Shown: positions 1-64,000 of the stretch, one piece after another
How the letters are laid out: each line of letters begins with the position of its first letter
How positions within the stretch are numbered: the stretch's first letter is position 1
Origin: Candidatus Bathyarchaeota archaeon
GTDB lineage: Archaea; Thermoproteota; Bathyarchaeia; Bathyarchaeales; Bathycorpusculaceae
Assembly: GCA_026014545.1 (NCBI GenBank)
Contig: JAOZIH010000003.1
Span: 62,001-126,000 of the forward strand
Direction of reading: 5' to 3'
DNA: 64,000 bases
Translations under genes and position numbers: made by a program
The notes under the pieces: generated by a model
Told to the model about the DNA's origin: nothing
Database searches by the model: none
The model's input: only the letters and a program-made list of their open reading frames with translations

Positions 1-92
1 ATTTCACTTCAACTGCGAGGCTCAAGAGCGGGCACCTGCACTTCTATGAAGCGAACGAAGCAAATATAAGGCTTTACTGGGTTAACAATTGA
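1..92 (+). CDS. 3' end of an unknown protein (partial)
   Basis: Frame 3 is open from the window edge to a TGA at 90-92 and reads as about 29 residues ending in RLYWVNN. The residue mix looks like a real protein C-terminus, but the piece is too short to assign and nothing supports a function. Confidence 0.3.
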   Translation, partial: FTSTARLKSGHLHFYEANEANIRLYWVNN

Positions 93-395
93 ATTCCCAC
101 TGCTCCTTCAAGTCAAATGCTGGCTCTCTCAGCGCAAAATCACTTCAGCTTTAACAAATTATTTTAATTGCGCTGCTTTCAAGTTGTTGCTGGTGGGCAA
201 CTACGGCGGCGAAGAAAGAAAATTCTCATCTGCCGAATACGATTACAGCGCCTTGCGGTTGCATATACCAAGACAAAGGTTGGCTTTTAACCCGCATCAG
301 CGAATGTGAATATCACAAGCGAAAGCGAAGCGCAAAGCGGCCGCCGAGGCCCAAAGCCGAATGCGTAAGACCCTAAAAACGGGCTTTTCATCGTG
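93..395. other. Intergenic stretch without recognisable gene
   Basis: No open frame of convincing length lies between the partial gene and the convergent ion-channel gene. The part around 180-380 is richer in G+C than typical spacers here and could fold, but I could match it to no tRNA, RNase P, SRP or box C/D RNA, so I assign nothing. Confidence 0.4.
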
Positions 396-1325
396 CTACA
401 GTAACACTTGAATTATAATTAAAACGATTAATAGAACTGGTAAGAATCGTAAGGCTTTCCCTTTAACGCGTACGGCGTCATCAACTTTTTTCTCATCCAT
501 CAATCGCATGATGTACACTGAAGCAGCAAGATTGTAAAGAAAGACCCCATAGACTGAAAGCATAATTCTATCTGCCAGTGTCAAATAGCCCGTCGGTGGA
601 ATGCCGCTAATTAAGGATAAGTGAAATGTTGCTGCTGATAAAAGCGTAGTTACCCCTAATGCAATGCGCTGCGAGAAATTCTGAGGAGACATGAAGAAAG
701 CTAGCAGCGAAATCGTGGTGATAAATAAAATGGGCAGTACACTTTTTAGAAACGAAGAGACTTGAGGCCTCGCTAAAGTGACACTGAAAACGAAACGCGA
801 ATACTTATCTTCTCCATAAGCATGCTCAATCACAGAAGTCTTGAAGTCTCTAAGCTCCCATCCGACAACGCTGGCGGCAGGCTCAATGCCTGACTCAGCG
901 CTTTCCTTAAAAACTATAGAGGAAACATCAAGGTTCTTGTGTTCCAGCATCACTGTAAGCTCATGACTTTCAAACGGGTATTGTGTGAAATCGAAAGTTT
1001 TAATGAAGTCTCCGCGAACACGATACTCCAAGTAGCCTTGCGCTTCATCTACTTTCACCTCATATTTTGTTGGCGCGCCGTTAACGAATTCAAATTCTTT
1101 CACTTCTGCAAGGCTTATTTTTGCGGGGTCAAATCTGAACCATAAATAAAAGTCCAATCTGTAACTGTTCGCCGCCAAATCTACCTTCTCCACATTCACA
1201 AGTAAAGCGCCAACTTCAACGTCAACTGGCGTTTCGGAAGTGCTAAGCGCCACCGCATTTTGAATAAACAACGCTAAGAAAAATACTATGCATGTTGCTG
1301 CTATTAGCAGCTTAGTTCTTGCCAT
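396..1325 (-). CDS. Pentameric ligand-gated ion channel (GLIC/ELIC-type)
   Basis: This is a prokaryotic relative of Cys-loop receptors, a plasma-membrane channel opened by a ligand or protons at an extracellular beta-sandwich. From the ATG at 1325 the protein has 309 residues: a signal peptide (about 1-27), a ligand-binding domain (about 30-188) with the signature Pro-loop YPFESHEL (116-123) lacking the two cysteines of animal receptors, then four membrane segments: M1 about 190-212 with the conserved Leu-Pro, M2 about 219-240, M3 about 252-275 and M4 about 293-309. The M2-M3 loop IPPTGYLTLAD matches the family pattern. The open frame extends to an ATG at 1421, but the 1325 start has a GGTGA site and begins directly with the signal peptide. 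M2 reads QRIALGVTTLL, so the -2' to 0' positions lack the glutamate of cation channels. The gene is convergent with the partial gene at the window edge. The family call is firm; ligand and ion selectivity are unknown. Confidence 0.88.
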   Translation of the reverse strand: MARTKLLIAATCIVFFLALFIQNAVALSTSETPVDVEVGALLVNVEKVDLAANSYRLDFYLWFRFDPAKISLAEVKEFEFVNGAPTKYEVKVDEAQGYLEYRVRGDFIKTFDFTQYPFESHELTVMLEHKNLDVSSIVFKESAESGIEPAASVVGWELRDFKTSVIEHAYGEDKYSRFVFSVTLARPQVSSFLKSVLPILFITTISLLAFFMSPQNFSQRIALGVTTLLSAATFHLSLISGIPPTGYLTLADRIMLSVYGVFLYNLAASVYIMRLMDEKKVDDAVRVKGKALRFLPVLLIVLIIIQVLL

Positions 1326-1495
1326 GACCAATTTCACCCATAACTTCCGCACTTTTAGCAAAAATTTCATATTTAAAAATTTCCATGAGCCTTGCCAATT
1401 TTCTAAACTGCCAATAACCATGACAACCGCGCTTTACTTCCAATAAGGGAAAGTTTTATTTTCAAACCGCGCCCTAAAAATTATTTTTAGGGCTG

Positions 1496-2896
1496 TTGCA
1501 GTTGAATAAAAACACTTTGCTTACATTATTAAGTGAAAACTATCCATTACTCAGCATAGTGATTGCTTCCGCATTATTTTCTATCACACTAGGCCCCTTC
1601 CAAAACTTTGACACCCAACTCGAGTACGAGGCTGCTTCTGGCGTAATAAAGTGGGGCATGCCATACATGAAATACTATGGCGACATGATTAACCAGCCGC
1701 CCTTAGGTTTCTATATTGAAGCGGCATTCTTCAAAATCTTCAGTTTATCCTTTAACAACGGCACAGCTCTGATAACGCTATTCAGCCTCGGATGCATCTT
1801 CTTAGTTTATAAAATCGGTAAAGTTCTGTATGGCAAATCTTCTGCTCTGCTTGCCGCCGCACTTTTCGCTTTTACCCCCTGGCAACTCGTTCTCTCCAGA
1901 AGTTTCCTCATCGATGTGCCGTGCCTGTTCTTTAGCCTCTTCTGCCTGCTTGTAGGGATACACGCGATACGGCGAGACTCTGAAGTGCTGTTCATGGCTT
2001 CAAGTATTCTTTTCGCCATAGCGCTTCTAACAAAATTTTTCGCCATCTTCGTTCTGATTCCGCTGGCGCTATTCTACATCCGCTACCGCCAGAAAAAGCT
2101 AAGCCACATTTTCACCGTAACCGCTTACTTCCTACCCGCCTTGCTCGTTTTTTTCTTGTGGTACGACGTGATCTGGGGCCGCGGACTGCTTTACGGCGAA
2201 AGCCACACAACCTTTACCCATGACGACTTTGTAAACTTCAATCCGGCAGATTTTTCGCCCTCATACTTTTTCGTAGGTAACTTCCTCTTAGAAGCCGTCG
2301 GCATATTCTTCCTAATCGCAGCCATTTTATCCATAATTGTTTACGTGTTTCGCAGAGACATTTTTGCGAAAATTTTGCCCTTTGATTTAATGTGCATAGC
2401 AACCAGCATCGCAGTTATAGGCGTGAACACCTTTCTAGGCGCCGGTCTAAACCTAAGCTTTCCCTACAACAACGCAGTTAAATATAATTATCAAGCTCTA
2501 CCGTACTTGAGCCTACTCGCGGCGTCACTGCTGCCTAAATTCACGTTACTATTCAATTCGCTAAAATCAAAAGAAAAATATAGCCTTCTGCTCTTTTCCA
2601 TCACCGCCTGCGGGTTAGCTTTGCTGGGCATAGCCCTTTTTCTTAATATGCACTACATAAACTATCTCTCTACAACAGATCATTTAGTGTTCAAAGTAGA
2701 CACGAGTAGAAATGCTGGCTACTCTTTCGTTAATTCCTCGCCAGCAACTGGAGGCTTTCCAATAGCTATACAATATTTAGGGTTCGCGTTTTTAGTATCT
2801 GGGCTTGTATGGGCAAGCAGACATGAAATCTCGGCTGCTTTCAAGCTTATAGTCCACACGGTAAAATCGCTAAGCCACAAGGTCAGAAAAACCTAA
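1496..2896 (+). CDS. GT-C membrane glycosyltransferase (GT39/ArnT-like)
   Basis: A 466-residue polytopic membrane protein with about 11-12 hydrophobic segments and an N-terminal extracytoplasmic loop (about 35-65) containing acidic residues (DTQLEYEA), the place where GT-C enzymes hold their catalytic aspartate/glutamate. The repeated Lys/Arg-bounded helices and the PWQLVLSRSFLIDVP region resemble the PMT_2/GT39 group, which moves sugars from polyprenyl-phosphate carriers to proteins or lipids outside the membrane. The start is a TTG; a second TTG two codons later is equally possible. It stands alone between the divergently read ion channel and the convergent cobalamin run. Substrate unknown. 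Confidence 0.65.
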   Translation: MQLNKNTLLTLLSENYPLLSIVIASALFSITLGPFQNFDTQLEYEAASGVIKWGMPYMKYYGDMINQPPLGFYIEAAFFKIFSLSFNNGTALITLFSLGCIFLVYKIGKVLYGKSSALLAAALFAFTPWQLVLSRSFLIDVPCLFFSLFCLLVGIHAIRRDSEVLFMASSILFAIALLTKFFAIFVLIPLALFYIRYRQKKLSHIFTVTAYFLPALLVFFLWYDVIWGRGLLYGESHTTFTHDDFVNFNPADFSPSYFFVGNFLLEAVGIFFLIAAILSIIVYVFRRDIFAKILPFDLMCIATSIAVIGVNTFLGAGLNLSFPYNNAVKYNYQALPYLSLLAASLLPKFTLLFNSLKSKEKYSLLLFSITACGLALLGIALFLNMHYINYLSTTDHLVFKVDTSRNAGYSFVNSSPATGGFPIAIQYLGFAFLVSGLVWASRHEISAAFKLIVHTVKSLSHKVRKT

Positions 2897-2932
2897 GCCT
2901 ATGATTCGCCGAGTTAAATACATTGGCATTTA

Positions 2933-3895
2933 TTATAGGAGTAGTGCCTTTAGAAGTAGGATTGGTAAAACCACTAAAAGGCTAAACAAAATTGAGGTCA
3001 GCATCATTATTCTTAAAGCGCGAATTATATGCGCTGGCGCTAAGTCTTCGCCTTCGCCTAATTTGTAGTAGCCAGGCTTTTCAAGCTGCACGCCTAGCGC
3101 TCCAGCCATGGCTGCCAGAGTCCATCCTGCGTTTGGGCTTGCAGTGTTGCCTCTGTCGCGTCGAAGAATCCTTTCGGCTCCTCTCCAATTCTCGCCCAGA
3201 ACAAGCGCTGCTAACGTCATTAGCATGGCTGTTAACCTCGCTGGCACGTAATTAGCTGCTGTATCTATGCTTGCTGAGAACCAGCCAATATTGAGGTGCT
3301 CCTCATCCTTGTAGCCGACCATTGAATCTAACGTGTTGATGGCTCTGTATGCCACTGCGCCTGGAACGCCGAAGAGGGCGAAGTAAAAGAAGGGCGAGGT
3401 TACTCCGTCGGTGGTGCTTTCAGCTATTGACTCAACAGCCGCTGAAATTATGTGCCTCTCACTAAGCGTTGCCGGGTCGCGTCTCACAATGTAGGGTAGA
3501 AACTGCCTTGCCCTATCGCAGTCGCCCCTCTCTATGGCTTCTGCTATGGGCACCGTGCACTTTCGCATGAACTTTAACGCGAAACTTGACTTCAATATTA
3601 TGGCTGACACGACAATGTATGGTAGCCAGCCTAGGAAGTGCTTAACCAAAAAAATTATCAAATACGCGGGAACTGCAAAAAGCAGTATCACGCCTAAGCA
3701 GAGGAGAACGCCGTTTGCCCTTTCCACTCGGGCGCTTTTGCGTTTAATTTTAGGCTTAAAAAAGGCGATGACTTTTCCCATCCAGACTGTGGGGTGGATC
3801 CTGTCGGGGATCTCGCCGAAAATCACGTCGATGAGAAAGGCTAAAAAGAGAATCAGCAGAGAATCAAGGAGAAATGTAATGCTCAAAGTGAACAC
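2933..3895 (-). CDS. cbiB: Adenosylcobinamide-phosphate synthase CbiB
   Basis: A 320-residue integral membrane protein that joins aminopropanol phosphate (or aminopropanol) to adenosylcobyric acid. The family motif HPTVWMGK near residue 35 and the stretch SPFFYFALFGVPGAVAYRAI with NTLDSMVGYK following are diagnostic, and length fits. The start is GTG. It is the last gene of the leftward corrin run, 28 bases after cobD, whose product supplies the aminopropanol phosphate, so the two act in consecutive steps. Confidence 0.95.
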   Translation of the reverse strand: MFTLSITFLLDSLLILFLAFLIDVIFGEIPDRIHPTVWMGKVIAFFKPKIKRKSARVERANGVLLCLGVILLFAVPAYLIIFLVKHFLGWLPYIVVSAIILKSSFALKFMRKCTVPIAEAIERGDCDRARQFLPYIVRRDPATLSERHIISAAVESIAESTTDGVTSPFFYFALFGVPGAVAYRAINTLDSMVGYKDEEHLNIGWFSASIDTAANYVPARLTAMLMTLAALVLGENWRGAERILRRDRGNTASPNAGWTLAAMAGALGVQLEKPGYYKLGEGEDLAPAHIIRALRIMMLTSILFSLLVVLPILLLKALLL

Positions 3896-3923
3896 TTTTC
3901 AAACTACCCTATTTTTGCGTCAT

Positions 3924-5054
3924 CTATTTGCTCAATGCTTTCTTGAGTGCCTGAAGCATTTTTTCGTTTTCACGTCTTGTCTTAACTGCTACGCGAATGT
4001 AGTACTCGTCGATTCCAGCGAATGAAGTGCAGTCTCTTATCAACACGCCATATCTCAGCATTTTTTCTTTAAGCTGGGCTGCAGTTAAGCCGGATTGCCT
4101 AACATCTATAAAGAGAAAATTGGCGTCAGCGGGATACACCTTCAAAACGCTAATTCTGCTTAGCTCGCTTGCGAGGAATTTGCGTTCCCTCTTGGTGAGC
4201 CGGCTTGACTTGCGAATGTGCTCCATGTCTTGCAGCGCCGCTGCTGCGGCAACCTGCGCTAGGCAATTAACATTCCACGGCGCCTTTGCAGCAGATAAAA
4301 CTCTTATTACCTCTTCATCCGCCACGCCGTAGCCCACTCTTAACCCAGTTAACCCAAAAAACTTGGTGAACGACCTTAAAACGAAAAGATTTGGATAACG
4401 CTTTATTTCAGCAGCGAATGAAAAACGTTTTTCTTCATCAACGAACTCGATGAAATCCTCGTCGAGAAAAACAAGCACGTTTTCAGATAGAGCCTCCTCG
4501 ATTATTTCTGCTATGGTAGCCTGTGGCGTTAGAATACCTGTGGGGTTATTTGGGTTACAGAGGAAAACCGCTTTTGCACTCTTCATTTCACGGGTAAACA
4601 GCGAAGGCTCCACTTTAAAAGCCGTGCTCAATTTTACAAGCTTAGGTCGCGCTCCTGTTCGCCTCACAGCCTTTTCATACTCGCCAAAGGTAGGCGCAGG
4701 AATAAGCGCCATGTCGCCCTTGCTCATGAAAACATCCGCAAACAGGTAGATGAGTTCGATGGAACCGTTTCCGCAGATAACGTTTTCCCGGCTGATTCCC
4801 TTGATGCTGCTGGCAATAGCGTCACGCAAAGCGGTGGAATCCGGGTCTGGATAAGAAGGAATTAAACCTAAATTGTCTCTTATCGCTTTGATAGCTTTTG
4901 GAGAAGGCCCCAGCGGGTTAATGTTTGAACTGAAGTCGAGAATATCCTCTCTGTCCAAGACGCTTTTGCCTATGATATTCCAGACTTCGCCGCCATGGAT
5001 GCAGGGTTTAAGCTGCCTAATCTCTTCACGGGCTAAACTAGCTGCTGAATTCAC
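3924..5054 (-). CDS. cobD: L-threonine-O-3-phosphate decarboxylase CobD
   Basis: A 376-residue PLP-dependent fold-type I enzyme close to histidinol-phosphate aminotransferase. It makes (R)-1-amino-2-propanol phosphate for the nucleotide loop of B12. The N-terminal HGGEVW and DFSSNINPLGPSP motifs are typical of CobD rather than HisC; CNPNNPTG and the lysine region LRSFTKFFGLTGLRVGY (PLP lysine about residue 230) complete the fold. GTG start. Placement between hemD and cbiB supports the cobalamin role over histidine synthesis. Confidence 0.9.
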   Translation of the reverse strand: MNSAASLAREEIRQLKPCIHGGEVWNIIGKSVLDREDILDFSSNINPLGPSPKAIKAIRDNLGLIPSYPDPDSTALRDAIASSIKGISRENVICGNGSIELIYLFADVFMSKGDMALIPAPTFGEYEKAVRRTGARPKLVKLSTAFKVEPSLFTREMKSAKAVFLCNPNNPTGILTPQATIAEIIEEALSENVLVFLDEDFIEFVDEEKRFSFAAEIKRYPNLFVLRSFTKFFGLTGLRVGYGVADEEVIRVLSAAKAPWNVNCLAQVAAAAALQDMEHIRKSSRLTKRERKFLASELSRISVLKVYPADANFLFIDVRQSGLTAAQLKEKMLRYGVLIRDCTSFAGIDEYYIRVAVKTRRENEKMLQALKKALSK

Positions 5055-5084
5055 GCTTCCTTATGCCTCCTTTGAATTTTTTTC

Positions 5085-5912
5085 TCACTCATTAACATTC
5101 CAATGCTGTGCCAAGGCGTTGAGTGCTTCTTCAAGCAAGTATGTCTTGGGCATTACATCAACATTCAAACCCAATTCTGCTAACGTCTCAGCCGTTTTAG
5201 GCCCAATTGCCACAATAGTTAACTTGTTTAATAATAAGCGAAGTTTCTCGGCGGAAACATGCGGCGCAAGCATGTTGAACAAGTTTTTGGCGCTCAGCGA
5301 GCTGCTAAATATGACAGCGTGAAGTTTGCCGCCGACCAAGTCTTGAAGAAAGCGTGCTGCCGCTGCTTTGTCTTCTGGTGACTGTGATTCATACACGTAA
5401 ACCTCATGCACCTTGCCTCCTAACGCCTGCAGCTTTTCCGCCATAGTCGGCGAGGCTTGTTTAGTTCTCGGAATCCAAATTTCCTTGCCTGAAACGCCGC
5501 GTTGCTGCAAGCTTGCTATTATTGCATCTGAAGTGTAGGCTTGCGGAATCATGTCAACGCGGATTTGGTGTTTATCAAGCTCCTGAGCAGTTTTCGGGCC
5601 GACAGCCACAATCGCGGGTTTCGCTAAAAGCTTCTTAAAATGGTTGAGTCGGCCGAGCTTTTCAGCGGCTTCAAAAAGATATTTCACGCCGTTAACGCTC
5701 ATGAAAATAACATAATCAACCTTGCCCCTCTCAAGGGCCTCAATGAGCTTTGCGATTTGTGTAGATGAACTGGAACTTTTAATTTCTATCGTTGGGAAAA
5801 AGTAGGGTTCGCCGCCTCTTTCCGTAATCAACTTGCCTGTTTCTTCAGTCTGCTCGCGCGGTCTAGTAACAACGATGGTTCTTCCTTTTAGTGTGAAGCC
5901 TTCTTGAACCAT
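5085..5912 (-). CDS. hemD: Uroporphyrinogen-III synthase HemD
   Basis: Closes and inverts ring D of hydroxymethylbilane to make uroporphyrinogen III. The 275-residue protein has two similar alpha/beta domains; visible family features are VVTRPREQ at the N-terminus, VDYVIFMSVNGVKYLF, and the late IVAIGPKTAETL motif. ATG at 5912 has an AGGAGAG site and overlaps the end of cobA by 25 bases, which suggests coupled translation. Confidence 0.93.
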   Translation of the reverse strand: MVQEGFTLKGRTIVVTRPREQTEETGKLITERGGEPYFFPTIEIKSSSSSTQIAKLIEALERGKVDYVIFMSVNGVKYLFEAAEKLGRLNHFKKLLAKPAIVAVGPKTAQELDKHQIRVDMIPQAYTSDAIIASLQQRGVSGKEIWIPRTKQASPTMAEKLQALGGKVHEVYVYESQSPEDKAAAARFLQDLVGGKLHAVIFSSSLSAKNLFNMLAPHVSAEKLRLLLNKLTIVAIGPKTAETLAELGLNVDVMPKTYLLEEALNALAQHWNVNE

Positions 5913-6643
5913 GATAGCTTCTCTCCTAGCTTGGCAACTTGGCCGATAACTATGACTGCTGGCGGTTTCACGTCTCTTTCTTTTGCTGTTTGCGCTATTG
6001 TGCCAAGTTTACCTATAACGCTGCGTTGCTTAGCTGAGGTTCCCTGCTCAATTATGGCAACTGGAGTTTCAGCATCTAAGCCTCCTTCAATCAGCTTGTT
6101 TGCCGTAGACTCAAGCAGCTCTACGCCCATCAAAATTACAATCGTATCCACCGCGCGAGCCAACTCAGCCCAATTGATGATTTTGCCGCCTTTTTCTGCA
6201 CGGTGCCCCGTAACGATGGCAACTGAAGATGCGTAATCCCTATGAGTAAGCGGGATACCCGCGTAAGCTGGTGCCGCTATGGCGGAAGTTACGCCTGGCA
6301 CAACCTCAAAATCTATGCGCTTTTCAGCCAAAGCTTCTGCCTCTTCACCGCCTCTGCCGAAGAGAAAGGGGTCTCCGCCTTTAAGCCTAACCACTTTTTT
6401 GCCTTCCAGCGCCTTCGACACCAACAACTCGTTAATCTTCTCTTGGGACAACTCGTGTTTTCCAGCGCTTTTGCCCACGTAAATTTTCTCCGCTTTCTCC
6501 GGAGTCCACTCCAGAATCGCATCATTAACTAGCCTATCATAAATCACTACATCAGCGGCTTTCAGCACTTCAACAGCCTTTAAAGTTAAAAGCGCGGGGT
6601 CGCCAGGTCCTGCGCCGACAAGAAATACTTTACCCTTCACCAT
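5888..6643 (-). CDS. cobA: Uroporphyrinogen-III C-methyltransferase (SUMT)
   Basis: SAM-dependent enzyme that methylates C2 and C7 of uroporphyrinogen III to give precorrin-2, committing it to siro/corrin products. GAGPGDPALLTLKA at the N-terminus, VRLKGGDPFLFGRGGEE and the VPGVTSA region are the classic SUMT signatures. I place the start at the ATG at 6643 (251 residues) because it has a GGAGAG site and begins the first strand; the open frame continues 12 codons upstream inside hemC. It overlaps hemC by 14 bases and hemD by 25. Confidence 0.95.
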   Translation of the reverse strand: MVKGKVFLVGAGPGDPALLTLKAVEVLKAADVVIYDRLVNDAILEWTPEKAEKIYVGKSAGKHELSQEKINELLVSKALEGKKVVRLKGGDPFLFGRGGEEAEALAEKRIDFEVVPGVTSAIAAPAYAGIPLTHRDYASSVAIVTGHRAEKGGKIINWAELARAVDTIVILMGVELLESTANKLIEGGLDAETPVAIIEQGTSAKQRSVIGKLGTIAQTAKERDVKPPAVIVIGQVAKLGEKLSWFKKASH

Positions 6644-7562
6644 ACTTTTCTCTCCATTCTCTCTCAAACTCTTTAGCACCTTGAGCCAAAAGGCAACGCG
6701 CGACTTTTCTGCCTAATTCTTCTGCTTCCTCAAGCGTGCCTTCTGCAGAAGCCGCAATTTTCTCCTGGGTTTTAAGTGAAAAGATGCACCCGTAAAGCGT
6801 CAAAGTTCTGTCGTCTGCGCGGCCTATTGCGCCTATTGGCACGCGGCATCCGCCTTCTAGAGAAAGAACAAGGCTTCTTTCGGCGGTGACTTCTGCCCTT
6901 GAAGGCGGATGATCGATGGCGCTTAGTAGTTCAATAAGTTTTTCGTTATCTCTTTTTGCCACTACGGCTAGCGCGCCTTGCCCCGCTGCTGGCGTGAATT
7001 GCCTCAAGGGAAAGCGCTCTGCGATTAGATGGTGAAGCTTCATTCTTTCAAGTCCTGCTTCAGCCACTATGACGCCGTCAACTTCGCCTCTCTGCACTTT
7101 ACAAATTCTCGTATCCACATTTCCCCTTATGGGCACCACTTGCAAATCGGCGCGTAGAAATTTGATCTGGGCCATCCGCCTAAGGCTGCCAGTTCCTATG
7201 ACCGCCCCTTTGGGCAAGCCGAGCAAGGGAACATTGTCTTTGGATACGAGAACGTCATGGGGCGAGCTCCGTTTAGGTATAGCCGCTATCGCTGTTTCTG
7301 AAGATTCCATTGTGGGGACATCTTTCAAACTGTGCACTGCGAAGTCAACTTCGCCTTTCGCGATGGCCAAGTCTATTTCCTTTTCAAATATCCCTTTCAT
7401 GTCAATGGTGAAAAGCGGCTTTTTTATCTCCTTATCACCAGTTGTCTTAATAACTTTAATCTTGAACTCTGCCTCTGGGTAAATCTGCTTAAGGCTTTCA
7501 AGCACGCTTTCCGTTTGTATCAGCGCAAGCTTGCTGCCTCGTGTTCCCACAGTTAACATCAT
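6630..7562 (-). CDS. hemC: Porphobilinogen deaminase HemC
   Basis: Polymerises four porphobilinogens into hydroxymethylbilane using a covalently bound dipyrromethane cofactor. The 310-residue protein shows the N-terminal TVGTRGSKLAL, the catalytic aspartate in HSLKDVPT (D81) and the cofactor cysteine in LEGGCRVPIG (Cys239). Length is normal. It lies 25 bases after hemB and overlaps cobA. Confidence 0.96.
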   Translation of the reverse strand: MMLTVGTRGSKLALIQTESVLESLKQIYPEAEFKIKVIKTTGDKEIKKPLFTIDMKGIFEKEIDLAIAKGEVDFAVHSLKDVPTMESSETAIAAIPKRSSPHDVLVSKDNVPLLGLPKGAVIGTGSLRRMAQIKFLRADLQVVPIRGNVDTRICKVQRGEVDGVIVAEAGLERMKLHHLIAERFPLRQFTPAAGQGALAVVAKRDNEKLIELLSAIDHPPSRAEVTAERSLVLSLEGGCRVPIGAIGRADDRTLTLYGCIFSLKTQEKIAASAEGTLEEAEELGRKVARCLLAQGAKEFEREWREKYGEG

Positions 7563-7587
7563 TTCAGACTGCCACGCCGTTAATTAT

Positions 7588-8565
7588 TTACGGGTTCATC
7601 CATGATTTTACGTCCTTCGCGAAATACGTGATTATGAGATCAGCGCCTGCCCGTTTGATCGCCATTAAAATCTCAAGAGCCGCTGCCTTCTCGTCTACGT
7701 ATCCCATTTTAGCGGCTGCCTTAACCATAGCGTATTCGCCGCTTACATTATACGCAGCAATGGGCACGTTGAATCTCGCTTTAGCTTGGCTTATTATGTC
7801 CAAATAGGCTAAGGCGGGCTTCACCATAACTATGTCGGCGCCCTCGTTTATGTCCAGCGCTATTTCCCGTAGCGCCTCACGGGCGTTTCCACAGTCCATC
7901 TGGTAGCCCCGTCTATCGCCAAACTTTGGTGCGCACTCTGCTGCATCTCTGAAGGGCCCATAGAAGCAGGAGGCGTACTTCGCGGAGTAAGCCATTATCC
8001 CCACTTGACTGAAACCAGCATCATCTAATGCTTCCCTGATTGCTTGGACCTGCCCATCCATCATACTTGAAGGCGCCACAACATCTGCACCTGCCTGCGC
8101 ATGGCTCACTGCAATTTTCTGCAAAATTTTCAGCGTCAAATCATTTGCTACTTCACCGTTCTTCAGCACGCCGCAATGTCCATGTGTCGTATATTCGCAT
8201 AGGCAGACATCCGTAGCCACGACAATCTCGTCGCCGAATTCTTTCCTTAAACGCTGAACTACTTTTTGCACAACACCATCAGCAGCATACGCAGCAGAGC
8301 CTTTTTCATCCTTCATGGACGGGATTCCGAAAAGAAGCACTGCCCTCACGTCCTGCTCAATCGCACGCCTAACCTCATCCACCACGCTCTGAATTGGCAA
8401 ACGCGAGTAACCTGGCATGGACTCTATGGGAATCGGCGCACAGGCATTTTCGTCAACAAAAACTGGATACATAAGGTTGCTTGGGTGAAGCCTAACCTCT
8501 CGTATCATATCCCGCATGGCCTGTGTTCTGCGCAACCTTCTAAGCCTGACATCGGGGAAACTCAT
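7588..8565 (-). CDS. hemB: Delta-aminolevulinic acid dehydratase HemB
   Basis: Condenses two 5-aminolevulinates to porphobilinogen. The 325-residue TIM barrel shows the zinc-type cysteine triad in CLCEYTTHGHC (Cys121, 123, 131) and both Schiff-base lysines, K196 in YSAKYAS and K249 in MVKPALAY. The cysteine set predicts a Zn-dependent rather than Mg-dependent enzyme. The start ATG is 9 bases after sirC. Confidence 0.96.
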   Translation of the reverse strand: MSFPDVRLRRLRRTQAMRDMIREVRLHPSNLMYPVFVDENACAPIPIESMPGYSRLPIQSVVDEVRRAIEQDVRAVLLFGIPSMKDEKGSAAYAADGVVQKVVQRLRKEFGDEIVVATDVCLCEYTTHGHCGVLKNGEVANDLTLKILQKIAVSHAQAGADVVAPSSMMDGQVQAIREALDDAGFSQVGIMAYSAKYASCFYGPFRDAAECAPKFGDRRGYQMDCGNAREALREIALDINEGADIVMVKPALAYLDIISQAKARFNVPIAAYNVSGEYAMVKAAAKMGYVDEKAAALEILMAIKRAGADLIITYFAKDVKSWMNP

Positions 8566-8574
8566 AACTACTCT

Positions 8575-9234
8575 TCATCCCTCCTTGGTTTGATAACTCT
8601 CAATTATCCGCTGAGCAGCGTTTTGCGCCTCAGCAAATTTGCCATCTCTCAATAGCTCCTTAACATGCTTATCTTCAAGTATTTCGTAGATGACTTTTTT
8701 CCGAAGCTTCTGATCAGCTATCTGCTGCTTCAGCACCGAGCGAATATGCGCCTGCAGCTTAATCTGCTGCAAATCTTCCTGCGTAATCATCTTCTCGATT
8801 TTCTGCCTTAGAAGCTTCGCCATCGCCGGACTTTTTCCTCCAGTGGACACGGCTATTCGCACATCGCCCACCCTCGCAACGGCTGGAAGTATAAAATCGC
8901 TTATTGCAGGGTTATCCGCCACGTAAATCATGCAGCCTGCTGCACGGGCAAGCTTGGCAAGTTGCACATTAAGCGCTTGATTGCTTGTAGCCACCGCGAG
9001 AACGTCTGGCTTTGGATTTAGCTGATTAAAAAATGCTTCGCCATCTTTAATGTCCACTTTCAGCAAACGAATCTTTTTTTCCTCGCCGAGTTTCTCTATT
9101 CCACTTGTGAAGCTTCTACTTGCTACCAAGATTTTCGAGCCTTCGTCCAAGAAGCTTAACACTTTCCTGTAAGCCTCCTCGCCACCGCCGACAACAACAA
9201 CGTATTTTCCATCAAACTTGTAGTCGATTATCAT
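8575..9234 (-). CDS. Precorrin-2 dehydrogenase (SirC/Met8-type)
   Basis: NAD-dependent oxidation of precorrin-2 to sirohydrochlorin, the substrate of the CbiX chelatase encoded on the other side of the promoter. The 219-residue protein has the N-terminal Rossmann motif VVVGGGEEAYRKV and the core VRIAVSTGGKSPAMAKLLRQKIE shared by Met8, SirC and the N-terminal part of CysG. No methyltransferase domain is attached, matching the separate cobA. It overlaps the upstream amidotransferase by 23 bases. Confidence 0.92.
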   Translation of the reverse strand: MIIDYKFDGKYVVVVGGGEEAYRKVLSFLDEGSKILVASRSFTSGIEKLGEEKKIRLLKVDIKDGEAFFNQLNPKPDVLAVATSNQALNVQLAKLARAAGCMIYVADNPAISDFILPAVARVGDVRIAVSTGGKSPAMAKLLRQKIEKMITQEDLQQIKLQAHIRSVLKQQIADQKLRKKVIYEILEDKHVKELLRDGKFAEAQNAAQRIIESYQTKEG

Positions 9235-10798
9235 GTTTTCCCTTCTCTTTTTCCTGTGCTTCGGGGCTGAAGCTTGTGAGCGAGTTTTTGAATTTTTCCA
9301 AAAATAACTTGTAATCTACCTCGCCTTTCTCTATTGGGGCAGCTAACGCTGCAAGTTTTTTTAGATCCACATAATTCTCCACGCTTTCAAGGGCCTTGCT
9401 TCCAAAGTCCTCATATCTTATTTCTACCTCTGGGATCATGCCTCTTCCTTCAAGCTCAATGCGTGGAATGACGCCGAGCAATTCAACGCCGACATTGTTG
9501 AAGGCACGTTTGATGAGCGCCTTGGCTTCTTCGGTTAGGTAGCTGATTCGCGCTTTGTTCAGGATAACGCCTTTCACCTTCACGCCCAACCGCTTCATAA
9601 GTTGCGTGTAGCTGAGGGCGTTTATTACTGCGCCTTCGATTCCCTCTTTATCACAGCTGACAACGAGGACTGTGGGCGCACCCAGCGCCAATGCCACCTC
9701 AGCCGTCGAGGAAGGCCTTGCTACCGATTCGTTAAGCAATCCCGTAAAAGTGTTCATGGCGCCTTCGATTAGAATGAAATCATATTCTTTGCTTGCTTCC
9801 TCAGCCACTTTGCGTAGTGGCCGCCAGCCACTTTCTCCAATCTTTATTGAAGAATATGCCTTCATAGGCTCCTTAATCAGATAAAGCGCAGGCACAAGAT
9901 CGCGTATGTCTCCGCCAATTTTAAGCACTGTCACGTTTAAGCCCCTTTTCTTCAGCGCGCCCGCTATGCCACTTACAACAAAAGTTTTGCCTGAACCGCT
10001 GCTTGTCGCTGCTATTAAAAGAAAGACAGGCTTCTTCGGCAAAACAACGGCCTCTCTTTGCGTCTTAATACTGGTTGATATGCCTATTTCGTTTTTCATT
10101 TCCTGCTTTAACTTTGAATTGGCTTTCCTTATCGCAGCAAGCTCCTCAGCGGATATGCCTAAAGACTTGGTTATGCTCTGAATAATTGATGGATTTTCAT
10201 CCAGCAAGCCGTGTATGAGCACGCCTACCACATTTCCTTGCTTGTTGGTGACGCCGGATACGATCTCTTGTGGGGCGTCGTGGTAATTGACACGCTGAAC
10301 ATGGGAAACAAGAATCGGCCTTGATTCCTCATGAATTATCATTTTGCCATAAGTGTGACAGTGGAATCCAGTTACTTCTGCGCCGAGAGTGTGAGTCATG
10401 AAGCTTTCGCCCACTACAGTGGCGGTGACGCGGTCAGTGCATATTAGCGGCTTAAATTCCACATCCAACAATCCAAGACCTTGCTTCAAAATAGGCGTGG
10501 CTGATAAGCGTCCAATGTCTGTTGCCTTCGAGAGCACCTGTAACCCAGAGCATATGCCAAGCACGAACTTGCCCGCTTCAGCCATACGCAGTATTTCCCG
10601 AGCTATGCCGTCTTTTACACTTTGGGATTCTATGAGACTGCCGCCTGGAACTATCAACATATCCAGCGCATCAGAGGCCTTTTCTCCGTGCACCAAACAG
10701 TCTTCGCGGACAATGTCGGTGGGCAAGTTTCCAAAATCCTCAAAACACGGTATTGCCCCAGGTAAATAGGCTAATCCGATTCTGCGCTTTAATTTGAT
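9212..10798 (-). CDS. Domain-permuted CobQ/CbiA-like glutamine amidotransferase
   Basis: A cobyrinate/cobyrate amide synthase relative with its two domains in reversed order. Residues before about 210 form a class I glutamine amidotransferase with nucleophile Cys in GICSGLQ and the catalytic His region FHCHTYGKM. The rest is a dethiobiotin-synthetase-like P-loop domain (AATSSGSGKT) with the IEGAMN and VLVVSCDKEGIEGA motifs. Canonical CbiA and CbiP have the P-loop domain first. It probably amidates corrin side chains; which carboxylates cannot be told. The first usual start codon is a TTG at 10726, but the frame continues upstream with RIGLAYLPGAIPCFEDFGN, which looks like the first strand of the amidotransferase fold and lacks any ATG, GTG or TTG; an ATC at 10798 is the likeliest true start. 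First gene of the leftward run. Confidence 0.8.
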   Translation of the reverse strand: MKLKRRIGLAYLPGAIPCFEDFGNLPTDIVREDCLVHGEKASDALDMLIVPGGSLIESQSVKDGIAREILRMAEAGKFVLGICSGLQVLSKATDIGRLSATPILKQGLGLLDVEFKPLICTDRVTATVVGESFMTHTLGAEVTGFHCHTYGKMIIHEESRPILVSHVQRVNYHDAPQEIVSGVTNKQGNVVGVLIHGLLDENPSIIQSITKSLGISAEELAAIRKANSKLKQEMKNEIGISTSIKTQREAVVLPKKPVFLLIAATSSGSGKTFVVSGIAGALKKRGLNVTVLKIGGDIRDLVPALYLIKEPMKAYSSIKIGESGWRPLRKVAEEASKEYDFILIEGAMNTFTGLLNESVARPSSTAEVALALGAPTVLVVSCDKEGIEGAVINALSYTQLMKRLGVKVKGVILNKARISYLTEEAKALIKRAFNNVGVELLGVIPRIELEGRGMIPEVEIRYEDFGSKALESVENYVDLKKLAALAAPIEKGEVDYKLFLEKFKNSLTSFSPEAQEKEKGKHDNRLQV

Positions 10799-10833
10799 TG
10801 CCGGTCGCCCCTTTTTCCTTAATTACGGCAAGG

Positions 10834-10844
10834 CTTATATTTAA
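10834..10844. promoter_or_regulatory. Shared TATA box of the divergent hem/cob runs
   Basis: CTTATATTTAA on the plus strand reads TTAAATATAAG on the minus strand, so it can act both ways. The centre lies about 26 bases before the hemA ATG, predicting a leaderless hemA transcript, and about 40 bases before the inferred start of the leftward run. This is a sequence-based prediction. Confidence 0.6.
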
Positions 10845-10864
10845 GGCGGTCGGTTTATCCATCC

Positions 10865-12148
10865 ATGCGTTCTTCGGCTAAAAACCCGCACATTATCAAT
10901 GTGCGAATCACCCATAAAACGGCGCGGCTTCCCCTGATTGAAGCAGTAGTTTTTAAGGAAACAAAAGATGCATTAAGGGCCATTCGTTCTCTGGAGAAGG
11001 TTGACGAGTGTGTTCTGCTGCAGACGTGCAACCGCGTTGAAATTTACGCTGTAAGCGAAGAAAGCGAAAAAGCAGCAAAGAGGTTAAAAGATTTTTTAGT
11101 GCAAAAAGCAGAAGCATTGGCTGATGAGGTTTCCCGAGCCATAGAGTGCTCTTTGGATGGCGATGCACTCCGCCATATTCTACGTCTTGCTTCTGGGCTG
11201 GAATCAATGGTTATAGGTGAAGATCAAATTCTCAATCAGGTCTGGGATGCCTATTTAGAAGCTGAATCTGCAAAAGCCGCTGGAATCGTTCTTAAGCACT
11301 TGTTTATGCGCGCTGTAAGCGTCGGGAGACGCGTAAGGAAAGAGACAGGTATCAACAAGGGTGCCGTTTCAATTGGTTCCGCAGCGGTAGAGTTGGCTGA
11401 GACTTTGCTTGACAAACTTGATCAAAAGAAAATTCTCGTAATGGGCGCAGGAGAAATGGGCACACTTGTAGCCAAGGCTTTAGCGCGCCGTTGCCTTAAG
11501 CCTGTCTTCATTGCTAACAGAACATATGAGCGGGCAGTAAAATTAGCCGAAGAACTTTCTGGCAGAGCCGTAAAGTTTGACAAGTTGGAGGAAGTTCTCA
11601 CAGACGCCGATGTTGTTATCTGCTCCACAGCGGCACCACACTACCTCTTGACCAAAAATACGGTTTCAAAACTAATGAATCAACGCCAAAACGAAGCTGA
11701 CCTCCTAATAATCGATATTTCAAATCCGCGAAATGTTGAGGAAACAGTAAAGGAAGTGCCAAAAGTAAAGCTTTATTGCATAGATGATCTCCAGTTAATT
11801 GCTGAAAAAAACAAGCAAAGACGATTAAAAAGCATAGAGAAAGCCTCAGCGATAATAGAGCAAGAATTGGTCTTGCTGAACAGAGACATAAAAATACTAT
11901 CCGTCAACGACATAGTCTCATTGCTGTTTGCACGGGCAGAAGAAATAAGGCAAAAGGAGCTTGCTGAAGCGCTCAAAATGTTAGGGCCTCTTGATGCAAG
12001 AGAAAAGAAAATCATAGAGGATTTAACGTTTATCCTGCTTAAGCGCACTTATGTGCCTATTGTTGAGAATTTGCGGTCCGCCGCTCTGAGCGATGACAAG
12101 AAGCTTATAGAATTCGCAATCAAACTCTTTGGTTTGGAGCCGCACTAA
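10865..12148 (+). CDS. hemA: Glutamyl-tRNA reductase HemA
   Basis: NADPH-dependent reduction of glutamyl-tRNA to glutamate-1-semialdehyde, the first step of the C5 route. The 427-residue protein has the nucleophile Cys55 in QTCNRVEIYA, ESMVIGEDQILNQV, the nucleotide-binding GAGEMG and the C-terminal dimerisation helices. The partner hemL is not in this window. It opens the rightward corrin run, so tetrapyrrole supply and corrin synthesis are transcribed together. Confidence 0.96.
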   Translation: MRSSAKNPHIINVRITHKTARLPLIEAVVFKETKDALRAIRSLEKVDECVLLQTCNRVEIYAVSEESEKAAKRLKDFLVQKAEALADEVSRAIECSLDGDALRHILRLASGLESMVIGEDQILNQVWDAYLEAESAKAAGIVLKHLFMRAVSVGRRVRKETGINKGAVSIGSAAVELAETLLDKLDQKKILVMGAGEMGTLVAKALARRCLKPVFIANRTYERAVKLAEELSGRAVKFDKLEEVLTDADVVICSTAAPHYLLTKNTVSKLMNQRQNEADLLIIDISNPRNVEETVKEVPKVKLYCIDDLQLIAEKNKQRRLKSIEKASAIIEQELVLLNRDIKILSVNDIVSLLFARAEEIRQKELAEALKMLGPLDAREKKIIEDLTFILLKRTYVPIVENLRSAALSDDKKLIEFAIKLFGLEPH

Positions 12149-12165
12149 ATGAAGAAGTGAACTTT

Positions 12166-13233
12166 ATGGATAAAGTGGGATTAATCATAATCGGGCATGG
12201 CAGTAAACTGCCGCATAACAGGGAAAACTTGGAGAAGTTGGCTGAGCTTTTACGCGGGCGCGCCGTTTTCAAGACGGTTGAGATAGCGTTTATGGTTAGA
12301 AATACGCCAACTATTCCCGAGGCAATTGAAAGCCTCGCCAAGAAGGGAATCTCAAAAATTGTTCTGGTTCCCGCTTTTCTAGCGCCTGGCGTGCACACCA
12401 CACGCGAAATCCCCGAGCTTATCGCCATGAAAGAGAAAGAGCCTCTGCTGAAAGAGCGTGGAATAGAGCTTGTGTATGGCGAACCCTTAGGCGCTGATGC
12501 ACGAATAGCTGAGATAATAGAAGAAAAGGCCCTAAAGGCACTAGGTCAAGAGGCGCGAGAAACTGCTATATCGACCGATGCATACGCACTGAAAGCCTCT
12601 AACGATATTGTTAAAGCCAGCATGAAGCTTATCAGGCAAGCGCTCGGCGACTTCCTGGAAAGTGTGCCCGCTTCTCATGTACCAATTATTGAGCGGGTTG
12701 TCCATGCTACGGCTGACCCAGAATTCGCCAAGCTGCTGGTTATCAGCGAGAAAGCCGTGGACGCTGGTATCGCGGCAATCAAAGCCGGCGCAAAAATAGT
12801 GGCGGACGTAAAGATGATTAAGGCAGGCATTAACGAGGCACGGCTGAGAAAGTTCGGCGCCAAGATTCTCACGTACATTGACGATAGACGCGCTATAAAG
12901 TTAGCCAATGATGAATCGGTAACGCGTGCGGCTGCTGCAATGCGCTTAGCAGTAAAAGATGGTTTGAACGGCGCAATTGTTCTCATTGGGAACGCGCCGA
13001 CCGCTGCATTCGAACTTGCTGATGCGGTGAAGCAGGACTTAGCTAAACCCGCCCTTGTCGTAGCCGTTCCAGTGGGTTATGTTGGCGCTGCAGAGTCGAA
13101 AGAAGCCATTTCAAAGCTGCCTGTCCCCTTCATAATTGTTAGAGGCCGCAAGGGTGGAAGCACCGTGGCCGTGGCAATACTCAACGCTTTGCTCTCCATG
13201 GCTGAGCAAGAAGTCAAATCTAAAAGGGAATAA
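12166..13233 (+). CDS. CbiX-CbiC fusion: cobaltochelatase / precorrin-8 methylmutase
   Basis: Two corrin enzymes in one 355-residue chain. The first about 115 residues are a short-form CbiX (GLIIIGHGSKLP with catalytic His; VLVPAFLAPGVHTTREIP) that inserts Co2+ into sirohydrochlorin. From about residue 120 it is CbiC, which moves the C11 methyl to C12 in cobalt-precorrin-8 to give cobyrinate, with catalytic His in ERVVHATAD and the AIVLIGNAPTA motif. The fused steps are the first and nearly the last of the cobalt branch. The start is ATG at 12166; a GTG three codons earlier is possible. It follows hemA by 17 bases and precedes cbiD by 5. Confidence 0.93.
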   Translation: MDKVGLIIIGHGSKLPHNRENLEKLAELLRGRAVFKTVEIAFMVRNTPTIPEAIESLAKKGISKIVLVPAFLAPGVHTTREIPELIAMKEKEPLLKERGIELVYGEPLGADARIAEIIEEKALKALGQEARETAISTDAYALKASNDIVKASMKLIRQALGDFLESVPASHVPIIERVVHATADPEFAKLLVISEKAVDAGIAAIKAGAKIVADVKMIKAGINEARLRKFGAKILTYIDDRRAIKLANDESVTRAAAAMRLAVKDGLNGAIVLIGNAPTAAFELADAVKQDLAKPALVVAVPVGYVGAAESKEAISKLPVPFIIVRGRKGGSTVAVAILNALLSMAEQEVKSKRE

Positions 13234-13238
13234 ACGCA

Positions 13239-14315
13239 ATGGCAAGATTTTTGAAGTATGGTTTATCAACCGGCGCATGTGCCGCCGCTGCAGCCAAAGC
13301 CGCAGTAACCGCCTTAATTAGTAATCCTGTTGACAAGGTGGTTATACCCACACCTATTGGTATTCGCTTCGAGATTCCAGTGAAAGCCAGCAAGAAGCTC
13401 GGTGATACCGCGGTAGCGACTGTTGTAAAGGATGCCGGCGACGACATTGACGTGACAGATAAATTAGAAATCTCCGCTACCGTAAGGCTTACCGACGACG
13501 GCGAAATCATCGTTAAGGGTGATAAAGGCGTTGGCGTTGTAACAAAGCTAGGTTTGCCCGTGCCAGTAGGCGAATCAGCCATTAACCCCGTGCCCAGAAG
13601 CATGATAATAGCCGCCGTCAAAGAAGCGCTGCCCGAAGGGAAAGGCGCCGAAGTTGTCATAAGCGTTCCCAAAGGCGAGGAAGTGGCGAAAAAAACCTTA
13701 AACGCCAAATTAGGTGTGGTAGGCGGCATCTCTATTCTCGGCACGACCGGCGTGGTGAAACCTCTTTCGCTGGAAGCCTGCAGGCGCTCGCTAGTTCCTC
13801 AAATTGATGTGGCGCTTGCAAAGGGTTATGACCGGGTATTTCTGGTGCCAGGCAACATAGGCGAGCGGATAACCAAGAAACTATTCAACGTGCCAGATGA
13901 GGCAATTATTCAAACAGGCGACTTTGTAGGTTATATGCTTGACAAGGCGGTTGAGAAAGGCGTAAAGGAAATCACGCTCCTTGGCCATCCTGGTAAACTC
14001 GTCAAATTAGCCGCAGGTATCTTCAACACGCATCATAAAGTGGCTGACGCACGAAGCGAGGTTATCGCTGCCTACGCCGCTGCTGTTGGCGCTGACTCAC
14101 AGCTTGTAAACAGGATATTAGCGTCAAATACCACGGAAGAAGCCATTGTGCTTCTAAAGCAAGCCAATCTGTTAAAGCAAGTGTTCGATAAGATAGCTGA
14201 AAAAGTTGCTTTTAGGGTTACGGAAAGAGTGAAGAACAAAATAAAGGTAAATGTGATACTTGTTTCCATGGAAGGCGCCGTATTGGGCACATGGGGAAAC
14301 ATAAGGAGCGCATAG
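13239..14315 (+). CDS. cbiD: Cobalt-precorrin-5B C1-methyltransferase CbiD
   Basis: SAM-dependent methylation at C1 in the anaerobic pathway. The 358-residue protein starts with the diagnostic KYGLSTGACAAAAAKAA and carries GDFVGYMLD and GHPGKLVKLAAGIFNTH late in the chain. CbiD has no counterpart in the oxygen-dependent route, so it marks the pathway type. Two bases separate it from cbiE. Confidence 0.96.
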   Translation: MARFLKYGLSTGACAAAAAKAAVTALISNPVDKVVIPTPIGIRFEIPVKASKKLGDTAVATVVKDAGDDIDVTDKLEISATVRLTDDGEIIVKGDKGVGVVTKLGLPVPVGESAINPVPRSMIIAAVKEALPEGKGAEVVISVPKGEEVAKKTLNAKLGVVGGISILGTTGVVKPLSLEACRRSLVPQIDVALAKGYDRVFLVPGNIGERITKKLFNVPDEAIIQTGDFVGYMLDKAVEKGVKEITLLGHPGKLVKLAAGIFNTHHKVADARSEVIAAYAAAVGADSQLVNRILASNTTEEAIVLLKQANLLKQVFDKIAEKVAFRVTERVKNKIKVNVILVSMEGAVLGTWGNIRSA

Positions 14316-14317
14316 CA

Positions 14318-14995
14318 GTGGCTAAAATCACAATAGTAGGTGCAGGCCCAGGCTCGCCAGAGTACATCACTCCAATAGCGAGAAGAACTGTGCAAAAAGC
14401 GCAATTAGTAATTGGCGCCGAAAGAGCCTTAAACATGCTTCAAAGCGATATAAAAGGCGAAAAATTAGCGTTAACAGCTAAGAACGTGAATGAACTTCTC
14501 CAGCATGCAATTATATCTGCCAAGGAAGGAAAAACAGTTGTTCTGCTGTCAACAGGCGACCCCGGCTTTTCCGGTTTGCTTGGCACTTTTCTGAGCCTCA
14601 CACAAGCAAGGTCTGTGGAAATAGAGGTTATTCCTGGCGTAAGTGCGCTCCAAGTTTGCGCTGCGCGCCTTTGCATGTGCTGGGATGACGCCTACCTTTT
14701 CAGTTTTCATAAAGGCGCAGACAACGAAAAGAAAGCAGAGCTATTGGAGGCCGCAAAAAAAGGCAAAGATATTATCCTTCTTCCAGACCCCAAGTCTTTT
14801 CCGCCAGCAGAGATTGCCAAGTTCCTCACAGATAATGGCGTTGACGGCAAAACACCCGTGTTCGTTTGTGAAAATCTCACCCTCAATAATGAACGGATAA
14901 TCTCAAGTACGCTAGAGGAGATTTCAACAATGAGTTTCAGCTCCTTATGCATATTAGCCCTACGCTCGTCATACAAGCAGGGCGCTAAACAATAA
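14318..14995 (+). CDS. cbiE: Cobalt-precorrin-7 C5-methyltransferase CbiE
   Basis: Tetrapyrrole methylase that adds the C5 methyl. VGAGPGSPEYITPIA opens the first domain, LLSTGDPGFSGLLG and EVIPGVSALQVCAARL follow. I choose the GTG at 14318 (225 residues), preceded by AAGGAG and two bases after the cbiD stop; an ATG at 14291 would add nine residues inside cbiD. In many bacteria CbiE is fused to CbiT; here they are adjacent separate genes. Confidence 0.92.
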   Translation: MAKITIVGAGPGSPEYITPIARRTVQKAQLVIGAERALNMLQSDIKGEKLALTAKNVNELLQHAIISAKEGKTVVLLSTGDPGFSGLLGTFLSLTQARSVEIEVIPGVSALQVCAARLCMCWDDAYLFSFHKGADNEKKAELLEAAKKGKDIILLPDPKSFPPAEIAKFLTDNGVDGKTPVFVCENLTLNNERIISSTLEEISTMSFSSLCILALRSSYKQGAKQ

Positions 14996-15009
14996 AATGG
15001 TGAAATGGT

Positions 15010-15603
15010 ATGTGGTCATATAAAACTCCAGGAATCCCCGACGCCATGTTTACTCAAGATGAGGCGGTGCCGGGACCTACAAAAGAAGAAATAAGAGTGC
15101 TGACAATCTCTAAGGCGCGGCTAAAAGAAGGCTTCTGCGTCATCGACATCGGCTGCGGAACAGGCGGTTTAACAGTTGAAGCAGCACTTCAAGTGGCGCC
15201 CACGGGAAAAGTTTTCGCCATAGACGAAGACGAAAAGGCTGTGGAATTAACCAAGATCAACGTTGCGAAATTTAATCTGCAAAGCACTGTCCAAGTTATC
15301 AGCGGGAAAGCGCCTGAGGTCTTGCTGAATTTGCCCATGGCTGACGCTGTGTTCGTGGGCGGAAGCCGCGCTCTTCGCGAGGTGTTACGTGCTTCCCATC
15401 AGAGGCTAAAGAAAAATGGGCGGGTTGTTGTTAATGCGATCCTTTTGGAAACAAGCTTTGCGGCTTTGGATGAAATGAAAAAGTTAGGTTTCAAAGAGAT
15501 AGATGTAGCAACGGTTTTTGTGGCTAAAGGACACGCAGTCCCTGCGGGAACGATGATGCTGGCGAGGAATCCTATCACGATAATATCTGCTACAAAAGTT
15601 TAG
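15010..15603 (+). CDS. cbiT: Cobalt-precorrin-6B C15-methyltransferase (decarboxylating) CbiT
   Basis: Class I Rossmann methyltransferase that methylates C15 and removes the C12 acetate carboxyl. The 197-residue protein has the SAM motif DIGCGTGGLTVEAA near residue 45 and the N-terminal GIPDAMFTQDEAVPGPTKEE typical of CbiT. ATG has a GGTGA site. It sits directly after its partner cbiE. Confidence 0.95.
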   Translation: MWSYKTPGIPDAMFTQDEAVPGPTKEEIRVLTISKARLKEGFCVIDIGCGTGGLTVEAALQVAPTGKVFAIDEDEKAVELTKINVAKFNLQSTVQVISGKAPEVLLNLPMADAVFVGGSRALREVLRASHQRLKKNGRVVVNAILLETSFAALDEMKKLGFKEIDVATVFVAKGHAVPAGTMMLARNPITIISATKV

Positions 15604-15613
15604 GTGAAGAAGG

Positions 15614-16363
15614 ATGGTTGGCAAATTTATTGGTGTAGGCATAGGTCCAGGCGACCCTGAGCTTATTACCGTCAAAGCCGTAAAAACGCTGAAACTTGTT
15701 GACGCCGTTGCGGTTCCCAAAACTCATGCTGACGCGCCAAGTATGGCATTAAGCCTTATCAAGCATATTTTGGAAGAACGGATGAAACCAGCCGAAGTGC
15801 TTGAATTAGTCTTTCCAATGACAAAGGATGAGCTTGAAGTTAAGAAACTCTGGGCTAAAAACGCGCTTGTAATCGCCGAAAAAGTTGAAAGGGGGAAAAC
15901 TATCGCCTTTATCACTCTCGGCGACCCATTATTCTACAGCACATTCATCTATCTTTTCCAAACAATACGCCAGAAATACCCTCATGTAGCGTTGGAGATA
16001 ATTCCAGGCGTAACTTCTTTAACCGCTTGCGCCGCACGAGCCCAGATACCTTTAGCTGAAAGAGAGGAAGTAGTTGCTATCGTCCCCTCAGACCTTGACT
16101 TTAAGCTTATTGAAGAAACCTCTGGGCATGCCGATACGCTGGTTTTCATGAAATGCGCTCACCGCTTCAAGGCTATTATCCCAATCTTGAGGAAGGCAGG
16201 TTTTACAGAAAACGCTACAGTAGCGTTGGTTCGAAGATGCGGCATGCCCGGCGAAGCGGTTACTGTGGGCAGTCTCACCGATGCAGAAGGCTGGGTGATT
16301 CCCGAGGATTACTTTTCTATGGCAATAGTAAAAAGGAGCGAGTTTACAATTAACAGGAGATAA
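15614..16363 (+). CDS. cbiL: Cobalt-factor II C20-methyltransferase CbiL
   Basis: Adds the C20 methyl to cobalt-factor II. GVGIGPGDPELITVKAVKTL, FITLGDPLFYSTFIYLF and EIIPGVTSLTACAARAQIPL are tetrapyrrole-methylase motifs in the form characteristic of CbiL/CobI. It has 249 residues, a GGTGA site, and lies 10 bases after cbiT. Confidence 0.95.
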   Translation: MVGKFIGVGIGPGDPELITVKAVKTLKLVDAVAVPKTHADAPSMALSLIKHILEERMKPAEVLELVFPMTKDELEVKKLWAKNALVIAEKVERGKTIAFITLGDPLFYSTFIYLFQTIRQKYPHVALEIIPGVTSLTACAARAQIPLAEREEVVAIVPSDLDFKLIEETSGHADTLVFMKCAHRFKAIIPILRKAGFTENATVALVRRCGMPGEAVTVGSLTDAEGWVIPEDYFSMAIVKRSEFTINRR

Positions 16364-16377
16364 AGGGAGGTTTTGCT

Positions 16378-17148
16378 GTGAGTCAAGTTGTCTTCATCGG
16401 CGCAGGCCCAGGCGACCCTGAGCTAATCACCATCAAAGGAAAGAAGATGCTTGAAAAAGCAGACGTCATTATATACACTGGTTCACTTCTAAATCCTGAA
16501 ATTTTCAAGTACGCTAAGCCCGAAGCTGAGCTTTATGACAGCGCCAAGATGAATAGGGAAGAAGTTTTTGCAGTATTTGCTAAAGCGGCGAGAGAAGGCA
16601 AGCTTGTGGCGCGGGTGCATGATGGCGACCCAAGCTTTTACGGTGCAATTCAAGAGCAAATAGCCTTTCTAGAAAAAGAGAAAATCTCCTACACCATAAT
16701 TCCCGGAGTAAGCTGTCTACAGGGTTCCGCGGCAAATCTTAAGCGAGAATTAACTTTGCCTAATGTCTCGCAAACGGTTATTATCACACGGCCTGAAGGC
16801 AGAACACCCGTGCCCGAGTCTGAGAGCATACGAAAACTGGCGCAGCATCAAGCTACCATGGTCATTTTTCTCGGCGCGCCGCAAATAGCCGAGGTTGTTG
16901 AAGAACTCAAGAAAGGCGGCTACCCTAGCGACACCCCAGCCGCGGTGGTATACAAGGCAACGTGGCCTGACCAGAAAATTGTAAAGGGCACTTTAAGCGA
17001 CATAGTTGAGAAGGTGCGGGCTGCCGGAATAACCAAGACGGCTCTAATTTTCGTGGGGCGCTTCCTAAATCCCGAGACATTTGACTTCTCCAAGCTCTAT
17101 GAGCCTTCCTTCACCACTGGCTTCCGCAAAGGCGTTGAAGATGTTTGA
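16378..17148 (+). CDS. cbiF: Cobalt-precorrin-4 C11-methyltransferase CbiF
   Basis: Methylates C11 of cobalt-precorrin-4. The 256-residue protein starts VFIGAGPGDPELITIKG and has the CbiF/CobM marks IYTGSLLNPEIF, VRVHDGDPSFYGAIQEQ and the P..SI..LA..QATM region. GTG start behind a strong GGGAGG site. Its last 8 bases overlap cbiG. Confidence 0.95.
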   Translation: MSQVVFIGAGPGDPELITIKGKKMLEKADVIIYTGSLLNPEIFKYAKPEAELYDSAKMNREEVFAVFAKAAREGKLVARVHDGDPSFYGAIQEQIAFLEKEKISYTIIPGVSCLQGSAANLKRELTLPNVSQTVIITRPEGRTPVPESESIRKLAQHQATMVIFLGAPQIAEVVEELKKGGYPSDTPAAVVYKATWPDQKIVKGTLSDIVEKVRAAGITKTALIFVGRFLNPETFDFSKLYEPSFTTGFRKGVEDV

Positions 17149-18226
17149 AAAGGGCATAGCTGTTATCGCAATTACTCGCCGTGGAGTTGAAACTGCCCTT
17201 AAAATTAAAGCGGCATTAGACACCTTGGGTTTTCCCTGTAAAGTGTTTGCGCCAGAAAAATACCGTCAAACAGGCATATTTTCCTTAGATAAGAAATTAG
17301 ATGAGTTCGTAAAGGAAATTTACAGAAAGGTCGACGCCATCATAGCAGTCATGGCTGCTGGCATAATAATTCGCGCAGTTGCGTCACATCTCGAGAGCAA
17401 GCTTGTTGATCCTGCTGTTTTATGTGTTGATGTTTCCGGCCGCTTTGTCATCAGCCTTCTCTCCGGGCATTATGGGAGAGCCAACGAACTCGCTAGGTTA
17501 CTCGCCGAAGGGATAGACGCCGTGCCAGTTATAACCACAGCATCTGACGTCATGGGAAAACAGAGCATTGAAGAACTTGCGTTGACGCTGCATTTATCAA
17601 TAGAAAACCCTGAAAGTCTTGTCGCGGTAAACTCGGCGCTTGTAAACGATGGTCGCTTAGTTCTTGTCCTGGTTGGCGATGTAAAAATTCCTGAAAGCAG
17701 TATTTTCCCTTATGAAATAAAAAAGGTAGACACCGTTGAGAAGGCAATAGAGCTTGTGAACAGTTACGATGCAGGAGCAATCATCACGCGGGAAAATGTG
17801 CCTAAAGCCCATTTAACAAAGCCTGCTACTGTGCTCAGGCCAAGAATGGTAGTTGTAGGCTTAGGTGCAAGGCAAAATGTCAGTGAAAGCGAGGTTATAG
17901 ATGCTGTGAAATATGCTTTGGCGCGTGTGGATATTCCGCTGAAGCGTGTTGATCGCTTAGCAACAGTCAGCATAAAAAAGGATTCTCCAGCTATTGTGAA
18001 TGCCGCCGAAAAGTTAGGGTTGCCCATCACTTTTCTGGAAGTTGAAGTGCTTCGCGCCTTTAAGCATGAAGACCTTTCACCCGACTCGCCTGTAGTGGAA
18101 CAGAATATTGGTGTTGGAGGTGTATGCGAACGAGCAGCATTGATAGAAGCGGGAGCAAAAGCGAAACTAATTCTGAAAAAAATAAAGCTGAACGGCGTGA
18201 CAGTGGCCATAGCCGAGGGCGAATAA
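17141..18226 (+). CDS. cbiG: Cobalt-precorrin-5A hydrolase CbiG
   Basis: Opens the delta-lactone and releases the C20 carbon as acetaldehyde, the ring-contraction step of the anaerobic route. Residues include IAITRRGVETALKI, the AVMAAGIIIRAVA motif, SLLSGHYGRANELARLLAE, and a C-terminal CbiG domain VVGLGARQNVSESEV with NIGVGGVCERAAL. The ATG at 17141 gives 361 residues; the frame is open 20 codons further upstream inside cbiF. Confidence 0.94.
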   Translation: MFEKGIAVIAITRRGVETALKIKAALDTLGFPCKVFAPEKYRQTGIFSLDKKLDEFVKEIYRKVDAIIAVMAAGIIIRAVASHLESKLVDPAVLCVDVSGRFVISLLSGHYGRANELARLLAEGIDAVPVITTASDVMGKQSIEELALTLHLSIENPESLVAVNSALVNDGRLVLVLVGDVKIPESSIFPYEIKKVDTVEKAIELVNSYDAGAIITRENVPKAHLTKPATVLRPRMVVVGLGARQNVSESEVIDAVKYALARVDIPLKRVDRLATVSIKKDSPAIVNAAEKLGLPITFLEVEVLRAFKHEDLSPDSPVVEQNIGVGGVCERAALIEAGAKAKLILKKIKLNGVTVAIAEGE

Positions 18227-18957
18227 GCATAGTGGGCATAGGCCCTGGCGCCCTTGAGCACCTTACACCTAAAGCGCGACAAGCCATAGAAACTGCCGAT
18301 GTTGTCATAGGCTATAGAACTTACATCAAACTAATTCAGCCTATCATCGCAAGCAACGCAGAGGTCATCTCAGGCTTTATGGGGCAAGAAGTTGAAAGAG
18401 CACGAGCCGCTGTAGCAAAGGCTCTGGAGAACAAGCACGTAGCCGTCATTAGCAGCGGCGACCCAGGTGTTTACGGCATGGCTGGCGTAGTTTTAGAAGT
18501 CGCAGCACATGAAAAAGCAGATGTGCCCATAAAAATTATTCCAGGCGTAACCGCTGCAACGGCAGCAGCGGCAGCGCTTGGCGCGCCTTTGGTTGGCGAT
18601 TTTGCCGTAGTAAGCCTCAGCGACCTTCTGACGCCATGGGAGCTCATCGAAAAAAGGTTACATGCTGCTGCCAAAGCTGATTTTGTAATTGTGCTATATA
18701 ATCCTCAAAGTCAAGGTCGCAAAGAACCATTGGCAAGGGCGCATCAAATCCTGCTTCAGTACAGAAGCTGCGATACTCCAGTAGGCATCGTTAAAGCGGT
18801 TGGGCGAGACGGCGAAAAAGTGATAATCACTACGCTTAGAAGCATGCTTGACTACGAAATAGATATGAGTACAACAATAGTGGTGGGTAACTCAACCACG
18901 CGCGTCATAAATGAAAGAATGGTTACGTCGCGAGGATACAACATCCGCGAGCGCTAG
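18124..18957 (+). CDS. cbiH: Cobalt-precorrin-3B C17-methyltransferase CbiH
   Basis: Methylates C17 and drives ring contraction. From about residue 34 it shows VGIGPGALEHLTPKA, ISSGDPGVYGMAG and KIIPGVTAATAAAAALGAPL, followed by the CbiH-type DLLTPWELIEKRL and VLYNPQSQGRKEPL. The only in-frame ATG is 18124, which makes the first 34 codons overlap cbiG; no ATG, GTG or TTG lies nearer the conserved domain. A GGAGG sits only 3 bases before this ATG. It ends convergent with nicO, overlapping by 4 bases. Confidence 0.93.
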   Translation: MRTSSIDRSGSKSETNSEKNKAERRDSGHSRGRISIVGIGPGALEHLTPKARQAIETADVVIGYRTYIKLIQPIIASNAEVISGFMGQEVERARAAVAKALENKHVAVISSGDPGVYGMAGVVLEVAAHEKADVPIKIIPGVTAATAAAAALGAPLVGDFAVVSLSDLLTPWELIEKRLHAAAKADFVIVLYNPQSQGRKEPLARAHQILLQYRSCDTPVGIVKAVGRDGEKVIITTLRSMLDYEIDMSTTIVVGNSTTRVINERMVTSRGYNIRER

Positions 18958-19661
18958 CCTATAAGCAACCAAAACGCCAAAACAAGAAGCACTGCGCCAC
19001 TAACTTTGGGGAAATATCTCTCATACTTGCTGATTCTTGCTTTAACCTTCTCGTACATCTTTATTCCAAGAATAGTGACGCCCACAAGCCCTGTGGTCAC
19101 CGCTAATCCGTAAGCTGTCATCATGAAAAGCGGGTTAACCCCACCCATTGCCAACGCGAGAAGTGCGAATTCTTCTTCGTGGGCGAAGCCTAGGAAAAAT
19201 GCGCAACTCGCTATTTTCCATAAACTAAAATTGTTCATTCGTTTTGGATGAAAATGCGGATGTGTATGCCAACCAATGCCTGGATGCTCATGTGCATGCT
19301 CATGCTCGAGGTCTTCCGTGCTATCATGTAAGTGTCCATGCTGGCTTTTCAGCTCAGACTCTGTCTTTTCCATAAAAAACTTAATTGCCAAAAGTACTAA
19401 CGCTGCGAATGCTATGTATTTGAGAATTGGGCTTGTGAAGTTTATCAGCGTGCTTGCTGCAACGTAGATTATTACAACGGTGATTGAGGATATAAAGTGA
19501 AAGAATGAAATTATGCTTGAGCTAACTAACGCGTAAAAGGTAGGCTTGGATGTCCGCGCCGAATACAATAATGCGATGGGCCAGCCATGTCCCGGTTCTA
19601 ATCCATGCAGCAGCCCTATTGCAACAACACCTATTAGTGCAGGATCCAAGTTGATGCTCAT
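18954..19661 (-). CDS. NicO/UreH-type nickel-cobalt transporter
   Basis: A 235-residue membrane protein with six hydrophobic segments. The first helix motif LLHGLEPGHGWPIAL resembles the HX4DH region of Ni/Co transporters, and the cytoplasmic loop about 107-141 is very His-rich (HGHLHD, HEHAHEHPGIGWHTHPHFHP), as in RcnA/NicO metal exporters. A second motif GFAHEEEFALLALA follows. The start ATG overlaps the cbiO stop as ATGA, so it is the fifth gene of the cbiMNQO operon. Direction of transport is not visible. Confidence 0.82.
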   Translation of the reverse strand: MSINLDPALIGVVAIGLLHGLEPGHGWPIALLYSARTSKPTFYALVSSSIISFFHFISSITVVIIYVAASTLINFTSPILKYIAFAALVLLAIKFFMEKTESELKSQHGHLHDSTEDLEHEHAHEHPGIGWHTHPHFHPKRMNNFSLWKIASCAFFLGFAHEEEFALLALAMGGVNPLFMMTAYGLAVTTGLVGVTILGIKMYEKVKARISKYERYFPKVSGAVLLVLAFWLLIG

Positions 19662-20530
19662 GTGCGTGTCCTCTTTTTCTTTTCACCAGTTTCTGATTCT
19701 AAAAGCCTCAATATTTCTTTTCTTGCCTCACTTATGGTAAGTGGAAGACGCGGGTTTATCGGCAATTTATCTTCCTTCTTCAAGACCTCAAAGAGATGCG
19801 TTATCCGCGGCGAACGCAAGTTAATGCTTCGAATCAATTCCGTGTCTGAGAACAGCTCTGCAGGCGCTCCTTCCGAAACAAGTTTTCCCTTATTCAATAT
19901 GTACAGTTTGTTAGCAAACAACGGCACCATATCCACGTCATGTGTAGCCAATATTAAGGTGAGACCAAGCTCTTTGTTAAGCCTCAGAAGTAAATGCAAT
20001 ATTTCGCTTGTGCCGCGGGGATCCAGATTCGAGGTTGGCTCATCCAAAATGATGGCGTCAGGCTTCATGGCAAGCACTCCCGCGAGCGCAACCCTCTTCT
20101 TTTGCCCAAAGCTTAGAAAATGTGGGGGCTTCTCTGCGTACTCGCTCATGCCCACAAGCTTAAGTGCTTCGTCAACAGCCTTCCGCACTTGATCTGCTGG
20201 TTGCCCCAAGTTTAGCGGTCCAAAGGCAACATCTTGTTTTACAGTCGGCGCAAAAAGCTGGTCATTAGGATCTTGAAATACGAAACCCACGCGTCTTCTA
20301 AGCTCAAGCAATGCTTTAGGCGTGTATTCCAGCGGTTTATCCTCAAAATAGACTTTTCCAGAAGTCGGTTTTAATATACCAATCAAATGTAGGAGAAGCG
20401 TGGTTTTTCCAGATCCGTTGGGTCCCAGAAGGGCTATTCTCTCGCCCTTAGAGAAGCTCAACGATATATTATCCAGCGCAATGGTGCCGTCGGAATATTG
20501 ATGTGATAAATTTTCTAATCGGAAAAGCAT
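19658..20530 (-). CDS. cbiO: Cobalt ECF transporter ATPase CbiO
   Basis: ATP-binding subunit that powers the CbiMNQ cobalt importer. Walker A GPNGSGKTT, Q-loop VFQDPNDQLFAPTV, signature LSFGQKKRVALAG, Walker B AIILDEPTSNLDPRG and the switch His in ATHDVDM are complete. I use the ATG at 20530 (290 residues); a TTG at 20545 would overlap the cbiQ stop. The C-terminus is charged and extended (GEKKKRTRT). Confidence 0.95.
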   Translation of the reverse strand: MLFRLENLSHQYSDGTIALDNISLSFSKGERIALLGPNGSGKTTLLLHLIGILKPTSGKVYFEDKPLEYTPKALLELRRRVGFVFQDPNDQLFAPTVKQDVAFGPLNLGQPADQVRKAVDEALKLVGMSEYAEKPPHFLSFGQKKRVALAGVLAMKPDAIILDEPTSNLDPRGTSEILHLLLRLNKELGLTLILATHDVDMVPLFANKLYILNKGKLVSEGAPAELFSDTELIRSINLRSPRITHLFEVLKKEDKLPINPRLPLTISEARKEILRLLESETGEKKKRTRT

Positions 20531-20537
20531 CTTTGCA

Positions 20538-21335
20538 CTACACAATCCTAATGTTTACTGTTAAATATGCAACTATTGCAAGCGCGACTGCAAAAAACAT
20601 AATTCCCGCCAATGCGGCATTATTTGGCTTTGGCACGTCTTCAAGAACACGAATGTTGCCATCATAGCCTCTAGCGCTCATGGCAGTAAAGGTTCGTTCT
20701 CCTTGATCTAATGTTCGTATAAAGAGATTTCCAATAAGCATCGACAGCGACCTAAGTTTCTTCAACAAACCTGAATAGCCGAGGCGGAGCTCTTGAGCTA
20801 TATGCATGGTTTCCATGACCTCTATGAAGACGAATATGTACCTGTAAATTAGTAATGACATTTCCACTATTATCTTGGGAACACGTGCTTTTCGGAGAAT
20901 CAACAGTATACTTGTCATAGGTGTCGTCAACACGAGGAAAAACTGGCTTGAAAGCGCCCCTGCCACCCTGAAGAACGTGGTGAAACCTGTTGCTACCCCG
21001 TCTCTGAAAATAGTCCATCGCAACCCAAGCAAGTTTACCTCCGTAAGGGGTTCTAGGTAACCGAAAAAGAGCGCAATTATGACGCAGGTCAAGGCAACAA
21101 TCACCGTTGGATACCACAGCAGCCTAAGGTAGAAGCGCCATGGGATTTTCGCGCATAACAAAATCATGACGGTGGTTGTTAGAAACACGGTTATGGGCAC
21201 AACTGGAGACGGCGACAAGACGCTTATGAGTAGCAGTGAAAGTGCAAAGAAAAGTTTGGTTACTGGACTATTTTTTGATAATGCATTTGTATAGGCGTAT
21301 CTGTCAATTTCCGCTGATAAATTAAAGTGACTCAT
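20538..21335 (-). CDS. cbiQ: Cobalt ECF transporter permease CbiQ
   Basis: Energy-coupling transmembrane T-component. About 265 residues with five hydrophobic segments and the two coupling-helix motifs, here ELRLGYSGLLKKLRS and FTAMSARGYDG, that bind the ATPase. The ATG at 21335 is preferred over the TTG at 21344. Lies between cbiN and cbiO. Confidence 0.94.
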   Translation of the reverse strand: MSHFNLSAEIDRYAYTNALSKNSPVTKLFFALSLLLISVLSPSPVVPITVFLTTTVMILLCAKIPWRFYLRLLWYPTVIVALTCVIIALFFGYLEPLTEVNLLGLRWTIFRDGVATGFTTFFRVAGALSSQFFLVLTTPMTSILLILRKARVPKIIVEMSLLIYRYIFVFIEVMETMHIAQELRLGYSGLLKKLRSLSMLIGNLFIRTLDQGERTFTAMSARGYDGNIRVLEDVPKPNNAALAGIMFFAVALAIVAYLTVNIRIV

Positions 21336-21364
21336 ATCGCTCAATATCTTCGTGTATGTGCCAC

Positions 21365-21640
21365 TTATTCTTTTACTCTTTTCCCCTTCTCATATCCAAT
21401 AAAATAGCCAATTATTATAGCGCCTATTGCCGCTTGAACCGCAAATAACAAGCTCTCTATTTCGCCGCTTGGCGGTTCCCATATAGGCGTGAACCACGGC
21501 TCGTAACCCTGCTCGCTTAAGGCTTCTTCCGCAGCGCTGTCTGCGCCACCAAATTCCGCCGAGGGATGCATTATCAAAGGTGTAATAAAAAGCGCAAGCA
21601 TTATCACTATTAGAATGGCATACTTTATTTTCGTCTGCAT
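21365..21640 (-). CDS. cbiN: Cobalt transport protein CbiN
   Basis: A 91-residue protein with two membrane helices (about 7-24 and 63-82) joined by an extracytoplasmic loop containing the CbiN pattern FGGADSAAEEAL and the YEPWFTPIWEPPSGEIESLLF segment. CbiN assists cobalt loading of CbiM. It begins on the base after the cbiM stop, indicating coupling. Presence of CbiN points to cobalt rather than nickel (NikMN) transport. Confidence 0.95.
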   Translation of the reverse strand: MQTKIKYAILIVIMLALFITPLIMHPSAEFGGADSAAEEALSEQGYEPWFTPIWEPPSGEIESLLFAVQAAIGAIIIGYFIGYEKGKRVKE

Positions 21641-22330
21641 TTACTTCGAAGCCTCCTGAGACTGTAAACCAACGCGCAAGCCAATTACGTTCATGGCGCT
21701 AAGGAGCTTTCCTTTATACTTCACTAAGAAATCGAAAAGGAAAATCGCCAATATACCCTCGCCTATGGCTAGCGGAATCTGTGTTATGGCGAAAATTGAT
21801 CCGAAAGTTATGAACGAGTCCATAAAGCTTGTTGATGGAAAAGCAAGCGCAAGCTGTAGAGACGTGGTAACGTAAGTGCTTAGGTCCGCAAGGGCAACGG
21901 CTATGAACACTCCTACTGATGTTGGTAACCGCGCTTTTTTGCTGACAACCCATAAAACATAACCCACCACGGGTCCTACTATTCCCATTGAAAAAATATT
22001 TGCGCCAAGCGTAGTTAAACCACCATGAGCCAGCAACAAAGCTTGGAAAAGCAAAACTATTGCGGAAAGAACCGAAGCAATCGCTGGCCCGAGCACTACA
22101 GCCGCCAATCCTGAACCCGTCGGATGTGAGCAGCTTCCTGTTACTGATGGTAGCTTAAGCGCTGAGAGCACAAAAACAAATGCGCCCATCACCGCGAGAA
22201 GCGGTTTAGCTTCAGGGAATTTTTCAGTGAGCTTCTTAAGCTTGTAAATACCCAGAATTACGACTATAATCGAGACTGCAAACCATATTTCCCACCATGG
22301 GTGGGGTAGAAAGCCTTCCATTATGTGCAT
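21641..22330 (-). CDS. cbiM: Cobalt ECF substrate-binding component CbiM
   Basis: Membrane S-component that binds Co2+ through the N-terminal Met1-His2 (MHIMEGFLP) and a histidine in GSCSHPTGSG (His69). The start must be the ATG at 22330 because the metal site needs the very N-terminus. 229 residues, about seven helices. First gene of the operon; a palindromic TATA box and the operator at 22344-22356 lie directly before it. Confidence 0.96.
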   Translation of the reverse strand: MHIMEGFLPHPWWEIWFAVSIIVVILGIYKLKKLTEKFPEAKPLLAVMGAFVFVLSALKLPSVTGSCSHPTGSGLAAVVLGPAIASVLSAIVLLFQALLLAHGGLTTLGANIFSMGIVGPVVGYVLWVVSKKARLPTSVGVFIAVALADLSTYVTTSLQLALAFPSTSFMDSFITFGSIFAITQIPLAIGEGILAIFLFDFLVKYKGKLLSAMNVIGLRVGLQSQEASK

Positions 22331-22343
22331 GTTATCGCCTTAA

Positions 22344-22356
22344 CTGGATAATCCAG
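22344..22356. promoter_or_regulatory. Operator palindrome, copy 1 (cbiM/regulator)
   Basis: CTGGATAATCCAG, a perfect 13-base palindrome, sits between the TATA box (22363-22372) and the predicted start of the leftward cbiM transcript. The core TGGATRATCCA recurs before btuF (24338-24348) and the chelatase gene (25759-25769). A protein bound here would block the cbiMNQO promoter. Seen in sequence; role inferred. Confidence 0.7.
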
Positions 22357-22362
22357 CCGAAG

Positions 22363-22372
22363 ATTTATAAAT
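22363..22372. promoter_or_regulatory. Palindromic TATA box between cbiM and regulator gene
   Basis: ATTTATAAAT is its own reverse complement and lies about 38 bases before the cbiM ATG and about 33-42 before the regulator's candidate TTG starts, so it can serve both genes. Confidence 0.55.
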
Positions 22373-22408
22373 GTTTGTTAAACTAAAGTTTAAGTCAGGT
22401 TGATTAAG

Positions 22409-23239
22409 TTGTCTAAGGCCCATCATTTCCTCCTACGCGACAAAGGCGCGCTCACAAAATTCCAAATATTATTCGAAATTATGCGTCAACAACCACACAT
22501 AAAGCAGAAAGACGTCAGCGAAGCGCTTGGAATCACCATACAAGCCGTCTCAAAGCACTTCAAAACTTTAATGAAAGAAGGTCTATTAGAGGCTGGATCT
22601 GAGCGTGCAGAATACAGGCTAACCGCTAAAGCCTATGAGAAACTCCAAGACTACCTAAAGAACATAGACGACTACGTTAAAACAATCAAGACTAATCTAA
22701 AAGTTGAACGCCTCATACCCGCCATAGCAATGCAACCTGTAAAAGCAGGCGACACAGTTGGCTTAGTCATGAAAGATGGTGTTTTATGCGCCGTAGCCTC
22801 TGCCAGAGCCAACGTTGAAGCCTCTGGAATTGCAATTAACGATGCAAACGCCGGTGAAGATGTTGGCTTAAAAGACGTTAAGGGCAAAGTGAAAGTACTT
22901 CCTGGCAAGGTTCTCCTTGTTAGGCTGCCCAGCATAAAAGAAGGCGGCTCAAGAGCCGTTGACATCGCTAAAGTTAGAATGTTGCATGAGGCATTCAAGC
23001 CAGATAGAATAGGCGTTATAGGCGTTGTTGGCAGAGCCGTTCTGAACAAGATAGGCCTTAAGGCAGACTTTGAATTCGGCATCAGCCGTGCAACCGCCGT
23101 CGCCGCATCTCGAGGGCTCAAAGTTTTTGTTCTCGTTGTGGGCAGAATGGCTAATCATGTAATCGATGAAATAGACATGGAAAACTTCAAACATGCCACG
23201 CATATAACCTATGAAGTTGAAGATGCGCGAATCCCTTAG
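22409..23239 (+). CDS. Winged-helix regulator, probable cobalt/B12 repressor
   Basis: About 277 residues. The first 75 form a winged helix-turn-helix (QKDVSEALGITIQAVSKHFKTLMKEGLLEAG) of the MarR/ArsR-like kind. The remaining 200 residues form a separate alpha/beta domain of a kind I do not recognise as a named ligand family, with segments such as VKAGDTVGLVMKDGVLC, DRIGVIGVVGRAVL and FGISRATAVAASRG. The first usable starts are TTG at 22400 and TTG at 22409; the latter has better spacing from AGGT. It is divergent from cbiMNQO-nicO and next to the first copy of a palindrome found at three cobalt/corrinoid promoters, so I infer that it binds that palindrome and responds to cobalt or a corrinoid. 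Confidence 0.75.
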   Translation: MSKAHHFLLRDKGALTKFQILFEIMRQQPHIKQKDVSEALGITIQAVSKHFKTLMKEGLLEAGSERAEYRLTAKAYEKLQDYLKNIDDYVKTIKTNLKVERLIPAIAMQPVKAGDTVGLVMKDGVLCAVASARANVEASGIAINDANAGEDVGLKDVKGKVKVLPGKVLLVRLPSIKEGGSRAVDIAKVRMLHEAFKPDRIGVIGVVGRAVLNKIGLKADFEFGISRATAVAASRGLKVFVLVVGRMANHVIDEIDMENFKHATHITYEVEDARIP

Positions 23240-23357
23240 CAACTCAAAGGTGTTCCATGTATAAGCAAAGACATTGCGTAAATACTAATATTTGCGCCGC
23301 ATTTTATACACGGCAAGCATTCACGCCTTAAAAGATGAAGCCCACTTGACTGACCAA

Positions 23358-24224
23358 ATGTTAACTCTACCTGACGGACGGCAACTCGGCTATCTAACAA
23401 TAGGAAAGGGGCAGCCTATAATCTACTTCCATGGTACTGCAAGTAGCCGACTGGAGATTCTACTCTTAAAGGAGCTTATTTCCCAAGCGAGATTGCAGAT
23501 AATAGGCGTAGATAGACCAGGCTACGGCTTGTCCACTTTCAAACCAATAAAAAGTCTCCGAGACTTCAACAGCGACATCAATTTCTTAGCTGACTATTTA
23601 GGTCTCAACAAATTTGGAATTCTCAGCTGGTCAGGAGGCGGCGTTTTCGCGCTCGCGTATCTCGCGCTTTGTCCCGAACGCGTAACCCGAGCAGTTGTTT
23701 CAAGCACGCCAGCTTTACCCTTTGATGCGGCTACAGCGCATAATACGCCTTTCGCTCGTTTTGTCATGCGTTTTCCGTTTTTAGGGCTGTTAGCTGTGAA
23801 AAACATGCGAGCTCAAGTGTTGAAAGCTAACCGTAATGTAGAAGTTTTCCTAGCTTCAAGAGAAGGAAAACGCATGCTGCACGGCTACTCCACGCCTGAT
23901 TTGAAATTTTTCTCCAATGTTGCTTGGGCGACTGTGCTGTGCCAATCGATGGCTGAGGCTTTCCGCCAAGGCGATTACGGCGTTAGGGCCGTACTTCAGG
24001 AGCATCAGCTTTTCACGAAGCCTTGGAGCATCCCGCTTTCCAAGATTCCCCCAGGTAAACTGTTCATTTGGCATGGTGCAGATGATAAGACCTGCAGAGT
24101 TGATAACGCATACAGGCTTTCTCAAAGTATTCCCGGTGCACATTTGGAAGTATTTAGCGGCAAAGGTCATTGTGTACTTTTTGATAATCTGGAGAAACTA
24201 AAAGAAATTTTCTGTTACGCTTAG
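23358..24224 (+). CDS. Alpha/beta hydrolase
   Basis: A serine hydrolase of the alpha/beta fold with nucleophile Ser in SWSGGG, acid Asp in WHGADDKTC, catalytic His in GKGHCVLFD and oxyanion-hole region YFHGTASSR. I prefer the ATG at 23358 (288 residues, MLTLPDGRQLGY); the frame extends to a TTG at 23292. Substrate unknown. It lies between the regulator and btuF but carries no operator of its own, so a link to corrinoids is only positional. Confidence 0.82.
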   Translation: MLTLPDGRQLGYLTIGKGQPIIYFHGTASSRLEILLLKELISQARLQIIGVDRPGYGLSTFKPIKSLRDFNSDINFLADYLGLNKFGILSWSGGGVFALAYLALCPERVTRAVVSSTPALPFDAATAHNTPFARFVMRFPFLGLLAVKNMRAQVLKANRNVEVFLASREGKRMLHGYSTPDLKFFSNVAWATVLCQSMAEAFRQGDYGVRAVLQEHQLFTKPWSIPLSKIPPGKLFIWHGADDKTCRVDNAYRLSQSIPGAHLEVFSGKGHCVLFDNLEKLKEIFCYA

Positions 24225-24322
24225 TACATTCGCCTTTCATTTTCATATCTATTTTTTGCTGGTTATCATTTTAGCGGAATGCATGACTTATTCAACTTAT
24301 GTTAAATTACAGTTTAAATAAA

Positions 24323-24332
24323 TTTTATATAG
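24323..24332 (+). promoter_or_regulatory. TATA box of the first btuF gene
   Basis: TTTTATATAG is 5 bases before the operator core at 24338-24348; predicted transcript start about 24353, giving a leader of roughly 95 bases before the TTG of btuF. Confidence 0.55.
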
Positions 24333-24337
24333 TTGGA

Positions 24338-24348
24338 TGGATGATCCA
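24338..24348. promoter_or_regulatory. Operator palindrome, copy 2 (btuF)
   Basis: TGGATGATCCA, differing from the other two copies only at the central base, placed just after the TATA box and before the predicted transcript start. Confidence 0.68.
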
Positions 24349-24367
24349 GCAGTAATGGAGGGAAAGC

Positions 24368-24424
24368 ATGTGCGTCGGCAAATTAGCAGTTTGTTTGTCT
24401 TGGCGATTTTGGAGCGGTTTGTGA
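24368..24424 (+). CDS. Possible 18-residue leader peptide upstream of btuF
   Basis: An ATG at 24368 follows a GGAGGG site at the usual distance and opens an 18-codon frame (MCVGKLAVCLSWRFWSGL) ending at 24424, inside the btuF leader. A second overlapping frame from ATG 24355 runs 32 codons and ends with TGA overlapping the btuF TTG start. Either could couple translation to btuF. Short frames occur by chance, so confidence is low. Confidence 0.25.
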   Translation: MCVGKLAVCLSWRFWSGL

Positions 24425-24449
24425 TTGTGAGTGTTCGAGGTGGATATGC

Positions 24450-25619
24450 TTGAAGAGAGTTTTGCTTGTAGTTGCGCTTATTGTTGTTGTGGTTGCTGCT
24501 TCGCTTTACGGTGGCTACAACTACCTATCTCAATCACCTTCCACATCACCCTCGCCAACTCCTTCGCAGTCGCCAACCAGCGCTTCCCCGACACCATCGC
24601 AGACGCCATCTTCCACGGCTACGCCAACGCCTTCCTCCTCGCCAACAATTGAACCGAACGCTACTCAGACACCAGAAGTACCGCAGATTTCAAACGTCAC
24701 CGTAGTTGACGCTAACGGCGCTAATGTCACTGTCACCATTCCTGTAAAGCGCATTGTGTGTCTTACTATGATTGAGATTGTTCATGTGTTAGGTGCAGGA
24801 GACAAGGTTGTGGGGCGCAGTGCTTCTTTAAGCTCTGATGCTGAGGCAATTTTGCCCCAGTCAATTTTACAGTTACCTGATGTCGGCACAGACATGGCTC
24901 CGAACCTCGAGCGGATAATTGAGTTGAAGCCTGATTTGGTTCTTGCTAGCCAGCGTTTGTCTGATGAAAACCGAAAGATGCTTGAAGATGCTGGAATAGC
25001 TGTTATTGAAGATACGTTGACGGGCACACGCCGAAATGACTGCATACGGAACTTGGCCTTGATATTGCAAGCAGAGCAGAAAGCAAACGAGTTCATTAAC
25101 TACGAAACGTATTACGTGAATCTGGTTAAGAATCGCGTTGCATCTCTGCCGCGCGACGAGAAGCCTTTAGTTTACTTTGAATGGTACAAGCTATGGTTCA
25201 GCACGGGTCCTGGTGGTTCTTATAATAAAATGATAGTTGATGCAGGCGGAATAAACATAGCGGAGAACGCTAGTACTTCAAATCCAGAGTTAAGCCCAGA
25301 ATTCATCGCTGAAGCAAATCCGGCTATTATAATTCGAATGTCAACTTATCTAGACGGCGAAGATTTGGCGTCACTACAAACGTTGAGAACCAGCATCTTA
25401 GAAAGGTCAGCGCTAAATGAAACACAAGCAGTTAAGAACGGTACCGTCTACGTAATCAAAAGCGTGCTGTTGGTTGACCGTGACGTGATCGGTTTGCTAT
25501 ACTTCGCAAAGTGGTTCCACCCAGATCTCTTCCAAGACATCGATCCTGCAGCGATACATGCTGAATATATCCAAAAGTTCTTTGGCGCTAATTTGGCTGG
25601 CGTGTTCACGTATCCATAA
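24450..25619 (+). CDS. BtuF-like corrinoid-binding protein 1
   Basis: A 389-residue extracellular binding protein of the Peripla_BP_2 class, anchored by one N-terminal helix (about 3-20). A Ser/Pro/Thr-rich linker (about 28-72) separates the anchor from the two-lobed domain, which shows VKRIVCLTMIEIVHVLGAGDKVVG, LKPDLVLASQRLSDEN and the C-terminal DPAAIHAEYIQKFFG. The start is TTG with a GAGGTGG site. It has its own operator-bearing promoter and is followed by a terminator. It presumably feeds the BtuCD transporter at 29-31 kb, as there is no other permease here. Corrinoid as ligand is inferred from context; iron-siderophore binding proteins share this fold. Confidence 0.82.
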   Translation: MKRVLLVVALIVVVVAASLYGGYNYLSQSPSTSPSPTPSQSPTSASPTPSQTPSSTATPTPSSSPTIEPNATQTPEVPQISNVTVVDANGANVTVTIPVKRIVCLTMIEIVHVLGAGDKVVGRSASLSSDAEAILPQSILQLPDVGTDMAPNLERIIELKPDLVLASQRLSDENRKMLEDAGIAVIEDTLTGTRRNDCIRNLALILQAEQKANEFINYETYYVNLVKNRVASLPRDEKPLVYFEWYKLWFSTGPGGSYNKMIVDAGGINIAENASTSNPELSPEFIAEANPAIIIRMSTYLDGEDLASLQTLRTSILERSALNETQAVKNGTVYVIKSVLLVDRDVIGLLYFAKWFHPDLFQDIDPAAIHAEYIQKFFGANLAGVFTYP

Positions 25620-25679
25620 GCAACTATCAAGGCGTACATTGACGCAAAAAGTTGCGATGGCTTCCTTTTTTTCTTTTTT
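25619..25679 (+). terminator. Hairpin plus T-run after first btuF
   Basis: GCAACT/AGTTGC arms (25620-25655) with an inner GCGT/ACGC pair are followed by a 14-base T-rich run (25666-25679). It separates btuF 1 from the operator-controlled chelatase promoter. Confidence 0.5.
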
Positions 25680-25748
25680 GCCGTTTTGGTCTTGTTTTAG
25701 CTCCTCTTTTATCTATTCAACCTGCATTAAATTTCGGTTGAACCAAGA

Positions 25749-25758
25749 TTTATATAAC
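25749..25758 (+). promoter_or_regulatory. TATA box of the chelatase-btuFCD-cobN-cbiZ operon
   Basis: TTTATATAAC, directly abutting the operator core at 25759. Predicted transcript start is near 25780, giving a short leader that contains the GGGAG site of the ATG at 25795. Confidence 0.6.
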
Positions 25759-25769
25759 TGGATAATCCA
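25759..25769. promoter_or_regulatory. Operator palindrome, copy 3 (chelatase operon)
   Basis: TGGATAATCCA, core identical to copy 1 and preceded by the same AAC. It overlaps the region between TATA box and transcript start. Confidence 0.7.
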
Positions 25770-25794
25770 ACCAATATACCCGGGAGAATGCAGA

Positions 25795-27789
25795 ATGCGT
25801 TGGCGAACAAAAACCGTTTACCCCTTCAGCGCCATAGTTGGCCAAGAAAAAATGAAACTAGCACTAATCCTCAACGTTATAAATCCCAAAATTGGTGGAG
25901 TTTTACTCCGAGGAGAAAAGGGCACAGGCAAATCTCTGGTGGTACGAGCTTTAGCTCAGCTACTGCCCGAAGTTGATGTAGTGGCGGATTGTCCTTTCCA
26001 TTGTGACCCAACCAGACCAAAAGACATGTGTGACACATGCACTGCGCGGCTAGCCAAAGGCGAGAAACTTCCAGCGGCTAAAAGACCCGTCTCTGTAGTT
26101 GAGCTTCCCCTCGGCGCCACAGAAGACCGCCTTGTCGGCACGCTCGATATTGAAAAAGCAATTAAAACAGGCGAAAAACATTTTGAGCCGGGAATCCTCG
26201 CAGAAGCCAACCGAAACATCCTCTACATTGATGAAGTTAACTTGCTGGATGACCATTTGGTTGACGTTCTACTCGATGCTGCCGCCATGGGCGTAAACTT
26301 TGTAGAACGCGAAGGCATTTCTTTCAGCCACCCAGCCCAGTTTGTTTTAGTGGGCACAATGAACCCTGAAGAAGGCGAGTTGCGCCCTCAGCTATTAGAT
26401 CGCTTTGCACTTTCAGTAGAAGTCAAAGGTATCCCATATCAGGAAGCGCGAGCAGAAATAGTGCGCAGACGCGTTGCCTTCGAAAATGATCCAGCATCCT
26501 TCGTCGCGGAGTATCAAAGTGCACAAGAACAAATGCGCCACAAGATAGAAGAGGCCCGAAAGCTTCTACCCAACGTGAAATTAAGTGACGAAATGCTGGA
26601 GTTAATCACGAGAATCTGCATAGACTTCGGCGTTGACGGTCACCGGGCTGACATCACAATTTACAAGGCTGCTTGCACCATTGCCGCTTTTAAAGGACGC
26701 ACAGAAGTTATCGAGGAAGACGTAATAGAAGCCGCTGAGTTAGCGCTTGCGCACCGTCGCCGGCGCCAACCATTCGAAGAACCCAAGCTGGAGCAGCAGC
26801 AAATTCAAGAAAGCGTTCAGAACTGGCGCCAAAATAAAGAACCCCCCCAGTCCCAGTCTGAAAACAATTCTTCCCAAGATGAGCAGCCGCAAGAAAATGA
26901 TACGCCCGAAAAAGAACAAGTCTTCGATGCTGGATCTCCATATCCAGTAAAACGGCTATCTACGTCTGTTCTCGATCAGATGCAGCGTAGTTGTACGGGA
27001 AGAAGGTCCAAAAGCCGAAGCAAAGCCAAAACAGGGCGCTATGTAGATAGCGTAATCCCTAAGGGAAAAGTGGCTGACTTAGCTTTTGACGCTACACTGA
27101 GGGCTGCTGCTCCTTATCAGTTTCAGCGAAAAAATGACTATAGAGGTACAAACGCCTTGCTTATTGAAAAATCTGATTTACGAGAAAAAGTTCGCGAAAG
27201 AAAAGTAGGCAACTTAATCATGTTTGTAGTTGACGCCAGCGGCTCTATGGCTGCCGAAGAGCGAATGACCGCCACCAAAAGCGCCATACTTTCCCTTCTG
27301 CTTGATGCTTATCAGCGCCGTGACCGCGTGGGCATGGTCGTTTTCAGGAAAAACACTGCTGAATTGGTACTTCCACCAACCAACAGTGTGGATCTCGCTC
27401 AGAAATGCTTAGCTAACTTGCCTACGGGTGGCCGCACTCCGATGGCCCATGGATTAAATCTTGGACTAACAGTTATCCGCGAGTACATGCGGAGAGATAA
27501 AGAAGCGATTCCACTTTTAGTTTTGGTTTCTGATGGCCGTGCAAATGTTTCTCTAAACGGCGGAGACCCTGTGGAAGAAGCCAAAGCCGTAGCTCGCGCA
27601 ATAAGCTCAGCCGGAATAAACTCAATCGCAATAGATACCGAACGCAGTTTCATCACACTAGGGCTTGTTAAACAGATTTGCGCTGAGCTCGGCGGCAAAT
27701 ATTTCCAGCTAGAAGAACTTGCTGCCGCACCTATTATCTCAGCTGTCCGTGATAACCTGTTTCATGGTCTACAACATCTTAATAATTGA
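25795..27789 (+). CDS. ChlI-ChlD fusion, AAA+/VWA chelatase motor
   Basis: A 664-residue ATPase that powers metal insertion by a CobN/ChlH-type subunit. The N-terminal 330 residues are a ChlI/BchI AAA+ module (Walker [11 protein letters not shown]; Walker [14 protein letters not shown]; the DCPFHCDP...CDTC cysteine insert). An acidic, Gln/Pro-rich linker (about 335-385) leads to a C-terminal von Willebrand A domain with MIDAS motif [11 protein letters not shown]. Start: ATG at 25795 with GGGAG, although the frame is open upstream. The partner cobN is in the same operon. It corresponds in role to CobS-CobT of aerobic bacteria or ChlI-ChlD of chlorophyll synthesis. Confidence 0.9.
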
Positions 27790-27803
27790 TGTAAGGAGGT
27801 GAA

Positions 27804-29048
27804 ATGTTTTTGCGGAGATTTGTTCTTGCGGCTGTCGTTGTCGTTGCTGTTGTGGTTGCGGCTTCGGTTTATGGAGGCTACAACTATCTGTCTTCGCCTT
27901 CTTCGTCTCCTTTGCCTTCAGCGTCTCCTTCGCCGTCGGCTTCGCCTGTTTCTAGCCCTGTTGTTTCGCCTGAGCCTTCTGGTAGCGCTTCGCCTTCTCC
28001 TTCGGAGTCGCCGTCAGCCACGAGCACGCCTTCTCCTACGGAGACTCCCACTCCTACGCCCACATCAACGCCTACTCCTACTCCGACCCCTATTGTGCCT
28101 CAGAATATTACCATCGTGGATGGTGCAGGGAGAAATGTTACTTTAACGGTGCCTGTGAAGCGTATCGTCGTCATTAATGATGGCTTAACGGAAATGCTTT
28201 GTGCATTGGGTGCCGAAGACAAAATTGTGGGTCGTGATGCTTCCTCGAATATGCCTGAGTCTGTATTGGACATCCCTGTAGTCGGCGAAAACTCCTATCT
28301 GCCGAATGTCGAATTAATCTTGGAACTTAAGCCCGACGTGATATTCGCCGATTCAATGTTGCCCTATAACACCGTAGCCATGAGCCAACTAGAGGCAGCT
28401 GGTATACCCATTTTCATCTCTGATCCTGTTGATCCTGAGCCTACTAAACATTCAAATTTGACCGTGGTTGACTTCAGCTGCAACTTGTTAAGCAAATTAG
28501 CTACAATAGTTGGAGGACAAGACAAGGCTGAAGAATACATCAACTACGTCCAGTATTATAACAACCTCGTCAAACAGCGTCTCGCAAACTTAACTCAAGA
28601 ACAGAAACCCAAAGTCATGCTAGAATGGTATGCGCCATACAACACATTTGTCACACCTGGCATAGATCAAGCTGGCGGAATCAATATTGCAGAAAATCAA
28701 ACAGTCTACGCACCTGTGCTAAGCCCTGAATTCGTGGTTGAGCAAAATCCAGCTGTAATCATCCGCATGAGCAGTAGCTCCAATCATAACTTAACAGACT
28801 TCATTGCTGAGCGTGATGCAATAATGAACCGGACTGAATTAGCTGAGGTGGATGCTGTTAAAAACGGGAGGGTCTACATCTGCGATTGGGACATCAGAGG
28901 TGGAATAAGCAGCGTTGTTGGTTACCTTTACTGGGCTAAATGGTGCCAACCCTCGCTGTTTGCAGACATAGACCCAAATGCTGTACACGCGGAACTTTAT
29001 CAAAAGTTTTTCGGAACAACCGTAAAAGGAGTGTTTGCCTATCCATGA
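27804..29048 (+). CDS. BtuF-like corrinoid-binding protein 2
   Basis: A 414-residue paralogue of the protein at 24450: the same anchor helix ending in VYGGYNYLSS, a longer Ser/Pro/Thr linker (about 30-92) with TPTP repeats, and a Peripla_BP_2 domain (VKRIVVINDGLTEMLCALGAEDKIVG; DPNAVHAELYQKFFG at the end). Excellent AAGGAGGTGA site 15 bases after the chelatase gene. The stop overlaps the btuC start as ATGA, so it is the cognate binding protein of this transporter. The linker coding region is pyrimidine-rich. Confidence 0.87.
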   Translation: MFLRRFVLAAVVVVAVVVAASVYGGYNYLSSPSSSPLPSASPSPSASPVSSPVVSPEPSGSASPSPSESPSATSTPSPTETPTPTPTSTPTPTPTPIVPQNITIVDGAGRNVTLTVPVKRIVVINDGLTEMLCALGAEDKIVGRDASSNMPESVLDIPVVGENSYLPNVELILELKPDVIFADSMLPYNTVAMSQLEAAGIPIFISDPVDPEPTKHSNLTVVDFSCNLLSKLATIVGGQDKAEEYINYVQYYNNLVKQRLANLTQEQKPKVMLEWYAPYNTFVTPGIDQAGGINIAENQTVYAPVLSPEFVVEQNPAVIIRMSSSSNHNLTDFIAERDAIMNRTELAEVDAVKNGRVYICDWDIRGGISSVVGYLYWAKWCQPSLFADIDPNAVHAELYQKFFGTTVKGVFAYP

Positions 29049-30121
29049 GCAACGTCGCTGAGCTTAAAAAGCTATATGGCGCGGGCAAGAAACGAAAAAT
29101 TCTTGCCCTAACCTCCATTTTTTTAGCCATAATAGGCGCTGTAATCGTTTCAGTTAGCCTTGGCGCTGGCTCCCCACGATTTAACGAAGCCATACAAGTT
29201 ATTTTAGCTAAACTTTTTCCGTCTTTAGGAATAGATCCCGGTCCAACTGTAACTCAAATAATAATTTGGAACCTACGATTACCCAGAGTTATTTTAGCCA
29301 TAATTGCTGGCGCTGGTCTTGCCGCTTCGGGCGCAACGATGCAGGGAGTCCTGCGGAATCCGCTTGTTTCCTCTTACATTTTGGGGATTTCAGCAGCAGC
29401 AGGATTCGGCGCAGCATTAGCCATAGTGTTTGGCGTAGGCGTCATAGAAGGTTATGGTCATTACTTGGTTATTGCTAACGCCTTTTTCTTCAGCGTGTTA
29501 GCCATGATTCTGGTGTATTTTATTGCCCGCATACGTGCTATGAGCACTGAAACCGTGATCTTAGCTGGTGTTGCCATCGGTTATCTTTTCTCAGCGATGC
29601 TGTCACTGATTCAATATGTTGCACCTGAACATGAAGCTGTTCGCGCAGTTGTTTTTTGGCTTATGGGAGGCCTTAATTCTGCTAATTGGGAAAGCGTGCA
29701 AATTGTTTTCCCCGTAGTTTTAGTTACTATCATTCTTATGGTTTTTCAATCATGGAACATTAATGTACTAAGCATGGGTGAAGATGTAGCAACAAGTTTA
29801 GGTGTCAACTCTAAACGAGTTCTTACGATAACCATGATTTTGGAAACGCTGGCAACCGCTACAATTATCTCCTTTACAGGTGTAATAGGATTTATCTGTC
29901 TCATCTCTCCTCACATCTCGCGCATGCTTATCGGCAGTGACCATCGTTTTCTCATACCATGCAGCGCCCTTGTCGGCGCCTGCCTGCTCCTCTGTTCGGA
30001 TACCGTTGGGCGGCTGGTGATGCAGCCCGCCGAGTTACCAGTTGGTATTGTAACTTCACTGCTTGGTGTACCATTTTTCCTTTACATTCTAATAAGTAGA
30101 AGGAGGCAAAGTTGGAGATGA
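29045..30121 (+). CDS. btuC: Corrinoid ABC transporter permease BtuC
   Basis: FecCD-type permease, 358 residues, about ten membrane helices. Motifs: LRLPRVILAIIAGAGLAASGATMQG, NPLVSSYILGISAAAGFGAA, and the late FTGVIGFICLISPHISRML with the coupling-helix sequence. The ATG at 29045 overlaps the btuF 2 stop; the frame is open further upstream within btuF. Vitamin B12 and siderophore permeases cannot be separated by sequence alone; the operon supports B12. Confidence 0.92.
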   Translation: MSNVAELKKLYGAGKKRKILALTSIFLAIIGAVIVSVSLGAGSPRFNEAIQVILAKLFPSLGIDPGPTVTQIIIWNLRLPRVILAIIAGAGLAASGATMQGVLRNPLVSSYILGISAAAGFGAALAIVFGVGVIEGYGHYLVIANAFFFSVLAMILVYFIARIRAMSTETVILAGVAIGYLFSAMLSLIQYVAPEHEAVRAVVFWLMGGLNSANWESVQIVFPVVLVTIILMVFQSWNINVLSMGEDVATSLGVNSKRVLTITMILETLATATIISFTGVIGFICLISPHISRMLIGSDHRFLIPCSALVGACLLLCSDTVGRLVMQPAELPVGIVTSLLGVPFFLYILISRRRQSWR

Positions 30122-30951
30122 AATTAGTAATAAATAAGCTTTCCTTCAACTACGCCAGCATTCCAGTCTTAAAGGACATTGAATTTGCAGTGAATGCTGG
30201 AGAAATCTTAAGCATCGTCGGCCCTAACGGTTCAGGCAAAAGCACTCTTTTAAGGTGCATTAACAGAATTCTAAAAACCCGTCAAAATACTGTGCTCATC
30301 GATGGCAAGGACGTAAGTAAACTTAACCTGAGGGAATTATCCAAAATCATGGGTTACGTTCCTCAAGCCTCTGCTTGCACGTTTCCTTTTACGGTTTTCG
30401 ATGTGGTGCTGATGGGGCGGAAACCGTATATTCATTGGAGCTTAAGCGAACGTGACTACGAAATAGTTGCGGAGACCTTGGATTTCTTGGGCATCAAGGA
30501 ATTAGCAATGCGCCACTTTAACGAGTTAAGCGGTGGAGAACAACAGAAAGTGATCATAGCCCGCGCTTTGGCGCAGGAACCGCAGGTTCTGCTTCTCGAC
30601 GAGCCTACCAGCTCATTGGATATTAAGCATCAGCTCGAGATACTGCTTATACTCAAGTGTCTGGCGCAAAGCAAGCAATGCTCTGTAATAATGGCTATAC
30701 ATGATTTGAACATGGCAAGTCGTTTCTCAGACAGAATCCTAATGCTCAAAAAAGGCTGCATCTTCGCCGCAGGAACTCCAGAAACGGTGCTAACAGAAGC
30801 GAACATTTCAGCGGTCTACGGCGTTAAAGCACGTGTAATTAATTCCGTGGTTGATAGGCCGCAAATTACCCCCTTGCTGCCTGAATCTGCAGGCATTAAG
30901 CAGTGGAAGACCCCGCCAGCAGTTACAGCAAAATCCGAGGCGATTGCATAG
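30118..30951 (+). CDS. btuD: Corrinoid ABC transporter ATPase BtuD
   Basis: ATP-binding subunit, 277 residues, with Walker A GPNGSGKST, Q-loop YVPQAS, signature LSGGEQQKVIIARALAQ, Walker B VLLLDEPTSSLDI and switch AIHDLNMA. The ATG at 30118 overlaps the btuC stop; a TTG at 30112 sits closer to AGGAGG and is an alternative. The last about 40 residues extend beyond the usual domain. Confidence 0.92.
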   Translation: MKLVINKLSFNYASIPVLKDIEFAVNAGEILSIVGPNGSGKSTLLRCINRILKTRQNTVLIDGKDVSKLNLRELSKIMGYVPQASACTFPFTVFDVVLMGRKPYIHWSLSERDYEIVAETLDFLGIKELAMRHFNELSGGEQQKVIIARALAQEPQVLLLDEPTSSLDIKHQLEILLILKCLAQSKQCSVIMAIHDLNMASRFSDRILMLKKGCIFAAGTPETVLTEANISAVYGVKARVINSVVDRPQITPLLPESAGIKQWKTPPAVTAKSEAIA

Positions 30952-30953
30952 AT

Positions 30954-33900
30954 ATGGCAAAAGTCAAAATAGCGTTTGTCACGACAATTCCGACCGATGC
31001 TGTACCTTTTATTTCTGCAGTTAACTCCGTAAACGAAAGGCTAGGCAATGTGGTGGAGGCTCAAATACAAACTGGTGGAGACTTCAGAGCCTTCGGTAAA
31101 CTTGACGACTTCATTCAATTCGCTCAAAAATCCCATGTAACCTTAGTGCATCTAATGGGTGATCTACCAGAATTCGAGCTGCTTGCTTCGACGCTAAAAA
31201 CCGCGGGGGTCCCACTTTTCGTTTCTACATCATTTTTCGGTCAAAACGCCAAATACAAAGGCTATTCGACTGTCACGCAGGAAGATTACAAGCAGATTTT
31301 CAAGTATCTCAATTATGGCGGAAAAAGGAACATAGAAAACCTCTTACTTTATTTGGCTAATCGCTTCGCCGGCGCCAATTATGAAGTTAATCCGCCGGAG
31401 CGTCCACCCTGGGAAGGTATATACCATCCAGAGTTCTCAAAGCCACCCACATTTGAGGAGTACGCCGCAAAGAAAATAGTGCCTGGTAAACCAACCGTGG
31501 GGATTTGGTTCCATCAGACGCAATGGCAAGGCGAAAACACCGCTTTTGTAAACAAGCTAATTGAAGAAATAGAAAGGCAAGGCGCCAATGCGCTTCCCGT
31601 GTTCTTCACAGGCTCCAAGAATGAAGCATTAGGAATAAAAGGGCTGGACTGGGTTATTGAAAACTATTTCATGAAGAACGGGAAACCTACCGTTGACGTA
31701 GTAATCAGCGCGTTGGCTTTTTCTCTCTCCACCTCCCTGTTTGGCACCACTGCAATTGACGCCTTAAAGAAGCTGGGCGTGCCCATAATAAAGGCAATTC
31801 TAACCTGCAATACCCATGACGAATGGCGAGAAAGCATGCAGGGCATCAGCCTCATTGACGTGCCTACCAGTGTGGCAATGCCTGAATTTGATGGCCTATT
31901 AATAACGGTGCCCATCGCGGCAATGTCTTTTTCACAAGCCAGCGCTTCAGGAACTATGGTAATTCAGTACGAACCTATCCAAGAGAGAATTAAAAAGGTA
32001 GTCAGCTTAAGCATAAACTGGGCAAAACTGCGGCGCATCCCAAACAGCGAAAAGAAAGTTGCGATAATACTGCACAATTATCCGCCTCGGAACGACACAA
32101 TTGGCCATGCTTTCGGGCTTGATGTTCCCGTTTCAGTTCATAAAATCCTATGCGAACTACAAAAGGCAGGATATAAGCTGAATTGCATACCGGAAAATGG
32201 GCAGAAGCTCATTGAAACCATAATAGCCGGTTTAACTAATGATCGCCGCTGGCTAAGCACCGAAGAGCTTGCCGAAAGAGCCATCGCCAAAATTTCCAAG
32301 AAACAGTACCTCACATGGTTTAATGAGTTGCCCGCTGATGTCCAAGCTAAAATGAGGAAGGATTGGGGAGAACCCCCTGGGAAACTTTTCAGCTACAAGG
32401 ATGAGTTGCTGGTTGCTGGCCTGGTTACCGGTAACGTCTTCATTGGGCTGCAGCCGCCTCGCGGCTTTCTCGAGAACCCCTCCAGCATTTATCACAGCCC
32501 TGACATTTCAATGCCTCATCATTACTACGCGTATTATCGCTGGATTAGAGACGTATTCAAAGCCAACGTTATCATACATGTGGGCACTCATGGCACTTTG
32601 GAGTGGTTGCCTGGCAAATCCGTTGGGCTTTCCGCTTCGTGCTTCCCTGACATAGCCATTTCTGACTTGCCAAACATTTACCCCTACGTCATTACCAATC
32701 CCGGCGAGGGAACTCAGGCAAAACGGCGGAGCTACTGCTGCATTATCGAGTATCTGGTGCCCGTGATGCATAATGCTGACACTTACGAAGAACTTGCCAA
32801 GTTGGAGGTTCAACTGCAAGAGTATTACAATGTTAAAGTGGCTGATCCAAGCAAGGCACAGATTTCTCAAAAGCTGATCTGGGAAAACGTGGTTAACGCT
32901 AAACTGGATCACGACTTAAACATTACTGAAGATGCCGCTTTCGCCGACTTCGACGCTTTCCTGGAGAAGCTGCATGCCTACATACATGAATTATCGGATG
33001 CGCAAATCCGAGATGGCCTGCACATTTTCGGCGAGCCTCCAGTAGACTCGCGTCTAGAAGAGTTCCTAGTTACGCTGACAAGGTTAAACAATGGTTCTGT
33101 TCCTTCTTTGCGGCAGTCAATTGCGGAGATGAAGGGATACGATTACGAGGAGTTGCTGGCGCATCGGGGCAAGCTTAATGCAGACGGCCGGACAAACGGC
33201 GACATCCTCAGAGAGGTGCATGCGCTCTGTCTAAAGCTAATCCAAGAGTTCCATGCTAAGGGCTTCAGGGATCAAGATATTGATTCAGTGATGGAGCAGG
33301 TTCTTGGCGGAACTAATCCAAATGTGCGGAGATGCCTCGCTTACATAAGCAGTTTCCTTGTTCCTGCTTTGGCAGCTACTACTGACGAGATGGCGAATAC
33401 GTTGGGTGCTTGTGAAGGCACGTATGTCCCTTCGGGTCCTTCTGGCTCCGTGACAAGGGGTATGGCTGATATTTTGCCTACTGGCAGGAACTTTTATTCT
33501 GTCGACCCCCGCGCCGTGCCTTCACAGGCTTCCTGGCGTGTAGGAGTAGCGCTGGGCAATGCACTTCTTGAGCGGTATTTAAAAGAAGAAGGGCGCTATC
33601 CAGAAAGCGTTGGCATCGTCATCTGGGCTACCGACACAATGAAAACAAAAGGCGATGACATCGCCGAGATTCTTTATTTGATGGGCGTTAGGCCCGTGTG
33701 GGAAGAATCAAGCGGCCGTGTTGTCGGCATTGAAGCCATACCTCTGGAGGAGTTAAAGCGACCACGCATTGACGTAGTCGTTCGCATTAGCGGCCTTTTC
33801 AGAGACACATTTCCCAATGTAGTACACATAATCGATGACGCGGTGGCGCTGGTAGCCAGCCTTAAGGAGTCTCCAGAGCAGAACTATATCCTTAAGCATG

Positions 33901-34709
33901 TGGAAAACGAAGTGAAAGAGCGCGTGGCGCAGGGCGTTGAGCTTGAAAAGGCCAGGGAAGAGGCGTATTACAGAGTTTTTGGTGATCGTCCAGGCGCTTA
34001 TGGCTGCGGCGTCAGCGAGGCAATAGACGCCAAGAACTGGAAAGATCAGAAAGACTTAAGCGACATCTACGTGACTTGGGGCAGCTATGCCTACAGCAGG
34101 AAGGCTTATGGCCGTTTTGTTCCAGAGGAGTTTCAGCGGCGTTTAAGCGGCATTGACGCCACAGTGAAAAATCAGGATTCACGCGAATATGACATATTGG
34201 ATGGCGACGATTGGTATGACGCGCACGGCGGCATGATCAATGCCGTCCGAACCATCAAGGGGAAGGCGCCTAGGTCATATTGCGGTGACAGTTCTGACCC
34301 GAGCAGGGTTAAAGTCAGAAGCACCGCTGAGGAAACTTGCCATGTCTTCCGCTCGAGGCTTCTTAATCCCAAGTGGATTCAAAGTATGATGCGCCATGGC
34401 TATGAAGCAGCTGGCGACCTTTCAAGAACATTTGACTTTGTCTTAGGCTGGGATGCCACTGTTGAAGTTGTCGAGGACTGGATGTACGAGGAGTTGGCTA
34501 AGAAATATGTTTTCGACAAGAAGATGCAGGATTGGCTGAAAGAGGTGAATCCTTATGCGTTGCAGAATATGGTTGAGCGTCTGTTAGAGGCTATTGAGCG
34601 CAAACTGTGGAATGCGTCAGATGATATGAAGAGGGAACTGCATAAGTTATACTTGCAGATTGAAGGTTTACTTGAAGGCGCAAATGAAAATAAACAGAAG
34701 GTGAAATGA
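30954..34709 (+). CDS. cobN: CobN-type cobaltochelatase large subunit
   Basis: A 1251-residue tetrapyrrole-binding chelatase subunit. The family blocks are present: GIWFHQTQWQGENTAFVNKLI, PIIKAILTCNTHDEWRES, VAIILHNYPPRNDTIGHAFGLD, the HVGTHGTLEWLPGKSVGLS metal/porphyrin region, and YGCGVSEAIDAKNWKDQKDL near the C-terminus. The ATG at 30954 lies 2 bases after btuD with GAGGCGAT upstream. CobN normally acts with CobS-CobT (here the ChlI-ChlD fusion) on hydrogenobyrinate diamide in the oxygen-dependent pathway, yet this organism encodes the cobalt-early enzymes CbiX, CbiD and CbiG. The substrate is therefore uncertain. Confidence 0.93.
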   Translation: MAKVKIAFVTTIPTDAVPFISAVNSVNERLGNVVEAQIQTGGDFRAFGKLDDFIQFAQKSHVTLVHLMGDLPEFELLASTLKTAGVPLFVSTSFFGQNAKYKGYSTVTQEDYKQIFKYLNYGGKRNIENLLLYLANRFAGANYEVNPPERPPWEGIYHPEFSKPPTFEEYAAKKIVPGKPTVGIWFHQTQWQGENTAFVNKLIEEIERQGANALPVFFTGSKNEALGIKGLDWVIENYFMKNGKPTVDVVISALAFSLSTSLFGTTAIDALKKLGVPIIKAILTCNTHDEWRESMQGISLIDVPTSVAMPEFDGLLITVPIAAMSFSQASASGTMVIQYEPIQERIKKVVSLSINWAKLRRIPNSEKKVAIILHNYPPRNDTIGHAFGLDVPVSVHKILCELQKAGYKLNCIPENGQKLIETIIAGLTNDRRWLSTEELAERAIAKISKKQYLTWFNELPADVQAKMRKDWGEPPGKLFSYKDELLVAGLVTGNVFIGLQPPRGFLENPSSIYHSPDISMPHHYYAYYRWIRDVFKANVIIHVGTHGTLEWLPGKSVGLSASCFPDIAISDLPNIYPYVITNPGEGTQAKRRSYCCIIEYLVPVMHNADTYEELAKLEVQLQEYYNVKVADPSKAQISQKLIWENVVNAKLDHDLNITEDAAFADFDAFLEKLHAYIHELSDAQIRDGLHIFGEPPVDSRLEEFLVTLTRLNNGSVPSLRQSIAEMKGYDYEELLAHRGKLNADGRTNGDILREVHALCLKLIQEFHAKGFRDQDIDSVMEQVLGGTNPNVRRCLAYISSFLVPALAATTDEMANTLGACEGTYVPSGPSGSVTRGMADILPTGRNFYSVDPRAVPSQASWRVGVALGNALLERYLKEEGRYPESVGIVIWATDTMKTKGDDIAEILYLMGVRPVWEESSGRVVGIEAIPLEELKRPRIDVVVRISGLFRDTFPNVVHIIDDAVALVASLKESPEQNYILKHVENEVKERVAQGVELEKAREEAYYRVFGDRPGAYGCGVSEAIDAKNWKDQKDLSDIYVTWGSYAYSRKAYGRFVPEEFQRRLSGIDATVKNQDSREYDILDGDDWYDAHGGMINAVRTIKGKAPRSYCGDSSDPSRVKVRSTAEETCHVFRSRLLNPKWIQSMMRHGYEAAGDLSRTFDFVLGWDATVEVVEDWMYEELAKKYVFDKKMQDWLKEVNPYALQNMVERLLEAIERKLWNASDDMKRELHKLYLQIEGLLEGANENKQKVK

Positions 34710-34712
34710 AGC

Positions 34713-35447
34713 ATGAAAGAAAGGGAAATCCCTGTTCAGTTAGCTGGGGTCGACGTAAAAGTAGTTTACCACAACTACAAAGGCTTCGATTTAAACACGT
34801 TAATCGTCTCCTTCCCCGAGAAGCGGCGAGTTCTTTCAACACTTGATGGCTTTAAGCAGGTCAAGTTTGTGGCTAACAATTATACACCGCTTAAGCTGTC
34901 AGAGCGAACAATGATGAATTACGAGTTTTTCAGGATGCAGTTGCCGCTTACTCTGGGAATTAAGCCCGAAGATATAGCGCTTATAAGCACAGGCGTCAAC
35001 ATGGATAACGCCGCTGTACACGAGAGTTCGTTCCAAGAGTTAAAGGTGTGCTGCCTCGCTACTGCAGGAGCGAAAGGTAACGCTTTAAGAACAGGCGTGG
35101 ATAAGGCCTCTTACTATGAACGCGATGGCAAATTTTTCTACACAAACGGAACAATCAATGTGATTCTTCTTACTAACGCGAGCTTAAGTGACGGCGCCAT
35201 GGCACGAGCCATCATAACCGCTACGGAAGCAAAAACCGCGGCGCTTCAAGATTTAAACGTCAGAAGCACATTTGCGCCTAAATATCAAGCAACAGGCACA
35301 GGCACCGACAACGTAATTGTCGTCTCTGACACAGAAGGCAAGCCTTTACAGACAACTAGCGGACATGTTAAGATAGGAGAATTAATGGGCTTCTCGACAA
35401 AAAATGCAGTAACAGAGGCTTTGAAAAAGAATGACGGTCTGCGCTAA
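34713..35447 (+). CDS. cbiZ: Adenosylcobinamide amidohydrolase CbiZ
   Basis: Removes the aminopropanol side chain from imported cobinamides or pseudo-B12 to give adenosylcobyric acid, which CbiB (at 2.9 kb) can then rebuild. The 244-residue protein has the CbiZ pattern VANNYTPLKLSERTMMNYEF, ISTGVNMDNAAVHESSF and AGAKGNALRTGVDKASY, plus TEAKTAALQDL and the C-terminal GTGTDNVIVVSD. It closes the salvage operon 3 bases after cobN. Confidence 0.93.
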   Translation: MKEREIPVQLAGVDVKVVYHNYKGFDLNTLIVSFPEKRRVLSTLDGFKQVKFVANNYTPLKLSERTMMNYEFFRMQLPLTLGIKPEDIALISTGVNMDNAAVHESSFQELKVCCLATAGAKGNALRTGVDKASYYERDGKFFYTNGTINVILLTNASLSDGAMARAIITATEAKTAALQDLNVRSTFAPKYQATGTGTDNVIVVSDTEGKPLQTTSGHVKIGELMGFSTKNAVTEALKKNDGLR

Positions 35448-35523
35448 TTACCTCCTGGAGCGTTGGCAACATTGGCGAAGAATATTCGTACACCTTGCAC
35501 TTTAAGCAAAATGCTTATCTTAG

Positions 35524-36396
35524 GTGTCTTTTTTGGAAGCCTTTATTGAGACTGAAAAGCTTACTAAATGTTACGGTCCAGTCAAAGCAGTTCAGGATTT
35601 GAACATGCAAGTGCGCAAAGGAGAAATCTTCGGTTTCCTCGGCCCTAATGGTGCTGGTAAAACAACCACTATCCGCATTATGACGACCCTGACTAAGCCC
35701 TCCTCTGGCTGCGTGCGGATAAACGGCTTTGATGTCGTTAAGGAGGCTGATAAGGTGAAGAAAGTAATCGGCGTGGTGCAGCAGCACCTGAGTTTAGATC
35801 GTGACTTGACGGTGAGAGAGAACTTGGAGTTTCGCGCTAGAATACATCATTTAAGCGCGGCAGAACGCAAGAAGCGCATATCTGAGCTGCTGGAGTATGT
35901 TGAACTCGCTGACTGCGCTGACCGAATGATCCACACTCTTTCTGGCGGCATGCAGAAACGTGCCGCAATAGCCTGCAGTCTGCTTCATCAGCCCCAAGTG
36001 CTATTCCTAGATGAGCCTACCGTGGGCTTGGACGCTCAGGGCCGTAGGCGCTTGTGGGATCTTGTGCGTCGCTTAAACATGGATGGCACAACCATCTTTC
36101 TAACCACGCACTACATTGAAGAAGCAGAGGCCCTGTGCCACCGTGTGGGCATAATTCATCACGGTCGGCTAATCGCTTTGGATACTCCCTTAGCTTTGCG
36201 TGAGAAGCTAGGCTTAGTCGCCGTGGAAGCCAATTTGAATAATAAGGAGACACATTACAAGTATTTCCCTGATCGCGCTTCAGCAACGCGTTACGTGCAG
36301 AGTTTACCCGCCACGGCTGGCACCGTCATCATTCGCGATTCAAACTTGGAGGATGTTTTTGTGGAGCTAACAGGCGAAAAGGTTGGTGGCGCTTAA
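35524..36396 (+). CDS. ABC exporter ATPase (DrrA-like)
   Basis: A 290-residue ATP-binding protein with Walker A GPNGAGKTT, signature LSGGMQKRAAIACSLLH, Walker B VLFLDEPTVGLDAQG and TTHYIEEAEALC, a combination typical of DrrA/CcmA-type exporters. The C-terminal DSNLEDVFVELTGEKVGG is also typical. The start is GTG at 35524 or TTG at 35533; a TTTAAG element about 22 bases upstream suggests a short or absent leader. Forms a pair with the next gene. Substrate unknown. Confidence 0.9.
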   Translation: MSFLEAFIETEKLTKCYGPVKAVQDLNMQVRKGEIFGFLGPNGAGKTTTIRIMTTLTKPSSGCVRINGFDVVKEADKVKKVIGVVQQHLSLDRDLTVRENLEFRARIHHLSAAERKKRISELLEYVELADCADRMIHTLSGGMQKRAAIACSLLHQPQVLFLDEPTVGLDAQGRRRLWDLVRRLNMDGTTIFLTTHYIEEAEALCHRVGIIHHGRLIALDTPLALREKLGLVAVEANLNNKETHYKYFPDRASATRYVQSLPATAGTVIIRDSNLEDVFVELTGEKVGGA

Positions 36397-37146
36397 ATGC
36401 TGCGTTTCTTAAATGACGTGTACTCAGTTTTCTGGGTGGATCTGCGGAATCTGCGCCATCATTGGCGCTCGACGCTTGCCACAAGCCTTGTGCAGCCGCT
36501 TCTCTATTTGATGGCTTTCGGCTACGGTTTGGGCGGCGGAATAAGCCTTGAAGGCGTCAGCTACCTCGCGTTTGTGATTCCAGGAATTGTGTCGTTAACC
36601 GCTTTCTCAACCAGCTTCAACGGCGCCGCATCGAAACTTCAGGTTGACAGGTTCTTCTACAAGAGCTTCGATGAACTGCTTATGTCGCCTGTAAGCATAT
36701 ACTCCATCATCATTGGCAAAGCGTTGATAGGAGTGCTCCGCGGCTTCATCAGCTCTTCCGCCATACTCCTCGTCGGCGTTGCGCTTTCGCCCAAGCTGAT
36801 AATCAGCCTCTGGTTAGTGCTGGTTCTGCTGGCTTCCTGCTTCGTGTTTGCGCTCTTCGGCGTGCTCGTCGCGCTGGTAATCAATTCACATCAGGGCATG
36901 AGCACCTTCAGCAACGTGGTGCTGTTACCCATGACTTTCCTGTCCGGCACCTTCTTCTCCTTAAACCAAATCCCTGACGTCGCAAAAGCGCTACTATATG
37001 CTCTGCCGCTTACCCACTCAAGCAGCACATTACGCGCCTTGGCCCTAAATGCGCCCTTCCCCTGGCTGTCCTTTTTCATCCTAATAGGCTTCGCCGCCGC
37101 CTTCTTTACCGGCTGCGTATTAGCGTTAAAACGCGCTAGCGTATAA
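36397..37146 (+). CDS. ABC-2 type exporter permease (DrrB-like)
   Basis: A 249-residue membrane protein with six predicted helices and the ABC-2 pattern LLPMTFLSGTFFSLNQIPDVAKALLYALPLTH. It begins on the base after the ATPase stop, so the two are translated together and form one exporter. No clue to cargo. Confidence 0.9.
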   Translation: MLRFLNDVYSVFWVDLRNLRHHWRSTLATSLVQPLLYLMAFGYGLGGGISLEGVSYLAFVIPGIVSLTAFSTSFNGAASKLQVDRFFYKSFDELLMSPVSIYSIIIGKALIGVLRGFISSSAILLVGVALSPKLIISLWLVLVLLASCFVFALFGVLVALVINSHQGMSTFSNVVLLPMTFLSGTFFSLNQIPDVAKALLYALPLTHSSSTLRALALNAPFPWLSFFILIGFAAAFFTGCVLALKRASV

Positions 37147-37218
37147 GGGATCTACACGAGTGTAGCGCCGTTCTTCAAAACATCCTCATGTTACATTATC
37201 CTTTGTTAAAGTAAGCTT

Positions 37219-37376
37219 TGGTCGGGCGGGCAGGATTTGAACCTGCGACAGTCCGGTTTCTGCTTGTGCGCCCGGCAGGCTGGGTGATGCCCACCATGGG
37301 TGGACTTCTACAGCGTCTCCGTCAGCTAAGCCTTGTTAGCCGGCTCGGAAGCTCTGCCAGGCTGAGCTACCGCCCG
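37219..37376 (-). tRNA. tRNA-Tyr (GTA) with two introns
   Basis: The minus strand folds as a tRNA with the tyrosine-specific C1-G72 pair: acceptor CGGGCGG/CCGCCCG, A73, encoded CCA, D arm GCTC/GAGC, T arm GCAGG-TTCAAAT-CCTGC. The anticodon stem closes only if two introns are removed: intron 1 (37345-37315, 31 bases) between positions 30 and 31, and intron 2 (37307-37258, 50 bases) at the usual 37/38 site. The joined anticodon arm is TCCGG-CTGTAGA-CCGGA, a perfect 5-pair stem with anticodon GTA at 37311-37309. Intron 2 gives the bulge-helix-bulge AGA/CTGT-GCAG/AAA. Intron 1 has an internal helix of 8 out of 9 pairs, and exon CTTC pairs with intron GGAG. Mature length 77 with CCA. Confidence 0.9.
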
Positions 37377-37499
37377 ACCAGAACCATTAGGAATAAAACA
37401 AAAGAATTTATGTGTTTTGGCACCTTCCGAAAAAAGCCTTGCTTCCCTATTGCTTTGCTCATCTGTAGTGTGGTTGCATTTGAAATTTTTTCTTTAGGA

Positions 37500-37509
37500 A
37501 TATTTATAA
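37500..37509 (+). promoter_or_regulatory. TATA box before the frameshifted secreted protein
   Basis: ATATTTATAA sits about 42-50 bases before the ATG at 37550 and is the only TATA-like element in the spacer after tRNA-Tyr. Confidence 0.45.
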
Positions 37510-37549
37510 GTTACTTTAACATACATCTAGTTAATGCTGAGTGCTAGTC

Positions 37550-38417
37550 ATGAAAAAATACTTCATGACCCTTAGCATGATTTGTTTTCTCTTGTTAGCG
37601 GTTTTCTTAACGCCTCAAGTCATCAGTATTGTGCAAGCGAGTAATGCGAGTGTAACGTATTGTCCTAATCCTCCACCAGAGATGGAACAAGGCGAAAATC
37701 AGATTTCATTGGCATATCAACGCTATTAATGAGGTCATTAGGAATTATGGCAATTTTCAGTTTCGCACAAACGAGCAGGAATCAAGTGTAACTCGAGATC
37801 GTGTGGGCTACTTGGCTTATTACTGCGAGACAAATTACAATTTTGCTATGGTATTCTATAAGGGGCATTCCTCAACTTACAACTGTGGCACTAGGACGCA
37901 TTCTTTTATAATGGATTACACAGGTCAACCTGCAGGTAATATTCAAGGTGCCTATATTTGGACTAAGACCATAAACAATAGACATGACTTTGTCTTTCTT
38001 TGGTCGTGTGGTATGGCAAGTGCAAGTATGTTTCCCGGCGGCTATTGTAATGGTTGTGGTGGTGGATGGGGCATGTGCTATTCGTGGCTGAAAATAACAG
38101 GCTTATCAAGCGACGGCTATAAGAGTCCTGATTCAAGTGGTCATGTTTTTCTGGGGTTTAATTGGTCTTCGCCGAACTTTAAAACGCTGATAGGCAACTC
38201 GGGTTATAACTATGGAGCATTTGCATTATTCTTCTATCAAGGTCTTTTAAGAGAAAAATATTCCGTTAAAGGGTCACTTGATTTTGCGACCCAACGTACC
38301 TTTGGCGTCCAGAAGTTTGAAGATTGTCCTCTTTACAAGGGAATGCCTGGGCTACAGGGGGTGATCACTGCTTTGAAGGTATTCGGTGATGGATACCGTG
38401 GATTACCAATGAGGTGA
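37550..38417 (+). pseudogene. Secreted protein with possible clan-CD protease fold, frameshifted
   Basis: An N-terminal signal peptide (MKKYFMTLSMICFLLLAVFL) opens in frame 2 and that frame stops at 37729. The coding sense continues without a break in frame 3 from about 37704 (FHWHINAINEVIRNYG) to 38417. The join needs one base skipped near 37703. The body has an FYKGHSS element and a later FVFLWSCGMAS, the His-then-Cys spacing of clan CD cysteine proteases, then a Cys/Gly-rich loop. The protease idea is tentative. The lesion could be a real pseudogene, a +1 shift or an assembly error. Confidence 0.55.
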
Positions 38418-38427
38418 AGAAGAGATT

Positions 38428-39579
38428 ATGAATAAAATATTCAAGAAATTTGTGTTGCCTTTAGTTATTTTAACGTTAATAGTATCATTAGCATTTACTG
38501 CGCCAGTATTTGCAGCAGATGATGAAGAATTGAAAGAAGCTGCTAAAGCTAGTGCGTTGTCCTTCCTAAGAGATGTACTTGTCTTCATTGACTTGGAGAA
38601 GTACAATGTAACTTTTTACCACTACAGTTTCGATTATGCTTGGGATTGGGGTGAAAACACCTTTGAACAAGGTGTTCACTATTATATTAAATCTCCAACA
38701 CATCAGTTACGTTTTTCTATTCACTTCTGTAACCAAACGCCATACTATGTTATCCTCAATGGCGAATACCAAAAAGCGGTTCTTTTTCCAGAATTTGACA
38801 GCTTAACCCAGTCTAACCGCTTAAAAATTATTCAGTTAGCCAAGACTCTAGTGGACCGGTATCAGAAGTGGAAGGGCGACCTAAGCCTTAAAGCAGCAGC
38901 AGACATCTTGAGCATGGTTAACGCGACAGAAACCACAACAAAAACCGTGGGCAGCCTGAATTTTACTGCAGATTGGAAAGAAGACTCAGTGTCGTTCAGT
39001 TGGGTCTGGCAAGTTAACGGCGTATCAGCTGGAAGACTTGGCTTCACATTAGATAGAAGCGGCTTGTGGTTTTCCGACAATAGAGCTATTTACAAGTTAG
39101 GTAGCACCGACGTAAAAGTCTCAAAGGAGGAAGCTATAGCCATCGCCCTAAAGCGTGTGGAGACCTTCTCTTACAAGGCCAGAATTGATCTTAACACTTC
39201 TGTGGAGGTTAAGGATTTTGTTGTTGTGAAGGACAAGATAACTGCGGAGCTGCTTACGTGGCCTAAAGAACCGCTTGTGCTATACCCGTACTGGAGCGTC
39301 AAGCTTGGTCTCGACAAGGTTTATCCTGCGTTTGTGGACGCCATACATGTGGGCATTTGGGCTGACACTGGCGAGGTTTTCTTCTGTGAGCCTATAGGCT
39401 GGGGTGGTCCTGTGTCTGCGCATGGCTCAAGTACGGAAACGCAGCCGAAAGGCGATGTTGGCGATGGCGAAGCAACTGCAAGGCAAACGTGGCAGACCAG
39501 CGTTATCGTTGTAGCCGCTGTGGTTGTGACTGCGACGGTTCTTGGCGTGGCTGTTTTAAAGAGGAAGAGACGGCAATAG
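38428..39579 (+). CDS. Cell-surface protein of unknown function
   Basis: A 383-residue protein with a signal peptide (about 1-29), a large extracellular part and a C-terminal membrane helix (about 356-376) ending in KRKRRQ, so it is anchored with the bulk outside. GAGGTGA site before the ATG, 10 bases after the frameshifted secreted protein, so the two may be one transcript. No known domain recognised; the part about 220-310 alternates strands and has a KEEAIAIALKRVE stretch reminiscent of PepSY-like modules. Confidence 0.75.
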   Translation: MNKIFKKFVLPLVILTLIVSLAFTAPVFAADDEELKEAAKASALSFLRDVLVFIDLEKYNVTFYHYSFDYAWDWGENTFEQGVHYYIKSPTHQLRFSIHFCNQTPYYVILNGEYQKAVLFPEFDSLTQSNRLKIIQLAKTLVDRYQKWKGDLSLKAAADILSMVNATETTTKTVGSLNFTADWKEDSVSFSWVWQVNGVSAGRLGFTLDRSGLWFSDNRAIYKLGSTDVKVSKEEAIAIALKRVETFSYKARIDLNTSVEVKDFVVVKDKITAELLTWPKEPLVLYPYWSVKLGLDKVYPAFVDAIHVGIWADTGEVFFCEPIGWGGPVSAHGSSTETQPKGDVGDGEATARQTWQTSVIVVAAVVVTATVLGVAVLKRKRRQ

Positions 39580-39703
39580 CCTTATATCTGCTATTTTCTG
39601 CTTGGGCTTTGCTCTGAAGGCTTGCGTTTTCTTGGCGTTTTCAGATAAGCTTTAATTCTCCAAGTGCTTAACGCGTCTTGGATAAGCTAAGTGGTGTTGA
39701 CTG

Positions 39704-40666
39704 TTGAAGACGATTGGTGTGGTAACTCCTGGTGGCGACGCGCCTGGCATGAACGCTGCTATCCGCGCTGTTACCAGAATTGCCCATTCACGCGGCCTTC
39801 AAATCATTGGTTTTGAACGCGGCTGGGATGGGCTGTTGACAAATAGGCATCAGCACTTGACTCCGCGCAGCGTGGGCGGCATAATTCAGCTGGGCGGTAC
39901 GATGCTGCATACTTCTCGATGCCCAGAATTTAAACGGCCAGAAAATGTTAAACGCGCGGCTGAAATCCTTGCCGCGAACAAAGTGGATGGTTTGGTTGTT
40001 ATCGGCGGCGACGGCTCATTTAAAGGTGCATTGGATTTAAGCCGGGAAAGTAGCACGCTTATGGTGGGCATACCCGCTACGATAGATAATGATGTTTATG
40101 GGACAGATGAAACTATAGGCTTCGACACGGCTGTGAACACTGCTGTGGCCTCAATTGACAAAATCAGGGACACCGCAATTTCGCATGAGCGAATCTTCAT
40201 AGTGGAAGTCATGGGGCGCCAAAGAGGCTTCCTCGCTCTGGAGGTGGGCTTATCCGTGGGCGCCGAGGTGATTCTTATTCCAGAGCATGAATGCGCGATT
40301 GACCAGGTTGTTGAAGTGTTAAAGCGGAATGCACAAAAAGGCAAGCGTGCCGGCATAATCGTCGCCGCTGAAGGTGTAGGCGACACCCGGAAAATCGCTG
40401 AAGAAATCGCAAAGAAAACAGATTTCGAGGTGCGCTTATCCATCGTCGGCTATGCACAAAGGGGCGGTAGCCCCACTGCGCGTAGCAGGCTTCTGGCCAG
40501 CCTTTTTGCCGAAAAAGCCGTTGACCTCCTTGTTCAAGGGCAAGGAAACAGGGTGGTTGGTCTGCAAAACGGTGTAGTCACGAGTGTGGAGCTTAAGGAA
40601 ACTTGTGAAAAGGAGAAGCCATTGGATTTGCGCTTGCTGGAGCTGGCTGAGATGCTATCGATATAG
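39704..40666 (+). CDS. pfkA: 6-phosphofructokinase, PfkA family
   Basis: Phosphorylates fructose 6-phosphate in glycolysis. The 320-residue chain has VVTPGGDAPGMNAAIR at the nucleotide site, GGDGS (101-105, Gly104 as in ATP users rather than the Asp of PPi users), the catalytic TIDND (126-130) and VMGRQRGFLA (169-178). TTG start. Many archaea use ADP-dependent PfkC or PfkB types instead, so a PfkA enzyme is notable. It is convergent with the GT4 gene. Confidence 0.92.
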   Translation: MKTIGVVTPGGDAPGMNAAIRAVTRIAHSRGLQIIGFERGWDGLLTNRHQHLTPRSVGGIIQLGGTMLHTSRCPEFKRPENVKRAAEILAANKVDGLVVIGGDGSFKGALDLSRESSTLMVGIPATIDNDVYGTDETIGFDTAVNTAVASIDKIRDTAISHERIFIVEVMGRQRGFLALEVGLSVGAEVILIPEHECAIDQVVEVLKRNAQKGKRAGIIVAAEGVGDTRKIAEEIAKKTDFEVRLSIVGYAQRGGSPTARSRLLASLFAEKAVDLLVQGQGNRVVGLQNGVVTSVELKETCEKEKPLDLRLLELAEMLSI

Positions 40667-40674
40667 GCAGTGTA

Positions 40675-41916
40675 TTAGCGAAGTAACGTTTCATAGATTT
40701 TAAGTGTTTCCTCAGCAACTTTTCGCCATGTAAAATATTCGAGCACTCTTTTGCGTCCGTTTTCGCCCCAATTTCTCGCTTTCTCAGGGTTTCTAAGAGT
40801 CTCCTTTATGCCCCAAGCGATGTCCGCCGGATCCCCGCCGTTGACATGTATGCCTGTCTGATCCACGCCGGAGCTTACTACTTGCTCTTTAAAACCTACT
40901 ACGCCTCGTGCGCCTACAACCACTGGCTTCTCCATAGCCATCGCTTCCAAACTAACTATGCCGAAGGGCTCGTAGATCGATGGAAAAACGCAGACGTCCG
41001 CCGCAGCGTAATGCAGTATCCGCTCGTTTTCAGGCACGAAATCAAAACGGTAAACAACCTTATCTCTTATGCCCAGCCTACCAGCTGTTTCCACAATGTC
41101 TGTTTGCTCTTCTCCCTTGCCGAGAATAACCAGTTTCGTGTTCGGGTACTCCTTTAAAACGCTTGGCATTGCTTGTAAAAGGTTTCTTACGCCCTTTACC
41201 CAAGTGAGTCTCCCTACGAAAAGAAGCATGTTCCAATCCCGCGGCACATTGTATCTTTCACGGATTTTCTCAATGTCTTCCCTGCTGCACTTACGTGGGT
41301 CGTAACGTTCAGGATCCACGCCATTCCAGACCACGCTGATTTTTGATGAAGGCCACCCGTGTCGTATCAGATCCTCTTGCATAGCGTAGCTAACTGTTAT
41401 TATTCTATCAGCGTTCTGCGCCATAGCCCATTCCAGATGCGACACCACTTCAGAGCCTTGGCCACCGCTTCTTCCCCACTCTGTGCTGTGAACATGGAAA
41501 ACTACGGGGATTTTTGTTTGATTCTTAATCACCAAGCCTGAAACACTGCTCAACCAATCATGCACGCATACTACATCGAACTTGTAGTGTTCCTTTTCTA
41601 TTAGTTGATGGATAAATTTTGTTGCGCTGAGAATGTTGTAGATGAATATGTCGTTGAAGAGTCTTATGTTGGTGCCCCAACGCTTTAAGTCGTCAATCAC
41701 AAACATTGGAAAAACATTGCTGGCGTCCGCAATTAACGGCCTGTGAACCTCGACGCCTTTCAGAATCTCCCGCGTTCTCAAATTGCCTGGATTAAGCGTG
41801 AAAACCGAAACGTCATGGCCTATGTCAACGAATTCGTGTGTTATGTAGCCGGCGTACGTGCCTAAGCCGCCGACCAGCTGAGGCGGGTATTCCCAGACAA
41901 AAAATCCAATTCTCAA
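40675..41916 (-). CDS. GT4 glycosyltransferase, glycogen-synthase-like
   Basis: A 413-residue GT-B enzyme. The N-terminal WEYPPQLVGGLGTYAG binds the nucleotide sugar loop, HDWLSSVSG and HVHSTEWGRSGGQ follow, and the C-terminal VFPSIYEPFGIVSLEAMAM holds the E-x7-E motif. This arrangement matches archaeal GlgA-like starch/glycogen synthases and related GT4 enzymes. The neighbouring phosphofructokinase fits a carbohydrate-storage role, but a cell-surface glycan role is possible. Confidence 0.85.
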   Translation of the reverse strand: MRIGFFVWEYPPQLVGGLGTYAGYITHEFVDIGHDVSVFTLNPGNLRTREILKGVEVHRPLIADASNVFPMFVIDDLKRWGTNIRLFNDIFIYNILSATKFIHQLIEKEHYKFDVVCVHDWLSSVSGLVIKNQTKIPVVFHVHSTEWGRSGGQGSEVVSHLEWAMAQNADRIITVSYAMQEDLIRHGWPSSKISVVWNGVDPERYDPRKCSREDIEKIRERYNVPRDWNMLLFVGRLTWVKGVRNLLQAMPSVLKEYPNTKLVILGKGEEQTDIVETAGRLGIRDKVVYRFDFVPENERILHYAAADVCVFPSIYEPFGIVSLEAMAMEKPVVVGARGVVGFKEQVVSSGVDQTGIHVNGGDPADIAWGIKETLRNPEKARNWGENGRKRVLEYFTWRKVAEETLKIYETLLR

Positions 41917-42074
41917 AATTTTTCACCGCAAACGCTGCATTTATTATTTATGTAGCTCCCAATTTATAGTTTCTTTTAAGTGAGGGGCTTGTACTGACAG
42001 CTTAGTCCCTGTTAAAGTTAATTAAAAGGAAGCTGGTTTAATTAGATATAGTTGCCTTCGAGATTTGAAGTTCC

Positions 42075-43526
42075 ATGCTAGGCGTTGTTTCTTACAAAGT
42101 TGCTACTGAACTTCCAGCTAGCTACATAGAAAAATTATTCACCTTCATCCACACGCAGTACCTGCTACCTCAGAAACAGCGTTTCGCAAATATTCATCGA
42201 GAAACTGTGGACGGCATTGAGGTTCTTTCTTATGTGGTTCTTGACGAGCAAGGCGCGCCATTGCTTAAAGTTGAAGTGAGAGGCACTGCGCCGCTGGAGT
42301 TGTCGCTGACGCCAATCGCCGGGACGGTTTCTGCCGTTGCGCTGGAAGAGGCGAAGCAAGACATCGTTATTGCAGTGCAGATTTTCGAGGAGCACGCCCG
42401 AAAATCAACCTTGTATTTTGCTTGGAGCGAGGGCGAAAAAATAGTTCCTGAAAGGCTTGAAAGGCAAGAGAAGACTTTTAGCCGATTGTTTCTTGAAACG
42501 CAAATCCTCTTCTTTATTGTTTTTATAGCTTTCGGCATGATAATTTTCCTTTTGCTATCGGCGCTGTATCCTGAAGCATTTTGGATTGCACCGCTAATTC
42601 TTATCGCGGTTCAGTTTGTTTTCGTTTTCTATTCAAGCAACTTTATTGCACGGATCGCTGATTGGCACATCACTACCGCTAATCCTTCCATATACATTTT
42701 AAAGTACAATTTACCCCTCAAAGCAGATGAAGAATTTAGGCAGAGGCTCCCGCTCTCTCAAATTTTGGCGATAAAAAAGGAAATTTACGATGAGATTTTA
42801 GCTAAGCGCGGCGAGATTGACTGTGAAGCAGCACAGAGGGTCTTTAGTAAGTACGGAATCGCTTGTCAACCAGAAAACCTTTCGGCGAAAAAAGTGAACA
42901 TATATGCGCTTGTGAAAAACGTCGCGGACAAATTCGGGTTTCCAACTCCAAAAATTGTGGTTTCAAACACTATGATTCCCAATGCTGCAGCAGCAGGCCC
43001 AAGCCCACGCCGCGGCATAGTTTTGATAACCACTGGCCTACTGGTTCAGCTTGAAGAAGACGAGATCATCAGCGTTTTAGGCCACGAGTTCGGCCACCTC
43101 AAGGGGAGAGACCCGCTTATCCTCTACGGATTAACCTCTACCGAATTTCTCTTCCGTTTCTACGTGCTGTTCCCACTGTTTCCGTTCATCTTCTCCTCGT
43201 TTCTCTTCTTCATTTATTTCTGGGCTGTTATGACTGTAATATTCTTCATAGCCAAATTCTTCGAGGCACGCGCCGACCTCTTATCTGCCATCAAAATGGG
43301 GCAGCCTGAAGTTTTAGCAGGAGCTCTAGAAAAAATTGGTTTTCAGCGGCTTATGTATGAACGAACGCCGTCTTTCCGAGTTCAAGAATGGTTAGGCTTG
43401 GATCCACATCCGCCCATTTACTTCAGGATAAACCGCTTAGAGAAGCTTAAAAGCACCGATAAAATCAAGCGCCCCCTGCTTCAGTCAATCAAGGATGTTG
43501 TTTCAGGATTCAGGGAAAGCCTATGA
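42075..43526 (+). CDS. M48 family membrane metalloprotease
   Basis: A 483-residue HtpX/Ste24-like protease. Zinc motif HEFGH at 337-341, third ligand Glu in FEARADLLSA (about 397), with hydrophobic helices at about 143-165, 168-187 and 358-395. The first 140 residues form an additional soluble domain not found in HtpX. The substrate strand motif NAAAAGPSPRRGIVLITTGLL is as in M48. It probably degrades or processes membrane proteins. Confidence 0.9.
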   Translation: MLGVVSYKVATELPASYIEKLFTFIHTQYLLPQKQRFANIHRETVDGIEVLSYVVLDEQGAPLLKVEVRGTAPLELSLTPIAGTVSAVALEEAKQDIVIAVQIFEEHARKSTLYFAWSEGEKIVPERLERQEKTFSRLFLETQILFFIVFIAFGMIIFLLLSALYPEAFWIAPLILIAVQFVFVFYSSNFIARIADWHITTANPSIYILKYNLPLKADEEFRQRLPLSQILAIKKEIYDEILAKRGEIDCEAAQRVFSKYGIACQPENLSAKKVNIYALVKNVADKFGFPTPKIVVSNTMIPNAAAAGPSPRRGIVLITTGLLVQLEEDEIISVLGHEFGHLKGRDPLILYGLTSTEFLFRFYVLFPLFPFIFSSFLFFIYFWAVMTVIFFIAKFFEARADLLSAIKMGQPEVLAGALEKIGFQRLMYERTPSFRVQEWLGLDPHPPIYFRINRLEKLKSTDKIKRPLLQSIKDVVSGFRESL

Positions 43527-43608
43527 GGGTTACGATGAATTGATTATTTTTGAAGGCAAAAAGAAATATGTGCAAATGATGTAGAACTCTGGTTTGAGGC
43601 TGAAGCCT

Positions 43609-44886
43609 TTGAAACTGATCTATATCGCCATTGATGGCATGGGTGACCTGCCCATCCCTGAGATTGGAAATCGAACTCCCTTGGAGATGGCGGAAACTCC
43701 CTACATGGATTTTCTCGCCAAAAACGGAAAAACTGGTTTGATGTATACCGTCCGCAGAGGCATTGCGCCCGAAAGCGACGTTGCAGTCATTTCGCTTTTG
43801 GGTTATGACCCCTTCAAGTACAGCACAGGCCGCGGCGTAATCGAGGCCGTCGGCGCAGGCTTAAACGTTGCGGATGGCGATTTAGCTTTGCGGTGCAATT
43901 TCGCCACTTTAGGCCCAGGAAGAAGAATAATCGATAGACGAGTAGCACGTAGCTTAACCACAGAAGAAGCCACCGAGTTGAGTAAAGCAGCTAACGAAAA
44001 TATAAAATTAGAATCATGCCCTGCAACGTTTGAATTCCGAAACACGCTGGGTCACCGCGCAGTTCTCGTTTTTAAGGGCAAAGGACGATGCCTCTCAAGC
44101 AAGATAACGAACAGCGATCCAGCTTACACGGTAATAAACGGTATAGGCGTGGCCACGCCTAACGTGGAAATGGTTCTCAAGAAGTCTGAGCCTCTGGACG
44201 ACACAGAGGAAGCACGGAACGCGGCAGCACTTGTGAACGAATTCACCGAGAAAGCCCATGAGCTGTGGGATAATCACCCAATCAACCAGAAGCGCGCTGC
44301 CGAGGGCAAACTGAAAGCGAATGTCGTGCTTAGTAGAGATGCGGGAAGTCAACTGCCCAAGTTCTTCAACATCAGTGAACGATACAATGTGCGTTTTGCA
44401 GCTCTTGCGGACATGCACGCAGAACGTGGAATCGCCCATTTAGCCGGTATGCACGCGTCTCTCTTGCCGCCACCCTCAGGCGATCTTGAAAGAGACTGCG
44501 AGCTTAGAGTGCAGAAACTAATGGAGATACTTCCAAGCTACGATTGTTTTTACATTCACCTGAAGGGACCAGACGAACCTGGACATGACGGCGACTGCTA
44601 TAAAAAAGCCGCGGTAATCTCCGCCATTGACAAATTCTTCTTTGGCAAACTACTAAAGGAGATCTCGCTGAGGGACTACATTATCTGCATCACGTCGGAT
44701 CATGCGACACCCTGCACTTTGAAAGTCCATAGCGACACGCCGGTTCCAGTACTTATCTCAGGCGGCAAAGTGAACAGCGACGGAGCAAGCAAATTCTGTG
44801 AAAAGACCTGTGCCCGCGGAAGCCTAGGCGTTATAGAACATGGCTACGAGCTTATGCCAAAACTTATGAAGTTACTTAAAAAATAA
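43609..44886 (+). CDS. apgM: Cofactor-independent phosphoglycerate mutase, archaeal type
   Basis: Interconverts 3- and 2-phosphoglycerate. Alkaline-phosphatase-superfamily fold with metal site IAIDGMGDLPI, nucleophile Ser in APESDVAVISLLGYDP, HLKGPDEPGHDGD and TSDHATPCTLKVHSDTPVPVLI. Length about 425 fits aPGAM. I favour the TTG at 43609, which gives the usual MKLIYIAIDG start with GAGG ten bases earlier; a TTG at 43594 is also in frame. Confidence 0.95.
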   Translation: MKLIYIAIDGMGDLPIPEIGNRTPLEMAETPYMDFLAKNGKTGLMYTVRRGIAPESDVAVISLLGYDPFKYSTGRGVIEAVGAGLNVADGDLALRCNFATLGPGRRIIDRRVARSLTTEEATELSKAANENIKLESCPATFEFRNTLGHRAVLVFKGKGRCLSSKITNSDPAYTVINGIGVATPNVEMVLKKSEPLDDTEEARNAAALVNEFTEKAHELWDNHPINQKRAAEGKLKANVVLSRDAGSQLPKFFNISERYNVRFAALADMHAERGIAHLAGMHASLLPPPSGDLERDCELRVQKLMEILPSYDCFYIHLKGPDEPGHDGDCYKKAAVISAIDKFFFGKLLKEISLRDYIICITSDHATPCTLKVHSDTPVPVLISGGKVNSDGASKFCEKTCARGSLGVIEHGYELMPKLMKLLKK

Positions 44887-44925
44887 AAGGCGAAGGAAGG
44901 GCCCTTTTTCACCCTATTTCAGAGG

Positions 44926-45429
44926 CTAATATGACCTTGGCCTATCTCTGTATCCGCCGCTGCGCCTATCTCTGAAGCCACCGCCGCCTCGTCTGCCTCC
45001 GTATCCGCTGCCGCGCCTGAACGGTCTGCGCTGCTGCTCGTATGTTTTGCTGGAAACGTTGTTTTCAGTGTTAACTTCGCCTGCAAACGGCTCCTTTGCC
45101 ATTTCAAGTTTTCCGTATTTGCCGACGTTGAGGCGCATGTTGCCCTTGAAGAGTGTTACGTATCCATTTTCCAAGCGCACCGTGTCGTTCTCGTTCACTT
45201 TCTCAATATTGTCGTCCCAGAGCGTGAGGTAGATGCTGCCTGTTTCGTCGCCTACCAAAGCGTCGCACACCTTATGCGGCGACCCGTCCTTGCCCATTGG
45301 AATCTCACGTATTTCGCTTTTTGAAACCACTTTTGCCGTGACGTTAACTGCTCTTGACTGCGGTGTTAACTCGCCGACTTTAGCTTCCACTGGTTGCCTT
45401 TTGCTTTCGAAAAAACCTTCAACAGCCAA
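44926..45429 (-). CDS. Single-stranded DNA-binding protein, OB fold with RGG tail
   Basis: A 167-residue protein: an OB-fold of about residues 20-110 (VNVTAKVVSKSEIREI; VGDETGSIYLTLWDDN; LENGYVTLFKGNMRLNVGKYGKLE) like the Sulfolobus SSB/RPA-like family, then a Gly/Arg-rich tail (RRGSGYGGRRGGGGFRDRR). The bacterial-like layout of one OB fold plus flexible tail is typical of crenarchaeal-type SSBs. The start is TTG at 45429; the frame stays open a few codons upstream without a better start. Confidence 0.85.
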   Translation of the reverse strand: MAVEGFFESKRQPVEAKVGELTPQSRAVNVTAKVVSKSEIREIPMGKDGSPHKVCDALVGDETGSIYLTLWDDNIEKVNENDTVRLENGYVTLFKGNMRLNVGKYGKLEMAKEPFAGEVNTENNVSSKTYEQQRRPFRRGSGYGGRRGGGGFRDRRSGGYRDRPRSY

Positions 45430-45925
45430 ATTTAATTCAACCCTTATTTCATTAAACTAACAGACACTAAAACCTCAGCCACACTTAAGTGTTTTGGTGG
45501 AGTTGTTTTGCTTTTAAGTGGCACATTCACGTGCTTTAATGGTTCCTAAGCCTTCTTGGCATGCGGAAAGCCTAGGAGCATGTCAGTAATTGTGAACGTG
45601 ACAGTAAACATAAAAAGTTGAAGTTTTAGCCCACTTTAATATGGACAAGGCAGTGTGCGTGATTTCAAGCTTACTGGTATAACAGAATTGATGGTTGCGC
45701 TGGTTAATGCTGATGACAAAACAGAGGAAAGCATGTTGAGCCTAAACTAACATGTTGTTCATGCTTCTCGAATCATTTGCGCACGCTGTTTCCATGGAGT
45801 CTAAATCTCTATATCATTATGTGTGTTTTTACATGATGTTGCGGTTTTTCTTCTTTCATGCTTATGTTTACCAGCTGCAATAAAGTAAAAAGAAAAAGAG
45901 GAGGTTTTGTGTTTTGGCAAACTTG
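45430..45925. other. Intergenic stretch of about 500 bases
   Basis: Contains the upstream region of the SSB gene and the 3' flank of the first beta-propeller gene. The only coding-like piece is a short frame near 45655-45751 (31 residues, ending EESMLSLN). It lacks a clear ribosome site, so I do not call it. Confidence 0.4.
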
Positions 45926-48577
45926 CTATCTTTTTCTGAGCATTAGCACCATTAAGACGCCAACTGCAATGATTGCTATGAAGAGACCTATCGAAACGGG
46001 GATGAAGTATTGATCAGCTATTGACTGTGGCTGAGGCGTGGGCGAAGGTGAAGGCGGTAGCACATCGCTTGCGTAGAAGTATGTTGTGGCTGAAGACCCG
46101 TAATAGGAGTTTGATCCTTTGAAGGAGGCGACAAGCATGAATTTGCCTGGAATTTGCGGTGTCCAGACAAAACTGAATGTGCCGTCAGCGTTAGTTGTGG
46201 TGGTTCCAATGTCGTAGAAGTTGTTGTTGCTGTCAAGGACGCTTAAGGTGACTTCTACACCCTTAACGTTTTCTGGGTATGGTTGCTGCTGATAAAGATG
46301 TTCCATGAATTTGCTTTGGCATTCTTCCGCTACTGCTGGGACACCATTCGGGTAGTTCAGAGCAACTTCTCTTTGTTGTGTGCCGGGGGAAATGTCTATG
46401 ACGCTGCCTGTTATGGTTATTGGCGTGGCTGTCGTAACGCCTATGTTTGGCGCTGTGACAGTGGTTTTAGTTGGTCCCTTGCCAAAACAGTATAACCTGT
46501 TATCATAGGCGTTTAGCGAAAATAGCTTGCCGTATGCAACGGCCGTTGACCTAATGTATGTGCCTAGTTCACTCCATATTAGCTCGCCGTTGGATGCATT
46601 TATCGCTAGCATTTGTGCTCCATGGAACAATGGAGGGTTGTATTCGTGGCCAATTGCAAAGTAGGCCACGTCGCTCGTCTGGGCGTCGCAGTTGAAAACC
46701 CATAGTGGCCAGATGCCATATGGCGTTTCAAGTCCAGGGTCTCCTATTAGTGTAGTCGTGTTTGTATACCATCTTAACTCTCCAGTTTGCGTTTCAAAAG
46801 CCCAGATGTCTCCACCGAGTCCGTACCAATACATTACCCCGTTTGCAACCCATGATTTTAGACTGAACAGATCGTAGGGATTGGGTGTCCCGTCGCCGTA
46901 GGGGGTTTTCAGTGTTTGTTCCCATAGTTTGGTTCCTGTTCGTACGTTGTAAGCGACCACCTTATAGTTTACGTCGTTTGCGATAGCGAGTACTCCTTCT
47001 CCAAATGAGCTTGTTGTTCTAGTGAACGGTAGTAGTGCGGCGCACTCAGGATAAGTCAAGTTTTGCACCCATAACACATCGCCAGTATTCACATCCATGC
47101 TTGCTACCACGAGCCAGCCAGGCACTTCTCCTCCCACTCCTTGACCGTGAACGTAGCCTCCGCTCATGACGACGGCGTCGCCAGTTATCGCATTTATAGC
47201 CAATGCTGGGCTGATAGGTTTACCAGAAATCTCTGAAGGCACTGGTTTTGCCCACATTACGCCAAGACCGAAGTCTATCACAGAGTTTACTGATGGGCCC
47301 CAGCCCCACGCGTTTCCAAGTGCTTGCGACATATTGAAAGCGCATAGGACAGGCGTAGTAATGTTTACTACACCCTTCAGCGGTGGACTGCCAAAGGATG
47401 GAGCAGGACCATATGTTGACATAGTACCGCGTGTTGAGTTAATGTAATAGCCTATCAAGTGACCATGTTCATCTGCTCTAAGCGTCAATGAAGTGCCATT
47501 AACAACGCTGAGGACATATTTCCCAGTGAAGGCTGAATACATGTTATACTGCGTTCCAACGTTGGCAACTGTTCTGCCGCCAGTTTCCCATGCAGAAAGA
47601 GCGCCTACTGTCCAAATATATGGGCCGATAACGCCGTACATGTTAACAGTTTTCCATTCAGCGGTCATACCGCACCGAAGAACAGAAGTAGTGTTTATCA
47701 CAAACAGTGTTTCGCCAGTGTATATGTCCACCGCGACGATGCCATTTGAGTAGCCCGTGGTCTCAGGGTACCATGTCGAGTATAATATGCCGTTTATTAT
47801 TACTGGCGCATATTGCGGCCAATACTGCCTGGTAGACCAGTAATGACCTGACTCTTGATTTCCTGGTATTGGGCCGCCAACTACACCACCTGGGCACCAG
47901 GGTTTGGTCCACAGCACATGACCAGAATAGACTGATTCCGTGTAGGGGTTGTAGACGCTACTGACAGCGTATATTCCTGTTTGCGCGAAGGTGACGCCGG
48001 CTAGTCCAAGCCATGGTCCAGTTATTTTGTACCAGTTTTCTACGTTCTGCGCTGAAACAGGCGTTTCCCAATACTTTGTTGGGAGTGGCGTTTTTGGGTA
48101 TGCATACTCATACACAGGTTCTTCTTGCACTGTTAGCTCTACCCAGTCAGTTTCGCTCGGTTGATTCACGAGGCCGCCAAAGGGGTTGGAGGCGCTGCGG
48201 GGGCTTAGTGTTTGCCCCAGGTAGACGAATCGGAATTTGTAAACGCCTGCTTTTGTTGGAGTAAACGTGGTAAAGGTTCCGCCTGTTGTGTCACCTGTGA
48301 AGTTTCCCATGTATACAATGGTTCCGTCAGGATCCGTGCGGTAAAGCGTCATGTTCGTGGGGCGTTCATTTGTTTCCATTGGTGTTGCAAGGAAGAAGTT
48401 AATTGTTGCTGTTTGACCGACGCCTATGGGATTTGGTGCAACATTAATAAATGCATATGTAGGTATCGGGGTTCCTACCGGAGGATAGACCTGACTTAGC
48501 GCGATTGGCAGTGTCAATGTGAGTATCAATAGAACTGCAAGAACTATGCAAAAAACATTACCTTTAGCGATCTGCAT
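45926..48577 (-). CDS. Large secreted PQQ-type beta-propeller protein 1
   Basis: 883 residues: signal peptide (about 1-28), an immunoglobulin-like domain (about 38-155; PNPIGVGQTATINFFLATP), a long repeat region of WD/PQQ-type blades (for example GEIWS-like turns ANGVMYWYGLGGDIWAFETQ and YGKLFSLNAYDNRLYCFGKG), a second Ig-like domain near 770-850 and a C-terminal membrane helix followed by RKR. It is anchored with everything outside, probably in the S-layer. A paralogue lies directly upstream. Similar proteins are often annotated BamB-like, but there is no outer membrane here. Function unknown. Confidence 0.8.
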   Translation of the reverse strand: MQIAKGNVFCIVLAVLLILTLTLPIALSQVYPPVGTPIPTYAFINVAPNPIGVGQTATINFFLATPMETNERPTNMTLYRTDPDGTIVYMGNFTGDTTGGTFTTFTPTKAGVYKFRFVYLGQTLSPRSASNPFGGLVNQPSETDWVELTVQEEPVYEYAYPKTPLPTKYWETPVSAQNVENWYKITGPWLGLAGVTFAQTGIYAVSSVYNPYTESVYSGHVLWTKPWCPGGVVGGPIPGNQESGHYWSTRQYWPQYAPVIINGILYSTWYPETTGYSNGIVAVDIYTGETLFVINTTSVLRCGMTAEWKTVNMYGVIGPYIWTVGALSAWETGGRTVANVGTQYNMYSAFTGKYVLSVVNGTSLTLRADEHGHLIGYYINSTRGTMSTYGPAPSFGSPPLKGVVNITTPVLCAFNMSQALGNAWGWGPSVNSVIDFGLGVMWAKPVPSEISGKPISPALAINAITGDAVVMSGGYVHGQGVGGEVPGWLVVASMDVNTGDVLWVQNLTYPECAALLPFTRTTSSFGEGVLAIANDVNYKVVAYNVRTGTKLWEQTLKTPYGDGTPNPYDLFSLKSWVANGVMYWYGLGGDIWAFETQTGELRWYTNTTTLIGDPGLETPYGIWPLWVFNCDAQTSDVAYFAIGHEYNPPLFHGAQMLAINASNGELIWSELGTYIRSTAVAYGKLFSLNAYDNRLYCFGKGPTKTTVTAPNIGVTTATPITITGSVIDISPGTQQREVALNYPNGVPAVAEECQSKFMEHLYQQQPYPENVKGVEVTLSVLDSNNNFYDIGTTTTNADGTFSFVWTPQIPGKFMLVASFKGSNSYYGSSATTYFYASDVLPPSPSPTPQPQSIADQYFIPVSIGLFIAIIAVGVLMVLMLRKR

Positions 48578-48601
48578 TCTTCTCTTTCTCCCTTAATTTT
48601 A

Positions 48602-48618
48602 AGACACATTACGTGTCT
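48602..48618. promoter_or_regulatory. Inverted repeat in the leader of beta-propeller gene 1
   Basis: AGACAC-ATTAC-GTGTCT, a perfect 6-base inverted repeat with a 5-base spacer, at the predicted transcript start (TATA box TTTTATATAC on the minus strand at 48641-48650). Possible operator. Confidence 0.4.
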
Positions 48619-48640
48619 GATGAGATATCCTTTTAATTGT

Positions 48641-48650
48641 GTATATAAAA
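48641..48650 (-). promoter_or_regulatory. TATA box of beta-propeller gene 1
   Basis: Minus-strand TTTTATATAC, giving a predicted start near 48619 and a leader of about 42 bases that includes an AAGGGAG site. Confidence 0.55.
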
Positions 48651-48732
48651 TTTGGGTAAACTTTTTAGAGCGCAATAGAAGCCACATTTGAAGCGCTAAG
48701 CGCATTCAGTAAAAAGCCCGCAATGGTGTTAA

Positions 48733-48776
48733 TGAAACCGCCGGTTTCTCCTAAATACGCACGGTATGCCGTATTT
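48733..48776. repeat. Two adjacent inverted repeats in the spacer between propeller genes
   Basis: GAAACC-GCC-GGTTTC (48733-48747) and AAATACG...CGTATTT (48753-48776, 10-base loop) followed by a T-run on the plus strand. They lie downstream of beta-propeller gene 2. They may act as a terminator or processing signal; the rest of the 48578-48967 spacer holds nothing else I can recognise. Confidence 0.4.
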
Positions 48777-48967
48777 TTCATAAAGTAACGAGGTTCTGTG
48801 GTTCTAAGGTTTGCTGGGGCTTTGGGTGCCAAACTAAGGAGAAGAAAAGAATGGCACTTTGCTGCTGCAGATAAGCAAATATCCCAAAGCCCACTCAGCC
48901 CAATGTTTTACATTACTTAAATTCGTGAAAAAAGAGGGAGATTTAGTCTTGTCCTGCTCTAGCATAG

Positions 48968-51553
48968 CTATCGCTTCCTTAGTATTAGTATGCCGACTAT
49001 GGCGATTGCGGCGATTATGGCGATTGTAGAGACGGCGAAGTAGGTTTCGACCGGCGCCTGAGGCGCAGGTGTAGCCTCTGTAGTGGCAACGGGCGCCTCT
49101 TCTACGTACACAGCAGTTTCAGCAGATGAGCCGTAGTAGGATTCTGATCCTGCGAAGCGGGCTATGATGGTGTATTCTCCTGGTACTGGTGGTTTGAATG
49201 TTGCTTTGTAGAAGCCGTTGGAGTCGCTGGTTGTTCTGGCTACTTCGTAGTAGTTGTTGTTGGGATCGTGTACTTCGATGATGACTTCTACGCCTTTCAC
49301 GTCGGTTGGCTTGGGCTTCTGCATGTAGACGTATTCCATCCAAGCGCTCATGCTTTCGTCGCTGACGGCGGGTACGCCATTCGGGAACCGTGCAGCTTGC
49401 TCTTTTTGTTTTGTGCCGGCGGCTATGTCGGTGACTGTGCCTTCTACGAGGATTTTGTTGCCGTGGACCGTGACTTTCGGGGACGCTGTGACTGTGGTGG
49501 CGCTTGGTCCCTTACCGATGCAGTATATCTGCATATCATAGCAGTTGAGGTATACGAAGAACCCGTCCGCAACGACATCGCAGGATCCAACGTACATGCC
49601 TGAACCCCAGCCTAGCATAGTCCATATTTCCTCGCCAGTTGTAGCGTTAATGCAGCGGTACTTCGCGCCCTTATAGTATGGCGAGTCAGGAGAATGTTCA
49701 GTGGTGCCCACGTAAACTTTACCATCAGCAATAACGTCTACAAAGATTGGGTAGTGACCCCATGGTGTTTCAAGACCTGAGAAAGTGCTGTTGCCTTCTC
49801 CGCCATTACCATAAGTCCACAATAAGGTTCCGTTTGACATGTCATAGCAGTAGAGTATTCCGCCGAAGCCCGACACGTAAAGCTTGCCATAAGCAGCTAG
49901 GGACACTGACCGTAGTGTATCATATGGGTTCACAGGATCCGTATTAGTCCACAATAGGCTTCCGTCGGCGAGGCTGTAGCCATAATGAGCTAAAGTTTCC
50001 TTATCTTCCATGACGAATACGCCAAGCTCTGGATCCCATGCGGTTATTTCGCGGGTAACGTTGTTTGGTGCCGCCGGATAGTGTTTGGTCCACAGTATTT
50101 GCCCTCTTGATTCTGGCTTTAGACTTATTGCGGTAACGTTTGCTCCTTGGTCGCTTATGGCTCCTGCACCATAAACACCTACATGCGCTCCGAAACTGCC
50201 TTGAATGAGCAGCATTATGTTGTCAAGGCTGGCTTCTCTCCAAGCGCTCCATGTTCCAGGACCCAACCCTGATAGCGATATATTCCAGTCGTAAAATCGA
50301 TCTTGGCTTGCATCTATAGTTCCCGGATACCAATTGGCCGCGCCTATCTGTCCTGCTGTTTCAAAGGTTATGTAGGAAGAATTCCACTGCAGTAGGCGGT
50401 ACTGTGGGTTTGAAGCTGTGCCTACATTTTTAAGAACATAGCGGATTATCTCGCCTTTTGGACCGACAACCGCTGTGCCAGAAGGGACGCCTGTTATGTT
50501 CGTGTTTGTGGGTTTTCCTGTGGCTGGGTCATACGCATTTTTAAAGTTGCTTGTGAATAGCAAGCCGATTGGAAGAATTCCATGCTGATTACCATCGTCA
50601 TAACAGTAGTAATAGCCGAATGCGGGGTCGTCCAGTCCAGTCCCAGAGGCGCCTATTTGTGCATTGTACCATATTTCTTCTCCAGTACGTAGGTCGACGC
50701 ATATCCATCCTCCGCCTCCGCCTGAGTTGCCATATGGGAGCTCGTAGAAGAGCCTTCCATACATAACCAGCGCGTTGCTGAACCTAGTATTGTATGAGCC
50801 TCCCATGTAGAATGTGTTGCCCTCGCGACCGACATTGCTTCCTCCAACGACACCGCCGTCCTGAATTGGCCTAGTCCACATTATGTGTGGACTGTTAGGT
50901 GCGGTGCCGTCTGGCTGGAACCTAGCATAACCTGCGCCGCCAGTGCTGCTTTCACCAGTGCGAATGTATGGTGGACCTAGCCAGTTTGATGCGATAGTGT
51001 ACCAGTATGAGTTTTGTCCTTCTATGGGGCGTGTCCAGTATTCTGTTGGAAGCGGGTAGCTAGTTGTGGGTTCAGGTAAAGGGTCTTCTTGAACAGTAAA
51101 TGTCGCTGTCGCGCTAGCAGGTGTGAAAAAGTCTCCTTTGTAGTCTCCTGTCCAAGTGTATGTTTGTCCAGGATACTCAAATAAAAGCTTGTACTCGCCT
51201 ATCTGATTGGGAGTGTAGGTAAAGTACTGGAAACTTGTCGTGTCCCAAACAACGTCCCATTCGTGTACTTCTTTGCTTCCGTCAGGTTTTGTTATAGTTA
51301 GCTTGTAATCATGTCGTCTGATGTCATTAGTAACGAGTGCGTTAGGTAAGGGCGTGTCAACCCACATTACGATGGCTACGCGTTGGCCAAGTCCCACGGG
51401 GTTAGGTGCTGGAACGACGTAGGCATAGGAAATAATTGTCCAAGCTGGATCATGTGCGTTTGCAGTGGGTATCGCAACAAGTACAAAGACCATAGCTGAG
51501 ATCAGAAATAACGCAATCAAATTAGCCTTCGTCTTGTTTCTTGTATTTCCCAT
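48968..51553 (-). CDS. Large secreted PQQ-type beta-propeller protein 2
   Basis: About 861 residues with the same layout as its downstream paralogue: signal peptide, Ig-like domain (VVPAPNPVGLGQRVAIVMWV), propeller region (YWTRPIEGQNSYWYTIASNW; GRLFYELPYGNSGGGGGWIC; GKLYVSGFGGILYCYDMSNG), C-terminal Ig-like domain (VEVIIEVHDPNNNYYEVA; SESYYGSSAETAVYV) and membrane anchor. The C-terminal 150 residues are especially alike in the two proteins. I favour the second ATG (51553), which stands at proper distance from AAAGGAGA; the first ATG at 51562 touches that site. Function unknown. Confidence 0.8.
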   Translation of the reverse strand: MGNTRNKTKANLIALFLISAMVFVLVAIPTANAHDPAWTIISYAYVVPAPNPVGLGQRVAIVMWVDTPLPNALVTNDIRRHDYKLTITKPDGSKEVHEWDVVWDTTSFQYFTYTPNQIGEYKLLFEYPGQTYTWTGDYKGDFFTPASATATFTVQEDPLPEPTTSYPLPTEYWTRPIEGQNSYWYTIASNWLGPPYIRTGESSTGGAGYARFQPDGTAPNSPHIMWTRPIQDGGVVGGSNVGREGNTFYMGGSYNTRFSNALVMYGRLFYELPYGNSGGGGGWICVDLRTGEEIWYNAQIGASGTGLDDPAFGYYYCYDDGNQHGILPIGLLFTSNFKNAYDPATGKPTNTNITGVPSGTAVVGPKGEIIRYVLKNVGTASNPQYRLLQWNSSYITFETAGQIGAANWYPGTIDASQDRFYDWNISLSGLGPGTWSAWREASLDNIMLLIQGSFGAHVGVYGAGAISDQGANVTAISLKPESRGQILWTKHYPAAPNNVTREITAWDPELGVFVMEDKETLAHYGYSLADGSLLWTNTDPVNPYDTLRSVSLAAYGKLYVSGFGGILYCYDMSNGTLLWTYGNGGEGNSTFSGLETPWGHYPIFVDVIADGKVYVGTTEHSPDSPYYKGAKYRCINATTGEEIWTMLGWGSGMYVGSCDVVADGFFVYLNCYDMQIYCIGKGPSATTVTASPKVTVHGNKILVEGTVTDIAAGTKQKEQAARFPNGVPAVSDESMSAWMEYVYMQKPKPTDVKGVEVIIEVHDPNNNYYEVARTTSDSNGFYKATFKPPVPGEYTIIARFAGSESYYGSSAETAVYVEEAPVATTEATPAPQAPVETYFAVSTIAIIAAIAIVGILILRKR

Positions 51554-51703
51554 TTTCTTCATTCTCCTTTAAGTATATGCCTTTATAAGGCAGTTTCTTT
51601 ATGATTGGCTAGTGCTAATAAGTAAAACTCACCTATTGTGTGTGCAAATTATTAGAGAACTTGGGAAAAATGTTAAAAACCGCACAATGGGTATGTTAGC
51701 ATT

Positions 51704-52414
51704 ATGTACGATGAAATACGGATTGTATATGAAATTATTTCAGCTATTTTATGCTTTATCCTCGTAAAATTCATGATTAAGCCTTATGCGGTAACTGGGG
51801 AGAGCAGGTATCTTGGTTTACCTTTAGGATTTGGTTTTCTTGGAGCGACATACGCTTTTTCTGCCTTTTTGTACTTCCAACCTTATTTTTTCGGTCGCCA
51901 ATCACTATATCTTCAGCTTGTTGTAAGAGCGTTCGCATTTATGTTTCTGACAATGACTTATTACTTTTCAAGGAAAAAAGCAAAGGATTCTAGATTTCTC
52001 TGGAATATAACTATAACAGTATTGCTTGTTGGGCTTATAATAACTCTGTTGCTGTTGCTTAGCATTCCTGCTGATGTCCTTCCCAGTTACCAACTTATGA
52101 GTATTTTTATCCGCGTTTTTAATCTAATTTGCATAATATACCTTTGTGCTCACACGCTTAGAAGCCATATAGAAGCTCCTGATCCCGAAACTATATGGAT
52201 TCCCTTGGCTTACATTCTTCTCGGAGTAAGCCAGTATTCTCTATTAATCTGGATCGTCGATAGTAGCCTCTTTGCATTTTTTGCGGCATTAGCAATTCGT
52301 TGGGCTAGTCTAGCCATTTTCCTGTTCGTTTCATACAGAACCTTTTACTGCATAGAAAAGAGGCGGTCAAATGAAGCAAATTGCACGGAGAGACCGATTG
52401 AAAATTTACGGTGA
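51704..52414 (+). CDS. Seven-helix membrane protein of unknown function
   Basis: A 236-residue protein with about seven hydrophobic helices and short loops, ending in a charged cytoplasmic tail. No family recognised. Its last 44 bases overlap the next gene, a winged-helix DNA-binding protein, so the pair is co-translated and may form a sensor-regulator unit. Confidence 0.7.
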   Translation: MYDEIRIVYEIISAILCFILVKFMIKPYAVTGESRYLGLPLGFGFLGATYAFSAFLYFQPYFFGRQSLYLQLVVRAFAFMFLTMTYYFSRKKAKDSRFLWNITITVLLVGLIITLLLLLSIPADVLPSYQLMSIFIRVFNLICIIYLCAHTLRSHIEAPDPETIWIPLAYILLGVSQYSLLIWIVDSSLFAFFAALAIRWASLAIFLFVSYRTFYCIEKRRSNEANCTERPIENLR

Positions 52415-52649
52415 CCTTTTATCAATACTTTACGCTGAAAATAAAGAAGGAAAGATAGTTTTAACGCGTATTCAAGTGCAAATGAGGGTTCCCTTTGATA
52501 GGTTAAAAACTTACATCTCAGAGCTTATTGACTTAGGTTTGATTCAAGATGAGACGTCGCTTAAGTTAACAGAAAAAGGTAAGCAGTACCTTGCTGAGTA
52601 CAAGAAAGTTCTTGATTTCATGAAACGAATGGGTATCACATACAAATAG
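52371..52649 (+). CDS. Small winged-helix DNA-binding protein (ArnR1/HTH_45-like)
   Basis: A 92-residue protein consisting only of a winged helix: RDRLKIYGDLLSILYAE, TRIQVQMRVPFDRLKTYISELIDLGLIQ and the wing LKLTEKGKQYLAEYKKVLDFM. This form is common in archaea. It overlaps the membrane-protein gene and probably controls it or works with it. Confidence 0.82.
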   Translation: MKQIARRDRLKIYGDLLSILYAENKEGKIVLTRIQVQMRVPFDRLKTYISELIDLGLIQDETSLKLTEKGKQYLAEYKKVLDFMKRMGITYK

Positions 52650-52830
52650 CAAACCGCGAATATTCTTGATAACGCCTTTAACAGTTGCTGTCATTTGAAT
52701 AAATGACATAAAATTTGAAGAGTGCTTGGTAAACTTGGAAAATGGAAAGGTTATGCGGGAAATTCCGTTTCGTATTCAAGCTTTTTGTCGGTCTTTCACA
52801 TTGCAAATGCAAGCCGCTTAACATCAAAAA

Positions 52831-54114
52831 TTAGAAAATATTCAGTAACTTTAGAGCAGCAACAATTGCGGCGACTAATGGCAATAAAAAGAGTAGCTTT
52901 CGCTTTCCCATAAAAGATTCGCTCTGGATTTCGCCTTCTTGCACTTCGTATTCTTTAACTTCTTTTGTTTTGCTGTCAATTTGCACTCTGGCTGTTCCTC
53001 TCGGCAACTTTAGCTCTACAATTTCATTTTCGCCTTCCACGTAGACTTTTGTTGGGAACTGCCCCTCGGTATAGCCTAGGCGCTTCATGAAGTCAACTGC
53101 CGCTCGTGCTGCGCCTTCAACAGTAGACTGTGGCTCATCGTTTGCTTCATATGGCTCAGGCTGTGGAGTGCTTTCACCTCCGACCCGCATAACGGTTGCG
53201 CTTTGACTTTTACCCTGATTATCAAATGCAGGTACTACGACATATGCGTCATCAAGCGGTTGTTGTTTTGGCTCTTCACGAAAAAACTGCGCAATTTCCT
53301 GTGGATTTTCACGAGAAACTTCCATGGTTGTGTCGATTTGCTTTTTCCTTTTTTTGCTAGAAACCTCTATTTCTTCGTCGCCTAAGTTCTTGAATACTTT
53401 CGCCTCGAATTTCCCTAAGAGCACTTCTCCGCTTACACTATTTATTAATGCCGTAACCGTTTGCCCGTTCTTAACATTTTGAAAAGTTAGCTCGTAAATT
53501 GGATAATAAACTATCATTCTATCGGTAATCTCAAAATTTTCTCTGATTATCTCTGCGGCATTGCACGGTCTTTTGGCAACGCGAGAACGAAGCAGTGCAA
53601 TTTCTTCTTCTATGGAAAATTTGGGCTTCCTTAAATCATACTCAACCTTTAACTGGGCTTCCAATGCGCTTTCAAATGGTGCAAAAACCAATTTTTCCGT
53701 AGGAACCTCGCGTAATGTTCTATCCAGAACCAAATAAGTCTCATTTTCGTAATGCGCATGCTCTTCACCGGCAAGCTTGACTACACTTGTGCCTGGCGCT
53801 ACAGGTTCAGGTATTAACTTTTTTCCGTCAATGAAAATTTCCTGTATTTTATCTTCAACCTTAAGTGCAAAATTATGTTTTTTGCAATAGTCAACAGAAT
53901 ACTTGCCGCCAATAACAATGTATGGTTCATAATACTTGTTGAATGCGACAAGCAGTATATCTTCGGATTTCGGCTTTGAGAACCTGTTATTATCGAAAAA
54001 ACTTGTCTTACTTTTTTCACCTTGTAACCGCACTTTATTTGGGTCCAGCCGAGGTTTTAGAATAATCTCTCTTGTATCAGCTATTTTCTGCGGCAAGACC
54101 TCTGGTTCCGCCAT
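52831..54114 (-). CDS. Tail-anchored protein of unknown function
   Basis: About 427 residues, mostly soluble, with one C-terminal membrane helix (KRKLLFLLPLVAAIVAALKLL) and no signal peptide, so the bulk faces the cytoplasm. The middle (about 195-250) includes YYPIYELTFQNVKNGQTVTALINSVSGEVL and the part before the anchor (RGTARVQIDSKTKEVKEYEV) both look like PepSY/peptidase-propeptide-type strands. I use the ATG at 54114; GTG 54123 is an alternative. Function unknown. Confidence 0.7.
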   Translation of the reverse strand: MAEPEVLPQKIADTREIILKPRLDPNKVRLQGEKSKTSFFDNNRFSKPKSEDILLVAFNKYYEPYIVIGGKYSVDYCKKHNFALKVEDKIQEIFIDGKKLIPEPVAPGTSVVKLAGEEHAHYENETYLVLDRTLREVPTEKLVFAPFESALEAQLKVEYDLRKPKFSIEEEIALLRSRVAKRPCNAAEIIRENFEITDRMIVYYPIYELTFQNVKNGQTVTALINSVSGEVLLGKFEAKVFKNLGDEEIEVSSKKRKKQIDTTMEVSRENPQEIAQFFREEPKQQPLDDAYVVVPAFDNQGKSQSATVMRVGGESTPQPEPYEANDEPQSTVEGAARAAVDFMKRLGYTEGQFPTKVYVEGENEIVELKLPRGTARVQIDSKTKEVKEYEVQEGEIQSESFMGKRKLLFLLPLVAAIVAALKLLNIF

Positions 54115-54322
54115 AAATTTCACTCGCGTTTTTCTCTATTTTTCGGGAGCTTAAATAGCTCTTATGAATTAGAACTCCACATTAGGATTCAAAAACCATA
54201 GTTTACTGCTTTCTATCCTGCGCTTTCGCTTGTATGCGTTTTGTAGTTACTAGAAAAGAAAGGAACAGCGAAAAAATTCTTTACTTATTGAACCCTGATG
54301 GCTACTTTTTTAGTTTTCTGCT

Positions 54323-54631
54323 TTACGTCTCTAAAGGGCGTTTCTGCTCCTCGGCGCTTCTTGATTTGACGCCTGGGCCATGCGGGAATGTGGGTACCGT
54401 GTATACTTCAGTGACACCGTTGAGGTTTTTAATCTTTTTTTGGACGAACTCTAAGACTTGGCTACTGTTTTCAGCGTTGATCCACATGCCGACATCCCAA
54501 GAACCGAAGATATTCATGCTGTAGCAGAGATCTACGCCGGAAACAGGTTTCTCTTCCAGCTTTCTTATGTCGCCTAGTGTGTCTACTATTTTGCCGGGGT
54601 TTAGCTTCATTAGGACTAAATACTCGGGCAT
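54323..54631 (-). CDS. Stand-alone Lrp/AsnC ligand-domain-like protein
   Basis: A 102-residue protein with the ferredoxin-like beta-alpha-beta pattern of the RAM domain (YLVLMKLNPGKIVDTLGDIRKL; GSWDVGMWINAENSSQVLEFV; GVTEVYTVPTF) and no DNA-binding domain. Such proteins bind small ligands or pair with full Lrp regulators. GGAGG site 8 bases before the ATG. Confidence 0.75.
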   Translation of the reverse strand: MPEYLVLMKLNPGKIVDTLGDIRKLEEKPVSGVDLCYSMNIFGSWDVGMWINAENSSQVLEFVQKKIKNLNGVTEVYTVPTFPHGPGVKSRSAEEQKRPLET

Positions 54632-54748
54632 CCTTTTTTCCTCCAGTTTCTTTTTTGATTATTTGATACATGACGTTTACTTAAATATTGCGATTTACGA
54701 ATCATGATTTGGGGTGCATCTGAAAAACAAACCCCCCAAAAAAGAAAA

Positions 54749-55087
54749 CTAACAATTATCCCCAGCGATACGCAAGAAACCCGGCTGCGAATAATCAAAC
54801 ACCCACATCTGAGACCGCCAAATCTCCCTAAAACAATCCCTATGATAATAAGCCTTAATTCGCCCAAGAGAACTCTTAAGCGCAACCTCCTGGCCAGGCT
54901 CAATAAGTTTACCACACTCGCTGCATACTAAACTTTCGCGGCTTCCCGACTGCAACTTCAATGCTTCACATTTCTTCCTTAACTCAGAAACCTGCCCTTT
55001 CAAAAATTGAAGCCTAGCCAAAATAGACTCAACTTTTTCTTTTCGCTTAACTTTACTACCATGACCCCTGACTTCAATCGCTTGCAT
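54749..55087 (-). CDS. Small coiled-coil zinc-finger protein
   Basis: A 112-residue protein. The first 50 residues are Lys/Glu-rich and likely helical (VKRKEKVESILARLQFLKGQ); the rest has CSECGKLI...YYHRDC, a CxxC...HxxC zinc site. Residues between the pairs (EPGQEVALKSSLGRIKA) match small treble-clef or LIM-like fingers. Role unknown; DNA, RNA or protein binding are all possible. Confidence 0.65.
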   Translation of the reverse strand: MQAIEVRGHGSKVKRKEKVESILARLQFLKGQVSELRKKCEALKLQSGSRESLVCSECGKLIEPGQEVALKSSLGRIKAYYHRDCFREIWRSQMWVFDYSQPGFLRIAGDNC

Positions 55088-55262
55088 TTCTCAAACCTTT
55101 CTTTACCTTCAGTTAATCAAGAACAACTCTAAGTATGAATACATAATACTTTATTTCGACAATAGTAATATTTCAAAACCCATGTTAACTAATCAACATG
55201 CTCCAATACACAATTTAAAGCAAAATCATGAAAATACAAAAAAAGAAAGAGGACAGCTATTT

Positions 55263-56765
55263 CTATGACTCGCTGCCTACGCTTTTATTTTCGAGGAATT
55301 TATTCATCAACTCTGTACGTTTCTCAATCAGCTTTTGCAGATCATTTTGCAACTTCTCAGCGATTCCCGCAATCTCCGTAGCCTCAGACACCACTGCCTC
55401 AGCTGTTTTTCCTACAGCATCAGCTTCTTTTATTATTTCTTTTGCCGCTGCTTCAACGCTTGATGCATCAGCTACCACGCCAAATGCTAACTTAGCAACA
55501 TTTTGCGCGTCGGTTATGACATTTTGAGTTGTTTTCGCTACGTTTTCCGCTGTCTCCGAAACTGACTTTGATACTTCCACTATCTCGCCTGAAGCGGCTG
55601 TCTGCTCTTCAACTGCTGCGGAGGTTTCTTCAGATGCTGAGGAGCTTTCTTCAGCGATGCTGGCCACTTCCTCAATTGATCTTACGACGGAGCTTAATGA
55701 GTCAAGGCCTTGTTCAACGCTGCTCGTTAGTTTGCTGACTTTGGCGCCCATTTCTTCAAGTATGCGTGCTATTTCCTCTACCTCCTTTATTGCGCCTAAA
55801 ACAACGTTTGCGCCTTCCTCCGCGCCACTTTGAGATTCCTTGGTAATTGCGCTGGTTTGTGTACCTGCATCCTTTATGCCTTTCACAAGGTTTATGGCTG
55901 ACCCTGCAGCAGCTTTTGATTGCCCCGCCAAGCTCTTGACTGCATCGGCGACTACTGCAAAGCCTCTACCGGCCTCGCCTGCACGTGCTGCTTCAATAGC
56001 AGCGTTTAAAGCAAGCATGTTTGTTTGGCTAGCTATATCGGAAACGGAGTTTGCCATCTGGCCTACTTGCTCTATCGAGTTAATCATCGAGGCTACCGCT
56101 TCAGAAACCTTTTCTATATTGCTCTTTATGGATTCGATTGCCAGCAGCCCTTTTTGTGCTTTTTCATTGCTGTCTCTGGATTTCTTCAGCACAGCGTCAG
56201 TAACCATCGAGGCTTCCCTAGCGATGCTGCCTGCAGCGTCCATTACTAGTTTAAGTTCTTCTGTGTTCTTTGCGGCTGTCTGCGCGAGTTCAGCAAGCTT
56301 TTGCGCTCCTGCAGCTACCTGCTGTGAAGCTGCGCTGACCTGCTGCATACCTACAAGCATCTGATTGGACACTTGTGATGCATGTTTACCCATGTCAGCA
56401 ACTTTGAAAAGTGCTTTTGTGGCTTCATCTGCGCTTTGCGCTAATTTATTGGCTACATTGCCTACGTCTTTTGCTGTGAGGGAGACTTTGTTCACTATTT
56501 CTGTTGCGCTAGTGGTTAGTTCGGCGACTTTAATGGCAGCTTTCTCCACGTTGAGAGCGAAGTCCGCTGCTTTGGCGGCATTTTGTATAAGATAGTCCAT
56601 TGTAGTGCACATTGAGGTGTATCCATCGATAGTGTCTTTGTGAAGGGCGATGATTTCTTCTTTTAACTGTTCATTTTCAGCGAGAAGGCGTTTATTCTCC
56701 TTTTCGAGCTGCTTTACTTGCTTTTCTACATCAGAATTACGTTGCTCTTGAGGGCTATCGGTCAT
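55263..56765 (-). CDS. Soluble methyl-accepting chemotaxis receptor
   Basis: A 500-residue cytoplasmic chemoreceptor without membrane helices. Residues about 8-45 form a leucine-zipper-like coil ([20 protein letters not shown]), followed by a short linker with CTTMDY and a long antiparallel coiled coil. The hairpin tip [38 protein letters not shown], given here in part, is the conserved contact for CheA and CheW. A second-helix [20 protein letters not shown] fits a methylation region. It lies after cheB and cheW on the same strand. No sensing domain is obvious. Confidence 0.9.
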
Positions 56766-56947
56766 TGTGATAGGCTCCTATTTTGGGCTTCAAATTTTGT
56801 GTTTTACTTATATGTAGGTTATGAAATGCGCGTAATTAGGTTAAGTTATTATTACTAACGTGTATTCAAAATCAGAATTCAAATCAGACACAGAACCAAA
56901 AATAACAAATTAGCAATAAATTTTCAGTGTTTATGACCAAGAAATTC

Positions 56948-57967
56948 TTAATCCTCGCAGGCTTTAACAATTAATTTAGGAATGTAATCAAGAGGCAAAA
57001 CAAAATCAACACATCCCGTTTTAATGGCGGCAGAAGGCATCCCAAACACTACGCAAGTTTTTTCATCCTGAGCGATTGTTAGTCCACCTTTCTTTTTTAT
57101 GGCTTCAATCCCGCCGGCGCCATCTGCGCCTATACCCGTCAGAACTACCCCAATATTTTTGGATCCATAAACCTTGGCGGCTGATTTCATCATGACATCT
57201 GCTGATGGGCGCACGTAATTTACAGGCGGGCCCGTGGCAAGCTTGACTCTGCCACTTTTCGTCACCATCATGTGCAAACCACCCGGCGCAATCATGGCAA
57301 GGCCGTCTCGAATTAAGTCTCCATCTTTAGCTTCTTTCACTTCGATTTTGCATTCTTGGTTTAGCATTTCAGCGAAAAGTTTCGTCATCCCCTTCTTCAT
57401 GTGCTGTACAACTAGAATGGGCGGCGAGTTTTCTGGAATATTCCTAAGCACATACGACACTGCTGCTGGCCCTCCTGTTGAAGCAGCAATTAATATCACT
57501 TTTTCGCTGCTTCTTGCTGTGGTTGTCGTCACCTCTGCCGCTTTTGGTTTTTCTCGTCGTATGTTTGCAGAAGCCGCCGTCTTAACTTTTGATATAAGTT
57601 CCTCCTTAACCATGTCCATGTTAAGCGAGATTGGACCAGATGGCTTAGGAACATAGTCAACTGCGCCAAACTCTAAGGCCTTTAATGTCAACTGTGCTTC
57701 TCTTTGTGTTAAAGCGCTAACCATCACCACTGGTAACGGATTTGTTTCCATAATTCTTCTGACGGCTGTTAAGCCGTTCATTCTCGGCATTTCAATATCT
57801 AGCGTTACGACATCTGGCTTTAGAAGTGCAATTTTTGAAAGGGCTTCTTCTCCGTCGCGGGCTGTTCCAACAACTGTAAGCTGTGGATCAGATTGCAATA
57901 AGTCAACAAGAACTTTCTGCATAAGTAATGAGTCGTCGACAACAAGGATTTTGATTTGATCTTTCAA
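56948..57967 (-). CDS. cheB: Chemotaxis methylesterase CheB
   Basis: Response-regulator-controlled glutamate methylesterase/deamidase for chemoreceptors. The receiver domain has DD at 11-12, phospho-Asp57 in TLDIEMPRMNG and Lys108 in YVPKPSG. The esterase domain has the triad Ser163 (AASTGGP), His189 (VVQHM) and Asp282 (GIGADGAGG). 339 residues, TTG start with GGTGAG. Adjacent to mcp and cheW. Confidence 0.95.
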   Translation of the reverse strand: MKDQIKILVVDDSLLMQKVLVDLLQSDPQLTVVGTARDGEEALSKIALLKPDVVTLDIEMPRMNGLTAVRRIMETNPLPVVMVSALTQREAQLTLKALEFGAVDYVPKPSGPISLNMDMVKEELISKVKTAASANIRREKPKAAEVTTTTARSSEKVILIAASTGGPAAVSYVLRNIPENSPPILVVQHMKKGMTKLFAEMLNQECKIEVKEAKDGDLIRDGLAMIAPGGLHMMVTKSGRVKLATGPPVNYVRPSADVMMKSAAKVYGSKNIGVVLTGIGADGAGGIEAIKKKGGLTIAQDEKTCVVFGMPSAAIKTGCVDFVLPLDYIPKLIVKACED

Positions 57968-58036
57968 TTCTCACCACTTGATGTTAAAAATCACTCAGCT
58001 TAAAAAGAATTAAAATTTAACCTTAAAAAAACCACT

Positions 58037-58561
58037 TTATTGATTATCTTTTTGTTTGTTCATTTGAATTTGGAAACCTTTTATGCTTTCTTTCATGCTG
58101 TCCAATTTATCATTTGATAATATCTTGATTATGTCAAGTATGATTATCAAGTCTTTTTCATGCTTGGCGATACCTACTACGCCGTCTGCTCGGTCGTTGA
58201 GAAGGCATTCCGCTCCTGTTTCTACGTCTTTCCTTTGAAGCGTTAGAACTTCGATGACTGAGTCAACAATTACTCCTATGGGATGCTTGTCTTGGACGAT
58301 TATCATGATGCCAGCGTTTTCATTCCCTTTATTATCGTCAAGCCCAATGCGCTTTCGCAAGTCTATTACTGGAATTATTTCGCCTCTAAGGTTCGTTACG
58401 CCTTTAACGTAAGGTGGCGCATAAGGAACAGGCGTGGCACCTTCAAAATTTTTAACTTCCCTAACCTGATGCACATCTACGCCGTAAAATACGTTATCAA
58501 GTGTGAACGTAAGCATCTTCATTTCCGCTGCTGTTGCTGTCTCGTTGTCTGCATTTGACAT
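58037..58561 (-). CDS. cheW: Chemotaxis coupling protein CheW
   Basis: SH3-like adaptor linking receptors to CheA. The 174-residue protein shows MLTFTLDNVFYGVDVHQVREV, the GVTNLRGEIIPVIDLRKRIGL core motif and IMIIVQDKHPIGVIVDSVIEV. ATG 58561 with GGTG; the GTG at 58570 is less likely. First gene of the chemotaxis run, with a TATATATA box upstream. Confidence 0.94.
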   Translation of the reverse strand: MSNADNETATAAEMKMLTFTLDNVFYGVDVHQVREVKNFEGATPVPYAPPYVKGVTNLRGEIIPVIDLRKRIGLDDNKGNENAGIMIIVQDKHPIGVIVDSVIEVLTLQRKDVETGAECLLNDRADGVVGIAKHEKDLIIILDIIKILSNDKLDSMKESIKGFQIQMNKQKDNQ

Positions 58562-58629
58562 ACGGCACACCCATTTAGCTTTTTCAGTTAGCCTATTCAG
58601 AAAACGCTTATTTGTTTATTATGAAATCT

Positions 58630-58641
58630 CTATATATATCC
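58630..58641 (-). promoter_or_regulatory. TATA box before cheW
   Basis: The minus strand reads GATATATATAG about 70-80 bases before the cheW ATG, placing the transcript start near 58609 with a leader of about 48 bases. Confidence 0.5.
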
Positions 58642-58902
58642 CAGATTATTATCAGCAGTTTTGAACAATGAACCATTAAAAAGAACTCTGCAAGGCACAT
58701 TACTGACTTTCATATAAAAACCATAAAACTGAGCAACAGTTTCGATTTCGCTATCTCCCAATATGATAGTGCCATCATATTTGGCGGCTAATAGCCAATA
58801 AATGCAGAAACCAGTAGAGGGTAGGTCTGCAGCACACTTTTCAGAACTATTTAAAGAGATAACATATAAGGAGGCTATAAACTGCGCCGAGCATAACAGC
58901 AT
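58630..58902 (-). CDS. Possible small unknown protein
   Basis: An open frame of 90 codons with a balanced residue mix (KYDGTIILGDSEIETVAQFY; VPCRVLFNGSLFKTADNN). It overlaps the cheW promoter region and has no clear ribosome site, so it may be a decayed gene fragment. Otherwise the 58562-59069 spacer holds no recognised feature. Confidence 0.25.
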   Translation of the reverse strand: MLLCSAQFIASLYVISLNSSEKCAADLPSTGFCIYWLLAAKYDGTIILGDSEIETVAQFYGFYMKVSNVPCRVLFNGSLFKTADNNLGYI

Positions 58903-59069
58903 CGCGACATTATGCAGCTAAATTTTGCGCAAGAGCCTGTTGAATAGGATGGCTTTGGTTTTCCAATTGGTGCTTGTGATAATCAATACCTTGTTCTCGT
59001 GAAAGAACAGTTTGTTCCGTAGAGAGAGTATTAAGCCTCTCAGCATTTGAAGAGAATCAAGTGATCCAC

Positions 59070-59534
59070 ATGGATAAGCGAGGCAAGGGCATTTTTGCTG
59101 TTACTTTCCTTCTTCTATTAGTAATGGTTTCATGTGCCGCTTATTCTTTGACGCTTCATCTGGAATTGCTTCAAAAAAACTCAAGAATAGACGAGTTAAA
59201 CAGATTAAATATTGAACTTAAGAATCAGTTAGATGCCCCGCAGAAACCCTACTTGGTCACATCTCTGGGTGTTTCAGTAGAACCGAGAAATGTTACTTAT
59301 CCTCATCCTCACTTCACATTTGAAGGTGTAATTTTCAATGTCGGCTACAGAACTGCATACAATGCGAGGCTAGAAATAGCTGCATATTACAAAAACGGGC
59401 TTTCAGCTTTCAACCTATCAATCCCTTTGGGAAATCTGGAAAAATGGCAGGTAATACAAGTAAGCAGGATAATCTCCACTTCTGACTGGATAGGCAACTA
59501 CACTATTACTCCCGTCTGGGATGACTTCTCATAG
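59070..59534 (+). CDS. Membrane-anchored small extracellular protein
   Basis: About 154 residues: one N-terminal helix (about 8-28) followed by a short coil (LLQKNSRIDELNRLNIELKNQL) and a beta-rich domain (SLGVSVEPRNVTYPHPHFTFEGVIFNVG) resembling the FxLYD/LEA14-like domains of archaeal surface proteins. ATG 59070 has GTGAT upstream. Function unknown. Confidence 0.65.
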   Translation: MDKRGKGIFAVTFLLLLVMVSCAAYSLTLHLELLQKNSRIDELNRLNIELKNQLDAPQKPYLVTSLGVSVEPRNVTYPHPHFTFEGVIFNVGYRTAYNARLEIAAYYKNGLSAFNLSIPLGNLEKWQVIQVSRIISTSDWIGNYTITPVWDDFS

Positions 59535-59615
59535 AAAAAGCGAAGAAGCACTATAAAACATCTTTAACCGCTGCTGGTGCATTTGTAAAAATATCCTGTA
59601 GGGCAAAATGTGGCT

Positions 59616-60047
59616 TCAGTGAATGTAAGTTAGGTTTTTGTTCTGGTTTTCCCTGATTTCCTTCAACGCTTCGTACTGTGCTTCCAAAAGAATCTTTAAC
59701 GCGTCAATGTTCTTTTTCACGTCCTCAAGCTCAGCGGTCTTCTGAAGAACCCCTGACTGCACAAGCTGATTATTGATGTTGTCAACGGCTATCTGCAGCA
59801 CTTTCGCTTTGAAAGCAAATATTTGAAGCACATAAAGCAAACTCAGCTGAGATGACAACCGCTCTAGACGGTCTAGTTCAAGCGTCTTCCTCATAAAAGC
59901 CTTAATTTTCTGCTCTTCAGTTGTTCCTTCCGTTTTGAGCAGTGCCTCATAAGCAGCTGCATACTTCTGTGCCGTTTCTTTGCTTTCGTCAAGAGCCTTC
60001 TGGATTCTCTTGGCGGTTTTGTCCAGCATCTCTAAAACTTCATCCAA
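59616..60047 (-). CDS. Coiled-coil protein of unknown function
   Basis: A 143-residue, almost wholly helical protein (TAKRIQKALDESKETAQKYA; TAELEDVKKNIDALKILLEA) with a more hydrophobic centre (LSLLYVLQIFAFKAKVLQIAV). TTG start. No family recognised. Confidence 0.6.
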   Translation of the reverse strand: MDEVLEMLDKTAKRIQKALDESKETAQKYAAAYEALLKTEGTTEEQKIKAFMRKTLELDRLERLSSQLSLLYVLQIFAFKAKVLQIAVDNINNQLVQSGVLQKTAELEDVKKNIDALKILLEAQYEALKEIRENQNKNLTYIH

Positions 60048-60213
60048 ACCTTAAGCCCTCTTTGTTGCCTCTCTAAGTGATTTAAGATGCTTTTCAATTT
60101 TTCTCCGGTTCAATGCAAAAACTAAAATGACAACTTCATGCCATTTTTAATATTTTTTTAAAAAAGCAGGTGGTGCTTGAAAGCAAATTGTTGCTTCAAC
60201 GCGTGAAATCTGC

Positions 60214-60636
60214 CTACTTCGAAGGGCGATACAGCTCTTTCATCGCAGGCAGCAGCTCTGGAACATTAAACGCTATGTCAAGATAGGTAAGCATGCCCAC
60301 GAGTTTGCCGTTTCTGGTTACCGGTAAATGCTTGATTTTCCATTCTTTCATCAGCTTGGCGGCTTCTTCCACTGTTGCAGTCTCCTCAATTGTCACCAGC
60401 GGGTTAGTGTATATGGCTCTGGCGATAACTACGCTTGGATCTAACCCTTGAGTTAGCATCCGCACTATAATATCATGCTCCGTTATGATGCCAGTCGGTT
60501 GCCCACTCTGCTCCACCATCACATAGTCAACGTCGCAGCTTGCCATCCTCTTCACAATTTCCAGCACTGTAGACTCGTTCCGGAAGACATTAACGTTCGT
60601 AGACATCAAATCCTTCACTAAGATTTTACTTGTCAT
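60214..60636 (-). CDS. CBS-domain pair protein
   Basis: A 140-residue protein made of two CBS motifs (VKDLMSTNVNVFRNESTVLE...GIITEHDIIVRML and AIYTNPLVTIEETATVEEAA...VGMLTYLDIA). Such pairs bind adenine nucleotides or SAM and regulate partners. AGGAG before the ATG. Stand-alone, partner unknown. Confidence 0.9.
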   Translation of the reverse strand: MTSKILVKDLMSTNVNVFRNESTVLEIVKRMASCDVDYVMVEQSGQPTGIITEHDIIVRMLTQGLDPSVVIARAIYTNPLVTIEETATVEEAAKLMKEWKIKHLPVTRNGKLVGMLTYLDIAFNVPELLPAMKELYRPSK

Positions 60637-60857
60637 GCAATTTTTCTCCTGGTGCTATGACAAATGCCCTTTGGCATTTATCTATTTTTTGTTTGCGCAT
60701 CAAACATTTTAAGATGTTTCTAAACTGTGAAATTTTTACTGATTCAACGCGCAAAAATGGATCTCAGAAGACAGATAGTAAAATTTTTAACAAAATAAAA
60801 GGGTGCTTAGTGATTTACATCATCCACTTTGGTGTTGCACAGGCTTTACTTGAAGGC

Positions 60858-61757
60858 TTAGCCTACGATTTTTTCCCAGCTGGCGAAGAAGTCTAATACT
60901 TCTTGGCATCCGTAGGTGCGTAGTCTCTGTCTCAGCTCAACCTTGTCTACTACTGCCTTCTGGAAGTCATAGATCTGGCTAGCCTTGTCTGCAAGATACA
61001 ATATTCCATCGATGCCTGTTCTTCCTGCACGAACTGAAAGCGTTATCAACTCGCTTGGAGAAGGCACTTCGCGTGGGTCGTCGCCTGGACCGAAAACGTA
61101 AAAGCTAACGTAGACAGGCTTCTTAAGTAGCTTCTTAAAGGCTCTGCAAAGCATCTCCCAGTACCATGGAGTCGCATAGTTCTTTGAGAACATAACAACG
61201 TTGAACGCGTCAGCGTATGGTGCAAGAGCATCGAAATCAATGCCAAAGCGCTCGTAAGAGTTCACCGGGTCAGGAAGCAAACCTATTACTAACTCGTTTT
61301 TTACGCGTTCTCTGATTTGGGCAATGTAGTCTGTGACTTCTTTTTTGCGCCACTCAAACCAGCTGAGCCCGCTTTTCTTCCATAATTCGTTGCAGCGTGG
61401 GCAAGTGCAGTGGCCATGATCAGCAAAGTGTATGCTGTTCAGCCAAACGCCCGGCGAGCGCTTGGAAACATCTTCAATGTAGTCAAGCTGTTCCGCTCTG
61501 TGTTCTGGCTGCGTGTGGCAGAGAACGTCCCAGCGCAGGTTAAATTGGTCATTTGTTCTCCAAGCAGGGCCAAGAGGCGACTGCGAAATCCAGTCTGGAT
61601 GGTTTCGTGCGGTGACGTTGTCTCCGAAAATTGCAACGTTGCTGTACATGTCTGGTACAGGCGGTAATCGCCTGCCAACTTCTGGCTTCACACGGAACAA
61701 ATGGAAGTCAAAGCCTTCTGCCTTCTTTGGCTCAAATACGTATGTACCGAATTTCAA
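60858..61757 (-). CDS. TIM-barrel glycosidase-like protein with cysteine cluster
   Basis: A 299-residue protein with an alternating beta/alpha pattern and motifs seen in glycoside-hydrolase-like barrels (GVWLNSIHFADHGHC; IGLLPDPVNSYERFGIDFDALAPYADAFNVVMF; KPVYVSFYVFG). An unusual HGHCTCPRCNELW segment gives Cys-x-Cys-x2-Cys next to His, a likely metal site. No signal peptide. TTG start with GGTGG. I cannot name the family; enzymatic role is a guess. Confidence 0.55.
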   Translation of the reverse strand: MKFGTYVFEPKKAEGFDFHLFRVKPEVGRRLPPVPDMYSNVAIFGDNVTARNHPDWISQSPLGPAWRTNDQFNLRWDVLCHTQPEHRAEQLDYIEDVSKRSPGVWLNSIHFADHGHCTCPRCNELWKKSGLSWFEWRKKEVTDYIAQIRERVKNELVIGLLPDPVNSYERFGIDFDALAPYADAFNVVMFSKNYATPWYWEMLCRAFKKLLKKPVYVSFYVFGPGDDPREVPSPSELITLSVRAGRTGIDGILYLADKASQIYDFQKAVVDKVELRQRLRTYGCQEVLDFFASWEKIVG

Positions 61758-62051
61758 GTGTTTCCACCTTTTTTAGAAATGCAAAATGCTGGGCAATGTA
61801 ATAAAGTTTTGCATAATCAACCCTCAAATTCACTCAAAAACAATCTAAGGCATACAACTTGGTTGATCAATCGCTTTCCGTGCGATTATGCAGTTAACTG
61901 ATTAAAGTTTACTGTGATAGCATGCGCCGTGGCAGTCTTTTCAAGTATCCTTGACGCATCATACTGCAACATGCGACTTCAACGCTTTCAGTCGGAAAAT
62001 TAATTAAGATAAGATATGTGATTACTCCATGCCTAACAATGGTGATTATAA

Positions 62052-63071
<1,020 letters not shown>

Positions 63072-63149
63072 AAAGCTCCAAATGCAACTTAAACTTTAAA
63101 AGCCCTCTTCCTATTTTTCTTTTGACCTAAAAAATTAAAGTGATGTAGT

Positions 63150-64000
63150 ATGGCAAAGTACCTAACTTTAGATGATGTACAAGTCAAAGACAAAGTAGTC
63201 CTCGTCAGAGTAGACTTCAACAGCGAAATAGACCCAACAACAAAAAAAGTCACAAGCGACGTACGCATCCGAGCGCATGCTGAAGCCACACTTAAGGAAC
63301 TCGCGGAAAAAGGCGCAAAAACCGTTGTCCTCGCACATCAGGGAAGAAAAGGCGACCCAGACTATACGCCGCTGAAGGAGCACGCAGCGATTCTCGGAAA
63401 AATCCTGAAATGCCCCGTGAAGTACGTGGATGACGTTTTCGGCGAAAAAGCAAAAAAAGCAATAAACGCGCTCAAGAGCGGCGAAATTCTCGTCCTTGAA
63501 AACGTCCGCAGCTGGGACGGAGAAACCAAAAGCGGCACACCCGAACAGCACGCCAAAACCGAGCTAGTGCAGAATCTCGCGCCGCTAGCCGATTTATTCG
63601 TTAATGACGCCTTCGCCGCGGCGCACCGTGGCCACGTTTCCATGGTAGGCTTCACCGCCGTGCTTCCTTCCGTTGCGGGCAGAATAATGGAGCGCGAGTT
63701 GAAGTCGCTGGCGCGCGCCTTAGAGAAGCCTGAAAAGCCCTGCGTGTACGTCATGGGTGGCGCCAAAGCAGACGACTCATTGGAAATCAGCAAATACGTG
63801 CTAAGCAACGGCATCGCAGATTACGTAATAGTCGGCGGCGTAACAGCACAATTATTCCTCGCAGCTAAAGGCGTGGACTTAGGCAAGAAGAACATGGACT
63901 TCCTCGCGAAGAAGGAGTTAACCGGCTTGATTCCAGGCATCAAAGAGCTCATGCAAAAGTATCCAGACAAAATCATGGTGCCTGTTGACGTCGCGCTGGA
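63150..64000 (+). CDS. pgk: Phosphoglycerate kinase (partial, runs off the window)
   Basis: First 283 residues. Substrate loop VLVRVDFNSEID, LAHQGRKGDP (equivalent to SHLGRP), LENVRSW, NDAFAAAHRGHVSMVGF and GGAKADDSLEI identify PGK; the HQGR and AHRGHVS forms are archaeal. GTGATG site before ATG 63150, 78 bases after gap. Together they catalyse the oxidative, ATP-forming part of glycolysis or its reverse. The 3' end lies beyond 64000. Confidence 0.95.
   Translation, partial: MAKYLTLDDVQVKDKVVLVRVDFNSEIDPTTKKVTSDVRIRAHAEATLKELAEKGAKTVVLAHQGRKGDPDYTPLKEHAAILGKILKCPVKYVDDVFGEKAKKAINALKSGEILVLENVRSWDGETKSGTPEQHAKTELVQNLAPLADLFVNDAFAAAHRGHVSMVGFTAVLPSVAGRIMERELKSLARALEKPEKPCVYVMGGAKADDSLEISKYVLSNGIADYVIVGGVTAQLFLAAKGVDLGKKNMDFLAKKELTGLIPGIKELMQKYPDKIMVPVDVAL

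Follow-up and report, generated by a model that had tools for sequence, protein, structure and literature searches.

Three promoters of cobalt and corrinoid acquisition genes in a Candidatus Bathyarchaeota archaeon each carry two different DNA elements, A and B, on either side of one TATA box. The promoters lie in a stretch of 64,000 nucleotides, here called the window, and belong to cbiM, btuF1 and an operon beginning with a cobaltochelatase gene (Table 1). The sequence patterns make a two-operator model probable, in which a winged-helix/DUF7839 regulator would occupy A, another factor would occupy B, and a corrinoid signal would govern uptake and salvage but not synthesis.

Two elements flank each TATA box

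Element B contains the palindrome TGGATRATCCA, which the initial annotation had described just downstream of the TATA boxes of cbiMNQO-nicO, btuF1 and the chelatase-btuFCD-cobN-cbiZ operon. All three palindromes are found at these positions and are the only exact copies of the core in the window, and the gene assignments at the locus hold. With at most one mismatch, and with palindromes counted on both strands, the window has 8 matches against 1.5 expected, a number reached by none of 100 shuffles. Genome-wide, the motif has 10 exact copies (versus 1 for a reversed-pattern control); the other 7 copies lie inside open frames of 129-522 amino acids, and TATA context was seen at none of them. Thus, the core alone is not diagnostic as a genome-wide marker. 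The full form of element B is TTGGnTGGATWATCCAnCCAA, and it mostly lies 5-9 nt from the TATA box, on the far (downstream) side.

The initial annotation missed a longer element, A, which lies upstream of each of the three TATA boxes at a fixed spacing (CAACYTnnnTTAAAYTnnnGTTKAA-n6-TTTATA). Element A comprises a 16-bp dyad, TTTAACTnnAGTTAAA, just upstream of the BRE/TATA and, roughly one turn of the helix further out, a third half-site, CAACCT. Across the genome, the combined A and TATA pattern is matched perfectly at three places, namely the cbiM, btuF1 and chelatase promoters; the sole further match with fewer than three mismatches is the cbiM dyad on the opposite strand. With a leave-genus-out profile, the three sites rank top in the window (scores of 39.5, 29.7 and 23.4), while the highest score in 200 simulated windows is 12.6. 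Element A is therefore shared by several B12/cobalt promoters and occurs nowhere else, no site beyond these three having been found in the whole genome. The cobalamin biosynthetic run in the window contains neither A nor B sites, in agreement with the initial annotation.

Table 1. Elements, promoters and genes of the cobalt/corrinoid acquisition locus (window coordinates)
Feature	Position	Strand	Remarks
Element A, cbiM promoter	22377-22404	-	ATCAACCTGACTTAAACTTTAGTTTAAC; also spans start region of divergent regulator gene
Element A, btuF1 promoter	24291-24318	+	TTCAACTTATGTTAAATTACAGTTTAAA
Element A, chelatase operon promoter	25716-25743	+	TTCAACCTGCATTAAATTTCGGTTGAAC
TATA box of cbiM	22364-22371	-	TTTATAAA; palindromic, could also serve regulator gene
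TATA box of btuF1	24324-24331	+	TTTATATA
TATA box of chelatase operon	25749-25756	+	TTTATATA
Element B, cbiM promoter	22345-22355	-	TGGATAATCCA; reported palindrome, within 13-bp palindrome CTGGATTATCCAG
Element B, btuF1 promoter	24338-24348	+	TGGATGATCCA
Element B, chelatase operon promoter	25759-25769	+	TGGATAATCCA
Regulator gene	22409-23239	+	Winged helix (HTH_24/MarR) + DUF7839; predicted A binder
cbiM	21641-22330	-	Leads cbiMNQO-nicO (18954-22330)
Cobalt uptake operon, remaining genes	18954-21640	-	cbiN, cbiQ, cbiO, nicO-like
cbiN	21365-21640	-	Assigned by position
cbiQ	20538-21344	-	
cbiO	19658-20545	-	
nicO-like	18954-19661	-	
btuF1	24450-25619	+	Corrinoid-type ABC substrate-binding protein (Peripla_BP_2)
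Chelatase operon	25795-35447	+	ChlI/D-type cobaltochelatase subunit, btuF2, btuC, btuD, cobN, cbiZ
ChlI/D-type cobaltochelatase subunit	25795-27789	+	

Element A tracks the regulator and element B does not

Comparison of orthologous promoters shows that the operators are conserved in dozens of relatives; in nearly all of about 40, the regulator gene adjoins cbiM, with element A. A scan with A alone returned one A-TATA spacing in 97 of 124 cases and a spacing within 1 nt of it in a further 23, and a reversed A control gave no match in 1.25 Mb. Among sequences not used for training there are 98 A sites, which lie at btuF (26), chelatase (25), cbiM (8), cobN (4), the regulator (2) and others (33). 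The offset of B varies, whereas the position of A is fixed.

Across the order, A (E<=1e-3) is present in all 47 genomes that encode the regulator and in 2 of the 116 that do not (p ~5e-39, not corrected for relatedness). The genes it precedes are cbiM, btuF, cobaltochelatase, cobN and that of the regulator. In the same-genus genomes G058, G083, G024 and G025, regulator and A are absent together. Thus, the DUF7839 regulator most likely binds A. Element B occurs in 157 of the 257 genomes of the class, many of which lack the regulator, and it lies, regulator-less genomes included, at btuF, ECF-S+DUF4430, cobD and PgpA/CobZ-like genes. This distribution points to B being separable from the DUF7839 regulator and belonging to a different, more widespread factor.

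The initial annotation had proposed the neighbouring winged-helix protein as the repressor at TGGATRATCCA, which would leave A as some other site or a promoter-strength element. The regulator gene is indeed divergent from a promoter with B, B sits at a repressor position, and in genus g38 B also precedes the regulator gene. However, the co-occurrence of the regulator with A and the presence of B at cobalamin-related genes where the regulator is absent do not support the proposal, which appears quite improbable: second copies of the regulator in G027, G028 and G031 have A and no good B in their own promoters, and many regulator-cbiM promoters of relatives keep A while B has at least two mismatches. 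That the DUF7839 protein alone contacts both elements, for example by looping or by spreading across the TATA box, would fit the pairing of B (within 2 mismatches) with A at 76 of 96 uptake promoters versus 4 of 38 other A sites. Their half-sites are nevertheless dissimilar (CAAC/GTTAA versus TGGAT), and both the variable offset of B and its independence of the regulator make such dual binding improbable.

Some observations fit the two-operator model poorly. The genome G135 (95% complete) has A and B at its btu and cbiM promoters yet no regulator could be detected in it; the chelatase gene, next to which the regulator lies in sister genomes, is missing from G135 as well. In genus g5, A sites are also found in front of phosphodiesterase and surface-protein genes. 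Two haloarchaeal homologues of the regulator have no cobalamin neighbours, which indicates that the DUF7839 family has other roles.

The DUF7839 regulator and its probable signal

The winged-helix gene is divergent from cbiM, as initially annotated, and its C-terminal domain, previously unassigned, is Pfam DUF7839 (PF25211; residues 165-262, 64.5 bits versus a cut-off of 27). The N-terminal region is a winged HTH (HTH_24, 35.8 bits; MarR_2, 30.7 bits), so that the protein combines both features of the PF25211 family. A PDB profile search with the regulator matched only the HTH. The best Foldseek matches for DUF7839 are 3nd1, 3hh1 and 8xj3 (E 0.03-0.07), obtained on a low-confidence model; the models were built from three sequences only and have an overall pLDDT of 56-61. 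Kinship of DUF7839 with precorrin methylases was considered but did not gain support: the fold matches recur, but hhalign probabilities are 0-4%, equal to those of unrelated controls.

Three of five haloarchaeal DUF7839 loci are divergent from a cbiT-led cobalamin biosynthesis operon, and the signal of the regulator is therefore probably corrinoid status rather than cobalt. Homologues occur in Halorussus and Halococcus, and the genetically tractable Haloferax volcanii also gives a match to DUF7839. A cobalt sensor controlling cobalt homeostasis would be consistent with the usual placement of the regulator divergent from cbiMNQO, and with A in front of cobaltochelatase genes and, in G017, of a NiCoT/NicO-type transporter (with a partial B). 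This is unlikely, given the haloarchaeal loci and an effector domain in which none of the Cys or His residues, the potential metal ligands, is conserved across 53 homologues; the only Cys or His present in more than 50% of them are H30 (in the HTH region, 92%) and H101 (57%). An NCBIfam metalloregulator match is far under its cut-off. The regulon also includes btuF/btuC and cbiZ, to which one relative adds a surface protein with DUF4430.

Under the two-operator model, the cbiM, btuF1 and chelatase promoters would form one cobalt/corrinoid-acquisition regulon. The regulator would bind A just upstream of the BRE/TATA and may activate or repress from this site: the constant distance from A to the TATA box speaks for contact with TBP/TFB, and the overlap of A with the start of the regulator gene speaks for self-repression. 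It would also cover its own promoter, giving autoregulation. The class-wide factor would bind B, which lies past the TATA box but ahead of the predicted transcription start, and would repress by blocking polymerase. The sensed signal would most likely be a corrinoid (cobalamin or cobinamide), so that uptake and salvage would be switched on when cobalamin is short, with de novo synthesis left out. More speculatively, and rather doubtfully, DUF7839 proteins may be widespread archaeal corrinoid sensors, possibly with a precorrin-methylase-like effector domain, that in Bathyarchaeia were added onto an older class-wide B system, giving dual control.

Relation to known regulatory systems

Cobalamin riboswitches are found in bacteria. 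This type of switch resembles the regulon described here in controlling B12 uptake and cobalt transport genes, but its aptamer is absent: a search for RF00174 gave no match in positions 1-40000 of the window or in the genome and was positive in 8 control bacteria. The initial suggestion of a protein-based cobalt/B12 regulon that controls import and salvage apart from synthesis is supported.

An archaeal CBL-box with a hypothetical B12 regulator was reportedly described by Rodionov and others in 2003. Like the CBL-box, the elements reported here are DNA operators upstream of archaeal B12 genes in place of a cobalamin riboswitch; here, two operators are defined, one of them tied to a named family, DUF7839. 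To our knowledge, no transcription factor for B12 has been characterised in archaea, and a literature search on the CBL-box, DUF7839 and archaeal B12 regulators found nothing relevant. DUF7839 is thus a candidate B12 regulator family with an exact operator and a list of target genes for cobalt/B12 uptake and salvage, and its homologues beside a cobalamin operon in culturable haloarchaea allow direct testing. The promoters also display two independent operators on either side of one TATA box, and B, as a second, class-wide B12 box, flags unrecognised salvage genes (ECF-S + DUF4430, PgpA/CobZ-like).

DUF4443 (PF14544) winged-helix proteins were considered as the B binder. Members of one subfamily either lie beside B and point away from the gene of an ECF S-component, or follow immediately on the DUF7839 regulator; other genomes sampled, the source genome included, have only a ubiquitous copy with no B beside it. 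Because the source genome has only this unlinked type, a role for DUF4443 at B is a lead only.

The DNA-binding domain of the regulator matches MarR/HTH_24 regulators, with the large C-terminal DUF7839 in place of a compact MarR dimer. RbkR and ThiR are archaeal vitamin regulators in which the effector domain has the fold of a known enzyme (riboflavin kinase and ThiN). RbkR is listed as a bifunctional gene regulator and enzyme (PMC8305020). The DUF7839 regulator differs from both in having no assigned fold or ligand, its low-confidence models resembling tetrapyrrole methylases but profile comparison lending this no support. It resembles them in joining a winged helix to a putative metabolite-related domain and in acting, as predicted, on vitamin genes of a kind that is often under riboswitch control in bacteria.

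Two conserved elements at the cobalamin promoters

The window contains three exact copies, and no more, of the palindrome reported in the initial annotation (element B, core TGGATRATCCA). Window scan and promoter sequences confirm their positions, each a few bases beyond the TATA box, ahead of cbiMNQO-nicO, btuF1 and the chelatase-btuFCD-cobN-cbiZ operon. The 11-mer has 10 copies in the genome of 1.86 Mb; the seven others lie within open frames, with none seen in a promoter-like context. The core palindrome by itself is thus a weak marker; what distinguishes the three is their promoter context.

Alignment by eye identified a second, longer element common to all three promoters (element A), located upstream of the TATA box and overlooked in the earlier account of the operators. 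A genome-wide search for TTAAAYTNNNGTTKAA-N6-TTTATA finds perfect matches at precisely these three promoters; with up to two mismatches, the sole extra match is the cbiM dyad on the opposite strand. Scored with a profile trained on other genera only, the window sites reach 39.5, 29.7 and 23.4 (maximum in 200 simulated windows, 12.6). In the biosynthetic run, the upstream regions examined give strongly negative scores; the reported lack of a site at synthesis genes thus extends to element A.

In a scan with element A alone, its distance to the TATA box is identical in 97 of 124 cases with a box found and within 1 nt in 23 more. Element B is placed more loosely, mostly 5-9 nt beyond the box. It occurs within two mismatches at 76 of the 96 element A sites of uptake and salvage genes, and at 4 of 38 other sites, a group that includes reverse-strand dyad readings. 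Second copies of the regulator (L094, L114, L150) have element A facing themselves, and no good element B was found there.

Features of the regulon and of related loci
Feature	Location	Strand	Description
Regulator	window 22409-23239	+	Divergent from cbiM
Alpha/beta hydrolase	window 23292-24224		Separates the regulator gene from btuF1; cobalamin loci of relatives repeatedly hold homologues, in one case preceded by element A (L201)
Element A, cbiM promoter			ATCAACCTGACTTAAACTTTAGTTTAACAAACATTTATAAA
Element A, btuF1 promoter			TTCAACTTATGTTAAATTACAGTTTAAATAAATTTTATATA
Element A, chelatase promoter			TTCAACCTGCATTAAATTTCGGTTGAACCAAGATTTATATA
Very large surface protein	L203, 1-4068	-	FIVAR, dockerin and DUF4430 domains; element A ahead; possibly a corrinoid binder
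~430-aa gene, genus g5	L204, L209, L212, L214, L219, L225, L227		Element A without B; the L214 product tests as a type I phosphodiesterase family member
ECF S-component gene	L250-L253, L262-L265, L267, L270, L272, L273		Under element B
DUF4443 winged-helix gene, genus g38	L051, 3312-4037; L146-L148		Directly after the DUF7839 regulator
Haloarchaeal cbiT-regulator intergenics	L157, L158, L159, ~7840-7880		Share AAAACAATTTTGGTTGTWTTA, a dyad with CAA-type halves

Distribution of the regulator and the elements

The regulator is present in 43 of 91 Bathycorpusculaceae genomes and in another four within the order and, over about 40 loci, is nearly always divergent from cbiM, often adjoining the cbi biosynthetic run. 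Comparison of orthologous promoters, as the initial annotation had proposed, bears out conservation: the relatives' regulator-cbiM intergenics keep TTCAACCTnnnTTTAACTTTAGTTAAAC-GAAAG-TTTATAA, usually followed by TTCGG-TTGGATTATCCAA. Element A and its TATA box, modelled from sequence alone and searched across the order (E<=1e-3), are matched in 49 genomes: every one of the 47 that have the regulator, and also G135 and G023 (the latter a fragmented assembly), which lack it. In genera g5, g18 and g31, genomes without the regulator also lack element A in this search. Because the model was trained on regulator-cbiM intergenics, the 98 sites that were not used in training carry the weight (chelatase 25, btuF 26, cbiM 8, cobN 4, regulator 2, and others). 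A reversed control gave 0 sites in 1.25 Mb of loci at the threshold yielding 212; these loci were picked for having sites, and the control therefore informs specificity, not density.

With up to two mismatches allowed, the full element B palindrome, TTGGnTGGATWATCCAnCCAA, is present in 157 of the 257 genomes sampled from the class Bathyarchaeia (reversed control, a handful only). Most class genomes lack the regulator (present in 46 of 251). In most of 30 loci read, element B accompanies an ECF S-component gene with a small membrane protein behind it, btuF/btuC, cobD, or the interval between ECF-S and a PgpA-family gene; here too a TATA-like box is close by. DUF4430 is the transcobalamin-like C-terminal domain, and PgpA is the family of archaeal CobZ. 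In 11 loci the ECF-S gene is followed by the small membrane protein, a DUF4430 protein in the one tested (L251); under element B, this makes a candidate ECF-type system for cobalamin uptake in Bathyarchaeia. Element B also precedes a DUF4443 winged-helix subfamily (L253, L267, L270, L276) that in genus g38 follows the DUF7839 regulator; the window genome has only the ubiquitous DUF4443 type, without element B.

Mode of control and relation to haloarchaeal systems

The RF00174 riboswitch was found neither in window positions 1-40000 nor in the genome, whereas control bacteria were positive. In line with the suggestion of protein-based control in place of a B12 riboswitch, the three promoters form a well-supported, protein-based regulon. 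The adjacent winged-helix protein had been proposed to act at the palindrome. Against this, element B is class-wide and occurs in genomes without the regulator; G002, which also lacks element A, has a perfect copy at its ECF-S promoter. Element B thus probably has its own binder. The regulator tracks element A (47/47 genomes of the order). Most likely, the adjacent regulator would bind element A, and element B is a predicted second, class-wide operator at which a separate factor would act on the same promoters.

The regulator combines a winged helix with DUF7839, a domain present also in M. jannaschii, H. volcanii and M. acetivorans. No conserved Cys/His was found in its effector domain, which argues against a metal sensor. 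Low-confidence structure models resemble tetrapyrrole methylases, but profile comparison with the window's methylases was no better than controls; the likeness may serve as a lead. Homologues on haloarchaeal plasmids (30-34% identity) keep the whole architecture, and the dyad AAAACAATTTTGGTTGTWTTA is possibly their operator. A cobalamin operon led by cbiT is transcribed divergently from the homologue in Halococcus, Haladaptatus and Halorussus, though not in Haloarcula pelagica or Natronorubrum; the cobalamin link thus reaches another archaeal phylum.
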